Origin: a virus
Reading direction: 5' to 3' (one strand)
IMG/VR virus record: IMGVR_UViG_3300021368_000348
Coordinates: 1-58,187 of that record
Length of the DNA stretch: 58,187 nucleotides
Each line of letters begins with the position of its first letter. Position 1 is the first letter of the stretch. Shown in pieces: positions 1-58,187 of the stretch. Below the pieces are notes generated by a model, which did no database searches, was not told the DNA's origin, and saw only the letters and a program-made list of their open reading frames with translations. Made by a program: the position numbers and the translations under genes.

Positions 1-17
1 ATCGAAGGAGGATTCTA

Positions 18-740
18 ATGTCATACTTTAAAAGTTTTCCAAAAGAGTTCTACCAGTTCGGGGATGACCCTAACCGTGCAGTGATGCAGAACATCACAGC
101 GTACGTAGAGATATTTGACCAGGCCCGAGCCAACGCTTCCTTCTATCAGGACTACTATATTAAGGAAGGTGAACGCGCAGACCACGTATCACAATACTTT
201 TACGACACCCCACAGTTGCATTGGACCTTCTGGATGATGAACAATCACATCCGCGAACGTGGGTGGCCACTAACACGCAAGCAGGTTCTGGCGAAGGTAC
301 AACGAGATTACAGTGGACTCGTTTTAAATACGAGCGAAGACGTGTCAAATAAGTTCCATGTGGGTCAACAGGTGACAGGCATGAACGGTTCAGGTACCGT
401 GGTAGAACGTAACCTGCAGTTAGGTCAGGTAGTGTTGACAGATGTTAGTGGGTACTTCGGCGACGGAGAGCAAATTACGTCTCAGGTACAAGAAAGCCTA
501 GAGACCTTGCTGGTCGATACCTCATCAAAAGAACACTTAGCGACTCGTTATTACGTGAATGCAGATGGTGACAAGGTTGATGTACAACCATTTGCCCAAC
601 CCCCAAGCAACGTTGTGCCGGTTACACATCAAGAGTTCTACCTAGAGGAGAACGATAGCCTACGACAGATTCGAGTGGTACGCCCTAACGCAATGGGTTC
701 AATCGTTTCTGCTTATCGTAAGGCAATGAGATCATTATGA
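18..740 (+). CDS. gp53: Baseplate wedge subunit gp53
   Basis: Encodes 240 residues resembling T4 gp53 (196 aa in T4), the wedge protein that joins neighbouring wedges around the hub. The N-terminal half has the family's aromatic-rich pattern: YFKSFPKEFYQF at the start, then a YDTPQLHWTFWMMNNHI block near residues 62-77, in which the W/M/N cluster is typical. The C-terminal half carries a short beta-rich segment (about 110-160: VGQQVTGMNGSGTVVE) that may be the small extension making it longer than T4. An excellent Shine-Dalgarno, AAGGAGG at 5-11, precedes the ATG and fixes the start. The stop overlaps the next ATG (ATGA), so it is translationally coupled to the hub gene. Confidence 0.87.
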   Translation: MSYFKSFPKEFYQFGDDPNRAVMQNITAYVEIFDQARANASFYQDYYIKEGERADHVSQYFYDTPQLHWTFWMMNNHIRERGWPLTRKQVLAKVQRDYSGLVLNTSEDVSNKFHVGQQVTGMNGSGTVVERNLQLGQVVLTDVSGYFGDGEQITSQVQESLETLLVDTSSKEHLATRYYVNADGDKVDVQPFAQPPSNVVPVTHQEFYLEENDSLRQIRVVRPNAMGSIVSAYRKAMRSL

Positions 741-2095
741 CAGAAGAAACCAAGATTGAACACTACACTCCGGTAGAGTTTACGAAGGTTCGATTATCAG
801 GTACACACCTTGGTGACAACATTGCGATTGAGAACGTCACGACCGACATCGATATATTCGAACACTTAGACAAACCGTATCTAACCGCTGTGTTATCTTT
901 CATGGACACTGGTGACATCATCTCCGGTGGATACTTTATTGGAGACGAAAAGGTCGAGATTGAGTTGACTACTCCACCAACAGGTACGGACCCAGACATA
1001 GTTCCGAACGTAATCAACAAGACGTTCATTGTATCTAAGATTGTATCGGCGGTGAAGGTACACGACGCAGCTGAACACGTTGTGTTGCACTTGATTGAAG
1101 AACACGCATATGTCAGTCAGACAGAACTCCTTAACAGTAAGTTCGAGGGGCCACCCGCAGAAATCATTAGACGCATGGGTAAGTACATAAATGCTAAGGT
1201 TGATTACGATGCAAAAGGTGCGGGAAGTATGCGTGTCATCGTTCCTAACCTAACTCCATTGAATGCGATGGCGTGGATAAAAAACCGTACCAGTACCAAT
1301 GAAGGGTATCCTTTTTACTTGTATTCTACGCTGATTGGTGATAAACTACAGTTCCGTGACCTTAAATCATTGATGAGCAACAAACCAATCAACCCAAAGT
1401 ATCCGTATGCACACATCACCACAGACATTAATGTTGCAGATGCATACACAGATACACTGCGTAGGCGGGTCATTATAAGTTACGAACACCGCAACACAGA
1501 CAGTGTCGTTGAGATGATAGCCAGGGGTGTCATGGGTTCATACATTAACTATATCGACGTGACTCAAGGGAAGACGTTCAAGGGCGAGTACAACATACAC
1601 AACGACGTAATGACTCAGTTGATTAAGGACGGGTTCGGTAATGAGTCGTTGTACAACTACCGTGATGCTGAGTTACATACCACACGAGGTAAATCAATTA
1701 CTCAGATTGGTGGTATGAAAGCGTTCGACGGTATGAAGTCATACGGTGAGGCAGATGACCTTGCGAATTATAAGCGTGGCTTGATTACAACTGCAATGGA
1801 TACAGTATTGAAGAAGGCTCCGTTGACTTTGACTGTAGACTTTGCGGACTTCATCAAAGAACCTAACGTACACAACAGTATAGGTAATACATTGCGTGTC
1901 CGTTTTATGCGCAACCTAGACACAAATGAACTAGAATCTTTAGGAGACGCCGGCGAAGACTTTTACAGATACGACCCGAAGAAGTCAGGGGACTTTTTGA
2001 TATTCGCGACGAAGCATTCATTCCGTCGTGAGAACTATTCTGCCACACATTCTCTCGTGAAAGTGTCAGAAGATGCTGAACTACCAACAGGTTAA
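737..2095 (+). CDS. gp27: Baseplate hub protein, gp27-like
   Basis: A 452-aa protein between gp53 and the gp5 OB-fold protein, the position occupied by the hub ring protein in marine T4-like genomes. The N-terminal region has alternating beta strands (SGTHLGDNIAIENVTTDIDIFEHLDKPYLTA, followed by a GDExxIEL pattern) like the tube-like domains of gp27/VgrG hub proteins. A central SNKPINPKYPYAHI stretch and the C-terminal DFLIFATKHSF segment fit a hub fold as well. T4 gp27 is 391 aa and forms the trimeric ring on which the gp5 spike sits. It overlaps gp53 by 4 nt. The identification rests on position plus fold-like pattern more than on a diagnostic motif, so assignment as gp27 is likely but not certain. 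Confidence 0.72.
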   Translation: MTEETKIEHYTPVEFTKVRLSGTHLGDNIAIENVTTDIDIFEHLDKPYLTAVLSFMDTGDIISGGYFIGDEKVEIELTTPPTGTDPDIVPNVINKTFIVSKIVSAVKVHDAAEHVVLHLIEEHAYVSQTELLNSKFEGPPAEIIRRMGKYINAKVDYDAKGAGSMRVIVPNLTPLNAMAWIKNRTSTNEGYPFYLYSTLIGDKLQFRDLKSLMSNKPINPKYPYAHITTDINVADAYTDTLRRRVIISYEHRNTDSVVEMIARGVMGSYINYIDVTQGKTFKGEYNIHNDVMTQLIKDGFGNESLYNYRDAELHTTRGKSITQIGGMKAFDGMKSYGEADDLANYKRGLITTAMDTVLKKAPLTLTVDFADFIKEPNVHNSIGNTLRVRFMRNLDTNELESLGDAGEDFYRYDPKKSGDFLIFATKHSFRRENYSATHSLVKVSEDAELPTG

Positions 2096-2099
2096 TATT

Positions 2100-2705
2100 A
2101 TGATACCAGATACATTTATTGATTACTATGGTGACCAGACTCGCTGGTTCGTAGGTGTGGTCACAAACACTGAAGACGACCCTTTACAGATAGGTCGTGC
2201 ACAGGTACGCATTCATGGTATACACGACGACGAGGCTATACAGGACAAACACTTACCTTGGGCGCAGATTGTCGTACCCGTAACACACGCAGTACACGAA
2301 GGCAAAGGACAGTTCTTAGGTATGTTAGTGGGTACTCAGGTTTTCGGTGTGTTCTTAGACGGGAAAAACTCTCAGTTACCTCTTATCGTTGGCTCGATAC
2401 CGAAAGAAGGTGATAGTAATTCACGAGTCAAGAAGTTCGGCGAGTATCCAAAGAACAAGGTATATGCAACTGAGTCGGGTCACTACAAAGAGTACGATGA
2501 TACGTATGCAAAAGAACGCATCCGTGAGCAGCATATGCTAGGTGGGTTCACCGAAATGTACACCGATGAGAATCAAAAGACATCATATGTAATCAACGTT
2601 ACAGGTGATTGCGATATCAAAGTGAAGGGAACCGCCAACATCACAGGTTCAGAAGGAGTGAACATTGGTGGTGGTCCGGTTAGTATCAACGGCAAGAAAC
2701 AGTAA
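2100..2705 (+). CDS. gp5: Baseplate hub spike gp5-like, OB-fold only, no lysozyme
   Basis: A 201-aa spike protein. The first ~110 residues match the N-terminal OB-fold of gp5/VgrG-type proteins (YYGDQTRWFVGVVTNTEDD, GRAQVRIHGIHDD, LPWAQIVVPVT, then GTQVFGVFLDGKNSQLPLIVGSI). The C-terminus has a few short glycine-rich octapeptide-like repeats (VTGDCDIKVKGTANITG, then GVNIGGG) that look like a stub of the triple-stranded beta-helix needle. T4 gp5 is 575 aa because it also contains a lysozyme domain; no such domain is present here. I place the start at ATG 2100, 4 nt after the hub gene stop and behind an AGG at 2089-2091. An upstream in-frame ATG at 2073 would overlap the hub gene and add residues outside the OB fold. 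Confidence 0.85.
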   Translation: MIPDTFIDYYGDQTRWFVGVVTNTEDDPLQIGRAQVRIHGIHDDEAIQDKHLPWAQIVVPVTHAVHEGKGQFLGMLVGTQVFGVFLDGKNSQLPLIVGSIPKEGDSNSRVKKFGEYPKNKVYATESGHYKEYDDTYAKERIREQHMLGGFTEMYTDENQKTSYVINVTGDCDIKVKGTANITGSEGVNIGGGPVSINGKKQ

Positions 2706-4183
2706 TGCCTAAGTATCAGGACAGTGACGCGACCGTATACATCGGGGGTCAACCCGTTGTCGATGTACGTCTCGGCACCGAGTCCGTATACAGAACGTTT
2801 AGTCCAGCCAATCCGGTACCGCTTCCTAATCTACAGGTAAACCCATTACGTTCTGGCGTTGTGCAGGGGTTGAGTAAAGAGAAGTCGGACAAGTTAGAGA
2901 AACTAGGGTTCGGCGCTTTACTCGCAGGTCTATCCATTGGTGTTAAGATTCCGTGCGAGAGCGATAACTTCCTACCTACCCGCGCAGACATCGTTAGCGC
3001 TTTCAATGGTCTAGCGGATATACCAAAACAAATCGAAGCCGAACTTGTTAAGTTACGTACTGAACTTGAGGGTAAGGCCAACCAGATTCAACAGGACCTT
3101 GAGAACCTAGACCCTGAAGTAGAACTCGCCCGACTTCTGAACGAAGAACTCGAAGAGGTTTTCGAAATTATCGAGGACATCGAGAAGATAATCGAAACCG
3201 TCGCAGACATCCTTTCCCCTTACTGGAAAAAGGGAGACATACGTTGTTACGCAAAGGAGATTGACGACGCGTGGAATGAGTTGATACAAGAGTATCACAT
3301 CTTTATCCCAGTAAAGGTGATGGAGATGATTAGTAAAATCATTCCGGTAGACTTCAACGTAAACATTCTAGGCATCGACATCAACGTATTGAAGATACTA
3401 GAGAATGAAGAACAGGAACGCATACTTGCGCAGATTGAAGCCGAGGTAGACAAGTTCTACGCACTCGTACCGAAAGAGTTGCGGTTTTGGGATGGTGAGT
3501 GGGGTGTTATATGTGAGCAGTGGAAAGCGCGGTTGACGTGGCAACACATCAAGGCAGAAATTGTCAAGTGGACCACTAACACTTTGTTCGCACTGTTCGA
3601 GAAGTTGATTGACATGTTCGAGGAGATATGGGATTCGTTGGGTTTGCCGGACCTACCTATTCCACTGTCATTCGATGTAGAGGCGTGGATTGATGCAGCG
3701 ATGCAGGCCATTAAAGCACAGGCACTTGCGAAGAAAGACGAACTGTTAGGTGAAGTCGCAAATCTCGAAAAACAGATTGAAGACGTGAAGACGGATATAG
3801 AAAACTTTGATGCAGAGGCCGAACTACAGAAACAGATAGATGCAATCGACATCGAAGGGACCGTATACGCATTGGTCATCGAGGAACTAGAGAAACTGCA
3901 GTTGTTCGGTATTTCGCTCCTTGACGTGATTGGGGGTTCCATAGAAGAGAACATCTCGATGGCCGAGAAAGAGATTGACAATCTAATCAAGGGTGCACGT
4001 GACTGGGCGCAGAACTGGCAGAAGAATCTATTGCTCGAGTGGGTGGGTCTGGTTAAAAAGTTTTTAGACGCGATTGGGTTAGGTAAAATCCTAGACCTTA
4101 TCTTCCTTACGTTCTGTGACGTACTAGAGTTGATAGGTGTACCGTTAGAGTTTAAAATCGAACCGCCTGCACTTTCTGTATAA
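2705..4183 (+). CDS. Helical tail protein of unknown function (candidate hub/tape-measure)
   Basis: A 492-aa protein I do not recognise by family. The first ~50 residues look beta-rich (DATVYIGGQPVVDVRLGTESVYR, a VYxGG...VxLGT pattern seen at the start of some virion proteins). The remainder is predicted long helices: repeated acidic heptad-like runs (residues ~115-165 and 350-385), plus a tryptophan-rich middle (WDGEWGVICEQWKARLTWQ). The last 60 residues alternate hydrophobic helices. It overlaps gp5 by 1 nt (TAATG) and precedes the gp25 late promoter, so it belongs to the hub/spike operon. A long helical protein coded beside the hub could be a tape measure or hub-associated chaperone; that is inference. 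Leucine/isoleucine/glutamate-rich composition contrasts with the beta-rich neighbours. Confidence 0.6.
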   Translation: MPKYQDSDATVYIGGQPVVDVRLGTESVYRTFSPANPVPLPNLQVNPLRSGVVQGLSKEKSDKLEKLGFGALLAGLSIGVKIPCESDNFLPTRADIVSAFNGLADIPKQIEAELVKLRTELEGKANQIQQDLENLDPEVELARLLNEELEEVFEIIEDIEKIIETVADILSPYWKKGDIRCYAKEIDDAWNELIQEYHIFIPVKVMEMISKIIPVDFNVNILGIDINVLKILENEEQERILAQIEAEVDKFYALVPKELRFWDGEWGVICEQWKARLTWQHIKAEIVKWTTNTLFALFEKLIDMFEEIWDSLGLPDLPIPLSFDVEAWIDAAMQAIKAQALAKKDELLGEVANLEKQIEDVKTDIENFDAEAELQKQIDAIDIEGTVYALVIEELEKLQLFGISLLDVIGGSIEENISMAEKEIDNLIKGARDWAQNWQKNLLLEWVGLVKKFLDAIGLGKILDLIFLTFCDVLELIGVPLEFKIEPPALSV

Positions 4184-4186
4184 ATA
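4179..4186 (+). promoter_or_regulatory. T4-type late promoter (TATAAATA) for gp25 operon
   Basis: Exact TATAAATA box overlapping the stop codon of the preceding gene and 23 nt before the gp25 ATG. In T4 this box is the complete core of late promoters read by the gp55 sigma factor with gp33/gp45. Confidence 0.8.
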
Positions 4187-4208
4187 GAACAAAAAGAGTT
4201 GGACTGAC

Positions 4209-4652
4209 ATGAGTAGAATAAACTCCCTTGAAGCTCGTTACACAAACGATAGACCGATAACTGTTACGGTAGACCGTGTTAACAGTGATATCGACTGCAC
4301 GTTTAAAGCGAAGCCAACAGGTATACGTGACATCTTTCTAAAGACGGAAACGGCCGCGGTCATCCAGTCAGTTAAAAACCTACTCATGACCAATCACGGA
4401 GAGAAACCATTCTCACCAAAGTTCGGTGGGAATCTAGGAAGTTTCTTATTCGAGTTGGGTGACGCAATGGATGCGGGAGATGTCGAGGAATTAGTGCAGG
4501 CGGCATTAGTCTACGAACCTCGTGCAGTATTAAAAAAGGTTGAAACACTATTCAACCCAGATTATAACTCTATTACAGTAACAGTTGTATTTGCAGTGAC
4601 CGCAACCAAAGAGACGGTTACTCTGAACGTTAATATATCAAGGGTGAGATAA
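4209..4652 (+). CDS. gp25: Baseplate wedge subunit gp25
   Basis: A 147-aa protein of the gp25/GPW lysozyme-like fold (T4 gp25 132 aa), the most conserved wedge component of contractile tails. It nucleates sheath assembly with gp6 and gp53. Seen directly: the family EPR signature at residues 103-105 (YEPRAVL), a preceding helix (AVIQSVKNLLMTNHGEKPFSPKFG) and the strand pair around ITVTVVFAV. It sits immediately upstream of gp6, as in nearly all contractile tails, and behind a late promoter. Confidence 0.93.
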   Translation: MSRINSLEARYTNDRPITVTVDRVNSDIDCTFKAKPTGIRDIFLKTETAAVIQSVKNLLMTNHGEKPFSPKFGGNLGSFLFELGDAMDAGDVEELVQAALVYEPRAVLKKVETLFNPDYNSITVTVVFAVTATKETVTLNVNISRVR

Positions 4653-4653
4653 C

Positions 4654-6570
4654 ATGGCAATATCAACTTCAGATCTTGACTTCGCGAATATCAAAGCGAG
4701 GCTGAAGTCTCAACTCAAGAAAAACGACACCTTCAAGGACTACGACTTTGAAGCATCGGGTATGTCCACTATCCTTGATGTACTTGCGTACAACACTCAC
4801 ATCAATGGACTTGTGGCGAACATGGGAATCAACGAGGCGTTTTTGTCCTCTTCCCAGTTACGTGCCTCAGCGCTTTCTCATGCCGAGACCTTGGGTTATG
4901 TACCAAAGTCGTCATCGTGTCCAGTCGCAGAAATTTCTGCAGAGGTAGAGTTCAAGGACATCACGGACCCTGCCGTACTACCAGATTTTCTGATTATGCC
5001 AGAAGGTCAGGAGTTCACTGTATCGGTTGACGAAGTAGTGTATTCATTCTATACTACCGAAGAGTACATCGCACATAGACCGTCAGAACTACCGGATACA
5101 CTTCCGTTTACTGTAACCTATCAGTTCAAGTCAGCCGCGAGTAATCCAGTCATTAATTTGATACAGGGTGAGATTAAGAGTAAGACCTTTGTAGCAGGCG
5201 GACCACAAGATAACAATCTTTATATTTTACCAGACAAAGACCTAGATGTCAATACAATTACTGTAGAAGTCTACGATAACTTCTCTAGCACATCATCTGT
5301 CTCATACAAGAATCTAAACGAAGTACGTAACATCACGAAAGAATCACGCGTATACATGATACGCGAAACGTCGAACGGTGAATACGAAATGTTCTTCAGT
5401 GATGGTACCATATTGGGCACTGCACCGTCTGCAGGTAATAAGATTGTGGTATCGTATCGTGTGACTGCAGGAGAGGAGGCCAATGGTGGTGACCTATTCG
5501 CAACTACAGAGATTTACGAGGGTGGTAACTACCTAAACGTCAAAGTGATTCCAATCAGTCGCGCAGCGGGTGGTTCAGGTAAAGAGACACTATCCTCTAT
5601 CAAGAAGAATGCACCTCGTGCATTCGTTGCACAGAATCGCCTTGTTACTGCGGACGACTACCGTTCATTGATTCTGAATAACTTCGACTCGTACATCACC
5701 GACGTATCTGCATGGGGTGGTAACGATAACGTACCACCAGAGTATGGTAAGGTATTTGTCAGTATCAACTATGCAGACGGATTGAGCGACCTTGCCCAAG
5801 AGGATGTACAGGAGTCAATCCGTGAGCAGTTGACAAGTAACATTTCTATTATGTCAATTGATACTGAGTTTGTCAAACCTAATTTTACCAAGTTGGAGTT
5901 ACAGACGGTATTCCAGATAGACGCGACTAAGAACATCTCGACACTAGAGACATTGCAGAGTCGCGTTAACACCGTAGTAGAAGACTACGTCAAGAACGAA
6001 TTGAACGCTTTTGGTGCAACATTCCGTCGCTCTAATCTATTGACGCGTATCGACGCGTTGTCTCCAGCGATTCTTAACTCACGCATGACTGTCAAGATGC
6101 AGCAGACCATTCCAATCACACAGATGATTAGTGATGTGAACGGCATGTATCTTGCGGCGGGTTTGAGTGGAGTCGATTACTTAGACCAAGACTTCGAGGT
6201 AAAATATCCTACTATTATAGCTGAAGCGGACAACGACGAACACACAGTCATGTCTTCTGTCTTTAGGTCGAAAGGTAAGAACGTATACATTAGGAACCTT
6301 CTAGGTTCAACTAGACTACAGTTGGTAGACGTAAACGGTGTCTTAGTATTAGATAACATCGGTAGTTACGACCCAGCGAAGGGTTTGGTAAAACTGGTCG
6401 CGTTGTATGTCGATGGCGTTGGTTACGGTGGTGCTGGTATTAAGATTAGTGCAACACCAGCGAACCAGAGCACCATCCGTCCTCTACGTAACTACATTCT
6501 AAGTTTAGATTCATCGATGTCATTCGCACGTGGTACGATGGACGAAGGTGATATTAAGGTCACGTTATAA
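4654..6570 (+). CDS. gp6: Baseplate wedge subunit gp6
   Basis: A 638-aa homologue of T4 gp6 (660 aa), which dimerises to form the inner iris ring of the baseplate and contains a domain shared with the baseplate J family. The N-terminus (DFANIKARLKSQLKKNDTFKDYDFEASGMSTILDVLAYNTHINGL in pieces) is the canonical gp6 start: FxDYxFEgSgmstlLdlLaYNTHyna. The middle contains the J-like core (KKNAPRAFVAQNRLVTADDYRSLI, residues ~312-335), followed by a helical region and a beta-rich C-terminus. The start follows gp25 by one nucleotide, so the two are co-translated. Confidence 0.93.
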   Translation: MAISTSDLDFANIKARLKSQLKKNDTFKDYDFEASGMSTILDVLAYNTHINGLVANMGINEAFLSSSQLRASALSHAETLGYVPKSSSCPVAEISAEVEFKDITDPAVLPDFLIMPEGQEFTVSVDEVVYSFYTTEEYIAHRPSELPDTLPFTVTYQFKSAASNPVINLIQGEIKSKTFVAGGPQDNNLYILPDKDLDVNTITVEVYDNFSSTSSVSYKNLNEVRNITKESRVYMIRETSNGEYEMFFSDGTILGTAPSAGNKIVVSYRVTAGEEANGGDLFATTEIYEGGNYLNVKVIPISRAAGGSGKETLSSIKKNAPRAFVAQNRLVTADDYRSLILNNFDSYITDVSAWGGNDNVPPEYGKVFVSINYADGLSDLAQEDVQESIREQLTSNISIMSIDTEFVKPNFTKLELQTVFQIDATKNISTLETLQSRVNTVVEDYVKNELNAFGATFRRSNLLTRIDALSPAILNSRMTVKMQQTIPITQMISDVNGMYLAAGLSGVDYLDQDFEVKYPTIIAEADNDEHTVMSSVFRSKGKNVYIRNLLGSTRLQLVDVNGVLVLDNIGSYDPAKGLVKLVALYVDGVGYGGAGIKISATPANQSTIRPLRNYILSLDSSMSFARGTMDEGDIKVTL

Positions 6571-7532
6571 TGTCTAATCTGCAAGGTAGAGACAGATACC
6601 GCCCAGGCTTCCATAGCGCAGAAGTCGAATCGTTAGTACCCGCATTCTATAAAGAACAATACCCACTATTCATTGAGTTCTTAGAAACGTACTACGACCC
6701 GTCACTGTTCGATGGTATTTCATTCGAAGATATGATACATGAGTTGTTTCATGTACGCGACATCGCATCGGCTGATGCAGAAATCCTTGATAGGATATTT
6801 GCAGAGATTAGTGATGGACTAGAGTCAGAGTCGTTCCACTATAATCGTGACCCATACATGATGGTGCGTCTCTTGGCGAAGTTCTATCGCGCAAAGGGTA
6901 CAGAGATATCGGTTGACCAATTCTTCCTTGCGTTCTTCGACGAAGAGGTAGAAATCACCTACCCTAAAAAAGACATCTTTAAACTGAACGACAAGGTGGG
7001 TGGTTCTATTATCGGTCCTCAGAGTATGAAGTTTATACAGGACGACCGACGTTATCAGATTTTCTCAGTTCTTTTGAAAACAGGCATGTCTCTTGCAGAC
7101 TACGAACCAATCTACAAGAAGATGGTGCATCCGGCAGGATGGTATCTAGCTGCACAATTAGAAACACAGAGTGAGGCGCATCTTAATCTGAAGGCAGGTC
7201 CAACTGTAGACCCACTTGAAGTACCTAACTATCCGATTTTACTTGCATCTCATGTGGTTGACAAACTAGACCCACAGTACACTCTACTGGTTATGGAAGA
7301 GAACGACCCAGTAGATGCGCGTACGCAAGTAGAGAAAGACACTGGTGAAGGTATCTTAATCAGTTCGCTTGAGGTACTAGAGAAGTACGACGACATTACA
7401 CTACAACAGTTAGTAGACGACTTTGACACCATCGCAGCGTGGGTAAGTGTTAAGGCCGCGACAATCGACGACGACGGTGTTGACATGTCTCAAGACTACG
7501 AGACACTCGACGGTGGTGATGGTACAGGTTAA
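6570..7532 (+). CDS. Probable baseplate wedge-associated structural protein
   Basis: A 320-aa protein directly downstream of gp6 (TAATG overlap). The N-terminal ~190 residues are helical with a pattern familiar from marine T4-like genomes at this locus: YxEQYPLFIEFLETYYD, DIASADAEILDRIFAEISDGL, RLLAKFYRAKGTEISVDQFFLAFF, then a KMVHPAGWYLA block. The acidic C-terminus (residues ~230-320) appears disordered and aspartate-rich. Position between gp6 and gp8 is where T4 has gp7, but T4 gp7 is far larger (1,032 aa) and I see no specific match. I therefore call it a wedge-associated or adaptor protein for the following fibre genes, with its exact role unknown. Confidence 0.65.
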   Translation: MSNLQGRDRYRPGFHSAEVESLVPAFYKEQYPLFIEFLETYYDPSLFDGISFEDMIHELFHVRDIASADAEILDRIFAEISDGLESESFHYNRDPYMMVRLLAKFYRAKGTEISVDQFFLAFFDEEVEITYPKKDIFKLNDKVGGSIIGPQSMKFIQDDRRYQIFSVLLKTGMSLADYEPIYKKMVHPAGWYLAAQLETQSEAHLNLKAGPTVDPLEVPNYPILLASHVVDKLDPQYTLLVMEENDPVDARTQVEKDTGEGILISSLEVLEKYDDITLQQLVDDFDTIAAWVSVKAATIDDDGVDMSQDYETLDGGDGTG

Positions 7533-8836
7533 TGGTAACTGCAGACGATATCCTCAACCAGAATCCCAATGGGGAGCCGGTCAAGGTCTGGACGGGGAAA
7601 CAGAGTGAGTACGATGCACTGTCTCCGGACAGTGATACTGTATACTTTATATTAGCAGACCCACCACCAGAGGAAGAGTCTCCGTTTAGTTCTGGAAATA
7701 ACCCACTCATCCCAGGCGGTGGTGAAACTACGGGAGAACCAGAACCAGAACCGCAACCAGCTCCAGTCCCGTGGAGTGATGTCACTGCAGTGCAGGACGT
7801 TACGGTTACAGGTGGTCCTCGCACATTAGAACCATATAACCCAGATACCTTCACCCGTCTTGAAAACCACTCACTATGGGTTGCGTATTTCCCACGTCGA
7901 TTCACTATCGACACTACCTTTAATAGCGACGGTACATTCGAAACATTTGTGACTGACCGCTTCTTAGGTATCGGTGGGACTACCCCATTATTCTCTGGTA
8001 ACTGGAGAGACAGTGCAGTCCCAGAGGGTACTACCTATACATGCGGCATAGAACTAAACTCTCTGAATGGCATTCCGGTCACTCGCGATGACCGCACCTC
8101 TTTAGGGTATCATGCCAACGCGGAGTTGTTAGATGTCAATGGTGTAGATGTTACCGTCTTTCAGGGCGGTACCGTTATACAAACGGAAGTATCATCTACG
8201 GAAGGTGGTACGATTTCTGTTGCATTTGAAGAACACAGTGACTTGCAGAACCGCGAGCAAGATAGTATGCACCTAGACGCAACAGTTGTGTTGTCAGGTG
8301 TCGGGGCATTCAGTTTGTTCGTCACTGGTGTATTTGATGGTACCGAACCAAGCACACACACTCAAGAGTTTAATGTTATATTCGATATGGCGGGTGAGGG
8401 ACAAAAAGTATTACTCCCTTGGGCGCAGTCGGTACTTATCAATATCAATGATGAGTTCAGTGGTGACCCCGACCCACGCGTAGATTTTTACACACTTGAT
8501 GTTGCAAAACCAAAACAGTTTCATGACGGTGCAGACGCAATAGATGAGGTATTAGTAACCGCCCCGTCAGGTGTTGTTGAGTTTCACTTCATGCACTATA
8601 GTACCCTTACGCATACAGTGATGGTTGAGTTTGGTGCAGGGTGGAATGATTCAGGCTCTACTATAGCACTAACCCGTGGTCAGAGTTATCAGGCAACTGT
8701 TGGTGCAGGTGCAACAAATGGGCAGTTTCTTCCAGTCACAATATCCACTACTATAGGTGACCAGACATACACTAAAGAGGTTCCAGTTTCAGTATTTGTG
8801 TTTGATTTTAACTTCGACTTCGGTGGGGGTCGTTAA
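7532..8836 (+). CDS. Fibre/decoration protein with Ig-like module
   Basis: A 434-aa protein with three parts. Residues 1-42 contain VKVWTGKQSEYDAL...TVYFI, the short attachment motif common at the start of phage minor tail-fibre proteins. Residues ~43-82 are a proline/glutamate/glycine-rich linker. Residues ~83-434 are beta-rich and clearly paralogous to the last ~355 residues of the giant protein ending at 22242: both have PRTLExYNP near the start, DSxHL in the middle, KPxxFHDGA, and a terminal VTISxTIxxxxYTKEVPxxV. It overlaps the previous stop (TAATG). Probably a fibre or decoration protein displaying an Ig-like/beta-sandwich domain; the ligand is unknown. Confidence 0.65.
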   Translation: MVTADDILNQNPNGEPVKVWTGKQSEYDALSPDSDTVYFILADPPPEEESPFSSGNNPLIPGGGETTGEPEPEPQPAPVPWSDVTAVQDVTVTGGPRTLEPYNPDTFTRLENHSLWVAYFPRRFTIDTTFNSDGTFETFVTDRFLGIGGTTPLFSGNWRDSAVPEGTTYTCGIELNSLNGIPVTRDDRTSLGYHANAELLDVNGVDVTVFQGGTVIQTEVSSTEGGTISVAFEEHSDLQNREQDSMHLDATVVLSGVGAFSLFVTGVFDGTEPSTHTQEFNVIFDMAGEGQKVLLPWAQSVLININDEFSGDPDPRVDFYTLDVAKPKQFHDGADAIDEVLVTAPSGVVEFHFMHYSTLTHTVMVEFGAGWNDSGSTIALTRGQSYQATVGAGATNGQFLPVTISTTIGDQTYTKEVPVSVFVFDFNFDFGGGR

Positions 8837-8840
8837 ATCA

Positions 8841-8848
8841 TATAAATA
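8841..8848 (+). promoter_or_regulatory. T4-type late promoter (TATAAATA) for collagen-like fibre
   Basis: Exact TATAAATA in the 51-nt gap between the Ig-like protein and the collagen-like fibre, 40 nt before its ATG. Confidence 0.8.
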
Positions 8849-8887
8849 AAGACATCTTTCATTTACTCAATCCAGAGAAGAATAAAA

Positions 8888-11800
8888 ATGTCAAGACAAA
8901 CACTTAATACTGGTGGAGCGGCGAACGATGGTCAGGGTGATACTCTCCGTCAGGCCAGTGAAAAAATTAATGCGAACTTTGAAGAACTGTATCAGTTAGT
9001 TGAAGTCAGTGGTGAAGGTGGAATCACTGCAGAATTTTTAAGTAGTTATGTCGATACGTCAGTCCAACAAAAGTTAGATGGTATCGAGTTAGATGATGTC
9101 ATCAACAATACTATAGCAATCAATACACTCGATGCTCGTGTTACTCAACACGATACCGCACTTACCCAATTACGAGATGACGTAGATAACGCCGTAGGTG
9201 GTCTAGGACCTCAAGGTCCGACAGGTCCACAGGGTGCACAAGGTCCTACAGGACATCAAGGTACTAAAGGTCAACAGGGCTCCATAGGTGGTCAAGGTAT
9301 TCTAGGTGGACAAGGTCCACTAGGCGGTCAGGGCACAATGGGTCCTATCGGACCACAAGGTGGACAAGGCGCACAAGGACAACAAGGTCTTCAAGGTAAC
9401 CCAGGCCCTATCGGTCCACAAGGTAACCAAGGTGTGCAAGGTATTCAAGGTCTACAGGGTAACCCTGGGCCTATCGGTCCACAGGGTAATCAGGGGGTTC
9501 AGGGTATTCAGGGTCTCCAAGGGAACCCAGGCCCTATTGGCCCACAGGGTAACCAAGGTGTGCAAGGTATTCAGGGTCTTCAAGGAAATCCTGGCCCAAT
9601 AGGACCTCAAGGTAATCAGGGGGTTCAGGGTATCCAAGGTTTGCAGGGTAATCCTGGCCCAATAGGACCTCAAGGTGTACAAGGTTCTCAAGGTATCACC
9701 GGATTGCAAGGTAACCCTGGCCCTATCGGTCCACAGGGTATCCAAGGTTCGCAGGGTGTTACTGGTCTTCAAGGAAACCCTGGCCCTATCGGTCCACAAG
9801 GTATTCAGGGTTCAACTGGTGTCACTGGTCTCCAAGGGAACCCAGGCCCAATAGGACCTCAAGGTATTCAGGGTTCAACTGGTGTTACTGGTATACAAGG
9901 TAACCCTGGCCCTATCGGTCCGCAAGGTTTGCAGGGTTCTCAGGGTGTTATTGGACTTCAGGGTAACCCTGGCCCTATCGGTTCGCAGGGTGCTCAAGGT
10001 TCTCAAGGTGTTCAAGGTCTTCAAGGAAACGCAGGTCCGATAGGACCACAAGGCGTACAAGGTTCGCAGGGTGTTACCGGACTTCAAGGTAATGCAGGAC
10101 CTATCGGACCACAGGGTGTACAAGGTTCTCAGGGTGTCACTGGTTTACAAGGTAACCCAGGCGAACAGGGTCCTCAAGGTGAACAGGGTTCTCAAGGTGT
10201 TGTTGGTATTCAAGGTAACCCTGGCCCAATTGGTTCTCAAGGTGCGACTGGACCACAAGGTATTCAAGGTCTGCAGGGTAATGCAGGTCCTATTGGTGCA
10301 CAAGGTTCTCAGGGTTCGCAAGGTTCTCAAGGTCTACAAGGTAACGCTGGACCGATTGGTCCACAGGGTTCAACTGGTGCGCAAGGTGTTACCGGATTGC
10401 AGGGTAATGCAGGACCTATCGGACCACAGGGTGTACAAGGTTCTCAGGGTGTTACCGGATTGCAGGGTAACGCGGGTCCAGTAGGACCGCAGGGTGTACA
10501 AGGTTCCCAAGGTGTTACCGGATTGCAGGGCAATGCAGGACCAGCGGGACCTCAAGGTGCACAAGGTTCTCAAGGTATCACTGGTATTCAAGGTAACATC
10601 GGACCAGCAGGACCACAAGGTTCTCAGGGTTCGCAGGGTGTTACTGGTCTACAGGGTAACATCGGACCAGCAGGTCCACAGGGCGCACAAGGTTCTCAGG
10701 GTGTTATCGGATTACAAGGTAATGCAGGCCCGTTGGGTGGACAAGGTCCAGTCGGTAATGCAGGACCAACAGGTATTCAAGGTAACATTGGTGCCGCAGG
10801 TCCACAAGGTGCACAAGGTTCTCAGGGCGTTAAAGGTTTACAAGGTTCTGTCGGTGAACAGGGTGCACAAGGTGAAAGAGGTGCACAGGGTGAACGTGGT
10901 CTGCAAGGTGCGATTGGTCCTATCGGTGCAACAGGTGAGGCAGGTCCACAGGGACCAGCAGGAACTACGCCAGGGCCACAGGGTCCTATCGGTAATACAG
11001 GTGAGCCTGGCCCGCAGGGTCCAGCAGGTACAACTCCTGGCCCACAAGGTCCACAAGGTTTACAAGGTGAACCTGGCCCGAAAGGTCAACAGGGTTCTAT
11101 TGGTCCAGTAGGTCCACAAGGACCGCAGGGTGTTCAAGGTATTCAAGGTACTACTGGTGCAATCGGTGCGCAGGGTGCTCAAGGTGCACAAGGTCAACAA
11201 GGTTTACAGGGTGCCATCGGTAACGCTGGACCGCAGGGTACAACTGGTTCGACTGGACCTCAAGGTCTACAAGGTCAAATTGGTAATGCGGGACCACAGG
11301 GACCACAAGGTAATCAAGGGGTCAAAGGTCTACAGGGTGCCATTGGTAACGCTGGACCTCAAGGACCACAAGGTGCGCAGGGCATACAAGGCCTACAGGG
11401 TGCCATTGGTAACGCTGGACCACAGGGTGCACAAGGTGCACAGGGTATCCAAGGTATCCAAGGACAAATTGGTAATGCTGGACCGCAGGGTGCGCAGGGT
11501 TCCCAAGGACAACGTGGTCTACAGGGACAAATCGGTAATGCAGGTCCACAGGGTGCGACAGGTTCAACTGGACCACAGGGTTTGCAGGGACAAATCGGTA
11601 ACGCTGGACCACAAGGTGCTACAGGTTCAACTGGACCGCAAGGTTTGCAGGGTCAGATAGGTAACGCTGGACCACAAGGCGCACAGGGCGCTCAAGGTAT
11701 CCAAGGTATCCAAGGACAAATCGGTAATGCTGGACCACAGGGTGCACAAGGTGCGCAGGGTCAAAGAGGTCTTCAAGGTCAGATAGGTAATGCAGGCCCT

Positions 11801-13132
11801 CAAGGACCACAAGGTGCACAGGGTATCCAAGGTATCCAAGGACAAATCGGTAACGCTGGACCACAGGGACCACAAGGTTCTCAAGGACAGCGTGGCCTGC
11901 AGGGACAAATAGGTAATGCCGGACCTCAAGGTGCAACGGGTGCTCAGGGTGTCCAAGGTCTGCAGGGTCAGATTGGTAACGCTGGACCACAGGGTGCAAC
12001 GGGTGCTCAGGGTGTCCAAGGTCTGCAGGGTCAGATTGGTAATGCCGGACCTCAAGGACCTCAAGGGTCTCAGGGACAAAGAGGTAACCAAGGTCAGATT
12101 GGTAACGCTGGACCACAGGGTCCTCAAGGTGCTCAGGGTGTCCAAGGTCTTCAAGGTCAGATAGGTAATGCCGGTCCACAGGGTGCACAAGGTGCACAGG
12201 GTGTCCAAGGTCTTCAAGGTCAGATTGGTAATGCAGGTCCGCAGGGTCCACAAGGTTCTCAGGGACAACGTGGTCTGCAGGGTCAGATTGGTAACGCTGG
12301 ACCACAGGGTCCTCAAGGTGCTCAGGGTGTCCAAGGTCTTCAAGGTCAGATAGGTAACGCTGGACCACAGGGCCCTCAAGGTTCTCAAGGACAACGTGGT
12401 CTGCAGGGTCAGATTGGTAATGCAGGTCCGCAGGGTCCTCAAGGTTCTCAAGGTGTCCAAGGTCTACAGGGACAAATAGGTAATGCCGGACCTCAAGGTG
12501 CACAGGGTTCTCAGGGTCAAAGAGGTCTTCAAGGTCAGACTGGTCCGGCGGGCGCACAGGGCGCGACAGGTTCAACTGGTGCTCAGGGTCAACAAGGTGC
12601 ATCGGGTGCGCGGGGTCAACAAGGTGCAACTGGACCAGACGGTGCAACTGGACCAAGAGGTAATACTGGTGCGGCGGGTGCACAAGGTGCAACGGGTCCA
12701 GCTGGTGCTCAGGGTATCCAAGGTGCAACTGGTGTTGCAGGTATTCAGGGTTCTCAGGGTCCGGTTGGTGGATTCGGTAACGCAGTTATATTTGATACAG
12801 GTACTACCCTACCGTCTAATATCAGCTCAACGGCGTCGGCACAGATACGAAGTTTCCGTACGCAAAACACTGTTTATGAAGGTGATATATATTGGCATAT
12901 CGGTACAGGACGAATCTATCGTTCAACTGAAAACCGTATCAACACTACGACGCCTGCGGCATTTACTGAGATAACAGACGGCGACCGTGTTACTGCATCA
13001 AGTGTTGCGGGATTAATCGACCTAAGTGCGATTCTAAATACTGCTGATACTGGTGACCGAATCGAGTTCAAACGCACTCGAATTGATATCTACGAAGGTT
13101 CTTCACGTCGTGTAAGATTAGGAGAACTATAA
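8888..13132 (+). CDS. Collagen-like tail fibre (Gly-X-Y)n
   Basis: A 1,414-aa fibre. Residues 1-~100 are an attachment/coiled-coil head ([18 protein letters not shown] then [13 protein letters not shown], a standard phage fibre N-terminus). Residues ~104-1295 are nearly uninterrupted Gly-X-Y triplets in 21-residue units: early units read NPGPIGPQG-xxG-xxG-xxG-LQG, later ones QIGNAGPQG-xxG-xxG-xxG-xQG. Two GTTP insertions break the triplet register (nt ~10966 and ~11029). Many Y-position prolines are present (GNP, GEP). The C-terminal ~115 residues form a globular tip ending in [17 protein letters not shown], a motif shared with the fibre ending at 24234 and resembling the ends of lambda J-type host-specificity proteins. 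Expected to form a collagen triple-helix rod. Downstream lie an oxygenase and a glycosyltransferase that could modify it. Confidence 0.92.
9199..12774 (+). repeat. 63-bp tandem repeats encoding collagen-like Gly-X-Y units
   Basis: About 3.6 kb of direct repeats with a 63-nt period (21 residues, seven Gly-X-Y triplets), internally also 9-nt periodic. Synonymous positions vary a lot (GGT/GGA/GGC; CAA/CAG; CCA/CCT/CCG), while glycine at every third residue is kept. Confidence 0.92.
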
Positions 13133-13147
13133 CCAACAGGATATATT

Positions 13148-13702
13148 ATGTTTGCAATTGTTGATGACTTCTACGCTGATCCCGATTCAGTTCGGGATTA
13201 TGCGTTGAGTCAAGAGTTTACTATAACAGGCAACTACCCCGGCCTACGCACGACACCGTGCAATAATGAGGGTGGATACATCGACGGTCTAATAGAAAGT
13301 TTTCAAAACATCATAGGGAAGACTATCACACATTTCCCGTTAGACCAGTACAATACGTCCTTTCAATATACAACTGCAGAGTCCAAGACGTGGATACATC
13401 ATGATGCCATGTCTTACGCTGCAGTTTTATATCTCACACCGAACGCACCTCTCGATGCAGGTACCGCAATTTATCGACATAGGTTGACAGGAATCATGCG
13501 TCACAATAGTGCGTGTCCGGTAGACTTTAATGAGTTTCAGTTGATTGAAGATGATTGGGATATTGTGGCAGAGGCAAAAAATGTTTATAATAGACTTGTA
13601 ATTTACGACGCAATGTATTATCATAGAAGCGTTGTACCTGGCTTCGGCACCAATCAATACGACGGACGACTGTTTCAAACATTCTTCTTCGAGGCAGAAT
13701 AA
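13148..13702 (+). CDS. 2OG-Fe(II) oxygenase-like protein (DUF6445-type), prolyl-hydroxylase-like
   Basis: A 184-aa protein with the layout of a compact double-stranded beta-helix 2-oxoglutarate/Fe(II) dioxygenase. The metal and co-substrate ligands are visible: HxD at His84-Asp86 (in WIHHDAM), distal His159 (MYYHRS) and Arg174 (YDGRLFQTFFF) for 2-oxoglutarate. The opening (DDFYADPDSVRDYALSQ) is the usual start of this family. Enzymes of this fold hydroxylate protein side chains or small molecules. It begins 15 nt after the collagen-like fibre with its own AGGA Shine-Dalgarno (13137-13140) and overlaps the glycosyltransferase that follows. The neighbourhood suggests it hydroxylates the fibre, perhaps proline or another residue; that substrate is inference. 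Confidence 0.75.
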   Translation: MFAIVDDFYADPDSVRDYALSQEFTITGNYPGLRTTPCNNEGGYIDGLIESFQNIIGKTITHFPLDQYNTSFQYTTAESKTWIHHDAMSYAAVLYLTPNAPLDAGTAIYRHRLTGIMRHNSACPVDFNEFQLIEDDWDIVAEAKNVYNRLVIYDAMYYHRSVVPGFGTNQYDGRLFQTFFFEAE

Positions 13703-14583
13703 TGAAACTAATGACAACGCTGTTGACATCGAACGATGTCCCGAAGTTGCACCGTCTCATTAAATCCGTTGAGGGCGTAATACGAATCGAACCTATTGAG
13801 TGGGAAGTTGTTATTGTGGTCAACAGCATCCACGAAGGGTACTACGAACAGGTCCTTGAACTCGACCAACCATTTCGTGTCGTCAATACAGAGAGTAACG
13901 GTAAACCAGGCCGAGGGAAGAATGCATGTCTTGATGTATTCCTAGAGAGTGATGCAGACTTTGTTTCCCAGATTGACGGTGATGACTTCCTCTATCCATC
14001 ATATCTACAGTCTCTATACAATCACATCAAACATTATCCCAATATAGATGTTCTAGGTGTTGTCCCATGTGACTGTATATGCAACTTTGCGTTGGAGTCT
14101 GGACACTATTGGTGGGTTAACGATAAATATCACGCGAGTGTGTGGGGTACGTCTATGTGTCCCCCTAGTCCCAATATGGGACCTCAGAAGAGTCACCTAT
14201 TCATTGACGAACGTCCAGTGTCGGTAGACTTCATCATGCTGCAGAGCAGAAAGTCTGCACAGTTGAAAATGAATGAAAACATAGGTAATGGTGAAGACCA
14301 CGCATACACTTATAAATTATTAGGTGAACACCAACAAGGTAACTTGCAATACTTTTTGTCTATGTCAAGTGATATGTACTGTATCGATAGAACAACCGAA
14401 GGGAGTGCACAGAAAGTCCATTCGTACGATGATTACCTTGAACCAATGCGACAAGAAGCCCTACGTCATGTACCAGAATGGCGCAGCAGTCCCTATGAGT
14501 TGCCAGTGATATACAAGAAACTATTGATGAACCAATTCCAAAAAGAAAATTGGTTAAACGATTTTGTAAATCGGTTCGATTAA
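13702..14583 (+). CDS. GT-A-fold glycosyltransferase (GT2-like), fibre-linked
   Basis: A 293-aa protein with a family-2-type nucleotide-sugar transferase pattern: N-terminal beta-alpha-beta (MTTLLTSNDVPKLHRLIKSV...WEVVIVVNS), the segment ESNGKPGRGKN (64-74) and the metal-binding DGDD at residues 92-95 within SQIDGDDFLYP. A paralogue starts at 24238 with the same ESxG..xGKN and IDGDD blocks. No membrane segment is seen, so it should be a soluble cytoplasmic enzyme. It overlaps the oxygenase stop (TAATG) and closes the collagen-fibre operon before the next late promoter. Donor sugar and acceptor are unknown; the adjacent fibre is the obvious candidate acceptor. Confidence 0.8.
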   Translation: MKLMTTLLTSNDVPKLHRLIKSVEGVIRIEPIEWEVVIVVNSIHEGYYEQVLELDQPFRVVNTESNGKPGRGKNACLDVFLESDADFVSQIDGDDFLYPSYLQSLYNHIKHYPNIDVLGVVPCDCICNFALESGHYWWVNDKYHASVWGTSMCPPSPNMGPQKSHLFIDERPVSVDFIMLQSRKSAQLKMNENIGNGEDHAYTYKLLGEHQQGNLQYFLSMSSDMYCIDRTTEGSAQKVHSYDDYLEPMRQEALRHVPEWRSSPYELPVIYKKLLMNQFQKENWLNDFVNRFD

Positions 14584-14587
14584 AACG

Positions 14588-14595
14588 TATAAATA
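14588..14595 (+). promoter_or_regulatory. T4-type late promoter (TATAAATA) for gp8
   Basis: Exact TATAAATA 5 nt after the glycosyltransferase stop and 32 nt ahead of the gp8 ATG. AGGAA near 14614 supplies the Shine-Dalgarno. Confidence 0.8.
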
Positions 14596-14626
14596 ATCAA
14601 TATTATTTCTAACAGGAACAGATATA

Positions 14627-16069
14627 ATGCCAGCAATAGTAAGACAACCAATGAGTAGGAGTCTTGCGAATGACCTATTGACTGATTTGAAATCATTATC
14701 AAGTCACTATTACATAGGCATCGCGAAGTCAGACGTATTCAACCCATTGGACACAGTAGTTGACCCAATCGATTCACCACGTGAAGAGCGAGAGTTTAGA
14801 AATAACTTGCAGTCGATTAAGAGAATCGAAGATGCGAGTATGGTAGCAAAGAGAGTAGATTGGTCATATGGAACTCGATACTCTGGTTGGGACGACTCAA
14901 TATCGTCTGACATCGTAGAGCCATGGACTCCGTGGTATGTGATGAATGACGCTAAGGAAGTTTACATCTGTCTCGTTAACCCATTAGATGAAACTGGAGC
15001 TCCACGTGCATCAACCATTGAACCTAACTATGGTCTACATGCACCGATGAGTCCGGAGACAGACCCAGATGCACCGATGTTCGGTATGAAGGAGTGGTGG
15101 AAGCCATTCACTCTTGCAGACGGTTATACTTGGCAGTTCCTTTACTCACTAACTCCAGAGCGCATTTTTCAGTTCCTATCATCTAACCACATCCCAGTTC
15201 AAGAAGCGGAGCCATCTCTTCCTGTTGGTGACTCTATCGAAGACTTACAGTGGCATGTAAAGAATGAGGCAATCGGTGGTCAGATTCTATCTATCAAGGT
15301 AATTAAGAACGGGTCTGGTTTTTCTCAGGATGCAGTGCCACCAGTATACATCTATGGTGATGGTACGGGCGCATCTGCGACTGCACACGTTAGCACCAAT
15401 GGGCAAGTTGTTAAGATAACAATGGACGACTTCGGTTCAGGTTACTCTTATGCAAATGTTGTTGTGGGTGATGACACATCAAATTGTTCTGCACGTCCAG
15501 TAATCACATCCAAGAACGGTATTGGTTATAACCCTATAGATGATTTGAAAACAAGTTCGGTCATGTGCAACATTAAACCAGACGGTACCGTTGACGACAC
15601 ATTTATTGTACGCAACACTTTCCGTCAGATTGGTTTAATCAAGGCACCAGATACAACACTAACTGAGTCAGACGGTACTCCGATACCATTCACTGGTCTT
15701 TCAGCGAAGGTACTTAATCAGATGACTTTGTTGAATAGTGCACCATTTGAGAAGGGTGGGTTAATCACTGGTTCATTGTCAGGTGCACAGGCGTGGGTAG
15801 ATGATGTAGATGGTCTAGTTGTATATTACCATCAAAACGAGTCTACCGGATTTAAACCGTTTATTGAATACCAAAACCCGAATGACCCAACATCTCAAGG
15901 TGAGCCTGTCGTACAGGATGGTCTGATTCTAACGGGTCAAATTGATACTCTTGCTCCATCCGTTGACATGGACCGTTTTTCTGGTGAAGTTCTATATATT
16001 GAGAACCGTGCACGAATTCGCAGAGACGAAGAGCAGCAGGAAGATATTAAGATTGTAATCACTGTTTAG
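14627..16069 (+). CDS. gp8: Baseplate wedge subunit gp8
   Basis: A 480-aa relative of T4 gp8 (334 aa), a dimeric wedge protein bound by gp10/gp7. Recognisable parts are the start (IVRQPMSRSLANDLLTDL, SHYYIGIAKSD), the tryptophan-rich KxWxPWYVMND region, WKPFTLADGYTWQFLYSLTPE (residues ~164-184), and the terminal RARIRRDEEQQEDIKIVI, which is very characteristic of gp8 in marine T4-like phages. The extra length lies in the middle, a glycine-rich beta segment (residues ~220-300, GSGFSxDAVPPVYIYGDGTGA) also typical of the cyanophage version. Confidence 0.88.
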   Translation: MPAIVRQPMSRSLANDLLTDLKSLSSHYYIGIAKSDVFNPLDTVVDPIDSPREEREFRNNLQSIKRIEDASMVAKRVDWSYGTRYSGWDDSISSDIVEPWTPWYVMNDAKEVYICLVNPLDETGAPRASTIEPNYGLHAPMSPETDPDAPMFGMKEWWKPFTLADGYTWQFLYSLTPERIFQFLSSNHIPVQEAEPSLPVGDSIEDLQWHVKNEAIGGQILSIKVIKNGSGFSQDAVPPVYIYGDGTGASATAHVSTNGQVVKITMDDFGSGYSYANVVVGDDTSNCSARPVITSKNGIGYNPIDDLKTSSVMCNIKPDGTVDDTFIVRNTFRQIGLIKAPDTTLTESDGTPIPFTGLSAKVLNQMTLLNSAPFEKGGLITGSLSGAQAWVDDVDGLVVYYHQNESTGFKPFIEYQNPNDPTSQGEPVVQDGLILTGQIDTLAPSVDMDRFSGEVLYIENRARIRRDEEQQEDIKIVITV

Positions 16070-16077
16070 GATTGATC

Positions 16078-19000
16078 ATGTCAGACACATTTAACAATAA
16101 AACGTTTCGAGAGACTTACCGCGACTACTACAATCCTGAAGACGGTTATCATCGTGTTCTTTATAAATCAGGTCGTGCACTACAGGCTCGCGAATTAATC
16201 GAAGGGCAGACAATCATCCAAGAGGAGATTGCGCGTTTCGGTCGTAACATATTCAAGGAAGGCGCATTAGTTAACTCTGGTGGCGCTACCGTCAATAATA
16301 AATTAGAGTACATCACTCTTGCACCGCAGAGTGTATTTGACACTATCATTTCTGGTAAAGAACTGACAAACGGTACGGTCAAGTTTAAGGTCATTGAGAT
16401 GTATGATGTTGCGGGAGAAGACCCAGCAACACTGTACGTGCAGTACACAGACACAAGTGCAGTTACCGACAACTCTGTCCCACCACGTGTCTCCGCAGGA
16501 GACCAACTATCATACGCAGACGGCACTGCAGGTGTTGCGATGGTTGTTGGTGATGTGTTCACCAAAGATGGAAAAAGTATTCAACCAGTAGGTCGTGGTA
16601 CTAAGGCACACTTCGCCGCAGGTGACTTCTTTGTACAGGGTCACTTCGTATATATGAAGGGTGGCAGTGCATTCATCAACAAGTACAGCGACAAACCAAC
16701 CCTTGACTTTGGTTTTAAGATTGAACAGTCAATCGTCACTGCAAGTGAAGATTTCCAACTGTATGATAATCAGGGTGAGGTGCCAGACCGTACAGCCCCA
16801 GGCGCAGACCGATACAAGATTGAGCTGACTCCAAGTTCACGTGATGAGGCTGGAGTAGATAACTTTGTATTTGTTGTTCGCATTGTAGAGGGTATTGTTA
16901 CTCGTGAAGTCGGTGCATTCGATGCATACAACGAAATCAATAACCTACTTGCACAACGAACCAAAGAGGAATCGGGTGATTACGTCGTTGAAGGTTTCAC
17001 TGCAATCACCGAAAATAAAGACGATAACTTTATCACACTGAACGTCACTGAAGGTATCGCCTATGTTGACGGTTACCGCTTGGAAATTGGTTCCACACCT
17101 ATTGATGTACCTAAAGCGAACACTGCAGTTGTTAAGACTTCAGAACCAGTACCGGCTGTGTATGGTAACTGGTGTTATGCAGACCTAACTGCATCAACAT
17201 CTCAGGGACTAGGTCGTCCACATGTTGGTGGATACCTTTCATTAAAGAATTCAAGTGGTGCGACAATTGGTTTCGCAAACATTCGTGGTGTACAACCTGA
17301 AGGTGCGCGTTATCGCGTATACCTATTCAACATTCGAATGAACACGGGTCGTGCATTCAATGACGTTACATCTATGATTGACCCACTGCAGACTGAAACA
17401 AGCACCATACCATTATTACTTGATAGTAATACAGGTAAGAACCTTGGGTTATATGGTACTGCGGACAACAACTTATTATTCCCTCTACCACAGAAGAGTC
17501 CATCTGCCGACAGTATTCAAACTGCATCGTTCACTATTCAGAAGTACCACGACATTCCAAGTGATGGTTCGGGTACATTTACTCGTGCAGGCGTTGAGTA
17601 TTCACAATGGATTGTGGCGCAGAAAGACGGTCCGGTTGTTTATCCAACAGCGCCAGAGACTGCAGACGCACCATTGGCGGTTAACTCTAACGGTATTATC
17701 AGTAATCTAAATCCAACTAAAGACCACGTACTATTAAGCTACGAAGAGGTCACTGGTGGATTCAAGACTAAGACATTAAAGAACGGTACTCACACACAAA
17801 ACATTACTTCGGTTGACCAACAGGCACGTCCAATCGCATTGGGTGAAGTAGATGGTGTGAAGATTAATTCAGTCAAGTTATTAGACACTTCACAATCTAA
17901 TAACATTGCGGATGCAGAAGACATCACTCACCAGTTTACACTAGACGGTGGACAGCGTGATAACTTCTATGATGTTGCGAAGGCATACCTAAAAGACGGA
18001 TACTTACTACCACACGGTACAATACAGGTCATCGTTGATTTCGATTACTTCGAACACTCGGCCGCGGGTCGTTTCTATTGTGCAACATCATACACTAATG
18101 TTGAATACGACGAAATTCCAAATTACACTTTCTCAGGTGGTTCATCAATATCTTTGCGTGATGTACTAGACTTCCGTCCAGTACGTAAACCAGACGCATT
18201 GAACGAATTCACCATGAGTGAACTACCACAGAATGCATCTGCGGTTAGTATTACTGAGGTGTCCTACTACCTACCACGTATCGACATGCTAGTCGCAAAC
18301 TCCGTGGACAGTCGAGGTGACATCGGTTTCGGTGAGTTACAGGTCATTCAGGGGCAACCAGCAGAATACCCACGTGAGCCAGAGATTCCAAGTGGCGCAC
18401 TTTCTCTGTACAAGATACGACTAAACCCATACACGTTTGGTACTGAAGATGTCATCACGACAAACATCAGCAACAAGCGATACACTATGAAAGACATCGG
18501 TAAGATGTCCACTCGTATCAATAACCTATTTGAGTTGACCACGTTGAGTTTCCTAGAACTTAACACCAACACTTTAACTGTGTTGGATGCGGACGGTCTT
18601 GCACGTACAAAGGCAGGATTTATCGCGGACAACTTCACCGACTTCTCATTCTCTGACATCCAGAATGATAACTATCGTGCATCCCTAGACGCGGGTAACA
18701 ACCTAAGAGCGTCATTCCGTATGCAGTCGGTACGTTTACAGTACGCAAACACTAACCCAACTTCTGTTAAAAACGCAGATGTTGCAACTCTAAAGTACAC
18801 TAACGTACCTATGGTTGAGCAGTTACTTGCAACAGATGCAATGAACGTCAACCCATTCGCAGTTATCACCCAACAGGGTCACATCACACTATCACCGGCA
18901 AGTGATGAGTGGGTGGAGACTCGTACCCTACCGGCTCCAGTACAACAATTCATCCGTCCTTGGGAGGACCTATGGATTGTAGAAGACCGACGCGAAAGTG

Positions 19001-22000
19001 AATGGTTCGGTCAGGGTGAACTAACATGGATGACGGTCAACTGGAACCTAAACTTTAACGAGGCGTGGTTACCAATACAAAACATGATGGGCGGACGAAT
19101 CGCAGACATCGAGATTATACCGTTCATGCGTTCACGCCGTATAGCCTTTGCCGCTCGTGGACTACGTCCAAACGCAAACATCTTCGCGTTCTTCGACGGT
19201 GTTGATGTGAGTGATTGGGTACGTCAAGAGTCTGCAGAGATTAGTTTCTCCAATGACCCAGCAGAGATTGGTTCACAGTTTGCGAACGCAACTGAATACC
19301 CAACTGCACTTGGTGGTAAGAGCGAACTAATGACTGACTCAAAGGGTGAGTTACTTGGTTCATTCTTCTTACCTAACACAGGTGCGATTCAGTTCAGAAC
19401 AGGTTCACAAGAATTTACTTTGATGGATGTAGACAGTGGTATACAGGACGATGCGTTGACTTTCGCATCTACTATGTATACGTCAAGCGGTTCATTAGTG
19501 ACTCGCTTCGAACCACCATTCCGTCAGTTCGACCCATTGGCACAATCTTTCTTCATCGACCAAATCGAGAATCCATACGGTGTATTCATTACAGGCGCGA
19601 ACATATTCATGGCGTCAAAGGATTCACAGATTCCTCTACAGGTACAGATTCGTCCAGTAGAGAACGGTGTACCACAGGAACGTGCAATTGTAGGGTCAAC
19701 TAAGTTTATCAACCCAGAGGACGTTGTTGTCACTCCGTTCACTGAAGACACAGATATCGTAACTGTACAGGCTGCACCAACACGAGTAGATTTCAATCAA
19801 CCAATCTACCTAGAGCCATCTAAGTCTTACGCGATTGTTCTACTTGCAGACAGTACAGAGTACACTGCATACACTGCGCAAACTTATCAGTATGTTCTAG
19901 GACCAAGTCGTGATACTTTGGTATCAAAGCAACCAACTCTAGGTTCTCTATTCCTATCGCAGAACGGTTCGACTTGGACTCCAGACCAAACACGTGACCT
20001 TATGTTCACACTGGACCGTGCAGAGTTTGAAGAGACTGGTACTGTTCTACTTGAGAATACCGTACTACCTAATGTTATGCTCAACGCAGACCCATTCGAA
20101 ACATTCGCGAATGACACTCTAGTCTTTGTAAATCACGAAGGCCACGGTTTTGTATCGGGTGACGAAGTAGTTATCCAAGGTGTGACTGGCGGTGTAAGTG
20201 GTAACGAAGCTGAAGACTTGAACGGCACATTCCAAGTGGTAGAACCACGTTGGAACGGTTATAAGATTAATACACAGAATGCACCTACTGGCGCATCCGT
20301 TGGTGGTGGTTCCGGTGTGGTTGTATCGCAACAGGTCATGTACGACCAATTCGTACCACAGATTCAGAATACTATCCCACGCGGAACTGGTATCACTACA
20401 GTCGCACGATTGACTGAAGGTTCATCATACGGTTCAGGTCGAACTTTGTCAAGTAACGCATACGTCACCAAGACGACAACTGCATTCTTGAATGACTTAA
20501 ACATCAACGAATCGCCAAAGGTTGTTGCATCAAGTGAGCAGGTCAATGGAGCGAAGACTCTGGCGATGGAACTAAACTTGAATGCGAGTGATGACCGAAA
20601 GGTATCTCCAATCATCGACCTACAACGTTCATCTGTTCTTGCACTAGAAAACGTTATCGATGATGCGAACGCCGCGCAACATATCACTATCCCGATTGCG
20701 ATATCAGAGTCGTCGGTAGGATTGAAGATTATCTTCGCAGCTAACAAACCGTCAGTTGCAGACTTCGAGGTATACACCAAGACTGCAGTTGATGAAGACG
20801 CATTGTCTGCAACAGATGACAATGGTGACCCATTGGTCGATTGGGTACAGGCAGATATAGACTTTGCAGTACCAAGTGACGATAACCCAACAATCTTCCG
20901 TGACCATGAATATACGATTGAGTCAGACCCTTTCTCTGTATTCCAGATTAAGATTGTTATGAAAACAAGTAACACATCTAAGACTCCAGTCGTACGCGAC
21001 CTACGTGCAATCGCGTTGGTAACTCCGTATGGCGGTGGTGGCGGTTCAAGCAGTAGTACCACTAACACAAGTAGCGGTACCGGCGGTACCGGAGAAGACA
21101 CTGGTGATGGCAACGGAAGTGATACTGGTAGCGGTACCGGAGGAGACGACCCATCACCATCTGCGACTGCATTCACAGATATAACATCGTTACCAGCGAC
21201 GTTAAATATTACAGGCTCTCCACGAACGCTTGAGGGATATAATCCAGAACAGGACACTAATCAATACGGAGAGTCTTGGAGATATTGGCACGATGAAGGT
21301 CGTTTGTTGAGATTGGCTATTCGGTTCCAACCATCTGGTGATTTCCAACTTGTTACCAATACTAACAGGACAGCCGAAACGGTCGTTGGTGCAGATTACA
21401 TAGACCAATTCACCGTTCTTGCAACGGGTAAATGGTTAGACCGCCCTGTCGTTGATGGAGAAACCTTTGAATGTGGTATGGAAATTGTCGAGGTTGATGG
21501 TCAGTCGGTTTCGTTCCGTCCAAATAATACGGTAGATGACCCACACCCAGAATTAAGAAATGTTGGAACGGGTGCGGACCTTGGTCATGACCCTGTGGTT
21601 TCAAAAACTGTTGACCATGACACTAACTGGGGCGCACACGGGTTTTTCATCACTGAACACAGCACTTGGATTGAAGACGGAAAACCGTCTTCGTGGGATT
21701 CACTTCACCTAAACCCTGCGCAAGATATCACAGGTTCATTCAAGATGAATTTGTTTGTCAGGGGAGACAACGTCACCGACGTTACTACAGCGCCTATCGA
21801 GGTAAATTATACTCTACAGGGTGAGGCGCAAGTGGACGACTCTCAAGGGTCGCCGTTAGTAATAGTAGGAGTAAGCGATAGAACAGGAGAAGACCCAGAC
21901 CCAATCATTGCATCCTATGCATTAAGTGTATGGAAGCCTAGAACATTCCATGACGGCGCTACACTATCAGACCAGACACTTGAAGTAGAGAGCGGTGCAA

Positions 22001-22242
22001 CTGTTGATTTCCACATGACTTGGGGGTCTACTGACGGACAAACCGTAACGGTCGTACCAAATGGAACATGGGACGAGGCGGGTCAATCAATAACTGTTAA
22101 CCGTGGTGATTTCGTACAACTAAATGTATCGGATACTGCACAGATAGGAGATGATGCAAGCGTAACAGTGAGCGCCACTATATCAGGAGTACAGTATACT
22201 AAAGAAGTGCCAATTCTGGTTATCTCCGGTGGTATAGGTTAA
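16078..22242 (+). CDS. Giant DUF4815-type tail/baseplate protein with C-terminal Ig-like graft
   Basis: About 2,054 residues. The N-terminus (FRETYRDYYNPEDGYHRVLYKSGRALQ, then ARELIEGQTIIQEEIARFG) is the DUF4815 signature found in large tail proteins of marine T4-like phages, placed just after gp8 where T4 encodes gp9/gp10. A long beta-rich middle follows. Near residues ~1650-1700 (nt ~21030-21170) there is a Gly/Ser/Thr/Asp-rich flexible linker, then a ~355-residue module paralogous to the C-terminal part of the protein at 7532-8836. The start is ATG 16078; an in-frame TTG at 16072 gives only two more residues and lacks support. Likely a baseplate-periphery or fibre-connector protein; the exact T4 counterpart is uncertain. 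Confidence 0.78.
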   Translation: MSDTFNNKTFRETYRDYYNPEDGYHRVLYKSGRALQARELIEGQTIIQEEIARFGRNIFKEGALVNSGGATVNNKLEYITLAPQSVFDTIISGKELTNGTVKFKVIEMYDVAGEDPATLYVQYTDTSAVTDNSVPPRVSAGDQLSYADGTAGVAMVVGDVFTKDGKSIQPVGRGTKAHFAAGDFFVQGHFVYMKGGSAFINKYSDKPTLDFGFKIEQSIVTASEDFQLYDNQGEVPDRTAPGADRYKIELTPSSRDEAGVDNFVFVVRIVEGIVTREVGAFDAYNEINNLLAQRTKEESGDYVVEGFTAITENKDDNFITLNVTEGIAYVDGYRLEIGSTPIDVPKANTAVVKTSEPVPAVYGNWCYADLTASTSQGLGRPHVGGYLSLKNSSGATIGFANIRGVQPEGARYRVYLFNIRMNTGRAFNDVTSMIDPLQTETSTIPLLLDSNTGKNLGLYGTADNNLLFPLPQKSPSADSIQTASFTIQKYHDIPSDGSGTFTRAGVEYSQWIVAQKDGPVVYPTAPETADAPLAVNSNGIISNLNPTKDHVLLSYEEVTGGFKTKTLKNGTHTQNITSVDQQARPIALGEVDGVKINSVKLLDTSQSNNIADAEDITHQFTLDGGQRDNFYDVAKAYLKDGYLLPHGTIQVIVDFDYFEHSAAGRFYCATSYTNVEYDEIPNYTFSGGSSISLRDVLDFRPVRKPDALNEFTMSELPQNASAVSITEVSYYLPRIDMLVANSVDSRGDIGFGELQVIQGQPAEYPREPEIPSGALSLYKIRLNPYTFGTEDVITTNISNKRYTMKDIGKMSTRINNLFELTTLSFLELNTNTLTVLDADGLARTKAGFIADNFTDFSFSDIQNDNYRASLDAGNNLRASFRMQSVRLQYANTNPTSVKNADVATLKYTNVPMVEQLLATDAMNVNPFAVITQQGHITLSPASDEWVETRTLPAPVQQFIRPWEDLWIVEDRRESEWFGQGELTWMTVNWNLNFNEAWLPIQNMMGGRIADIEIIPFMRSRRIAFAARGLRPNANIFAFFDGVDVSDWVRQESAEISFSNDPAEIGSQFANATEYPTALGGKSELMTDSKGELLGSFFLPNTGAIQFRTGSQEFTLMDVDSGIQDDALTFASTMYTSSGSLVTRFEPPFRQFDPLAQSFFIDQIENPYGVFITGANIFMASKDSQIPLQVQIRPVENGVPQERAIVGSTKFINPEDVVVTPFTEDTDIVTVQAAPTRVDFNQPIYLEPSKSYAIVLLADSTEYTAYTAQTYQYVLGPSRDTLVSKQPTLGSLFLSQNGSTWTPDQTRDLMFTLDRAEFEETGTVLLENTVLPNVMLNADPFETFANDTLVFVNHEGHGFVSGDEVVIQGVTGGVSGNEAEDLNGTFQVVEPRWNGYKINTQNAPTGASVGGGSGVVVSQQVMYDQFVPQIQNTIPRGTGITTVARLTEGSSYGSGRTLSSNAYVTKTTTAFLNDLNINESPKVVASSEQVNGAKTLAMELNLNASDDRKVSPIIDLQRSSVLALENVIDDANAAQHITIPIAISESSVGLKIIFAANKPSVADFEVYTKTAVDEDALSATDDNGDPLVDWVQADIDFAVPSDDNPTIFRDHEYTIESDPFSVFQIKIVMKTSNTSKTPVVRDLRAIALVTPYGGGGGSSSSTTNTSSGTGGTGEDTGDGNGSDTGSGTGGDDPSPSATAFTDITSLPATLNITGSPRTLEGYNPEQDTNQYGESWRYWHDEGRLLRLAIRFQPSGDFQLVTNTNRTAETVVGADYIDQFTVLATGKWLDRPVVDGETFECGMEIVEVDGQSVSFRPNNTVDDPHPELRNVGTGADLGHDPVVSKTVDHDTNWGAHGFFITEHSTWIEDGKPSSWDSLHLNPAQDITGSFKMNLFVRGDNVTDVTTAPIEVNYTLQGEAQVDDSQGSPLVIVGVSDRTGEDPDPIIASYALSVWKPRTFHDGATLSDQTLEVESGATVDFHMTWGSTDGQTVTVVPNGTWDEAGQSITVNRGDFVQLNVSDTAQIGDDASVTVSATISGVQYTKEVPILVISGGIG

Positions 22243-22478
22243 TGCAAAAGAGATACTTGAAAGTAGAAGGTCATAATAATTTAGTGAGGGATAGTCGTAC
22301 CGGCGCTATCCTAAATACGAACAAGGCAGAGATTGAAAGGGCAAAAAAACAAAAACAAGAAGCGCTCAAAAAGAATGCACATATCGACAAGCTGTCTAGT
22401 GATGTTGAATCACTTAAACAAGATATGTCACAGATAAAAGATTTGCTTTTTCGTTTAGTAGAGGGTAAAGATGAGTAA
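22242..22478 (+). CDS. Small conserved virion-cluster protein with coiled coil
   Basis: A 78-aa protein: N-terminal YLKVEGHNNLVRDSRTGAILNTNK, a motif I associate with a small protein common in marine T4-like fibre regions, followed by a lysine-rich helix and a heptad stretch (HIDKLSSDVESLKQDMSQIKDLLFRL). It overlaps both the giant protein's stop (TAATG) and the next fibre's start (8 nt), so it is translated with them. Its function is unknown; a fibre-joining or chaperone role would fit the coiled coil and position. Confidence 0.65.
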   Translation: MQKRYLKVEGHNNLVRDSRTGAILNTNKAEIERAKKQKQEALKKNAHIDKLSSDVESLKQDMSQIKDLLFRLVEGKDE

Positions 22479-24234
22479 TCCTATTTTACAAGAAATACAT
22501 CTTGCGGATAATATAAACGCAGCGATACTAAAAATTAACCAGAACTTTGAGGGACTGGATTCTGCAGTTAGTAATATCACTATTAATATCGACTCTGCAG
22601 ATATTACCAATATCATTAATAATGTATTAGACTCAGATTATTTCTTAACTGTAATCGACTCTGACTATATTCAGCAGTTGTTATTGAATATGGAGTTGAA
22701 CTTTGATGACTCTCAGGTTCAAGCCAATGCGACAAATATATTAGAGTTATACAACCGCATCGATATTACTGACTCAGGTGTTCTTGTACTTGCAAGTCAA
22801 ATACAACAGGTAGAAGCGGACCTTGCAAACTTAACACTTGACGGTATCGATTCTGCATTTTTAGAATCTGCAGTTGCGGGTGCGATGTCATCATTGACTG
22901 CTAGAATAAATGTTAATAGCGATGGACTAACAATACTTGGTGAGGCTGTAGATTCAGTCAGTGCGTCATTAGTTCTTATCGATAGTGAATTAGGCGGTTT
23001 AGATGGTCGCATTACTGGAAACGCGAATGCGATCACCACACTAACCTCTCGTATCAACGTCAACTCAGACTCGATTGATATATTGGGTCAATCAGTAGAC
23101 TCTATTCGCACAGACCTAAACAATATCGTATTGGATGCAATCGACTCTGACTTAATTATAGATGCAGTTGCAGAAGCCCAGAACGCATTAAGTGCACGAA
23201 TCACTGTAAATAGTGATGGCATCACTTCCTTGGGTTCACAGATAACTACCCTTAATGCAAACCTTAGTGCGATTAACTCTGATACTAACGAGAGAATTGA
23301 CCTAAACGCAAGCGCAATCTCTTCAGTAATCGCACGAGTCAATATAAACTCAGATGAACTGTCAGCGATAGCTGAGGCGACAGACTCTTTGAGTGTTAGT
23401 CTTGACCAAATCTTAGATGAAAACGGTAACGTAATCATTTCACCTGCCGACGTTGAGGCTGCGACAGCAGATGCGTTCAGTCAGGTGTATGCACGAATAG
23501 AAGCAGACAGCGCACGTTTAACGGTAATGAGTGGTCGAGTCGATAGTTTTCAAACCGAATTACTTGCTACTCAGGGTGATTTAGACGCAGAGATACTAGC
23601 GACTGGTCTTGCACGTCAACAACTTGAGAATCGAATTTCAATCAACAGTGATACAATCACTAACGTTAGTTCTTTGGTCACTGAACTAGATAGTACTCTT
23701 TTGGTTCGTGACGCAGAAGGTAATGTGACAAGCACTGCACACGCAGGTGCGGTAGAAGACCTAAGAACTGAGGTGGTTGCAGAAGACGGACTTATCCAGA
23801 GTGCACTATCGAGTTTTGAAACTACAATCGAAGCGATGATTGATAGTTCTAGGGCTGCGATTACTACAGACTATCAAACTTATGTAGATAATGCAACTGG
23901 TAATACTACCGCATCATGGCGTTTAAACGTAGAGGCGGGTGACACAACTGACCCTTACGTTGCGGGTATCGAGTTGTCGAACAACTCTCAGGTTGCAGAT
24001 TTAGTCATCACTGCAGATACGTTTAAGTTGGTAACCCCGACTGCGACAGATGGTTCTGGTGGTATCAACCCGTTCACTGTAGATGCAACTGGAGTGAAAC
24101 TATCTAACGCAACAGTTACAGGTTCTATAAGTATCGGTACTGGCCTAACTGGTACAGACCACATGGAAATCACCAATGATAGGATTGATATCTTTGAGGG
24201 TAACGCAAGAAGAGTTCGATTAGGAATGTTATAA
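22471..24234 (+). CDS. Coiled-coil tail fibre with J-like C-terminal motif
   Basis: A 587-aa fibre. The N-terminus (LADNINAAILKINQNFEGLDSAV) matches the KINxNFExL head of the collagen-like fibre. Residues ~100-450 are alanine/serine/aspartate-rich repeats of the ARINVNSDxIxxLxxxVDSxxxxL type, like the helical/coiled regions of lambda J-type central fibres. A C-terminal beta domain (VEAGDTTDPYVAGIELSNNS, VTGSISIGTGL) ends in RIDIFEGNARRVRLGML, 12 of 17 positions identical to the end of the collagen-like fibre. A glycosyltransferase gene starts 3 nt later. Confidence 0.85.
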   Translation: MSNPILQEIHLADNINAAILKINQNFEGLDSAVSNITINIDSADITNIINNVLDSDYFLTVIDSDYIQQLLLNMELNFDDSQVQANATNILELYNRIDITDSGVLVLASQIQQVEADLANLTLDGIDSAFLESAVAGAMSSLTARINVNSDGLTILGEAVDSVSASLVLIDSELGGLDGRITGNANAITTLTSRINVNSDSIDILGQSVDSIRTDLNNIVLDAIDSDLIIDAVAEAQNALSARITVNSDGITSLGSQITTLNANLSAINSDTNERIDLNASAISSVIARVNINSDELSAIAEATDSLSVSLDQILDENGNVIISPADVEAATADAFSQVYARIEADSARLTVMSGRVDSFQTELLATQGDLDAEILATGLARQQLENRISINSDTITNVSSLVTELDSTLLVRDAEGNVTSTAHAGAVEDLRTEVVAEDGLIQSALSSFETTIEAMIDSSRAAITTDYQTYVDNATGNTTASWRLNVEAGDTTDPYVAGIELSNNSQVADLVITADTFKLVTPTATDGSGGINPFTVDATGVKLSNATVTGSISIGTGLTGTDHMEITNDRIDIFEGNARRVRLGML

Positions 24235-24237
24235 TTT

Positions 24238-25137
24238 ATGTTTTATGTTTTATCTAGCCACAATATTTATGCACTCAAGCGACAGTTTAAAACACTACCA
24301 ATAGATAAGACGACAGTAATAATAAATACGACTCACGATGAGTTTCGTGAACATGCGATAGCTTATTGTGAGGAAAATAAAGTTCGTTATTTCGTAACAG
24401 AGAGTGATGGCACTGCTGCCACGGGAAAGAATAGTTTTCTTGACCGATTTGATGAAGATGGTGTACCATATGCAGTGTTGATAGATGGTGATGATTACCT
24501 CACTAAACGTGGAGTGGTCATGTATCAACGTCTAGTAGAACGAGAAGATGTACCAGACGCTTTAGTGTTGTTTAATCAGGTCAATATAACTGAAACGAGA
24601 CATGACCGTGTAGAAAGAAGTCAAGACCCGATTAGACCACACGAAGACCCTACTAAGTTGACCTCTCGATATATACAGTCATCGGCAGTCGCAGACTGGA
24701 ACGAGTTGGCTAAAGGTTTTTTGGTTGCGGATAATGTACCGGACATTACTGTAGAAGAAGTAGAGATGTTTAAAAAATATATCTCAACTCTTCAACATTC
24801 AATGGGTATAGATGAGTTAAGTACTCGACTTGTGTTTATGTCAAGAAAGGTTTTACCCTACAGATTCAATAAAGGTTTGACGGTAGGAGAGGATACTCTT
24901 CAATATCTTGAACTAAAAGATGCACATGAACGTGGTGAACTAAAATTGGCTGCGCATAATGAAAAGTTCCCGACATATATGTACGATGTACGTATATCAG
25001 GCATTGCATTAAAAGAAAGTCAAAAGGACCAAGGTAAAGGGTTCATTAACTGGATGAAAATTCTTTTGGCAGAAATGGATTGTCTAAAAGATAATAATAA
25101 GTTACACAAAACACGTGTACCAATATTGGAGTTTTAA
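24238..25137 (+). CDS. GT-A-fold glycosyltransferase, paralogue of 13702-14583
   Basis: A 299-aa protein with the same blocks as the earlier enzyme: an N-terminal Rossmann-like half (FYVLSSHNIYALKRQF, TTVIINTTHDEF), ESDGTAATGKNSFLDRF (55-71) and IDGDDYLTKRG with DGDD at residues 83-86. The rest has diverged, including a helical C-terminal half. It starts 3 nt after the fibre with the shared C-terminal motif and abuts the next gene (stop at 25137, ATG at 25138). No transmembrane segment is seen. Acceptor unknown; the flanking fibre or the DYGL proteins are candidates. Confidence 0.78.
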   Translation: MFYVLSSHNIYALKRQFKTLPIDKTTVIINTTHDEFREHAIAYCEENKVRYFVTESDGTAATGKNSFLDRFDEDGVPYAVLIDGDDYLTKRGVVMYQRLVEREDVPDALVLFNQVNITETRHDRVERSQDPIRPHEDPTKLTSRYIQSSAVADWNELAKGFLVADNVPDITVEEVEMFKKYISTLQHSMGIDELSTRLVFMSRKVLPYRFNKGLTVGEDTLQYLELKDAHERGELKLAAHNEKFPTYMYDVRISGIALKESQKDQGKGFINWMKILLAEMDCLKDNNKLHKTRVPILEF

Positions 25138-25440
25138 ATGGCCGATTATGGTTTAAAAATATGGACCGCAGCTGGATATGTATCGTTTGATTCCAGATAT
25201 ATGCCATCCTATGTAAAAGTGGTTACGTCCGGAACGACTACTGTTAACGGTAACAGCACTAAAACTATATCCGTTCCAGACGGATACACTTATCTTTATG
25301 TTAATGGTCCATCCGGTCCATATGAGTATCCCTTTGAATACACCAGAACGAATTTCTCTGGAGGTAAGGCGTACGCCTTTGAGCTAGAAAATAATCTTCC
25401 AACCACTGAATCGTTCGGTTACGTCTGTATTATACTATAG
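25138..25440 (+). CDS. Small DYGL/FDSR beta protein
   Basis: A 100-aa beta-rich protein that opens MADYGLKIWTAAGYVSFDSR. The same DYGL...FDSR unit starts the next protein and recurs inside it, so this gene is a single-module paralogue. The pattern (a short strand, a turn, VxFDSR) resembles small beta-sandwich tail or tip proteins of phages, but I cannot name the family with confidence. It directly abuts the glycosyltransferase gene, implying co-expression. Confidence 0.6.
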   Translation: MADYGLKIWTAAGYVSFDSRYMPSYVKVVTSGTTTVNGNSTKTISVPDGYTYLYVNGPSGPYEYPFEYTRTNFSGGKAYAFELENNLPTTESFGYVCIIL

Positions 25441-25449
25441 GAGAATATC

Positions 25450-26325
25450 ATGGCGGATTATGGATTACAGGTAACAAATCAATCAGGTCGCGTTTTGTTC
25501 GATAGTCGTGAAGCGGGCCGTGGTACTTTTCAATACTCAAAGGGAACCATCTCGCCTGGCCAATCGCTAACTACCCTTATATCAGATTTGGTATTAATTA
25601 ATATTGATAAGCCAAGTTCGGGAACTCATAGATTTAGACTGGCAGGAACGCGTGTCGCCTCAGGTAATACTCTTACTTGGACTTTTAATTACACTTTCGC
25701 CACAGTTAATAACCACCCTATTAACTATGTTATTCTGAGAGACGCGGCGCAGGCTACAACTTTTGGTGACTATGGTTTACAATGTAATGACCCTGCAGGC
25801 ACATATACTGGTCCAGTTACTTTTGATAGTCGCATGTTCACATCAACTGAAGGGGAAATTTCACTCGACCCAAATGATGTTTACATAGGAAGATTCGGAC
25901 ATGGTCAGAGTATATCCAGTTTCAGACAAATCAATGGCGTGACCATGACTGGATGGAACGGTCCAGATGGATTGGATTACTATAACGCAGGTATGTTAGA
26001 ATACACTTCGGTATCGAGCTATGTAAGAGAATTTAGTATTGTTTGGGACAGTGGGACAAATATAGGTAATACTTATCAAGAAATATATAGTCGGCAAACA
26101 GGGTATTATGGTAATCCACCCTTTTCAACGATTTATGCATCTATTATAACAGTATCAACTTATGCAAACTCAGCTGCACCAAGCCCAGGCGGAGTATATT
26201 CCTTTTCCGAGGTTCACTCGGCAGGACAGGGATTTGAAACTACATATTACCCGTCGGCACTACAACCACTGTATATTGGTAGACCCAACCCTAACTTAGG
26301 TTTATATGAACCAACAAATACTTAA
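25450..26325 (+). CDS. Two-module DYGL/FDSR protein
   Basis: A 291-aa protein with two copies of the unit seen in the preceding gene: MADYGLQVTNQSGRVLFDSR at residues 1-20 and FGDYGLQCNDPAGTY...TFDSRMF at about 106-132. The remainder is predicted beta, rich in aromatic and small residues, with no signal peptide or membrane helix. A good Shine-Dalgarno (AGGAG, 25439-25443) precedes the ATG. Probably a virion tip or fibre-accessory protein expanded by module duplication; the function is not known. Confidence 0.6.
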   Translation: MADYGLQVTNQSGRVLFDSREAGRGTFQYSKGTISPGQSLTTLISDLVLINIDKPSSGTHRFRLAGTRVASGNTLTWTFNYTFATVNNHPINYVILRDAAQATTFGDYGLQCNDPAGTYTGPVTFDSRMFTSTEGEISLDPNDVYIGRFGHGQSISSFRQINGVTMTGWNGPDGLDYYNAGMLEYTSVSSYVREFSIVWDSGTNIGNTYQEIYSRQTGYYGNPPFSTIYASIITVSTYANSAAPSPGGVYSFSEVHSAGQGFETTYYPSALQPLYIGRPNPNLGLYEPTNT

Positions 26326-26327
26326 TG

Positions 26328-26335
26328 TATAAATA
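26328..26335 (+). promoter_or_regulatory. T4-type late promoter (TATAAATA)
   Basis: Exact TATAAATA immediately after the stop of the DYGL protein, 24 nt before the next ATG. GGAG at 26347-26350 is the likely Shine-Dalgarno. Confidence 0.8.
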
Positions 26336-26358
26336 AATTTTTATTTGGAGATTACAAA

Positions 26359-26832
26359 ATGCACCCTAAAATCGCCTTAACTAATCAGAATGGCGTAATT
26401 GACAGAACTGATATGGATAGCGGTCGCTGGCCAGAAGATGGAGAATGGCTTGATGGTTGGCGCATTCAAAGAATCTATGACCTAGAAGGTCTTGAAGTTA
26501 GCGAATACATCTCAACTCGCGTATGGTCAGACGACGCATATGCGTTTGTCCCTGTCCCTCGCAGACCAAATCCAATCGCAGATTGGGACTGGTCCACTGA
26601 ACAGTGGGTATGGGATTCTGAGGTTATTCTCAACGAGATTAGAACTGAACGTAACCGTATTCTTATGCAAAGTGACTGGGCATTAATGCCAGACTCACCT
26701 TTGTCAGATGAGCAGAAAGAAGAGATGAGGGCCTATCGTAAGGCTCTTAGAGACTTCCCTTCAACCCTTGATATGACTCAAGTAATGAGTCTACAGGATG
26801 TAGAGGATTGGCCAGCACACCCTGCTCTATAA
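26359..26832 (+). CDS. Tail (fibre) assembly chaperone-like protein
   Basis: A 157-aa acidic, tryptophan-rich protein. The C-terminal ~60 residues match the end of phage tail-fibre assembly/tail assembly chaperones: RTERNRILMQSDWALMPDSPL, then EEMRAYRKALRDFPSTLD (R..RN.LL..SDW...PDSPLS...YR.ALRD.P pattern). The N-terminal half (GRWPEDGEWLDGWRIQRI, VPVPRRPNPIADWDW) is variable, as usual for the family. It has its own late promoter and lies just ahead of the giant tetrapeptide-repeat gene, which is a natural client. Such chaperones are normally not part of the virion. Confidence 0.68.
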   Translation: MHPKIALTNQNGVIDRTDMDSGRWPEDGEWLDGWRIQRIYDLEGLEVSEYISTRVWSDDAYAFVPVPRRPNPIADWDWSTEQWVWDSEVILNEIRTERNRILMQSDWALMPDSPLSDEQKEEMRAYRKALRDFPSTLDMTQVMSLQDVEDWPAHPAL

Positions 26833-26834
26833 AA

Positions 26835-26842
26835 TATAAATA
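26835..26842 (+). promoter_or_regulatory. T4-type late promoter (TATAAATA), upstream copy of a pair
   Basis: Exact TATAAATA 3 nt after the chaperone-like gene stop; first of two boxes in the 114-nt gap before the tetrapeptide-repeat gene. Confidence 0.75.
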
Positions 26843-26893
26843 GGAGTATTGATTGGAGATGCGTAGATAGTGGTTTTCTGCGCACTAATTTAT

Positions 26894-26901
26894 TATAAAT
26901 A
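26894..26901 (+). promoter_or_regulatory. T4-type late promoter (TATAAATA), proximal to tetrapeptide-repeat gene
   Basis: Exact TATAAATA 45 nt before the GTG start of the giant repeat protein and 51 nt downstream of the preceding box. A doubled late promoter suggests high expression. Confidence 0.78.
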
Positions 26902-26946
26902 AAACCATCGTAAACCCTTTTTCATTCACTATAGAGAGCGATAATT

Positions 26947-29900
26947 GTGTCAGCATCGAGCATTCCACTAAAAATCAAAAATTCGAATGGTGACCTACAG
27001 GAATTCACTCCGGCGGAAGAGAACTATCTTGCGTTCGCAGTGGGACAAGCATTGGCGTCTGCAGCGTCCAATGATGTCGGTAATATAAGTTTAACTGGTA
27101 ACGTGAACATTGGTTCTTTCGTTGACACCTTCTATAATGAGGTCACCGGAACTCACCCAGCTTCACAAATAACTTCATCTACTACAACCACTACACTAAC
27201 TCAGGTGGGTGGTCCAGCAGATGAATCCGGTGCAGACTTTGTACGCCCTGTAGGATACTACGACGGAACTAACCCTGGCTTCTACGAAATGGTAGACCCA
27301 GATGTAACCGCGTTAGCCAATCGTGTTCTGAGTAATCTTGCACAGAATGATTACGTAGGAACCTTTAAACTAGCATCTTCCAGCCCAGGCGCTGATTACA
27401 CATTGTTCATAGGAAATGTGTTTCAGGATACCCGTGGGGATGGAACATCAACTTCTTACAACATTTATCTACGTAACAATATGTCTGCGATTGCGGCAGT
27501 TCGTCCAGTTGCGACTCGTTACGACGTTAATGGAGACTTCGACGGTTTCCAAGAGATGAGTGATGCACAAATCCAATACACTATTGGTCAGCGCATCAAG
27601 ACTCTACGTGCGACTTCAGGCAACATTGGTTCATACCAGTTGCGTTCTTCAACGCAAGGTGTACCTACTGCCCCAGGCACTTGGAAGTCCGTAGGTTCTG
27701 CAATCAACACTACTCGTGAAATTGCAGACCAGTCATATGCTCGTACTCGTAACTCTGCATATGTACGTACTCGTGTTTCTGCATACACTCGTGACCGTAC
27801 CTCTACATACGCCCGAGTTTCTACTCGTACCAGTACTCGCGACTTTGCAGGTAACTACGTAGGTAACTATACTCGCGATTTCACAGGTAACTACTCACGC
27901 AACTTTGCGGGTGAGTACACAGGTGACTTCGTAGGTAACTATTCTCGCACTCGTAACAGTGCATATTCACGTGACCGTGTGACCAACTTCTCACGTACTT
28001 TTACTGGCGAATACATCCTAAACCGTCAGTCAACGTATACTCGTGTACGTCTACAGGCGTTCACTGGTGGATTTACTGGTTACTATTCTCGTGCACGTGT
28101 CTCTGTCTATACTCGTAACAGAATAACAGATTTCGCAGGATACTACACTCGTAACCGTGTATCCACATATGCCCGTGGCCGTGTTTCTTCTTACGCAGGT
28201 ACTTACTCACGCAACCGCGTTAGTGCCTATGCAGGAACTTACACACGTACTCGTGTATCATCTTACTCAGGAACATACGCTCGTACTCGTAACTCTGCAT
28301 ATGCGGGGACTTACACGCGTACACGCGTTTCTGCATACTCAGGTACTTACTCACGCACACGCGTTTCTGCATATGCTGCAGATTATACTCGCGTTCGTGC
28401 GACTAACTACACTCGCGACCGTGTAACTAACTTTGCAGGTGTTTACTCACGCGCACGTGTATCGACATATGTTCGCAACCGTGTTACAGACTTTGCGGGT
28501 AACTTTATTGGTAACTATGCACGTAACTTCGTAGGAAACTATGCTCGCAACTTCGTAGGAAACTACGCACGTGCGTTCGCTGGTAACTACGTAGGTAATT
28601 ACGCTCGTACTTCTACTCGCACATCAACTCGTACTCGTTACTCAGCTTATGCACGTACTTCAACACGTACTCGTGTATCTGCTTACACTCGCGACCGTGT
28701 TACAAACTTTGCGGGTAACTTTATTGGTAACTATGCACGTGATTTCGTTGGAAACTTTGTAGGTAACTACGCACGTAACTTTGCTGGGGACTTTGCAGGT
28801 AACTATGTTGGTAACTATGCGAGAGACTTCGTAGGCGATTTCGTAGGTAACTATGCACGTAACTTTGTTGGTAACTACGGCGGTAACTTCGTCGGTAACT
28901 ATGCAACTACATTTACGGGTGACTTCGTAGGTAACTACGCTCGCGGTTTCGTTGGAAACTATGCACGTAACTTTGTTGGTAACTACACTAGAAACTTTGC
29001 CGGTAACTTCGTAGGTAACTACGCTCGCGGTTTCGCAGGAGACTTTGCAGGTAACTTCGTTGGTGATTATGCACGTACTCGTGCGACCAACTATACGCGT
29101 AACCGTGTTTCTGCTTACGCACGTACTCGTGCAACCAATTACACCCGTACTCGTAACTCTGCGTACACTCGTACGTCTACTCGTACTCGTTACAGCGCAT
29201 ATGCACGTACTTCGACTCGTACGTCTACTCGTACTCTAAGTTACACTCGTACTCTGTACTACACTGGTAACTACGCTAACGCATATACTCGTAACCGTAC
29301 TCAGACATTTACTGCAACTGGTACCTACACTCGTACTTTATACTACGCGGGTGACTTTACTGGAAACTACACCCGTAATGTTACTTACACTGGTAACTAT
29401 ACCCGTACATTGACTTACACTGGTGACTTCGTAGGTAACTACACTCGTGGTGTCACTTATACTGGTAACTACACTCGTGGTGGCCCAGTAACATATACTG
29501 GCGACTATATTCGTTACCAGAACCCATATGACACCGTAAACTATTATATCGGTAACTATATCGGCGGTGGTGCTACCTACGCTGGTAACTTTGTTGGTAA
29601 CTACACCAGCGCATATGCAGGCGCAGGTGGTGGTCGAGTATCTTCATATACTCGATATGTTTATCCATCTGGTCTACAGTATTATACTCGTTCGTTCGGT
29701 ACAACCACCTATTATACGCGTACATCGACTCGTACGTCAACTCGTAACTCAACTGGTGCAGGCACGGATTATACTGGTGCATACACTCGTTCGGCAGCGT
29801 TGTACTACACTGGTAACTATATCGGTACTGTTACTGAGACTTACACTCGTAACCGCGCAGCGACATTAGACTACACTCGTACTCGTGTCACTAACTACAC

Positions 29901-31647
29901 TGCAACAGGTACGTATACTCGTGGCCGTGCGGCGACACTAGACTACACTCGCAACAGTACTCGTACTTCAACCAATACTGGTTACTACACACGAACGTTG
30001 TATTATGTTGGTGACTTCACAGGAAACTACGCACGTAACTTTGTTGCCGATTACACTCGTACTGGTTACTACACACGTACTGGATACTACGCAGGTGACT
30101 TCGTAGGAAACTATGCGCGTGGATTTGCAGGTGACTTCGTAGGAAACTATGGTCGTTCATTCATTGGCGATTACGTAGGTGACTTCGTAGGAAACTATGC
30201 GCGTACATTCGTTGGTGATTACGTAGGTAACTTTGTTGGTAACTACGCACGTACTTCAACACGCACATCGACTCGCACACGTTACTCAGCATATGCCCGT
30301 ACACGCGTAACTAACTACGCTGGCGCATACTCACGTACTCGTACATCAGCCTACGCTCGTACTCGTAACTCGGCTTACTCGCGTACTCGTATAACTAACT
30401 ACGTTGGTGATTTCACCCGTACGTCAACTCGTACTTCGACTCGTAACCGTTACTCTGCATACGCAAGAACTCGTGTAACTAACTACGTTGGTGATTTCAC
30501 TCGAACATCTACTCGTACGTCAACTCGTACACGTGGTTCTGCTTACGCACGTACTCGTGCAACCAATTATGTTGGTGATTTCACCAGAGACCGCGTAACT
30601 AACTTCGCAGGTAACTTCGTAGGTAACTACAGCCGCAACTTTGCGGGTAACTATGTAGGTAACTACGCTCGCGCATTTGCAGGTGACTTCGCTGGTAACT
30701 TCGTTGGTGAGTACACTCGTACGTCTACTCGTACTCGTTACAGTGCATACGCAAGAACTCGTGTATCTGCATACAGCCGTACTCGTGGTTCCGCATATAC
30801 TCGTGACCGTGTAACTAACTTTGCAGGTGACTTCGCAGGAAACTATGCACGTACATTCACTGGAAACTACTCACGCAACTTTGCGGGTAACTTCATCGGT
30901 GATTATGTCGGTAACTTCACTGGTAACTACGTAGGCAACTACAACCGTGGTTTCGTCGGTGAGTACACTGGCGCATATACTCGTCAATTCGGTGGTAACT
31001 ATGTGGGTAACTACAGCCGCGGATTTGTTGGTGAGTACACTGGTGCATATTCTCGTAACTTCGGTGGAAACTACGTAGGTAACTACACTCGTGGATTCGT
31101 TGGAGAATACGCAGGTACTTACAACCGTACATTCGCAGGTGAGTACACTCGTGGGTTCACTGGTAACTATGCAAGACAGTTTGCAGGCGACTTCGCTGGT
31201 AACTACTCTCGCACGTTCGCTGGAGAATACGCAGGAACTTATAACCGTGACTTCGTAGGCGACTTTACTGGTAACTATGCACGTACATTTGCAGGTAACT
31301 ACATCCGCAACCGTGTCTCTGCATACGCTGGTAACTTCGTAGGAAACTACACACGTGACTTCATCGGTAACTACTCACGTAACTCAACCGATGTATTCTC
31401 ACGTACTCGCGTCTCTGCATACGCAAGACTACGTACCTCTGCTTACTCTGCAGATTATGGTAGAACTCGCGTATCAACTTACGCAGGTAACTATACTGGC
31501 GACTACGCCCGTGACTTCACTGGTAACTACTCACGTGATTTCACTGGTAACTACAGTCGCGCATTTGTCGGTAACTATGTTGGTGCAACTCTCCAGCCTA
31601 CTTACCAGACGGTTGAAGGTTATACTCTATACGTAAGGATTGCATAA
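26947..31647 (+). CDS. Giant tetrapeptide-repeat virion protein
   Basis: 1,566 residues from a GTG start. Residues 1-~260 are a non-repetitive head (IPLKIKNSNGDLQEFTPAEENYLAF, then SFVDTFYNEVTGTHP), a pattern I associate with structural proteins of marine T4-like phages, and this supports the GTG. Residues ~262-1545 consist of about 320 four-residue units with consensus [Y/F/R/S]-[small]-[G/R/S/T]-[N/T/D/A], for example FVGN-YARN-FVGN and STRT-STRT-RVSA-YTRD. The composition is almost restricted to R, T, Y, F, V, A, G, N, S and D; lysine, cysteine, histidine and tryptophan are virtually absent. A less regular glycine-rich hinge is at nt ~29490-29720. The C-terminal ~20 residues are ordinary sequence. 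I know no described fold for this repeat; a beta-solenoid-like fibre is a guess. Confidence 0.82.
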   Translation: MSASSIPLKIKNSNGDLQEFTPAEENYLAFAVGQALASAASNDVGNISLTGNVNIGSFVDTFYNEVTGTHPASQITSSTTTTTLTQVGGPADESGADFVRPVGYYDGTNPGFYEMVDPDVTALANRVLSNLAQNDYVGTFKLASSSPGADYTLFIGNVFQDTRGDGTSTSYNIYLRNNMSAIAAVRPVATRYDVNGDFDGFQEMSDAQIQYTIGQRIKTLRATSGNIGSYQLRSSTQGVPTAPGTWKSVGSAINTTREIADQSYARTRNSAYVRTRVSAYTRDRTSTYARVSTRTSTRDFAGNYVGNYTRDFTGNYSRNFAGEYTGDFVGNYSRTRNSAYSRDRVTNFSRTFTGEYILNRQSTYTRVRLQAFTGGFTGYYSRARVSVYTRNRITDFAGYYTRNRVSTYARGRVSSYAGTYSRNRVSAYAGTYTRTRVSSYSGTYARTRNSAYAGTYTRTRVSAYSGTYSRTRVSAYAADYTRVRATNYTRDRVTNFAGVYSRARVSTYVRNRVTDFAGNFIGNYARNFVGNYARNFVGNYARAFAGNYVGNYARTSTRTSTRTRYSAYARTSTRTRVSAYTRDRVTNFAGNFIGNYARDFVGNFVGNYARNFAGDFAGNYVGNYARDFVGDFVGNYARNFVGNYGGNFVGNYATTFTGDFVGNYARGFVGNYARNFVGNYTRNFAGNFVGNYARGFAGDFAGNFVGDYARTRATNYTRNRVSAYARTRATNYTRTRNSAYTRTSTRTRYSAYARTSTRTSTRTLSYTRTLYYTGNYANAYTRNRTQTFTATGTYTRTLYYAGDFTGNYTRNVTYTGNYTRTLTYTGDFVGNYTRGVTYTGNYTRGGPVTYTGDYIRYQNPYDTVNYYIGNYIGGGATYAGNFVGNYTSAYAGAGGGRVSSYTRYVYPSGLQYYTRSFGTTTYYTRTSTRTSTRNSTGAGTDYTGAYTRSAALYYTGNYIGTVTETYTRNRAATLDYTRTRVTNYTATGTYTRGRAATLDYTRNSTRTSTNTGYYTRTLYYVGDFTGNYARNFVADYTRTGYYTRTGYYAGDFVGNYARGFAGDFVGNYGRSFIGDYVGDFVGNYARTFVGDYVGNFVGNYARTSTRTSTRTRYSAYARTRVTNYAGAYSRTRTSAYARTRNSAYSRTRITNYVGDFTRTSTRTSTRNRYSAYARTRVTNYVGDFTRTSTRTSTRTRGSAYARTRATNYVGDFTRDRVTNFAGNFVGNYSRNFAGNYVGNYARAFAGDFAGNFVGEYTRTSTRTRYSAYARTRVSAYSRTRGSAYTRDRVTNFAGDFAGNYARTFTGNYSRNFAGNFIGDYVGNFTGNYVGNYNRGFVGEYTGAYTRQFGGNYVGNYSRGFVGEYTGAYSRNFGGNYVGNYTRGFVGEYAGTYNRTFAGEYTRGFTGNYARQFAGDFAGNYSRTFAGEYAGTYNRDFVGDFTGNYARTFAGNYIRNRVSAYAGNFVGNYTRDFIGNYSRNSTDVFSRTRVSAYARLRTSAYSADYGRTRVSTYAGNYTGDYARDFTGNYSRDFTGNYSRAFVGNYVGATLQPTYQTVEGYTLYVRIA
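27730..31583 (+). repeat. 12-bp-periodic repeats encoding tetrapeptide units
   Basis: About 3.85 kb of short direct repeats in multiples of 12 nt (for example gtaggtaactac and cgtactcgt-rich blocks). Synonymous bases differ between copies even where the peptides are the same. Confidence 0.88.
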
Positions 31648-31668
31648 TCCTCACAAATAGTGTATAAT
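31640..31668 (+). promoter_or_regulatory. Possible sigma70-type promoter TTGCAT-N17-TATAAT
   Basis: TTGCAT at 31640-31645 and TATAAT at 31663-31668, separated by 17 nt, overlapping the stop codon of the repeat protein. The spacing and -10 box are near consensus. The predicted start (~31675) lies right before the hairpin at 31677. The following three-gene unit has no late-promoter box, so this may be its promoter, or chance in AT-rich sequence. Confidence 0.4.
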
Positions 31669-31676
31669 AGATACTA

Positions 31677-31706
31677 AAGTGGGTCAGTAATGGCCCACTT
31701 ATTTTT
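31677..31706 (+). terminator. Rho-independent terminator after tetrapeptide-repeat gene
   Basis: AAGTGGGTCA-gtaa-TGGCCCACTT: a 10-bp stem with one G-U pair and a 4-nt loop, followed by ATTTTTAT. It ends the transcript of the giant repeat gene. Confidence 0.75.
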
Positions 31707-31752
31707 ATACTATATACGATTGACTTGAATTGATTTTTTGGAGAATGACTTA

Positions 31753-32214
31753 ATGAGTTACAGAAGATGGATGGATAACGCGTTCTGGGAGACAGATGCA
31801 AAAGAACAACTAAACTGCATCCTAGAAATGGAAGACGATGTTGGTCGAGTTACCCGTCAGGTAATGTTATTAAATAGGTTCGATAAGGACGGTAATCCTA
31901 ACGAACTTTTTGATGAGGTGGTATCATCACTAGGTGAAGAAACCATTGACAAAGAAACAACGGACCGTGTTACTCGAAAAGAAGCCGAGGCCGAAGAAGA
32001 AAAACAACGTGACCTTGAACATCGAAAGGCGCGTAAATTAGAGAAGTTGTTCAACTACAAATTAGAGGCGTTCGAAGTCGATGAGATTAAGAACTCCAAA
32101 AACCGTAAGTTGAAGGCAAAACTACGTCGTGCGAAGTCACGTATCGAAGTAGACTTATACTCTATTATGATTCTTCAAGAAGTCTTAGAGGCAGAGGCAA
32201 ATGGCGCAGAGTAA
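31753..32214 (+). CDS. Small helical charged protein, unknown function
   Basis: A 153-aa protein starting MSYRRWMDNAFWETD, dominated by charged helices (EAEAEEEKQRDLEHRKARKL, then KAKLRRAKSRIEVDLYSIMILQEVLEAEA). The start is ATG 31753 behind GGAG at 31740-31743. A TTG at 31738 is in frame but would leave no ribosome site. It overlaps the next gene by 14 nt and begins a unit of three genes (this, a glycosyltransferase, an oxygenase). I do not recognise the family; a helical adaptor or regulator of the following enzymes is possible. Confidence 0.6.
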   Translation: MSYRRWMDNAFWETDAKEQLNCILEMEDDVGRVTRQVMLLNRFDKDGNPNELFDEVVSSLGEETIDKETTDRVTRKEAEAEEEKQRDLEHRKARKLEKLFNYKLEAFEVDEIKNSKNRKLKAKLRRAKSRIEVDLYSIMILQEVLEAEANGAE

Positions 32215-32938
32215 AGGTTTCGTTATTGTCGCATCACAGAAACATAACTTTTATCTGTATGCGGTTAACTTGGCAGAATCAATTCGAGACTTCTATGAAC
32301 CAGAAGACGAATGTAAAATCTGTCTAGTAACAGAAGAAAGATTTTTAGACGACCGTGGTCGTGAAGTTGCAGATGATATTATCTTTTGTGACGACCACTA
32401 TCGTGCAAAATTATGGGGCATGGCTAAGTCACCTTATGACCTAACCATGTACATTGACGCTGACATGGAGTGTGAACACGAAGACATCGTTAAAGTGTGG
32501 GATGAGATGAAAGACCACGATGTGGTATTCTCCGCATTAACCGATGACCGTGATTACATCTATGCAGAACGTGACTTCGATACACCGGAAGGTAAGGCGA
32601 AGTTTACATTATGTGGAGGTGTCTGTCTATATGATATGTCCAAACCAATTGTACGTGAATTCATGCAAGACTGGTGGGACTTAACGTATAAACAGATGAA
32701 TGACACTTGGTGGCCCAATGGGTATGCGGACAGTCTCAAGTCTTGGGACCAGTTCTCACTCTGGTGGTTGACTGAGAAAGAAGAAAAGTATAAGGATCTC
32801 AAAGTCGGTATCTTTGATGACGACTTGAGATGGAACTATTACAACGCCCTTAACTGGGCAATAACAAAACCTGAATCAGGGCCAGTGATTTTAAGACACT
32901 TCTCTGCAGGTTTGAATAAGGACACACCAATCGTATGA
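32201..32938 (+). CDS. GT8-like glycosyltransferase
   Basis: A 245-aa protein with the layout of GT8-type retaining transferases: N-terminal GFVIVASQKHNFYLYAVNLAESI, a KLWGMAKSPYDLTMYIDADMEC segment in which DAD (residues 86-88) is the metal-binding DxD, then FTLCGGVCLYDMSKP and WDQFSLWWL motifs typical of the acceptor side. It differs from the two GT2-like enzymes, so it was recruited separately. It overlaps the upstream helical gene by 14 nt and the downstream oxygenase by 4 nt. Soluble, with no membrane helix. The acceptor is unknown; the tetrapeptide-repeat protein (Ser/Thr/Tyr/Asn-rich) is the plausible neighbour. Confidence 0.75.
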   Translation: MAQSKGFVIVASQKHNFYLYAVNLAESIRDFYEPEDECKICLVTEERFLDDRGREVADDIIFCDDHYRAKLWGMAKSPYDLTMYIDADMECEHEDIVKVWDEMKDHDVVFSALTDDRDYIYAERDFDTPEGKAKFTLCGGVCLYDMSKPIVREFMQDWWDLTYKQMNDTWWPNGYADSLKSWDQFSLWWLTEKEEKYKDLKVGIFDDDLRWNYYNALNWAITKPESGPVILRHFSAGLNKDTPIV

Positions 32939-33645
32939 CACAGGTAAATGACCAATATCTGAAGCATGTCGAAGTCAATAATCCAGAACTTCTGGCAATT
33001 CTTGATGAGTATGCTCAATTGCACAAGTGGAGAGGTTTCCAAGATAACGTCTACTGTACTGCAATGGAACACGCACGTCAACGTCCTTATTACGTTGGCG
33101 AAAACTACATGAATGAGGTTGTATCTCAGGGTGCTGGACATGACGGTTTTCCTGAGCACCTACTAGGTTACAATCTAAAGTTGGCAGACAAGTCACACGC
33201 AATCTTTGAAAAGGATGCGGACCCAGTATTTAAACGTGACTTTACTCATCACCTTGCGGACCTAAATGACCGCATGATGAATTTCTTGTCAACCAAGCAT
33301 AATGCGTTGACTGCAGTATATCCACCAGAAGGTTTCATCTCGTGGCACAATAATCAGAACGCTCCTGGCTTTAACTTAATCTTCTCTTACTCAGAAGACG
33401 GCCAGGGTTACTTCGATTATATCCATCCAGTGACCAAAGAAGTTGTTCGTTGTCAAGATGAGCCAGGAAAGTGGACATGTAAGGCAGCATACTTCGGTTC
33501 ATTTGATGAGCCAGAGAAGAGACTATATCACGCAGCCTCTGCGAATGATGGATGGAGAACTACTGTTTCTTATATCTTTGACTGGACCGAAGAAGGTGAA
33601 GCCTTCCGTGAAATGGTCCTAGAAGACATCTCTTCACACGTTTAA
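32935..33645 (+). CDS. 2OG-Fe(II) oxygenase family protein (HxN variant)
   Basis: A 236-aa protein of the 2-oxoglutarate/Fe(II) oxygenase type common in marine T4-like phages. Core motif: VYPPEGFISWHNNQNAPG with His138, NLIFSYSEDGQGYFDYI, CQDEPGKWTCKAAYFG, distal His199 (YHAAS) and Arg208 (WRTTVSY), which would bind 2-oxoglutarate. Where canonical enzymes have HxD/E, this one has His138-Asn139-Asn140. A paralogue at 56845-57492 shares all these blocks, including the HNN. It overlaps the GT8-like gene (ATGA) and ends the unit. The substrate is unknown: protein hydroxylation of a virion protein or nucleotide-level chemistry are both possible. Confidence 0.77.
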   Translation: MTQVNDQYLKHVEVNNPELLAILDEYAQLHKWRGFQDNVYCTAMEHARQRPYYVGENYMNEVVSQGAGHDGFPEHLLGYNLKLADKSHAIFEKDADPVFKRDFTHHLADLNDRMMNFLSTKHNALTAVYPPEGFISWHNNQNAPGFNLIFSYSEDGQGYFDYIHPVTKEVVRCQDEPGKWTCKAAYFGSFDEPEKRLYHAASANDGWRTTVSYIFDWTEEGEAFREMVLEDISSHV

Positions 33646-33654
33646 AATAATAAG

Positions 33655-33699
33655 ACCCTAAGTCGTATAAATAGAGGAAAACGTTTATACACTTAGGGT
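33655..33699 (+). promoter_or_regulatory. Inverted repeat enclosing a late promoter
   Basis: Left arm ACCCTAAGT-c-GTATAAA (33655-33671) pairs with right arm TTTATAC-ACTTAGGGT (33684-33699): 16 bp with one bulged C, loop TAGAGGAAAACG containing the only Shine-Dalgarno-like sequence (AGAGGA) for the gene at 33710. The TATAAATA box (33666-33673) lies inside the left arm. No T-run follows, so it is not a standard terminator. Confidence 0.65.
33666..33673 (+). promoter_or_regulatory. T4-type late promoter (TATAAATA) inside hairpin
   Basis: Exact TATAAATA 36 nt ahead of the BppU-like ATG. Transcripts starting here would begin near 33680 and carry only the right arm of the inverted repeat, whereas read-through RNA from upstream would carry both arms. 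Confidence 0.75.
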
Positions 33700-33709
33700 T
33701 CTTACCACA

Positions 33710-34066
33710 ATGGCGCATTACGAAGATTTTACAATTGACCAAGGTTCTGACCTAGCTCTAAAACTAGAACTGGTAAACACCGATGGGTCAACTAAAGATC
33801 TTTCCGGTTACTCGGCTGCAGCGAAGATGAAGAAAAACTTCAACAGTTCTGCAGACGATACCGTGGAGTTCAACGCTGTCATAAGTGCACCACCTGAAAG
33901 TGGTGTACTCTCATTATCTCTTACCAATCTCCAGACCGATGAACTATCTACACGCGGTCGATACGTATATGATGTTGAAATAAGCTATACCGATAGTGAC
34001 GGTAACAACATAATAGAACGCGTATTAGAAGGTAAAATAAAAGTTAACCCTTCAGTAACGAGGTAA
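33710..34066 (+). CDS. BppU-like N-terminal-domain baseplate/fibre protein
   Basis: A 118-aa beta protein with the BppU N-terminal pattern: FTIDQGSDLALKLELVNTDG, LSGYSAAAKMKK, SGVLSLSLTNLQTDELSTRGRYVYDVEIS and the final GKIKVNPSVTR. In lactococcal phages BppU attaches receptor-binding proteins to the baseplate. In T4-like marine phages such stand-alone domains occur in fibre clusters. Followed 5 nt later by another fibre protein, with which it likely forms a unit. Confidence 0.75.
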   Translation: MAHYEDFTIDQGSDLALKLELVNTDGSTKDLSGYSAAAKMKKNFNSSADDTVEFNAVISAPPESGVLSLSLTNLQTDELSTRGRYVYDVEISYTDSDGNNIIERVLEGKIKVNPSVTR

Positions 34067-34071
34067 TACCA

Positions 34072-34932
34072 ATGCCTATACATAGGGTCCCAACAATCAG
34101 CGGTATTCGCACCGACACAACTAGAGTACGACGAATAACAGTCGGCACTCCAATTAATCTTGCGGTGCAGAATTTATCATCTGGTCTTAAAACGTTCGAC
34201 GGTATAGGTGATAAGCCAGGTATTGATGAATTAAAACTAGGTGAGATTGGTATTAATACCCAAGATGGTAAACTTTACATCAAACGAGCATATGATGGTG
34301 TAGAGACGATTGTCGAAATAGGTGCAGGTGGCGGTGGTGATTTAAATGCAACCACTACATTCAATGCATACATCTATACGTCAGACGGAACGTTACAAAC
34401 AATCGAGGGTCCAGACGATGCAACTAACGTATTGCAGTACGACCCAGACCCAAATACTCCGTCACGAATTCAAGTATATTTGAACGGTGTCTTACTCCAT
34501 CAAGGAATAGACTACGTTGCAAACGACGGGACAAGTATTGTCCTAACTCATATTGTAGGTGAAGAGCAAGTTGTCCAAGTTGCAGCCTATAATTCTACTG
34601 GTGTATCCCTAAATAATGACCTAATCATCGATGACCATTTTTCATTGACATTGGGCACGAACGAGGAAACTCGCTTCTATCATAATGGGGTTGACACCAT
34701 CATTAAACATCTAGGGTTTAACGACGGTCAATTCAAAATACAGTATCTTAATGACGAAAGATTTGTTATGGATAGTGGTGGGGTTCAACTATTGGGTCAA
34801 TACAGACTCAATGGCGTAGAGCTTGCAACCAAGACTGACTTTGAGCAACTGAACGCTAGACTTGACGCACTGGATAGTGACATTCAAAGTATTAAGAATT
34901 TAGAGTTAATTCAGAACTTGTTGTCAGAATAA
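34072..34932 (+). CDS. Short tail-fibre/adaptor protein
   Basis: A 286-aa protein assembled from modules common in marine phage fibres: KLGEIGINTQDGKLYIKR (about residues 56-73, the GELxINxxDGKLYxK unit), IQVYLNGVLLHQGIDYVANDG (about 133-153, the VYLNGvLL..G.DY unit) with a beta tail, and a terminal coiled coil (DFEQLNARLDALDSDIQSIKNLELIQNLL). Probably joins the BppU-like protein and the large fibres, or is a small trimeric fibre itself. Confidence 0.72.
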   Translation: MPIHRVPTISGIRTDTTRVRRITVGTPINLAVQNLSSGLKTFDGIGDKPGIDELKLGEIGINTQDGKLYIKRAYDGVETIVEIGAGGGGDLNATTTFNAYIYTSDGTLQTIEGPDDATNVLQYDPDPNTPSRIQVYLNGVLLHQGIDYVANDGTSIVLTHIVGEEQVVQVAAYNSTGVSLNNDLIIDDHFSLTLGTNEETRFYHNGVDTIIKHLGFNDGQFKIQYLNDERFVMDSGGVQLLGQYRLNGVELATKTDFEQLNARLDALDSDIQSIKNLELIQNLLSE

Positions 34933-34964
34933 CGCGTATAATGTCTGCTCAAACTCGTTTTTAA

Positions 34965-34972
34965 TATAAATA
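34965..34972 (+). promoter_or_regulatory. T4-type late promoter (TATAAATA)
   Basis: Exact TATAAATA in the 76-nt gap before the small gene at 35009. A GAAGGT sequence shortly before the ATG is the probable Shine-Dalgarno. Confidence 0.78.
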
Positions 34973-35008
34973 AAATCAGTATATTAACTGACCCTAGTAT
35001 TCGAAGGT

Positions 35009-35368
35009 ATGATCAATAATAAGTCCTTTAACAGGGTACTTGCAGAGAGTCTATTCAACCTTGCAAAACAAAAGCAGGATGAAGTCTCTGCAACACCCGG
35101 CCAAGAAACTCAAATATTCGATTATATCGAAGGTACCTCTTCATCGACGAACGACCGCACGGTAATACCTGAGGCCCAAGCTATCATAGCCCCAGGCGAT
35201 ACAGCAGTCTTCGAGCTGAACGGTACTCCAACTCGTGATGATTTGATTGATGTGTGGGTGAATGATGTACTACAACACCCTGAAGAGGTGTATGAAACTA
35301 TTGGTAATACTATTCATTTTTTCGTGGTTCCGCCGCAAGGTACGGACATCTATATTAAATTTCGTTAG
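35009..35368 (+). CDS. Small virion-cluster protein
   Basis: A 119-aa protein: a helical N-terminus (NKSFNRVLAESLFNLAKQKQDEV), a low-complexity middle (GTSSSTNDR), and a C-terminal beta unit (DTAVFELNGTPTRDDLIDVWVNDVLQ, then GTDIYIKF) that resembles the VxVNGVLQ units of the neighbouring fibres. Sits just ahead of the 1,822-aa fibre. Likely an accessory or attachment piece of that fibre; no family name can be given. Confidence 0.58.
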   Translation: MINNKSFNRVLAESLFNLAKQKQDEVSATPGQETQIFDYIEGTSSSTNDRTVIPEAQAIIAPGDTAVFELNGTPTRDDLIDVWVNDVLQHPEEVYETIGNTIHFFVVPPQGTDIYIKFR

Positions 35369-35374
35369 TATATT

Positions 35375-35388
35375 ATTAAACGTTTAAT
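35375..35388. promoter_or_regulatory. 14-bp perfect palindrome ATTAAACGTTTAAT
   Basis: Perfect inverted repeat in the 47-nt gap before the 1,822-aa fibre, which has no TATAAATA box of its own. It could be a protein-binding site or chance in AT-rich DNA. The fibre gene's Shine-Dalgarno is AGGAG at 35403-35407. Confidence 0.35.
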
Positions 35389-35415
35389 TTCAACCTAACT
35401 CTAGGAGATTCACAG

Positions 35416-38400
35416 ATGTCATTTAGACAGATTAAATCACCTGCTCTAGCCGATAAGGCGGTCATCAATACCAAACTTGACGAAAGTGCGGTACAAGGAC
35501 AGAGCACCCTAACGGGAATGACCTCACCGGACCAGTGTTTTACGCTGTTGTACGATGTAGGTTCGGACTCGTTGAAGAAGATCGCGTCAGACGACTTCTT
35601 CGGATCGTTCTCAACTGACGATCTAGTGGAAGGGTCTAACCTATACTTCACCGATGCACGTGCAAAAACTGCAGTTGCACAAGACATCGCTGATGCGGTA
35701 GCGGTAGAAGAAGCTCGCGCACTAGCGGCAGAAGGCGTACTACAATCTGCAATCGACGCAGAAGTAGTTCGTGCAACTGCAGCTGAGCAAGCAAACGCTA
35801 CAGCAATCTCGAATGAGGTTACCCGAGCAACTACTCGTGAAAATGCAATCGAAACTGCGTACCAATCTGCAGACGCTGCATTGTCACTACGTATTGACAA
35901 CATCCTTTCAAATACAGATGAAGTTGCACTAAACTCACTTGCAGAAATCGTTGATGCGTTCCAAGACGCTGATGACGTACTAACTGCATCAACTATCGCA
36001 AACTCAAACGCAATTCAGGCAGAGGTTACTCGTGCGACTGCGGCGGAAGCTGCAAACGCAACTGCAATCGCGAATGAGACTACTCGCGCAACTACCGCAG
36101 AAGCAGACCTACAGTCACAAATCAATACTGAAGTAGCTGCTCGTATCGCAGGCGACAACGCACTAGATACACGTTTGACCACAGAAGAAGGTAATGTAGA
36201 CAACCTACAATCAGACCTTGCTGATGAGATTTCACGTGCAACAGCGGCAGAAGCGGTTCTAACTCAGGGTCTTGCAGACGAAGTGACTCGTGCAACAGCG
36301 GCAGAAGCTGCGAACGCTCAGTCTATCCAAGATGAAATCACTGCACGTGCAGTAGCGGATACTCAAGTCCGTACTGACATGACTGCATTGATTAACTCTG
36401 GTGATGCTGCAACTCTTGCATCTGCAAAGGCAAACGACGACCTACTAATCGGTGACGCAACTGTTGACGGTACTGCTAGCAACACGGTAACCGACCGCAT
36501 CGCAACTGCTAAGGCAGAGGCAATTGCAGACGCAGACGCATCTGTAGCGGCAGAGCAGGCAGCTCGTGAGGCGGCTGACTCAGACCTACAAGCAGGTCTT
36601 GATGCAGAAATTGCACGTGCAACTGCAGCAGAAGGTGTACTAACTACTAACCTAGCAGCCGAGGTAACTCGTGCAACTGGTGAAGAGTCGCGCATCGAAG
36701 CGAAAGTTGACAACATCATCTCTAATACTGACCCAGCTGCGTTGGATTCATTGACAGAAATTGTCGATGCATTCCAGAGCGTTGATAGTGACATTCAGGC
36801 ACTTGTCAACTCTAACACAGTTGCAATCAGTAACGAAGCAACAACTCGCGCATCTGCAGATACAGTTCTACAGGGTAACATCGACGCAGAGGCCGCAACT
36901 CGTGCAGCTGCAGACACTACTCTACAACAGAACATCGACGCAGAAGAAACTGCACGTATTGCAGGCGATGCGGCAACTCTTGCATCTGCCAAGGCGTACA
37001 CTGACCAAGAAGCAGATTCTCATCTAGCAGCCGCAATCGCACACGCAGACGCACAAGACGCGGCACTAATCGGTGACGCATCTGTTGACGGTACTGTAGG
37101 TAACACTGTTACTGCACGTATTGCAACTGCAAAGAGCGAAGCAAACGCATACACTGACGCAGAAATTGCAGCGGAAGCGGCAACTCGTCAGGCAGATGAT
37201 GACGCACTATCTCTACGCACCACTTCACTAGAAGGTCGTATGGATACTGCAGAAGCAGACATCACTGCAGTAGAAGGTGACTTGGCAACTGAAGTTGCAG
37301 CTCGTACTTCGGGTGACACAACACTTCAGGCAAATATCGATGCAGAAGAAACTGCACGTATTGCAGCTGACAACACTCTACAACAAAACATTGACGCCGA
37401 AGAGACACGTGCACTAGCTGCAGAGGCAGACCTACAAGGTCAAATCACTGCAGAAGTTACTCGTGCAACTGGCGTTGAATCAGGACTACGTACTGATACA
37501 GATGCAAACACTGTAGGTGTTGCGACTAACGCAACTAACCTTGCAAACGAAATCACTCGTGCGCAATCAGCAGAGTCTACTCTACAATCTAACATTGATG
37601 CAGAAGCAGTAACTCGTGGAAACGCGGATACTACTCTACAAGCTAACATCGATGCAGAAGTTACTCGTGCAACAGGTGTCGAGGCAGGTCTACGTACCGA
37701 TATCGACGCAAATACTGCTGCAATTGTTGGTAACGACTCAGACATCGCGGCTGAAACTGCGGCTCGTATCGCAAGTGATGCATCACTACAGTCTCAGTTG
37801 AATGCAGAGATTACTCGCGCCACTGGCGAAGAGTCACGTATCGAAGGTCGTTTGGACACTGAGATTACACGTGCAACTGGTATCGAAGCAGGTCTACGTA
37901 CTGACGTAGATGCAAACGCAGCAGAAATCGCATCAGTAGATTCAGACCTATCTGATGAAATCGCTCGTGCAACTGCGGCAGAACTTGTACTAACTCAAGA
38001 CCTAGCGGCAGAGGTAACTCGCGCAACTGGTGTTGAGGCAGGTTTACGCACTGACGTTGACTCAGTAACTACTCGTGTTGATGCAATTGTCGGTACTTCA
38101 CCAGAGACTTTAGACACTCTACAAGAAATCGTTGCTGCATTCGAAGACGCAGACAGTGACCTACAAGCAGTTATCACTGCAAACTCAGGTCGTTTGACTA
38201 CTAACGAATCAGACATCGACGCACTAGAAGTTCGCGCAACTGACCTTGAGTCACGTGCAACTCTAGTAGAAGGTCGTGCAACTGCACTAGAAACTGAGCA
38301 GTCTGCTCAAGCAGGTCGCTTGACTGTCAACGAAGGTGACATCGATGACCTAGAAACTAAGGTTGGTACTGCAACTCTACAAACTGTTGCAACTGACCTA

Positions 38401-40884
38401 TCAGCTGCAATCAACGAGATTCACGCAGAACTAGACACTGAAGCAGGTCACGTCGATACTCTACAATCAGAGATGGACGCTGTTGAAGGTCGCGCTACTG
38501 TCCTAGAAGGACGTGCAGACGGTCATGATTCAGACATCGCAGCTCACAACGTTCGTTTGAACGGTGCAGAGCAGGATATCGATGACCTAGAATCAATCGT
38601 CGGTACTGCAACTCTAGCAACTGTTGCAATCACTACTACTGAAGCTATCAACGAACTACACAGTGAAGTTGATATCAACACTGGTAAGGTTGCTACTCTT
38701 GAGTCAGAGATGGACGCAGTTGAACTACGTGCAACTTCACTAGAGAACCGCATGGCGGGTGTTGACAGTGACCAAGTTGTACAAGACGGTCGTCTAACTG
38801 TTAACGAAAGTGACATCGATTCGCTAGAAGCGAAGATGGGTACTGGTGCATTCGCAACTGTTTCACAAACTACTGTAGGCGCAATTAACGAACTACACGG
38901 TGAAGTAGACGCGGCTGTCGCACGTATCGATGGTCACGATTCTGACGTAGGTGATCTGCAAGCGCAAATCACTGCGGAAGTTAACCGTGCAACTACTCAA
39001 GAAGGTCTAATCCGTAGCGAGTTCGCTACAGAAGACACTGCGGTCCGTGCAGAATTCGCGGCGGCAGATGCAGTAGTATTGGCGTCAGCAGCGGCAGACG
39101 CAACTTCTAAGGCGGATACTGCGGAAGCGAATGCGAAAGTATACGCAGACGGTATCGTTGCTGCTGAAGAAACTGCACGTGAGAACGCGGACACGGTACT
39201 ACAGTCTGCAATCGATGCAGAAGTTACTCGTGCACAGTCTGCTGAGGCGACATTGTCATCTCGTGCAACTGCACTAGAAACTGAAATGACTGCAACTCAA
39301 GCAGGTGCTGGTCTTTCAACTGCAGGTAACTACATCACTCCAACTGGTACTTCATACCTAGACGCATCTGTCTCTCTAGCAGACGCAGACGCGAAACTAG
39401 ACGCTGCTATCGCGGCAGAAGTATCACGTGCATCGGGTGTTGAGGCAGGTCTACAAACTCAAATCACTAACGAAATCGCAGCTCGCATCGCGGGTGACAG
39501 TGATCTTCAGTCACAGATTGATGCAGAAATCGGTCGTGCAAGTGGTGTTGAGAGTGACCACGCGTCACTTATCCAAGCGAATGCTGACGCAATCGCGGCG
39601 GAAGAAAGTGCACGTCAGGCTGCAGATTCAAATCTACAGTCACAAATCGACTTCATTACGTCAAACACTGATTCTGCGGCACTAGACTCGTTGACAGAAA
39701 TCGTTGCGGCATTCCAGTCTGCAGACGGTACTCTAACAGGTCTAATCTCTCAGAACCAGACAGACATCGCAACTAACGCTGCGGGTCTTGCACAAGAAAT
39801 CACCGACCGTGTTGCAGGCGATAACGCAGTACGTGGTGAGTTCGCTGCGGCAGATGCGGGTCTACAGACTCAAATCGATGGTAAGGTAAGCAAGTCAGGC
39901 GATTCAATGACCGGCGATCTTGCAATGGGTGGAAACAAGGTTTCTGGTCTTGCAGTTGGTACTGATTCAGCTGACGCAGTTAACGTAGGTCAATTGACTT
40001 CAGGTTTGGCTGCACAGCACATTTCACAGTTCAGTACAACTGACCTTGCTGAAGGTGACAACCTATACTACACTGACGCACGTTCACGCGCTGCATTCTC
40101 TGTAACCGACGTAGACGGTGAAGGTAACGTTTCATACGATAGCTCAACTGGTGTTCTATCAGTATCAACTGGTAAGGCATTCCTAGAGTTAGAAGATGTA
40201 AGCGAGTCTTCATTCACTGGACACGAAGGTTTCGTTGCACGTGTTAAGACTGACGGTTCGGCGATTGAATTCATCGACCCAACTCAGTTGGCATTTAACA
40301 ACGCACAACGTCAAACTATGAATGGTGACGGTGCGCAGACTACATTCGCATTGAACTTCTACACGCAAGACCAAAACGCGATTGTATTCGTAGGTGGTGT
40401 TATTCAGGATCCGTCCACTCACTACTCTATCGATGCTGCAAACCAAACTATCACGTTTAACAGTGCAATCCCTGTAGGTACTCAGGCGGTTGTTATTGCA
40501 CAGTCAACTAACTCAGTCGGCGTACTAGACCCAGGCTCAGTTGGCGTTGAAACATTCGCTGACAACATCAAGCCTGCAATACAGGGTGTAGACATTGTAG
40601 TTGGTACTTCACCAGCTGTAGTATCTTCATTCAACGCTACTGTTTCTCGTGCAGCCAAGTTCATCGTAACTGTTGACCTAAACGGCGAACACGAAGTACG
40701 CGAGTGTATGGTTATCCATGATGGCACTACTGCATACATAAATGAGTACGGTATTGTATTTACTGGTTCATCTCTACTAGGTGATACAGACGTACAAATG
40801 AGCGGAGACACTGTCGAGTTAACTTATGAGGCAGTTTCGGCTGGCGCAGTTGTTAAGGTTGTCAAGACTACTGTAGACGTATAA
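35416..40884 (+). CDS. Giant coiled-coil tail fibre (1,822 aa)
   Basis: A very long fibre. The N-terminus (FRQIKSPALADKAVINTKLDES) is a common marine-phage fibre start, then STDDLVEGSNLYFTDARA. Residues ~90-1500 are Ala/Thr/Glu/Asp-rich helical repeats (EVTRATAAEAxL, EETARIAGDxxL, DAEITRATGVEAGLRTD) broken by short modules of the type DSLTEIVAAFQSAD, expected as a trimeric coiled-coil shaft. The distal end has KVSKSGDSMTGDLAMGGNKV, a second STTDLAEGDNLYYTDARS module and a beta-rich C-terminal domain (TMNGDGAQTTFALNF, IVFVGGVIQDPSTHY). Many modules are shared with the next fibre. Followed by a strong terminator. Confidence 0.87.
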   Translation: MSFRQIKSPALADKAVINTKLDESAVQGQSTLTGMTSPDQCFTLLYDVGSDSLKKIASDDFFGSFSTDDLVEGSNLYFTDARAKTAVAQDIADAVAVEEARALAAEGVLQSAIDAEVVRATAAEQANATAISNEVTRATTRENAIETAYQSADAALSLRIDNILSNTDEVALNSLAEIVDAFQDADDVLTASTIANSNAIQAEVTRATAAEAANATAIANETTRATTAEADLQSQINTEVAARIAGDNALDTRLTTEEGNVDNLQSDLADEISRATAAEAVLTQGLADEVTRATAAEAANAQSIQDEITARAVADTQVRTDMTALINSGDAATLASAKANDDLLIGDATVDGTASNTVTDRIATAKAEAIADADASVAAEQAAREAADSDLQAGLDAEIARATAAEGVLTTNLAAEVTRATGEESRIEAKVDNIISNTDPAALDSLTEIVDAFQSVDSDIQALVNSNTVAISNEATTRASADTVLQGNIDAEAATRAAADTTLQQNIDAEETARIAGDAATLASAKAYTDQEADSHLAAAIAHADAQDAALIGDASVDGTVGNTVTARIATAKSEANAYTDAEIAAEAATRQADDDALSLRTTSLEGRMDTAEADITAVEGDLATEVAARTSGDTTLQANIDAEETARIAADNTLQQNIDAEETRALAAEADLQGQITAEVTRATGVESGLRTDTDANTVGVATNATNLANEITRAQSAESTLQSNIDAEAVTRGNADTTLQANIDAEVTRATGVEAGLRTDIDANTAAIVGNDSDIAAETAARIASDASLQSQLNAEITRATGEESRIEGRLDTEITRATGIEAGLRTDVDANAAEIASVDSDLSDEIARATAAELVLTQDLAAEVTRATGVEAGLRTDVDSVTTRVDAIVGTSPETLDTLQEIVAAFEDADSDLQAVITANSGRLTTNESDIDALEVRATDLESRATLVEGRATALETEQSAQAGRLTVNEGDIDDLETKVGTATLQTVATDLSAAINEIHAELDTEAGHVDTLQSEMDAVEGRATVLEGRADGHDSDIAAHNVRLNGAEQDIDDLESIVGTATLATVAITTTEAINELHSEVDINTGKVATLESEMDAVELRATSLENRMAGVDSDQVVQDGRLTVNESDIDSLEAKMGTGAFATVSQTTVGAINELHGEVDAAVARIDGHDSDVGDLQAQITAEVNRATTQEGLIRSEFATEDTAVRAEFAAADAVVLASAAADATSKADTAEANAKVYADGIVAAEETARENADTVLQSAIDAEVTRAQSAEATLSSRATALETEMTATQAGAGLSTAGNYITPTGTSYLDASVSLADADAKLDAAIAAEVSRASGVEAGLQTQITNEIAARIAGDSDLQSQIDAEIGRASGVESDHASLIQANADAIAAEESARQAADSNLQSQIDFITSNTDSAALDSLTEIVAAFQSADGTLTGLISQNQTDIATNAAGLAQEITDRVAGDNAVRGEFAAADAGLQTQIDGKVSKSGDSMTGDLAMGGNKVSGLAVGTDSADAVNVGQLTSGLAAQHISQFSTTDLAEGDNLYYTDARSRAAFSVTDVDGEGNVSYDSSTGVLSVSTGKAFLELEDVSESSFTGHEGFVARVKTDGSAIEFIDPTQLAFNNAQRQTMNGDGAQTTFALNFYTQDQNAIVFVGGVIQDPSTHYSIDAANQTITFNSAIPVGTQAVVIAQSTNSVGVLDPGSVGVETFADNIKPAIQGVDIVVGTSPAVVSSFNATVSRAAKFIVTVDLNGEHEVRECMVIHDGTTAYINEYGIVFTGSSLLGDTDVQMSGDTVELTYEAVSAGAVVKVVKTTVDV

Positions 40885-40897
40885 TGGAACACTGATG

Positions 40898-40920
40898 AGG
40901 TGGGGGTTTCCCCACCTTTA
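40898..40920 (+). terminator. Rho-independent terminator after 1,822-aa fibre
   Basis: AGGTGGGG-gttt-CCCCACCT, an 8-bp perfect stem with a 4-nt loop, followed by TTATTAT. Confidence 0.8.
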
Positions 40921-40967
40921 TTATCGAAAACAAACATTAGTGTAACTCAACTCAAAGGTAAAGAAAA

Positions 40968-43900
40968 ATGAGTACAAACAAAAAGTTCAGAGTACAGAAC
41001 GGTATCGATGTCACTGGTGAAGTGGTTGTCGGTGGTGTAACTGTAATTGCTGCTGACGGTACCGTTGTTTCCGATTTAAGTGACCAGTTGGTCCCTCTTC
41101 AAAATGAAGTCGCTGCACTAGAGGTCTCAATCGAAAACATCCTTGGTACGTCACCAGAAACTCTTGATACCCTTCAAGAAATTGTTGCTTCTTTCCAAGG
41201 GGCAGACGGTGATTTGCAAACTCTAATCACCACTAACGCAACCGGCATTGCAACTAATGCCACTGCAATAACTGACGAAGAAACTGCTCGTATTGCGGCT
41301 GACGCTGCACTTCAATCAGCAGTGGATGCGGCAAACGCACGTACATCTGGTATCAGTACATCTTCAGGTTCGTCTAACATTCAGATGACCGCTGATGTTG
41401 ACATGGACAGTAACGCAGTTACTAACATGGCTGACCCAAGTTCTGCACAAGATGCAGCAACTAAGGCGTACGTTGATGCGGCAGATACTACTCTACAAGG
41501 TAACATCACTACAGAGGCATCATCTCGTGCATCTGGAGACGCGAACCTACAGAGTCAGGTTGACGCACTAAGCGGTAACGTTGGCGGTTTGTCAACTACA
41601 GATATTCCAGAAGGTTCTAACCAGTATTACACTGACGCACGTGTTCGTGCAGCAGTTCAGGCTGGTACTGGAATGTCATACGAACAAAGCACTGGTGAGT
41701 TCTCAGTCAGTCTATCTGGCGGAGACGGTATCTCTGTATCGGGTGGAACTATATCCATTGATGGTACTGCAATTGCGCAGGACCTAGTTCCATCTGTAGA
41801 CGATACTTACAGTCTAGGTTCACCAGATAAGGTCTGGAAAGATGTTTACATCGGCCCAGGGTCTTTATACCTAAACGGTACTAAGATTCTTGAAGACAAT
41901 TCTGGTACAATCACTATGTACGCAGACGCAGGTCAGAATCTATCGTTCGGTGCAACCGGCGGTGGTTCTATCGACTTGAACGCTGGTGACGAAAGTATCC
42001 AGATCAAGTCAGACCTAGTATTGTCAGCAGGAGAGACTATCTCTACTGTCGGTGGGGTTGCAACTCCATTCGGTGGTCAAGTCAACATGCAGACTCACAA
42101 GGTCGTTAATGTTGGTACCCCGACTGCAGACGCAGATGCCGCAACTAAGGCATATGTTGATGGTCGTGTAGATGCAGGCTCAATCTCCGGAGATAAGACG
42201 TTCTCTAATAACGTTGTCGTTTCAGGTAACTTAACTGTTCAGGGTACTACTACCACTGTAAACAGCGAGACTATCTCTCTGGCAGATAACATCATCGACG
42301 TTAACTCAAACGTTACTTCAGGTAACCCAACTGAAAACGCTGGTCTACGTGTTATGCGTGGTGACTCTCCAGCATCACAGTTGCGTTGGAACGAAGCGAA
42401 CGACTATTGGGAAACTTTCGATGGTAGTGATTGGACTAAGGTCGCACTATCTACGACTGACCTTGCAGAAGGTTCTAACCAATACTTCACTGACGCACGT
42501 GCTCAGTCAGCGGTTGCAGGAGATATTTCTTCGGCAGTTGCAGCTGAGGCAGTTCTACGTGCGGACGCGGACACTGCAGAAGCAAGTGCTCGTGCATCAG
42601 CTGATGCATCACTACAATCTGACATCGACGGTGAAATCGCTCGTGCACAGGGTGTAGAGGCAGGTTTGGATTCAGACATCTCAGTTAACGCTGCAGGTGT
42701 TGCATCTAACGCGGCTGCAATCGCACAGGAAGTGACTGACCGTACTGGTGCAGTTGCAACTGTACAGTCTAATGTTGACGCAGAAGAAGCGGCACGTATC
42801 GCAGCAGATGGTGGTCTACAGACTCAAATCACTGCACTAGATGCGAAGCATGATAGTGACCACGCTGCAATGATTTCATCATTGGCGGGTGAGACTACTG
42901 CACGTATCTCAGGTGATGGTAACCTACAGACGCAAATCGACGCGGTCGAGGCTGCAGTAGAAGCAATCACTAACGGTTCAGTTGCATCACTAGACACTCT
43001 AGTAGAAGTTGTTAATGCATTCGAGAATGCGGACAGCGACCTACAAGCAGTTATCACTGGCAACACTTCAACCATTTCTGGTGTCAACACTCGTGTTGGT
43101 ACTTTAGAAGGTGAGATGGATGCGGTTCAGGCATTGTCCTCAACTAACTCTTCTCTATTGTCTAACCACGGTCCACGCATCTCTACTAACGAGACTAACA
43201 TTTCTTCACTACAGACTTTCTCTGGTGAAGGAACTGTACTAGGTACTGCTGCAGTATCACTTGCTGCCGCAATCAACGAGATTCACTCTGAGTTGAACTC
43301 TGTTGTTGCAGACCTAGGCGTTGAAGTAGGTCGTGCGACTGGTGTCGAGGCAGGTTTAGATTCAGACATCTCTGCTGAAGCTGTCGCTCGTGCAAACGCA
43401 GACACAAGTCTACAGTCTCAGATTTCTTCTGAGATTGCACGTGCAACTAGCGCGGAATCAGGTCTTTCAGGTGATATCTCAGCTGAGACTACTGCACGTG
43501 TTCAGGGTGACGCGAACCTACAATCACAAATCGACTCACTATCTACGTCTATAACTGACGAAGGTAATGGTCGTGACAGTGATGTATCAGACCTACAGGC
43601 ACAAATCAATAGCATCTTGTCTAACACAGACCAGGCTGCAATTGACTCGTTGACTGAGGTTGTCGCTGCATTCCAGAGCGCAGACAACTCACTAGGTACC
43701 CTAATCACTCAAAACCAGACTACTCTAGGCCTACACGGCGGACGTTTGGATGCGATTGAGGCATGGGATACAGATAACGTCTCAGAAGGTTCATTGAACC
43801 TATACTTCACTGAGGCTCGTGCACGTGGATGTGTATCTGCAGACGCAGGTTCATGCATCGACTACAATGAGTCAACTGGTAAGTTCTCACTAGACGTATC

Positions 43901-44018
43901 TGAAGTTGAGAGTGCGGTAACTCCAGACAACGCGACAAACGCGGATAAGTTAGACGGACAACACGGTTCACACTACCGTATTGACATCTACGATATCAAC
44001 GGTACTGTTGTTAACTAA
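40968..44018 (+). CDS. Tail fibre with shared coiled-coil and EGxNxYFTDAR modules (1,016 aa)
   Basis: Fibre with an N-terminal FRVQNGIDVTGEVVVGG start typical of marine phage fibres, DSLTEIV/TLQEIV-type helical modules, a beta knob (YSLGSPDKVWKDVYIGPGSL), MQTHKVVNVGTPTADADAATKAYVD, GNLTVQGTTTTVNSETISLAD and LRWNEANDYWETFDGSDW units, and three EGSNxYFTDAR-type modules (nt ~41610, ~42470, ~43790). It ends HYRIDIYDINGTVVN, a shorter form of the RIDIxE...VRLGxL terminus of the two J-like fibres. No TATAAATA box precedes it, so it may depend on read-through or a promoter I cannot see. A strong terminator follows. Confidence 0.85.
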   Translation: MSTNKKFRVQNGIDVTGEVVVGGVTVIAADGTVVSDLSDQLVPLQNEVAALEVSIENILGTSPETLDTLQEIVASFQGADGDLQTLITTNATGIATNATAITDEETARIAADAALQSAVDAANARTSGISTSSGSSNIQMTADVDMDSNAVTNMADPSSAQDAATKAYVDAADTTLQGNITTEASSRASGDANLQSQVDALSGNVGGLSTTDIPEGSNQYYTDARVRAAVQAGTGMSYEQSTGEFSVSLSGGDGISVSGGTISIDGTAIAQDLVPSVDDTYSLGSPDKVWKDVYIGPGSLYLNGTKILEDNSGTITMYADAGQNLSFGATGGGSIDLNAGDESIQIKSDLVLSAGETISTVGGVATPFGGQVNMQTHKVVNVGTPTADADAATKAYVDGRVDAGSISGDKTFSNNVVVSGNLTVQGTTTTVNSETISLADNIIDVNSNVTSGNPTENAGLRVMRGDSPASQLRWNEANDYWETFDGSDWTKVALSTTDLAEGSNQYFTDARAQSAVAGDISSAVAAEAVLRADADTAEASARASADASLQSDIDGEIARAQGVEAGLDSDISVNAAGVASNAAAIAQEVTDRTGAVATVQSNVDAEEAARIAADGGLQTQITALDAKHDSDHAAMISSLAGETTARISGDGNLQTQIDAVEAAVEAITNGSVASLDTLVEVVNAFENADSDLQAVITGNTSTISGVNTRVGTLEGEMDAVQALSSTNSSLLSNHGPRISTNETNISSLQTFSGEGTVLGTAAVSLAAAINEIHSELNSVVADLGVEVGRATGVEAGLDSDISAEAVARANADTSLQSQISSEIARATSAESGLSGDISAETTARVQGDANLQSQIDSLSTSITDEGNGRDSDVSDLQAQINSILSNTDQAAIDSLTEVVAAFQSADNSLGTLITQNQTTLGLHGGRLDAIEAWDTDNVSEGSLNLYFTEARARGCVSADAGSCIDYNESTGKFSLDVSEVESAVTPDNATNADKLDGQHGSHYRIDIYDINGTVVN

Positions 44019-44036
44019 TACATTTTATATGTGTAG

Positions 44037-44061
44037 AAAGGGGACTTCGGTCCCCTTTTTT
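44037..44061 (+). terminator. Rho-independent terminator after fibre cluster
   Basis: AAAGGGGAC-TTCG-GTCCCCTTT with a UUCG tetraloop, running into a T-tract. It separates the fibre cluster from the neck/packaging operon. Confidence 0.9.
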
Positions 44062-44069
44062 ATTGCTGA

Positions 44070-44077
44070 TATAAATA
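44070..44077 (+). promoter_or_regulatory. T4-type late promoter (TATAAATA), tandem copy 1
   Basis: Exact TATAAATA right after the terminator; first of two boxes 12 nt apart ahead of gp13. Confidence 0.78.
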
Positions 44078-44081
44078 AACG

Positions 44082-44089
44082 TATAAATA
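44082..44089 (+). promoter_or_regulatory. T4-type late promoter (TATAAATA), tandem copy 2
   Basis: Second exact box, 26 nt before the gp13 ATG. The 12-nt offset puts the two boxes on nearly the same face of the helix. Confidence 0.78.
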
Positions 44090-44115
44090 GTATTATTCAA
44101 CCATGAGACCATCCA

Positions 44116-44886
44116 ATGTACGCAACAAGTAAAGAGGAATTGATAGACTATTGCCTACGCTCTCTAGGGCATCCGGTGGTGGATATCAACATTGATGAAG
44201 AACAACTAGACGACCGTGTTGACGAAGCCGTCCAGTGGTTCCGTGAGTTTCATCCAGATGGCTCAAAAAGATTTTATCTGCAACATCAACTGACTGAACA
44301 AGATATCGCCAATAAGTATATTGATTTCCCAGACGACATGGACCTACTGAGTGTTGTTCGTATGTTGCCTGTATCTTACACAGGGGCACAGACAGGGTGG
44401 TTCAGTGACGCATGGCAGTTCATGAAATTTACTGTCAGTGACTTCGTCAACGGCCGTGGTATTCTTGGTGACCTTGCATATTACGAACAAATGCAACAAC
44501 ACTTGTCTTTGATTGACATGAAGTTGAGCGGGTTACCAGTCATAACGTTTGACAGACAATACAACCGAATTAATTTGCATATCAGTACATCAAAACTTGA
44601 GGTAGGGGACTACGTTGTGTTTGAGGTGTACGGTGTGCGCAACCCAGACGATACTGTAAACGAATACAACAACCTTTGGAATCATCGTTTTTTGAAGGCA
44701 TATGCAACTGCACTAATTAAGAAGCAGTGGGGTCAAAACCTTATCAAGTTTGACGGTATGACACTCCCAGGCGGAGTCACCGTTAACGCTCGTCAAATCT
44801 ATGAAGATGCACTTCAGGATATTGACAAGGTCATGGAGAAATTCCGTGAAGAAGATGAGGAAGGCCCAATGTTCTTTATGGGGTAA
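44116..44886 (+). CDS. gp13: Neck protein gp13
   Basis: A 256-aa homologue of T4 gp13 (309 aa), which with gp14 forms the neck that closes the filled head and binds the tail. Diagnostic text: LIDYCLRSLGHPVVDINIDEEQLDDRVDEAVQ in two adjoining pieces near residues 9-40, FLKAYATALIKKQWGQNLIKFDGM and LPGGVTVNARQIYEDA near the end. The late operon gp13-gp14-gp15-gp16-gp17 follows with overlaps or near-contacts. Confidence 0.92.
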   Translation: MYATSKEELIDYCLRSLGHPVVDINIDEEQLDDRVDEAVQWFREFHPDGSKRFYLQHQLTEQDIANKYIDFPDDMDLLSVVRMLPVSYTGAQTGWFSDAWQFMKFTVSDFVNGRGILGDLAYYEQMQQHLSLIDMKLSGLPVITFDRQYNRINLHISTSKLEVGDYVVFEVYGVRNPDDTVNEYNNLWNHRFLKAYATALIKKQWGQNLIKFDGMTLPGGVTVNARQIYEDALQDIDKVMEKFREEDEEGPMFFMG

Positions 44887-44889
44887 ACC

Positions 44890-45777
44890 ATGGCGACGAA
44901 TCCATATATTAGTCAAGGACATAGACCGGAGCAAAGTCTATACGAAGACTTGATAATCGAATCTATCAAGTTTTACGGTCAGGACATTTATTATCTACCG
45001 AGAGAAGTGGTAGAACGTGAAGACATTTTCCTTGATAGTATTCAGTCACAATTTTCAGACGCATACAAAATCGAAGTGTTTATCGAGAACACTGAAGGTT
45101 TTGATGGTGAGACTAATATCTTCACTAAGTTTGGTATCGAGTTACGTGACCAAGCCACTTTTGTCATCGCACGTCGTCGATGGAGAGAGTTGGTGGGTGA
45201 CAGATTATCTGAGCAGTATCAGTTCCGTCCACGTGAGGGGGACTTGATATTCTTACCACTATCTCAATCTCTGTTTGAGGTTAAGTTGGTGGAAACAGAA
45301 ACACCATTCTATCAGTTGAGCCAACTACCTTTATTCCGCGTACAGTGCGAACTATTCGAATTCTCAGACGAAGATTTCGATACTGGTATTCCAGACATCG
45401 ATATCGTGGAGAGAGAACACGCATTCCAGTACCACGTTCAGATGGCTGCACCAGAATCAGGCCAAGGTGGATTTTACGAGATAGGTGAGACGGTGGTTCA
45501 AACCTACGATGACTTCGAGATGAAAGGCGAGGTTGCATCATGGAATAGCGAGACCCGAATTCTTTCTATCGCACACTCAGGTGCAACCGATGGTAAGTAC
45601 CACGAGTGGTCTACTGACAGGGTGATTGAGAGTGATTCGGGCGCAACGTTTATGCCTGTTACTGTGAGCGAAGACGTTAATGAAATACAACCATTTAGTC
45701 AGAATCAAATCTTTGATGACTTTGAAAACGATTTCTTAGACTTCACTGAGGGTAATCCATTTGGAGATGTGTCGTAA
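44890..45777 (+). CDS. gp14: Neck protein gp14
   Basis: A 295-aa homologue of T4 gp14 (256 aa). Recognisable: QSLYEDLIIESIKFYGQDIYYLPR at residues 15-38, DIFLDSIQSQFSDAYKIEV, and the EGDLIFLPLSQSLFEVKLVE segment. It partners gp13 in the neck. It starts 3 nt after gp13 and overlaps gp15 by 1 nt. Confidence 0.92.
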   Translation: MATNPYISQGHRPEQSLYEDLIIESIKFYGQDIYYLPREVVEREDIFLDSIQSQFSDAYKIEVFIENTEGFDGETNIFTKFGIELRDQATFVIARRRWRELVGDRLSEQYQFRPREGDLIFLPLSQSLFEVKLVETETPFYQLSQLPLFRVQCELFEFSDEDFDTGIPDIDIVEREHAFQYHVQMAAPESGQGGFYEIGETVVQTYDDFEMKGEVASWNSETRILSIAHSGATDGKYHEWSTDRVIESDSGATFMPVTVSEDVNEIQPFSQNQIFDDFENDFLDFTEGNPFGDVS

Positions 45778-46550
45778 TGTTTGGGACTTATTTTTATAAC
45801 AAAAGGGTCCGTACAAGTGTTTCTGTGTTTGGGTCTCTGTTCAATAACATACATGTTTTAAGAACAAAACAAGACGGTACCGTGATGTCTCAGGTCAAGG
45901 TCCCGTTGTCGTATGCACCTAAACGTAACTTCATGGAGCGTCTCGAAGAGATGTCACAGGGAGAGGAAGCAGAACGTAGAGTTGCGATTAAACTCCCTCG
46001 TATGTCTTTCGAGATTACGTCGATGACGTACGATGCGCAGAGACAGTTACCTAAAATTAATAGCTTCACATCGTCGATGGAAGACGCGGACGGTGCTAAA
46101 CGACGCAGAGTCTACACAGGCGTTCCTTATAATATTAGTTTCCAGTTGAGTGTATATGCAAAGAGTCAAGATGATGCGCTACAGATTGTAGAACAAATCT
46201 TACCATACTTTGCTCCGCAGTATACTTTATCGGTAAAACCATTTTCCGATCTACCGGATGTTACAGAAGATGTCCCAATCACTTTAACGGGCGTCGATTT
46301 TCAGGATGACTTTGAAGGTCCATTAGAGCAACGTAGGACTATCATATATAATTTAAACTTTGACATGAAGATGAACTTCTACGGTCCAATACAAGATGAC
46401 AAGATTATTCGTGAGGTTAACATGAACTTGCATCTAATGGACCCAGATGAGTTTGTTTATAACATCGAGATCACACCAGTTCCGGCTGACGTAAGTCCGG
46501 ACGATGACTATGGTTTCGGGATAGAGTATAATGACGAGAGATACACGTAA
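45777..46550 (+). CDS. gp15: Proximal tail sheath stabiliser / tail completion gp15
   Basis: A 257-aa homologue of T4 gp15 (272 aa), the hexameric terminator that caps sheath and tube and binds the neck. Typical features: YFYNKRVRTSVSVFGSLFNNI, QVKVPLSYAPKRNFMERL, and IKLPRMSFEITSMTYDA around residues 72-88. It overlaps the gp14 stop (TAATG) and the gp16 start by 20 nt. Confidence 0.93.
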   Translation: MFGTYFYNKRVRTSVSVFGSLFNNIHVLRTKQDGTVMSQVKVPLSYAPKRNFMERLEEMSQGEEAERRVAIKLPRMSFEITSMTYDAQRQLPKINSFTSSMEDADGAKRRRVYTGVPYNISFQLSVYAKSQDDALQIVEQILPYFAPQYTLSVKPFSDLPDVTEDVPITLTGVDFQDDFEGPLEQRRTIIYNLNFDMKMNFYGPIQDDKIIREVNMNLHLMDPDEFVYNIEITPVPADVSPDDDYGFGIEYNDERYT

Positions 46551-46923
46551 ACCACCAGCGCTATTTGACGAAGAACAGAAGAAGAACTTCGTCCACGAAC
46601 AAGACTACGAATACTCTAGGGACACTTACTATGACCTCATAGAGAAAGGTCGTGAGTCACTAGAACTTATGATTGAGGTCGCACGTGAGAGCGAACACCC
46701 TCGTGCGTTCGAAGTGTTGTCGAATATGATTAAAGGCATCGCAGATGTCAATGATAAATTGATGGACTTGAATAAAAAGCAGAAGGAATTACAGAAAGAC
46801 GATTCCTCTGTTGAAAAAACCACAACGAACAACAATCTGTTTGTTGGGTCTACAACGGAACTGCAGCGTATGTTGCAGGGTCAGGATGAGAAAGTCATCG
46901 ACCACGATGACAGTGATGAATGA
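46531..46923 (+). CDS. gp16: Small terminase subunit gp16
   Basis: A 130-aa protein in the gp16 position, overlapping gp17 by 4 nt. Helical: DYEYSRDTYYDLIEKGRESLELMIEVARES and EVLSNMIKGIADVNDKLMDLNKKQKEL form the central coiled-coil pair expected for gp16-family proteins (164 aa in T4), which assemble rings that regulate gp17 and initiate packaging. The C-terminus is acidic and probably flexible. The N-terminal DNA-binding part is shorter than in T4. Confidence 0.87.
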   Translation: MTRDTRKPPALFDEEQKKNFVHEQDYEYSRDTYYDLIEKGRESLELMIEVARESEHPRAFEVLSNMIKGIADVNDKLMDLNKKQKELQKDDSSVEKTTTNNNLFVGSTTELQRMLQGQDEKVIDHDDSDE

Positions 46924-48545
46924 GTACGTACACAAAGAACTCCTACTTAGGTAATCCAAATGTAAAGCGTGATGGTGTCTCAGAAGAGTGGGACGCTAAG
47001 AAACTGCGCGAGTATAAGAAATGCATGAAAGACCCCGCATACTTCTGTCGCAAGTATGTGAAAGTCGTGCATCTTGATAAAGGTCTGGTGCCGTTCAAAC
47101 TCTATCCGTATCAGGAGGAGATGTTTCAACACTTCAACGACAACCGATTCAATATCGTGTTGGCCTGTCGTCAGTCGGGTAAGTCGATTAGTTCGGTCGG
47201 GTATCTGTTGTGGTATGCACTATTCCACCCAGAGAAGACTATCGCAATCCTTGCGAACAAGGGGATGACTGCACGTGAGATGTTGGCACGGGTCACACTC
47301 ATGTTGGAGAATCTTCCGTTCTTCCTACAGCCTGGCTGTAAGGCGCTGAACAAGGGGTCACTAGAATTCTCCAACAACTCTCGTATCATTGCGGCTGCAA
47401 CATCCGGATCATCGATTCGTGGTATGTCGGTCAACTTACTGTTCCTAGATGAGTTTGCGTTTGTCGAAAACGCAGCCGAGTTCTATACGTCAACCTATCC
47501 GGTAATCTCATCGGGTAAGGATACTAAAGTCATCATCACGTCAACCGCAAATGGTATCGGTAACACCTACCACAAGATATGGGAAGGTGCAGTGCAAGGT
47601 GTGAACGAATACAAACCTTTTCGTGTGGATTGGTGGGATGTCCCTGGCCGTGATGAGAAATGGAAAGAACAAACAATTGCAAACACATCTGGTTTGCAGT
47701 TCGACCAAGAATTCGGTAATACATTCTTTGGTACAGGTAATACATTGATTGAGGGTCAGGTTCTTTTGGACCTACGTGCGCGTGAACCAATACAACGTCT
47801 GGAGGGTGGGGACCTTCTAGTATATCAAGAACCCGTTGCAGGACATCAATATATCATGACCGTTGACGTTTGTCAAGGGCGTGGTCAAGATTATTCTACG
47901 TTCAACATTATCGACGTAAGCCAGACACCGTTCAAACAGGTATGCGTATATCGTAATAATATGATATCACCCATCCTGTACCCTAATATCATTTATAAGT
48001 ACGCGACACTGTATAACGAAGCGTACACAGTCATCGAGAACAATGACCAAGGAATGGTCGTGTGCGTGGGTCTATATCAGGACTTAGAGTACGAGAACAT
48101 TCACCTTGAGTCTGCAATCAAATCTGACGCAATCGGTATTCGGATGGACCGAAAGGTGAAACGTATCGGATGTTCTCAGATAAAAGATATCATCGAGAAC
48201 AACAAACTAGAGGTCGTCGATGAGAACACCATCCTAGAAATATCGACGTTTGTGTCTAAGGGACAGTCGTTCGAGGCGAGTGATGGTAACCACGACGACT
48301 TGATGATGAATCTTGTAATGTTCGGTTACTTCGTGGGTACACAGGCTTGGGGTGACCTTACGGACGTTGATATCAAGCGCATGTTGTTCGACCATCGCAT
48401 GAAAGAAATCGAGGATGATGTACCCCCATTTGGTATTATAGATGACGGTAGCGATTATATACCACAACAAGACTTGACAGACCCGTTTAATCAGGGATGG
48501 CATTCAGTAGAAGGAATAGACTTTTCACCGGCCGATGATTGGTGA
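46920..48545 (+). CDS. gp17: Large terminase subunit gp17
   Basis: A 541-aa packaging motor (T4 610 aa). ATPase: Walker A CRQSGKS at 83-89, Walker B LLFLDE at 173-178, coupling motif TSTANG at 207-212. The RNase H-like headful nuclease follows, with likely acidic ligands Asp316 (MTVDVCQG), Glu373 (VIENND) and Asp459/460 (GNHDDLMM), matching the order of D401, E458 and D542 in T4. It pumps DNA into the prohead through the portal gp20 and cuts the concatemer. Confidence 0.96.
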   Translation: MSTYTKNSYLGNPNVKRDGVSEEWDAKKLREYKKCMKDPAYFCRKYVKVVHLDKGLVPFKLYPYQEEMFQHFNDNRFNIVLACRQSGKSISSVGYLLWYALFHPEKTIAILANKGMTAREMLARVTLMLENLPFFLQPGCKALNKGSLEFSNNSRIIAAATSGSSIRGMSVNLLFLDEFAFVENAAEFYTSTYPVISSGKDTKVIITSTANGIGNTYHKIWEGAVQGVNEYKPFRVDWWDVPGRDEKWKEQTIANTSGLQFDQEFGNTFFGTGNTLIEGQVLLDLRAREPIQRLEGGDLLVYQEPVAGHQYIMTVDVCQGRGQDYSTFNIIDVSQTPFKQVCVYRNNMISPILYPNIIYKYATLYNEAYTVIENNDQGMVVCVGLYQDLEYENIHLESAIKSDAIGIRMDRKVKRIGCSQIKDIIENNKLEVVDENTILEISTFVSKGQSFEASDGNHDDLMMNLVMFGYFVGTQAWGDLTDVDIKRMLFDHRMKEIEDDVPPFGIIDDGSDYIPQQDLTDPFNQGWHSVEGIDFSPADDW

Positions 48546-48557
48546 AAATCACTAATT

Positions 48558-48565
48558 TATAAATA
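48558..48565 (+). promoter_or_regulatory. T4-type late promoter (TATAAATA) for gp18
   Basis: Exact TATAAATA in the 85-nt gap between gp17 and gp18, 66 nt before the sheath ATG. AAAGGAAAAGG at ~48618 is the Shine-Dalgarno. No clear terminator separates gp17 from gp18. Confidence 0.8.
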
Positions 48566-48630
48566 GAAGTATTGAAAAAAATCCGTATTATGTTTAACTT
48601 ATTATTCGCTACCGATTAAAGGAAAAGGTT

Positions 48631-50454
48631 ATGGCATTATCAAATCCATCTGCTTCGCCTGCCGTAACTGTAAGAGAAATTGATCTGTCTGGCGTTGCGC
48701 CAAACGTTCAAACTACTACAGGTGCATTTGTAGGCAATTTTCGATGGGGTCCAGTTGACAAAAAGGTTCTTCTATCAGGAGAAGGCGACCTAGCGTCAAC
48801 GTTCCACACGCCATCGAAAACAAACGCTGTGGACTTTATGTCTGCGGCATACTTTTTAAAATATTCTAGTTCACTTTTTGTCGTACGTCAAGTAACATCT
48901 GACGCACTGAACGCGGCCACTTCTATAGACGAGGCTGTCTTACTGTCCCCTGCACAACCGGAAGTCCCTGCAACATATCTTGTTGACTCAGACGGTAATC
49001 CAGTTCTTGACTCAGACGGTAATCCAGTTGTTGACACTCCGGCGGTACCTGCTGTAGATGCGGTCTATTCTAACCCAGACCAAGCGGTTGTCGTTAAGAA
49101 CGCAGACGCTTGGGATTCAATGGTATGGGATACTTCACTAGGTTCATTCGTTGCAAAGTACCCTGGCCTTCTAGGTAACTCACTGTCCGTACATGTATAT
49201 ACTGCAGAGATGACTACTGCAAATTTCCCTACATGGGCGTACTCTAACTGGTTTACTGGTGCGCCAGAGACATCTCCATTCGCAGAAGACCGTGGTTGTC
49301 ACCATGATGAGGTCCACGTAGTTGTAACAGATAGACTAGGTCACATCACAGGTACTCCTGGCTCAGTATTAGAGACATTCCCATTCGTATCAGTCGCTGC
49401 CGATGCAAAGGCACCGGACGGTTCACCGAACTACATCAAGGACGTAATTGATGCACAATCTGCATACGTATGGTTCGGTGGTTTTGGTGATGAACTATCA
49501 TGGGGTGCAAATTCTGGTTCAGAGGCTGTCGTAGGTTCTAACACACACTTCGGTGGTTCTGGTGCAGCAAGCGCAGACTTCGACGGCGGTGCAGACTCAG
49601 GTCAATTAGCGACATTCGACTACAGTCCGTTTGCAGATGTAGACGACGTACAGGTAGACTTCCTAATTTGTCCAGCCGAAGGTGACATCTCCGCATTAAA
49701 CGCTATCGCAGTTAAACGTAAAGATTGCGTTGCAGTCGCATCACCACCAAGGGCTATGGTATCTAACCCAACCCAAGTGGAGTCGTGGGCAAAGAGTCTA
49801 ACATTTAGTTCATCATACGTTGTCATCGACAACAACTGGTTAAAAGTGTACGACAAGTACAATGACCAATATGTTACTATCCCAGCGGCATCGTCTACTG
49901 CGGGTGTTATGGCGGCAACTGACGCAAGTGCAGCGCCATGGTTCTCACCAGCAGGTCAGCGTCGTGGTCAGTACCTAGGCGTAACTGACATCGTCGCCCA
50001 TCCAGACAAGGGTGACCGAGACATGCTATATAAAGTAGGCGTTAACCCTATCGCAAACATCCCAGGCCAAGGTGTCATCCTATTTGGTGACAAGACGTTC
50101 CTAAACCGTCCGTCTGCATTCGACCGCATCAATGTCCGTCGTATGTTCTTAGCGATTGAGCGTTCAATCTCAATTGCCGGTCGTAACGTAATGTTTGAGT
50201 TCAACGATGAGTTCACTCGTGCAGAGTTTGTAAACATCGTAGAACCACTACTACGTGAGATTCAGGGTCGTCGAGGTATCACTGACTTTAGAGTAGTCTG
50301 TGATGAAACTAACAATACTCCTGCTGTCGTTGACCGCAACGAGTTCGTCGCATCTATCTTCATCAAGCCAGCACGTTCTATCAACTTCGTGACACTAAAC
50401 TTTGTCGCAGTTCGTAGTGGTGTGGATTTTGAAGAAGTTGTTGGCGTAGTATAA
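48631..50454 (+). CDS. gp18: Tail sheath protein gp18
   Basis: A 607-aa contractile sheath subunit (T4 659 aa). N-terminal SPAVTVREIDLSGVAPNVQTT and GAFVGNFRWGPVDK are standard. The C-terminal core (RRMFLAIERSISIAGRNVMFEFND, FRVVCDETNNTPAVVDRNEF, then FIKPARSINFVTLNFVAV) is the conserved polymerising domain. Between residues ~115 and 140 there is an insertion containing two copies of DSDGNPV, coded by a 24-nt tandem duplication at 48983-49029, in the region that is surface-exposed in the family. Confidence 0.95.
   Translation: MALSNPSASPAVTVREIDLSGVAPNVQTTTGAFVGNFRWGPVDKKVLLSGEGDLASTFHTPSKTNAVDFMSAAYFLKYSSSLFVVRQVTSDALNAATSIDEAVLLSPAQPEVPATYLVDSDGNPVLDSDGNPVVDTPAVPAVDAVYSNPDQAVVVKNADAWDSMVWDTSLGSFVAKYPGLLGNSLSVHVYTAEMTTANFPTWAYSNWFTGAPETSPFAEDRGCHHDEVHVVVTDRLGHITGTPGSVLETFPFVSVAADAKAPDGSPNYIKDVIDAQSAYVWFGGFGDELSWGANSGSEAVVGSNTHFGGSGAASADFDGGADSGQLATFDYSPFADVDDVQVDFLICPAEGDISALNAIAVKRKDCVAVASPPRAMVSNPTQVESWAKSLTFSSSYVVIDNNWLKVYDKYNDQYVTIPAASSTAGVMAATDASAAPWFSPAGQRRGQYLGVTDIVAHPDKGDRDMLYKVGVNPIANIPGQGVILFGDKTFLNRPSAFDRINVRRMFLAIERSISIAGRNVMFEFNDEFTRAEFVNIVEPLLREIQGRRGITDFRVVCDETNNTPAVVDRNEFVASIFIKPARSINFVTLNFVAVRSGVDFEEVVGVV
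48983..49029 (+). repeat. 24-bp tandem duplication within gp18
   Basis: Two copies of a 23-nt identical sequence (48983-49005 and 49007-49029) give the peptide VDSDGNPVLDSDGNPVVD. Near-perfect identity suggests a recent slippage or duplication event in a variable sheath loop. Confidence 0.85.
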
Positions 50455-50464
50455 GGAGATAGTC

Positions 50465-50986
50465 ATGTCACTTAGAGTCGATGATTTTAAAGCAAAACTA
50501 AAGGGCGGCGGTGCACGCTCTAATCTATTCAAAGCGACCGTTAACTTCCCTGCATACGCAGGTGGTGACGCGGAACTAACTTCATTCATGTGTAAGGCTG
50601 CACAGTTGCCTGCATCTGTAATGAACGTTATTGAAGTTCCATTCCGTGGTCGTCAGTTGAAGATTGCAGGTGACCGTACATTCGAACCTTGGAACGTAAC
50701 CGTATTGAACGATACAGGTTTTGAGGTACGTAACGCTATGGAACGTTGGATGAACGGTATCAATGCACACAGTGCAAACACTGGTCTAACCAACCCTGTT
50801 ACATATCAAGCAGATTTGATTGTAGAACAACTTGACAAAGACGGTTCAGTCGTCAAAACTTATAACTTCCGTGGTTGTTTCCCAACCAACATGTCTTCGA
50901 TAGACGTGAGTTATGAGAACGAAGCGATTGAAGAGTTCACTGTCGAATTCCAAGTGCAATACTGGGAAGCGAATACAACAAGTTAA
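50465..50986 (+). CDS. gp19: Tail tube protein gp19
   Basis: A 173-aa tube subunit (T4 163 aa). Family features: ARSNLFKATVNFP at 17-29, CKAAQLPAS, VPFRGRQLKIAGDRTFEPWNVTV, RNAMERWMNGIN and the closing FTVEFQVQYWE. AAGGAGA just before the ATG provides a strong ribosome site. Stacked hexameric rings form the inner tube through which DNA passes. Confidence 0.95.
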   Translation: MSLRVDDFKAKLKGGGARSNLFKATVNFPAYAGGDAELTSFMCKAAQLPASVMNVIEVPFRGRQLKIAGDRTFEPWNVTVLNDTGFEVRNAMERWMNGINAHSANTGLTNPVTYQADLIVEQLDKDGSVVKTYNFRGCFPTNMSSIDVSYENEAIEEFTVEFQVQYWEANTTS

Positions 50987-51002
50987 ATATGATATACATA
51001 TA

Positions 51003-51032
51003 GAATCGGTGGGGGTAAAACCCCACCCATTC
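51003..51032 (+). other. Stable hairpin between gp19 and gp20 without T-tract
   Basis: GAATcGGTGGGG and CCCCACCcATTC form an 11-bp stem with one C-C mismatch around a 6-nt loop. It ends 16 nt before the gp20 ATG and is not followed by a T-run. It could protect the abundant gp19 mRNA 3' end or dampen portal expression. Confidence 0.65.
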
Positions 51033-51047
51033 GTAATGTGAGGCATC

Positions 51048-52562
51048 ATGGCAGAGAACAACAACATTTTTCAGGCGTTCGGATTCGAGTTAAAACGAGT
51101 CGCAAAACAACGAGAGGAAGATAAGAAGGCACCATCCATCGTACCAAAAATCGATGAGGATGGGGCTGGTTATGTCACTGCATCTGGTTCCTATTTCGGT
51201 CAGTACATCGACCTTGACGGTACTGGCGCAAAGGACAATCAAGAGCTCATTCGCAAATATCGCGTAATTGCAGAACATCCAGAAGTTGATGCTGCGATTG
51301 AAGATATCGTGAACGAGGCGATTGTCGCGGGTGAGTTGGAATCCACAATCACCCTCAATCTGGACAAAGTAGAAGCTCCAGACCGAATTAAAAAGACTGT
51401 CACCGAGGAGTTCAACAACATTGTCTCAATGTTTAACTTCGAGGAATACGGGCACGATATATTTCGTTCGTGGTACGTAGACGGTCGTCTATACCATCAC
51501 CTTGTGGTCAACGAGTTAAACTTAAAGGCGGGCATCCAAGAAATCCGTCCTATCGATGCGACTAAGATTCGCAAGGTAAAAGAAATCCAACATAAGAAAG
51601 ACCCTAAGACAGGTGCGAAACTTGTAGATAAAGTCAATGACTTTTACATCTACCAAGAACGCGCAGGCGCTAACAATGGTATCAAGTTGACCAGCGACTC
51701 CGTATCTTATGTTACTTCAGGATTGTTAGACACGTCGAAGAAGCGTGTACTATCATATATGCACAAGGCAATCAAGCCGGTCAATCAGTTGCGTATGATG
51801 GAAGACTCTCTAGTCATCTATCGTATGGCACGTGCACCAGAACGTCGTATCTTCTACATCGACGTGGGTAACCTACCGAAGGGTAAGGCCGAACAACACA
51901 TCAAGGACATCATGTCGCGTTACCGCAACAAGGTGGTCTATGATGCGAACTCTGGTGAAATTAAAGATGACCGCAAACACATGTCGATGCTAGAAGACTT
52001 CTGGTTACCACGTCGTGAAGGTGGACGTGGTACTGAAATAAGCACACTGCCTGGGGGCGAGAACTTAGGTCAGATCGACGATATCCTTTATTTCCAAAAG
52101 AAGCTGTACCGTTCATTGAACGTACCATTGAATCGTCTGGAGCAAGAGGCTCAGTTCTCACTGGGTAGGTCAACGGAAATCAACCGTGACGAAGTTAAGT
52201 TCCAGAAATTTATTGACCGTCTCCGTAAGAAATTCTCAGGACTCTTCATCGGTGTTCTAAAAAAACAGTTAATCATGAAGGGTGTCTGCACCGAGCAGGA
52301 TTGGGAAGATTGGAGAACGGAAATACAGGTTGACTACAACCGTGATAACCATTTTTCAGAGATGAAGGACGCAGAGATTCTGCGTGAACGTCTACAGACA
52401 ATGGACCAAATATCACAGTATGTAGGTGAATATTTCTCACGTGAGTGGGTAATGAAAAACGTCATGATGTTTAATGACGAAGACATTGAAAATATGCGTA
52501 AGGAAGTTGAGGGAGAAAATTCCCGAGGCGGAGACGACGCGGATGAAGAACCGGAGATGTAA
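51048..52562 (+). CDS. gp20: Portal vertex protein gp20
   Basis: A 504-aa portal (T4 524 aa). Hallmarks: RKYRVIAEHPEVDAAIEDIVNEA, FRSWYVDGRLYHHLVV, EIRPIDATKIRKVKEI, RAPERRIFYIDVGNLPKGKAEQ, and EDFWLPRREGGRGTEISTLPGG with LGQIDDILYFQKKLYRSLNVP. These are the most conserved blocks used for marine g20 surveys. It forms the dodecameric ring that nucleates prohead assembly and docks gp17. Confidence 0.97.
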   Translation: MAENNNIFQAFGFELKRVAKQREEDKKAPSIVPKIDEDGAGYVTASGSYFGQYIDLDGTGAKDNQELIRKYRVIAEHPEVDAAIEDIVNEAIVAGELESTITLNLDKVEAPDRIKKTVTEEFNNIVSMFNFEEYGHDIFRSWYVDGRLYHHLVVNELNLKAGIQEIRPIDATKIRKVKEIQHKKDPKTGAKLVDKVNDFYIYQERAGANNGIKLTSDSVSYVTSGLLDTSKKRVLSYMHKAIKPVNQLRMMEDSLVIYRMARAPERRIFYIDVGNLPKGKAEQHIKDIMSRYRNKVVYDANSGEIKDDRKHMSMLEDFWLPRREGGRGTEISTLPGGENLGQIDDILYFQKKLYRSLNVPLNRLEQEAQFSLGRSTEINRDEVKFQKFIDRLRKKFSGLFIGVLKKQLIMKGVCTEQDWEDWRTEIQVDYNRDNHFSEMKDAEILRERLQTMDQISQYVGEYFSREWVMKNVMMFNDEDIENMRKEVEGENSRGGDDADEEPEM

Positions 52563-52565
52563 ATA

Positions 52566-52919
52566 ATGAGTGATGAACAATCACAAGATGTTGAAACACT
52601 TGAGTTGGACAACGACGTAGAGACTACTGAAGAAGAGGTCGCCGTTGACCCTACTATGAGCTTTGTCGATGCACTTGCATCGGGAAACTTTAATGATGCA
52701 GATGCACTATTTAACGATATTCTAGGTGACAAGTTGCAGGACACACTTGACGCAGAGAAAATCGCTGTCGCAGGACAGATATTTAATGGTGAACCAGATT
52801 ATGAGGAAGACTTTACCGAAGATGATGTCGAGTATGGTGAAGAGGCCTCGGAGTTTGGTTCTGCTGAAGAAGTTGAGGTCGAAGAGACCGACGAAGAAGT
52901 CGTAGAAACTGAAGAGTGA
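52566..52919 (+). CDS. gp67: Prohead core protein, gp67-like
   Basis: A 117-aa highly acidic protein directly after gp20, where T4 has gene 67. The recognisable central helix pair SFVDALASGNFNDADALFNDIL...KLQDTLDAEKIAVAGQIF has the gp67 layout (short D-rich helix, then an EKIxVAxxIF helix). The flanks are runs of Glu/Asp and probably unstructured. In T4 gp67 is a scaffold component cleaved by gp21. Confidence 0.75.
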   Translation: MSDEQSQDVETLELDNDVETTEEEVAVDPTMSFVDALASGNFNDADALFNDILGDKLQDTLDAEKIAVAGQIFNGEPDYEEDFTEDDVEYGEEASEFGSAEEVEVEETDEEVVETEE

Positions 52920-52972
52920 TAAACATCGGGCAGCTGTCCGTTTAGTAAATTATTCCTTGTTAGAACCGTATC

Positions 52973-52999
52973 ACGCCTCTCTGTAGGGGCGTTTTGTAT
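52973..52999 (+). terminator. Rho-independent terminator after gp67-like gene
   Basis: ACGCCTCT-ctgt-AGGGGCGT (8 bp with one T-G pair) followed by TTTGTATT. A second weaker hairpin and an 8-T run lie at ~53001-53036. They fill most of the 144-nt gap before the next gene. Confidence 0.7.
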
Positions 53000-53037
53000 T
53001 ACGTTATAACAAAATGTTACGTTAAAAATTTTTTTTG

Positions 53038-53045
53038 TATAAATA
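53038..53045 (+). promoter_or_regulatory. T4-type late promoter (TATAAATA) for prohead operon
   Basis: Exact TATAAATA 19 nt before the ATG of the small gene at 53064, directly behind a T-rich terminator-like sequence. Confidence 0.8.
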
Positions 53046-53063
53046 ATACAAAAAGAGGGTGTT

Positions 53064-53261
53064 ATGAAAACATTTCGACAACTAAGAGAAAATAAGGCTG
53101 TCTTTAATAAAAAGATGGGCGGTTATCCGGTTGTCATCACCAAGATGCCGAAAGGCTTCGAATTGAAGATTGACGGTGATAATGTAGATGTTTTCAAAAC
53201 ACAACGTGAGGCGGAGAAAACCGCGAAACAGGTCCTCAAGGACTTAGGAAAAATAAAATGA
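53064..53261 (+). CDS. Small basic prohead-cluster protein (gp68-position)
   Basis: A 65-aa lysine-rich protein (MKTFRQLRENKAVFNKK...GYPVVITKMPKGFELKIDGDNVDVFKTQREAEKTAKQVLKDLGKIK). It lies between the gp67-like gene and gp21, the slot of gene 68 in T4, but at 65 aa it is under half the length of T4 gp68 (141 aa) and I see no firm similarity. Its predicted fold is beta-beta-helix. It overlaps gp21 by 4 nt. A prohead core role is suggested by position only. Confidence 0.6.
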   Translation: MKTFRQLRENKAVFNKKMGGYPVVITKMPKGFELKIDGDNVDVFKTQREAEKTAKQVLKDLGKIK

Positions 53262-53917
53262 AACTGATTAGCGAATACGTAGAAGACGACATCGAATGCA
53301 TCGTTGAAGCCAAAGAGAACGGCGAGAAGAACTATGTCATTGAAGGTGTGTTCGCGCAAGCAGATCAAAAGAATCGTAACGGCCGTGTTTACCCTAAGGC
53401 AATTATGGAAAGGGCGGTAGGCACGTACGTTGAAAATCAGGTTAGCAAGAAAAGGGCCGTCGGTGAACTGAATCACCCAGAAGGTCCTACCGTTAACCTA
53501 GATAAAGTTTCCCACTTAATTACTGACTTGAAATTGGAAGGTAATAATGTGATTGGAAAGGCACAAATATTGGATACTCCAATGGGTCAGATTGTAAAAG
53601 GTCTCCTAGAGGGCGGTGTTCAATTAGGCGTGTCAACTCGTGGAATGGGAAGTCTTGAGAGTAGAAACGGCGTAATGTACGTCAAAGAGGATTTCATCCT
53701 TAGTACGGTAGATATCGTACAGGACCCCTCTGCACCAGATGCATTTGTTAATGGTATAATGGAAGGTGTAGATTGGGTTTGGAATAACGGAATCCTAGAG
53801 CCTCAAGCGATTGAAGAGATAGAGACTGAAATCAAAACAGCACCGGCTGCAGTTCGACCTGAAGTGCAAATACGTGAGTTTAAGAATTTCCTCTCGTTAA
53901 TCAAATCTAAACTATAA
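53258..53917 (+). CDS. gp21: Prohead core protease gp21
   Basis: A 219-aa serine protease of the gp21/S77 type (T4 212 aa). Active-site text is visible: His73 in GELNHPEGPTV, Ser126 in LGVSTRGMGSL, and Asp156 in VDIVQDPSAPDAFVNGI. The NGRVYPKAIMERAV block is typical. It cleaves scaffold and capsid proteins after Ile/Leu-X-Glu and then itself. The C-terminal LSLIKSK segment is the usual tail of the zymogen. Confidence 0.95.
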   Translation: MKLISEYVEDDIECIVEAKENGEKNYVIEGVFAQADQKNRNGRVYPKAIMERAVGTYVENQVSKKRAVGELNHPEGPTVNLDKVSHLITDLKLEGNNVIGKAQILDTPMGQIVKGLLEGGVQLGVSTRGMGSLESRNGVMYVKEDFILSTVDIVQDPSAPDAFVNGIMEGVDWVWNNGILEPQAIEEIETEIKTAPAAVRPEVQIREFKNFLSLIKSKL

Positions 53918-53927
53918 GGAGTCATCT

Positions 53928-54983
53928 ATGACTGATCTTAATCAAGAAGTCGAAGTTGAAATCCGCGATACAGATGTTGAAACTAACGATGTAGCGGAGG
54001 AGACTCTTGACGAAGCGAAAGAGCCAGGTACTAACGGCGATGCAAAATCTGTGAAGGGACAACCTGTCTCTGAGCCAGAGTCAATCGCATCTGTCGATAA
54101 AGCTGCAAAAGGCGCTACGACAAAACAATCACCACCAAAGACTAAGGCAGGTATGTTGAACGCAATGTATCAGACTGCTTCAAAAATGAAGAAGACTGAC
54201 CTAATGGCGGCGTACAAATCTGTATGTGAAGCGGCAGGTGTTGAGCTAGAAGATGTAGCGGAACTTGACACATCTGCAGAACTATCTGCAATCGTTGAAG
54301 GTGAAGCGACTCTATCTGAAGAATTCAAGGAAAAGACTGCGGTAATCTTCGAAGCAGCGGTAAAGACTAAGCTGTCTGAAGAAGTCACACGTCTTGAAGA
54401 ACAGTATGCTGAAGAACTAGCCGAAGAGGTATCTTCTATCAAGGAAGACCTAGTCGGTAAAGTAGATTCATACCTAAACTATGTAGTTGAATCTTGGATG
54501 GAAGAAAACAAGTTGGCGGTACAGAACGGACTACGTACTGAAATCGCTGAAAACTTCATGAACTCAATGAAGGACCTATTCGTAGAGTCTTACGTTGAAG
54601 TTCCTGAGTCTAAGGTAGACCTAGTTGATGAACTAGCAGAGCAGGTATCTGAGTTAGAAGAGAAACTAAACTCAACTACTGGTGACGCTATTTCACTTGC
54701 AGAGGAACTAGAGACTTACAAGCGTAACACTATTATCGCTGAAGCCTCTCGTGACCTTGCAGACACTCAAGCAGAAAAGTTACGTGAACTTGCAGAGAGC
54801 GTAGACTTCGAGAGCGAAGACCAATTCGTCAAGAAAGTTGCGACTATCAAAGAATCATACTTTTCAAAAGAAATCCCAGAGCAAATTGAAGAATCAGTTT
54901 CAGGTGAAGCTGAAGAAGAAGTGGAAGTATCCGGCCTAATGGAGAACTACTTGACTGCTCTACGTAAAACCTCTAAAAAATAA
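53928..54983 (+). CDS. gp22: Prohead scaffold protein gp22
   Basis: A 351-aa acidic, helical scaffold (T4 269 aa). N-terminal ~85 residues are low-complexity (EVEVEIRDTDVETNDVAEE, then SPPKTKAGMLNAMYQ). The middle is long coiled coil (EELAEEVSSIKEDLVGKVDSYLNYVVESWM, a well-conserved gp22 block) and LVDELAEQVSELEEKL. The C-terminal SGLMENYLTALRKT is typical. It forms the core around which gp23 assembles and is removed by gp21. Strong AAGGAG ribosome site at 53917-53922. Confidence 0.92.
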   Translation: MTDLNQEVEVEIRDTDVETNDVAEETLDEAKEPGTNGDAKSVKGQPVSEPESIASVDKAAKGATTKQSPPKTKAGMLNAMYQTASKMKKTDLMAAYKSVCEAAGVELEDVAELDTSAELSAIVEGEATLSEEFKEKTAVIFEAAVKTKLSEEVTRLEEQYAEELAEEVSSIKEDLVGKVDSYLNYVVESWMEENKLAVQNGLRTEIAENFMNSMKDLFVESYVEVPESKVDLVDELAEQVSELEEKLNSTTGDAISLAEELETYKRNTIIAEASRDLADTQAEKLRELAESVDFESEDQFVKKVATIKESYFSKEIPEQIEESVSGEAEEEVEVSGLMENYLTALRKTSKK

Positions 54984-54994
54984 GGAAGACTGAA

Positions 54995-56272
54995 ATGAAT
55001 CAATCATTCGACAAATTGATCGAAAAGTGGTCTCCAGTTCTTAATGAAGAATCTGCGGGCACTATCACGGATCATCACAAGAAGGCTGTAACTGCAGCTA
55101 TCCTAGAAAACCAAGAACGCGCAATGATCGAAGAGCGCACTGCAATGTCTGGCTTCATCACTGAAGATGTAGCAGGTGGTGCGAACACTGGTTCTGCAGC
55201 GAACTGGGACCCAGTCCTAATCTCGCTAGTACGTCGTGCAATGCCAAACCTAATGGCGTATGACATCTGTGGTGTTCAGCCAATGTCTGGTCCAACTGGC
55301 CTAATCTTCGCGATGAAGTCACGTTACGGTTCAGGTAAGACTACTTCACCAGAAGCACTATTCCAAGAAGCTGATACTGGTTTCTCTGGTCAAGGTACTC
55401 ACCCTGCAGGCGAAGCGATGCCAACTGCATCTGCTGAGTCTCTAGGCGCAGGCGGTGTTGACGTTAACGGCAACCCATCAGGCGATTTCTCAGAGATGGG
55501 TTTCACTATCGAGAAGGCGACTGTAACTGCTAAGTCACGTGCATTGAAGGCGGAATACTCGCTAGAACTTGCACAAGACTTGAAAGCGATTCACGGCCTA
55601 GACGCTGAAACTGAGTTGGCGAACATCTTGTCAACTGAGATTCTAGCGGAAATCAACCGTGAAGTTGTTTACGCTATCAACTCTACTGCAATCCAAGGTG
55701 CAACTACTGGTAACATCAATGTCCCAGGCACTTTCGACCTAGACCTAGACGCTGATGGCCGTTGGTCTGCAGAGAAGTTCAAGGGTCTAGTTGTACAACT
55801 TGACCGTGAAGCAAACCAAATCGCGAAAGAAACTCGTCGCGGTAAGGGTAACGTCGTAGTATGTTCTTCTGACGTTGCAACTGCACTAGCAGCTTCTGGT
55901 ATGTTGGACTACACTCCAGCGATGTCTACTTCATTGTCAATCGACGATACTGGTAACACTTTCGCAGGTACTCTAAACGGTCGCATCAAGGTCTACATCG
56001 ACCCATATGCATCAGCTGACTACATCACTGTAGGCTACAAGGGTACTAACGCATACGACGCAGGTATCTTCTACTGCCCATACGTACCACTACAGATGGT
56101 CAAGGCAGTTGGCGAGAATGACTTCCAGCCACGTATCGGGTTCAAGACTCGTTACGGCATGGTGTCAAACCCATTCGTAGGTGCAACCCCACCAAGCGGT
56201 ATCGCACCAAACAACATCTACTACCGTTCATTCGCGGTAGCGAACATCATGGGTACTTCTGGTACTGTATAA
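54995..56272 (+). CDS. gp23: Major capsid protein gp23
   Basis: A 425-aa HK97-fold capsid precursor (T4 521 aa). Diagnostic blocks: PNLMAYDICGVQPMSGPTGLIFAMKSRY (residues ~85-112), FTIEKATVTAKSRALKAEYSLELAQDLKAIHGLDAE, and IYRSF-type C-terminus with RIGFKTRYGMVSNPF. A likely gp21 cleavage site is FITE (ending Glu57), ahead of the region where the mature N-terminus lies in homologues; this is inference from the I-x-E rule. Ribosome site AAGGAAG precedes the ATG, and a double hairpin follows the stop. Confidence 0.97.
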   Translation: MNQSFDKLIEKWSPVLNEESAGTITDHHKKAVTAAILENQERAMIEERTAMSGFITEDVAGGANTGSAANWDPVLISLVRRAMPNLMAYDICGVQPMSGPTGLIFAMKSRYGSGKTTSPEALFQEADTGFSGQGTHPAGEAMPTASAESLGAGGVDVNGNPSGDFSEMGFTIEKATVTAKSRALKAEYSLELAQDLKAIHGLDAETELANILSTEILAEINREVVYAINSTAIQGATTGNINVPGTFDLDLDADGRWSAEKFKGLVVQLDREANQIAKETRRGKGNVVVCSSDVATALAASGMLDYTPAMSTSLSIDDTGNTFAGTLNGRIKVYIDPYASADYITVGYKGTNAYDAGIFYCPYVPLQMVKAVGENDFQPRIGFKTRYGMVSNPFVGATPPSGIAPNNIYYRSFAVANIMGTSGTV

Positions 56273-56295
56273 GTCCCATTAGTTCAATAAAAAGA

Positions 56296-56346
56296 ACTGG
56301 CTTCAAGCTAGTCATTTTAGGGGAGTCTTCGGACTCCCTTTTTTTT
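56296..56346 (+). terminator. Double-hairpin terminator after gp23
   Basis: A small stem ACTGGCT-tca-AGCTAGT (56296-56312) is followed by GGGAGTC-TTCG-GACTCCC (56321-56338) with a UUCG loop and an 8-T tract. This is the strongest terminator in the window, as expected after the major capsid gene. Confidence 0.9.
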
Positions 56347-56349
56347 GTG

Positions 56350-56357
56350 TATAAATA
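56350..56357 (+). promoter_or_regulatory. T4-type late promoter (TATAAATA) after gp23
   Basis: Exact TATAAATA 3 nt after the terminator T-tract and 20 nt before the next ATG. Confidence 0.8.
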
Positions 56358-56377
56358 TGGACTACTGAGGACATATT

Positions 56378-56848
56378 ATGAGTCTAACAACTAACAAAAA
56401 CTTTTTGCAACCTACGGGATTCCGTGTCATCATCGACCGCGAGAAGTACGCGAACCTAGAATTCTTTGCGCAGTCGGTGCAACACCCTGGCTCGTCTGTT
56501 GATGCGCGTGATATACCTATCCCTAAGTTTGCTGCAATACCTGTCGCAGGTGACAAGATTACTTACAGTGAGTTGAACATCAACTTGATTGTGGATGAAG
56601 ACATGTCCGCATACAAGGAGATGCAGTCGTGGTTAGAAAGACTCATAGATACACCAGATACCCCAGACCTATATAATGATGTGACTGTCATTATACTTAC
56701 CAGTCACAATAACACGAACAGACAGATACGTTATAAGAATTGTATCCCAGTAATGATTGGGTCGATTGAGTTTACCTCAACAGTCGGAGACACGACGTTT
56801 GTTACCTTTGACGCATCGTTTAGGTTTAGTTCATTTGAGATATTATGA
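56378..56848 (+). CDS. Tail-tube-fold protein (gp54/gp3-position tail completion candidate)
   Basis: A 156-aa protein whose pattern parallels the gp19 tube subunit in this window: an N-terminal strand (TGFRVIIDREKY), FFAQSVQHPGSSV (compare FMCKAAQLPASV), VAGDKITYSELNINLIVDED (compare IAGDRTFEPWNVTVLND), a KEMQSWLERL helix (compare NAMERWMNGI), and a final FDASFRFSSFEI. T4 has tube-like domains in gp54 and tail-completion proteins such as gp3. In marine T4-like phages a gp3-annotated gene occurs near here. I favour a tube initiator or terminator; the exact T4 counterpart is not settled. It overlaps the next gene by 4 nt. Confidence 0.72.
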   Translation: MSLTTNKNFLQPTGFRVIIDREKYANLEFFAQSVQHPGSSVDARDIPIPKFAAIPVAGDKITYSELNINLIVDEDMSAYKEMQSWLERLIDTPDTPDLYNDVTVIILTSHNNTNRQIRYKNCIPVMIGSIEFTSTVGDTTFVTFDASFRFSSFEIL

Positions 56849-57492
56849 GTTTAAAGAAATATGAGATTAGGAACGTTAACGTTCTTAATATCCTTGAAGA
56901 TTTTCGTTTCACGTACCGTGAGCTCTATCAACCCGAAAAGACGAACGAATGTTTGTTCGAACGTATGGCAGGTGAGGCTGATAAGTGGTGTGGTGATGAA
57001 CACCTACAAACCCTATACAACATGGGTGAGGCGCATGATGGTGCAGCTGATACCTCTGTCTGTTATCCTATCAAACCAAAACACTACAACGGGACTCACC
57101 CCGAAGAATACCGTAAGACGTGGGAGGCGCTCGACCAACAACTCAAAGAAGAGTTGGGGGTTCGATGCAGCGCACTATCTACACTCTACCCACCCGATGG
57201 TTTTATTGGGTGGCATAACAACGCGAACGCATCTGAACACAATCTCATTTTCACATGGTCCGAAAGAGGAGATGGGTGGTTCAAGTTTATCGAACCATCT
57301 ACTGGTGAAGAAGTCGTCATTCAGGATGAGCCAGGATGGAATTTAAAGGCGGGATATTTTGGTGCCTATGGGTCAGATGACGTTGTCTACCATTGCGCAC
57401 ACACGAAATGTTTTCGCATGACACTGAGTTACACCTTGGGTCATGACTTTGATTTTTGGCAAGATTGTATTGACTACATCACTAATCCGTGA
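56845..57492 (+). CDS. 2OG-Fe(II) oxygenase family protein (HxN variant), paralogue of 32935-33645
   Basis: A 215-aa protein sharing all conserved blocks with the oxygenase at 32935: LYPPDGFIGWHNNANASEHN (His124-Asn125-Asn126), FTWSERGDGWFKFIEP, IQDEPGWNLKAGYFGAY, distal His183 (VYHCAH) and Arg191 (FRMTLSYTLGHDFDFW). The N-terminal helical half differs. As in its paralogue, the residue in the HxD/E position is asparagine. It is overlapped by the tube-fold gene and followed by uvsY, a location where cyanophage-type genomes often carry such an oxygenase. The substrate is unknown. Confidence 0.78.
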   Translation: MSLKKYEIRNVNVLNILEDFRFTYRELYQPEKTNECLFERMAGEADKWCGDEHLQTLYNMGEAHDGAADTSVCYPIKPKHYNGTHPEEYRKTWEALDQQLKEELGVRCSALSTLYPPDGFIGWHNNANASEHNLIFTWSERGDGWFKFIEPSTGEEVVIQDEPGWNLKAGYFGAYGSDDVVYHCAHTKCFRMTLSYTLGHDFDFWQDCIDYITNP

Positions 57493-57525
57493 TATACTAT
57501 ACCTTTTGCACCGTAGGTTTACACG

Positions 57526-57969
57526 ATGGATTTAGATTCTATACAGAAGGAATGGGCTGAGGACTGTGAGATTCCTCAGCACCAACTTGACGAAGTATCA
57601 CGACAGACGCCTAGTCTACACGCCAAATATCTACAGTATCTATCATTAGCGAAACTGCAACTCAAACGCGCAGAGAACTCACAGAAGACTCTGTTGTTGC
57701 AGAAGTGGAAATATTACAACGGTAAGATGGACCAAGAAGAGTTGGTTGCAACTGGCTGGGAGTTAGACCCGTTCAATGGACTGAAGATATTGAAGGGTGA
57801 CATGGACCTCTACTATGATGCGGACCCTGAGATACAGAAGTCCGAAGAGAGAATTGCGTACCTTAAAGTTGTTATAGATACACTAAAGGATATTGTTGAC
57901 ACTCTAAAGTGGAGACACCAAACCGTAAAGAATATGATTGAGTGGCGAAAGTTTGAGGCCGGTGGATAA
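57526..57969 (+). CDS. uvsY: Recombination mediator UvsY
   Basis: A 147-aa protein matching UvsY (137 aa in T4): DLDSIQKEWAEDCEIP at the start, LHAKYLQYLSLAKLQLKRAE, LLLQKWKYYNGKM, and the C-terminal EERIAYLKVVIDTLKDIVDTLKWRHQTVKNMIEWRKF, a helical block highly typical of the family. It loads UvsX on gp32-coated single-stranded DNA. The gap before it (57493-57525) has a possible weak promoter (TTGCACCG and ATATACTATA) but no TATAAATA. It overlaps uvsW by 8 nt. Confidence 0.94.
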   Translation: MDLDSIQKEWAEDCEIPQHQLDEVSRQTPSLHAKYLQYLSLAKLQLKRAENSQKTLLLQKWKYYNGKMDQEELVATGWELDPFNGLKILKGDMDLYYDADPEIQKSEERIAYLKVVIDTLKDIVDTLKWRHQTVKNMIEWRKFEAGG

Positions 57970-58187
57970 CAAGATACGAATAAGGATGGTCAACCACAGT
58001 TACTTTTCTGTGGAGGCACATCCCGCACAGGAGAATGAATTACGAGAGTATTTCTCGTTCTTCGTCCCTGGCTATAAGTTCATGCCTGCGTATAAACGTA
58101 AGGTTTGGGATGGCCGCGTAAAACTGTACAACACTGTAACTAAACAGATGAACGTGGGTCTCTACACACATTTGCGTCGATTCTGCG
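57962..58187 (+). CDS. uvsW: Recombination DNA-RNA helicase UvsW, N-terminal fragment
   Basis: Open at the window edge, with 75 codons visible. The translation from GTG 57962 reads as the UvsW N-terminal domain: IRIRMVNHSYFSVEAHPAQ, LREYFSFFVPGYKFMPAY and KVWDGRVKLYN, matching T4 UvsW's LRDFFSF..DGYRFNP....WDGRIRL block. The GTG start gives the same N-terminal length as T4. An internal ATG at 57986 would cut the first strand. UvsW is an SF2 helicase for branched DNA and late-stage replication/recombination; its helicase motifs lie beyond the window. It overlaps uvsY by 8 nt. Confidence 0.9.
   Translation, partial: MDNKIRIRMVNHSYFSVEAHPAQENELREYFSFFVPGYKFMPAYKRKVWDGRVKLYNTVTKQMNVGLYTHLRRFC

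Follow-up and report, generated by a model that had tools for sequence, protein, structure and literature searches.

The stretch of DNA that we analysed, here called the window, is 58,187 nucleotides long (IMG/VR virus record IMGVR_UViG_3300021368_000348) and is from a marine, T4-like phage in which a very long fibre gene has an oxygenase and a glycosyltransferase gene directly behind it (Table 1). All three open reading frames lie where the original prediction had placed them, with 15 nt between the fibre stop and the oxygenase ATG and a 1-nt overlap between the oxygenase stop and the glycosyltransferase start. The T4-type late promoter motif TATAAATA is found 13 times in the window versus 1.7 expected, and two of these copies bracket the three genes, while the motif scan of the window found none between the fibre, oxygenase and glycosyltransferase genes. 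This arrangement agrees with the earlier proposal of a single putative late promoter for the three genes.

Table 1. Features of the fibre locus and its borders in the window.
Feature	Position	Strand	Basis
Baseplate wedge protein gpX (PF23786), upstream slot border	6570..7532	+	Pfam match
T4-type late promoter motif TATAAATA, 5' of fibre	8841..8848	+	Position consistent; putative promoter
Collagen-like fibre, 1414 aa	8888..13132	+	ORF list, Pfam Collagen, triplet count
DUF6445 (PF20043, PHROG 1644) 2OG-Fe(II) oxygenase, 184 aa	13148..13702	+	Profile match, catalytic residues, fold model
GT2 family glycosyltransferase, 293 aa	13702..14583	+	Pfam match, DGDD motif (aa 92-95)
Next T4-type late promoter motif TATAAATA, closes unit	14588..14595	+	Motif position; putative promoter
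Baseplate wedge gp8 homologue, downstream slot border	14627..16069	+	PHROG 438 E=5.5e-70

The fibre has a gp9/10-like N-terminus (aa 3-37), a rod (aa 104-1299) of 398 Gly-X-Y triplets built on a 63-nt, 21-residue repeat unit, and a C-terminal tip that ends RVRLGEL. The triplets fall into runs of 197, 7 and 194 with single-residue breaks between them, and in 1,000 residue shuffles the longest Gly-X-Y run never exceeded 10. Along with the Pfam Collagen match (E=3.9e-175), these are the long uninterrupted repeats expected of a collagen triple-helix protein, and the long rod that had been described is confirmed.

The oxygenase scores 48.8 bits against the DUF6445 Pfam model (cut-off 24), a family of no known function on which our literature search found no papers. 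The earlier reading of an intact His84-x-Asp86, His159 and Arg174 holds up well: these residues, which form the HxD...H metal triad and the Arg for 2OG of the 2OG-Fe(II) oxygenase superfamily, do not vary in alignments of 16 and of 76 relatives. Searching PDB sequences with the oxygenase gave no match. AlphaFold2 reached a pLDDT of 43.6 from the single sequence and 95.3 with the 76 sequences as input, and the latter model was used. Its predicted fold is a double-stranded beta-helix that matches many solved 2OG oxygenases, including OGFOD1 (Z 14.1, the best), PHD2 (Z 14.0) and P. putida P4H (Z 13.8). We set aside the PHROG 1644 name "minor coat protein" because of this fold. The glycosyltransferase matches Glycos_transf_2 (E=6.5e-9, 36.4 bits, cut-off 23.3) and has an invariant DxD-type motif (D92-G93-D94-D95), as expected for GT2. 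It has no match to PF01755 (Glyco_transf_25), the family of GT25 collagen galactosyltransferases. At another locus, L109, the collagen cluster does include Glyco_transf_25.

We compared complete gpX-gp8 slots only, dereplicated at 97% gp8 identity. There were 21 slots with both collagen and enzyme and nine with neither, and none had collagen without enzyme or enzyme without collagen (p=7e-8, not tree-corrected); among related loci there were only four phylogenetically independent pairs, all four concordant (p=0.125). The nine non-collagen slots hold structural ORFs only. In 21/21 complete collagen slots the late promoter motif lies 40-48 nt 5' of gp8. Because enzyme genes flank the fibre only where the fibre is a collagen, such phages probably add hydroxyl groups and sugars to their own collagen, as is done in animals, with the classical proline not the main site.

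On near-identical backbones the enzyme sets are swapped. Some slots have DUF6445 with GT2 or DUF6445 alone, and others have an unrelated 2OG oxygenase with MptE-like/methyltransferase genes, MptE-like alone, or Capsule_synth; these alternative classes were defined after the slots had been inspected, and PF05159 and MptE-like genes are linked to glycosylation by family only. Rod composition separates by enzyme set with no overlap, in X-Ala (.10-.40 vs.005-.034), X-Thr (0-.063 vs.107-.362) and Y-Arg (0-.078 vs.123-.234). We consider it likely that this T4-like marine phage carries, at positions 8888-14583, an exchangeable cassette for the maturation of its collagen fibre, in which the oxygenase would hydroxylate the rod and the GT2 enzyme would glycosylate it.

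In favour of this reading, the enzymes are less diverged (0.25/0.19) than the flanking baseplate genes (0.41/0.42). Horizontal movement of the cassette shows in enzyme distances that follow those of gp8 only weakly (rho 0.47 and 0.23), whereas gp8 and gpX agree (0.89). This mobility would also be expected if the oxygenase and glycosyltransferase were selfish or moron genes hitchhiking with a transferred collagen allele, a reading that we regard as highly improbable, since no non-collagen allele has a hitchhiker, other collagen alleles hold unrelated enzymes of similar functional kinds, and purifying selection on both enzymes is strong (dN/dS 0.06-0.12 where dS was computable).

Outside the slot, the oxygenase-glycosyltransferase pair adjoins collagen in a siphophage-type tail module, and relatives of this module retain the oxygenases and collagen and lack the glycosyltransferase. 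DUF6445 also adjoins collagen at L109 and L115. Among cellular loci, in bacterial chromosomes, it lies beside collagen in 12 of the 16 closest and in 0 of 43 distant ones, and a bacterial setting is a radical-SAM cluster that also encodes a collagen-like protein of the Gly-X-Gln type. Sixteen contigs have a closer DUF6445 with no collagen within 8 kb; 13 of them carry collagen elsewhere, compared with 3 of 31 mixed control records, a comparison that favours the link to collagen but is confounded by phage group. In the L088-L107 clade (about 50% identical) there is no collagen within 8 kb, and where read, DUF6445 is mostly beside replication genes. Among cyanophage isolates, collagen is present in 4 of the 17 that have DUF6445, one of these being a weak hit, and in 2 of the 9 that lack it (p=1). 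The idea that collagen accompanies every DUF6445 is ruled out by these isolates, in which remote DUF6445 occurs without collagen.

These linkages bear on whether the targets of the enzymes are instead on the host surface (lipopolysaccharide, for example, modified in a way that excludes other phages) or in some other component of the phage, with their adjacency to the fibre reflecting a hypervariable host-recognition island. Glycosyltransferases of the pelagimyophage host-recognition cluster have been read as O-chain modifiers (PMC7029224), and PF05159 is named for capsule synthesis. We judge this to be unlikely given that an enzyme is present in 21/21 collagen slots and 0/9 non-collagen slots, that the enzymes share a late-promoter unit with the fibre, and that unrelated phages and bacterial chromosomes show the collagen linkage again.

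Y-position proline is the site of animal P4H. Such prolines (GNP, GEP) were emphasized in the original prediction and are present in the first half of the window rod, but they are rare, at 14 of 398 triplets (12 of them GNP); proline is chiefly in X (102/398), Gln fills most Y positions (225/398), and Lys is found in Y in 4 triplets. In DUF6445-linked T4-like rods generally, the Y-Pro share is 0-8%, so the abundant Y-Pro expected in the partner of a collagen prolyl 4-hydroxylase is missing, and the oxygenase is unlikely to serve mainly for classical Y-prolyl hydroxylation. In the siphophage rods (L163 and L068), X+Y proline is about 1%, and on these compositions we rejected Y-Pro hydroxylation as a common denominator. 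The full classical model, in which the oxygenase makes 4-hydroxyproline at Y-Pro and the glycosyltransferase acts on Hyp or Hyl, has on its side the Y-prolines above, nearest predicted folds that are prolyl hydroxylases (OGFOD1, PHD2, P4H), and the activity of Bacillus anthracis P4H on synthetic peptides, in which it hydroxylates prolines in X as well as in Y (PMC8968730). However, the PHD2-like fold is common to enzymes that act on other substrates, hygromycin and lysine among them, and with Y-Pro so scarce in the T4-like rods, and proline in either position so scarce in the siphophage rods, the model seems quite improbable to us.

Better candidates than Y-Pro would be Y-Gln, the 21-residue-periodic X-Asn, or X-Pro. 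X-Asn makes up 7.5-15% in 13/13 complete fibre-oxygenase-GT rods, where its most frequent spacing is 7 triplets. As a universal target we rejected it, as it is absent from siphophage and Burkholderiales rods and holds only for the T4-like fibre-oxygenase-GT clade; siphophage rods are without Asn and nearly without Pro, so neither residue fits every rod. Tentatively, the DUF6445 members nearest to that of the window may form an unrecognised class of collagen-rod hydroxylases with Gln in Y and/or Asn in X, not Pro or Lys, as main target, found in phages with or without the glycosyltransferase and in the bacterial radical-SAM cluster; this would be a new modification chemistry.

The claim that both enzymes act on the phage collagen gains strong comparative support from the same-slot counts, the unrelated enzyme swaps, the composition by enzyme class and the independent linkages, but Y-Pro as the site is not supported. 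In the maturation that we favour, the gp9/10-like N-terminus would anchor the fibre in the baseplate wedge, and the co-transcribed oxygenase would act on the Gly-X-Y rod, hydroxylating residues most plausibly while the chain is nascent or still unfolded. The GT2 enzyme would then add sugar to the new hydroxyl or to a side chain such as Thr, and the outcome would be a glycosylated collagen fibre in the virion, stabilised or shielded. That the rod is the substrate is our inference, as are the sequence in which the reactions take place and what the phage gains.

By our analysis the nearest precedent is mimivirus L230, a collagen lysyl hydroxylase/glucosyltransferase (PMC9614988). If the rod is the substrate, both are virus-coded 2OG hydroxylase and glycosyltransferase activities for the virus's own collagen-like proteins, that of the window being known from gene association. 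L230, from a eukaryotic virus, is a single bifunctional relative of PLOD1 and GLT25D1 that hydroxylates Lys and adds Glc (PMC9614988), whereas the window has two small separate proteins (DUF6445 and GT2) in one operon with the fibre of a tailed bacteriophage, and a rod nearly free of Y-Lys. Bacillus BclA is likewise a glycosylated prokaryotic collagen-like surface fibre, in a species whose P4H is active on collagen peptides, but it is a cellular spore protein, the P4H shares the fold class and is not DUF6445, and phage-fibre modification is not reported there (PMC8968730). The E. coli prophage proteins EPclA-D are also phage tail-fibre collagens, X-Pro rich and Y-Pro poor; recombinant EPclA was not glycosylated, bacteria and viruses are said to lack prolyl hydroxylases for Y-position proline, and phage collagens have so far been regarded as unmodified (PMC3368898). 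Our literature search turned up no paper describing a collagen hydroxylase from a phage. If our reading is true, tailed phages own swappable collagen-maturation cassettes, DUF6445 can be given a class of substrates, and there are compact enzymes, compatible with bacteria, for making collagen that is both hydroxylated and glycosylated. Because collagen and non-collagen alleles, and likewise oxygenase-only and oxygenase+GT alleles, come in pairs, what each enzyme does can be tested directly. The T4-like cyanophage DUF6445 proteins (PHROG 1644) are for most of their length 24-37% identical to the window oxygenase and lie in other settings, such as sugar-gene clusters or oxygenase arrays, of genomes mostly without collagen, but they share its Pfam family and catalytic residues.

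The slot between the baseplate genes gpX and gp8 was surveyed in IMG/VR loci gathered with gp8 as anchor and dereplicated at 97% gp8 identity. Among complete slots, the fibre gene is followed by an enzyme gene in 21/21 with a collagen fibre and 0/9 with a non-collagen fibre (Fisher p = 7e-8); this value overstates the independence of related loci, because a strict phylogenetic pairs test has only four pairs, all concordant (p = 0.125). With partial slots added, 26 collagen slots have an enzyme gene and 0 lack one, versus 2 and 17 non-collagen slots, and in both exceptions the contig breaks off within the slot. Otherwise the non-collagen slots hold structural ORFs only. In the reading frames inspected, both kinds of allele are similar at their start (xSRxILNTGxxANDGxGDxLR) and at their end (RVKxGxL), so the rod is largely what differs. 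This co-occurrence, together with linkages outside the slot, supports the core of the original prediction, that the enzymes would act on the phage collagen. Our best reading of the window's unit is a mobile collagen-fibre maturation cassette. It would work like mimivirus L230 (PMC9614988), but it is built from other families and resides in a bacteriophage.

The three adjacent genes are present as first described, in the gpX-gp8 interval of a T4-like phage.

Features of the window in and around the slot
Feature	Positions	Strand	Remark
gpX, baseplate wedge gene	6570-7532	+	upstream border of slot
434-aa ORF	7532-8836		ahead of fibre gene
Collagen fibre	8888-13132	+
DUF6445 oxygenase	13148-13702	+	PHROG 1644
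GT2 glycosyltransferase	13702-14583	+
gp8, baseplate wedge gene	14627-16069	+	downstream border of slot
2056-aa protein	16072-22242		downstream
GT2-like protein	24238-25137		299 aa, DGDD motif
1566-aa protein	26947-31647		unmatched in Pfam and PHROGs at E 0.01

The N-terminus of the fibre is gp9/10-like (Pfam 24 bits, slightly under the 25-bit cut-off) and leads into a rod of 398 Gly-X-Y triplets, in three runs with single-residue breaks, and a short tip; a 63-nt unit (21 residues, seven triplets) underlies the rod DNA. Late-promoter-like motifs (TATAAATA) lie on both sides of the three-gene unit, with none inside it. Among relatives, such a motif precedes gp8 in 21/21 complete collagen slots, and none separates collagen from enzymes in the fibre-oxygenase-GT class. 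Over 366 residues the 434-aa protein is 32% identical to the C-terminus of the 2056-aa protein, an apparent duplication.

The oxygenase is a member of DUF6445 (PF20043), for which no function is known. Its model, built from 76 sequences (pLDDT 95.3), best matches OGFOD1 (Z 14.1), PHD2 (14.0) and the P. putida prolyl hydroxylase (13.8) among solved structures, with algal P4H at 12.8, and the four catalytic residues originally picked out are invariant in aligned relatives. PHROG 1644 is labelled 'minor coat protein', probably a misannotation, since the fold and active site of the window protein are clearly those of a 2OG oxygenase. In the GT2 glycosyltransferase the DGDD motif is invariant. The second, diverged GT2-like protein resembles it (hhalign probability 95.9) and is recognized by neither Pfam nor PHROGs; several relatives have GT matches about equally far downstream of gp8.

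Enzyme content of the slot is several sets and not a single inherited pair: DUF6445+GT2, DUF6445 alone, 2OG-FeII_Oxy_4 (a different 2OG family) with an MptE-like/methyltransferase protein, MptE-like alone, and Capsule_synth. PF01973 includes Maf-type flagellin glycosylation proteins, and PF05159 the KpsC/KpsS transferases. The gp8 tree requires at least 12 changes of slot state, some of them between close neighbours (loci L004 vs L249/L246, L063 vs L209, L038 vs L250, L202 vs L204). Divergence is 0.25 and 0.19 for the cassette enzymes versus 0.41 for gp8 and 0.42 for gpX, and enzyme distances track the backbone weakly, a pattern as would be seen for a cassette moving between phages.

Rods linked to DUF6445 do not overlap with those beside other enzymes in X-Ala, X-Thr or Y-Arg (X and Y being the second and third triplet residues). 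This split fits enzyme specificity for the cognate rod, and could also arise simply because neighbouring genes are transferred together. All 13 complete fibre-oxygenase-GT rods have 44-60% Y-Gln and 7.5-15% X-Asn, the latter most commonly spaced seven triplets apart, and these are their two least variable features; in L238, L249, L264 and L250 there are one or two Asn of this kind. The predicted chemistry, hydroxylation of Y-position prolines, is unsupported, as Y-proline is 0-8% in DUF6445-linked T4-like rods.

Association with collagen holds for the DUF6445 proteins closer to that of the window and not for the whole family: remote cyanophage members, found in sugar clusters or oxygenase arrays, are mostly in genomes without collagen. 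A ~50% identical clade lacks collagen within 8 kb and, in the loci examined, mostly adjoins replication genes. Large contigs with middle-range DUF6445 encode collagen elsewhere in 13/16 cases, the control group being of a different phage type. For cellular DUF6445, collagen lies within 6 kb in 12/16 of the closest loci versus 0/43 distant ones (p = 1.6e-9, ignoring kinship between loci). In chromosomes of Pandoraea (L286-L297), Roseateles terrae (L291) and Massilia frigida (L330), DUF6445 is close to a collagen-like protein whose Y residues are 76-100% Gln; the Paraburkholderia ribeironis locus (L285) is a short contig without a collagen ORF. Most bacterial loci read also contain a PP-loop ATP-binding protein and a radical SAM protein, and the whole looks like a peptide-modification cluster acting on a collagen-like precursor. 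The Gly-X-Gln proteins are small, and those read have a common LxLNxxQIxxIxxxTGQxxxxIRVV-type N-terminus.

In other phages, L068 and L067 carry oxygenase-GT-oxygenase and then a Gly-X-Y protein in a siphophage-type tail module, and their relatives L162-L166 keep two oxygenases and the collagen, with the GT absent. L109 and L115 combine collagen, DUF6445 and a further oxygenase, one L109 protein joining GT4, GT25 and OGFOD2-like domains. Relatives of the L238 2OG-FeII_Oxy_4, unrelated to DUF6445, occur in seven loci, six with collagen upstream; the seventh locus is truncated at its start. In L282, a 1946-aa tail-tip-like protein with a C-terminal collagen domain (79-7630) is followed by 2OG-FeII_Oxy_4 and then Capsule_synth, cassette-like enzyme kinds recombined in another phage type.
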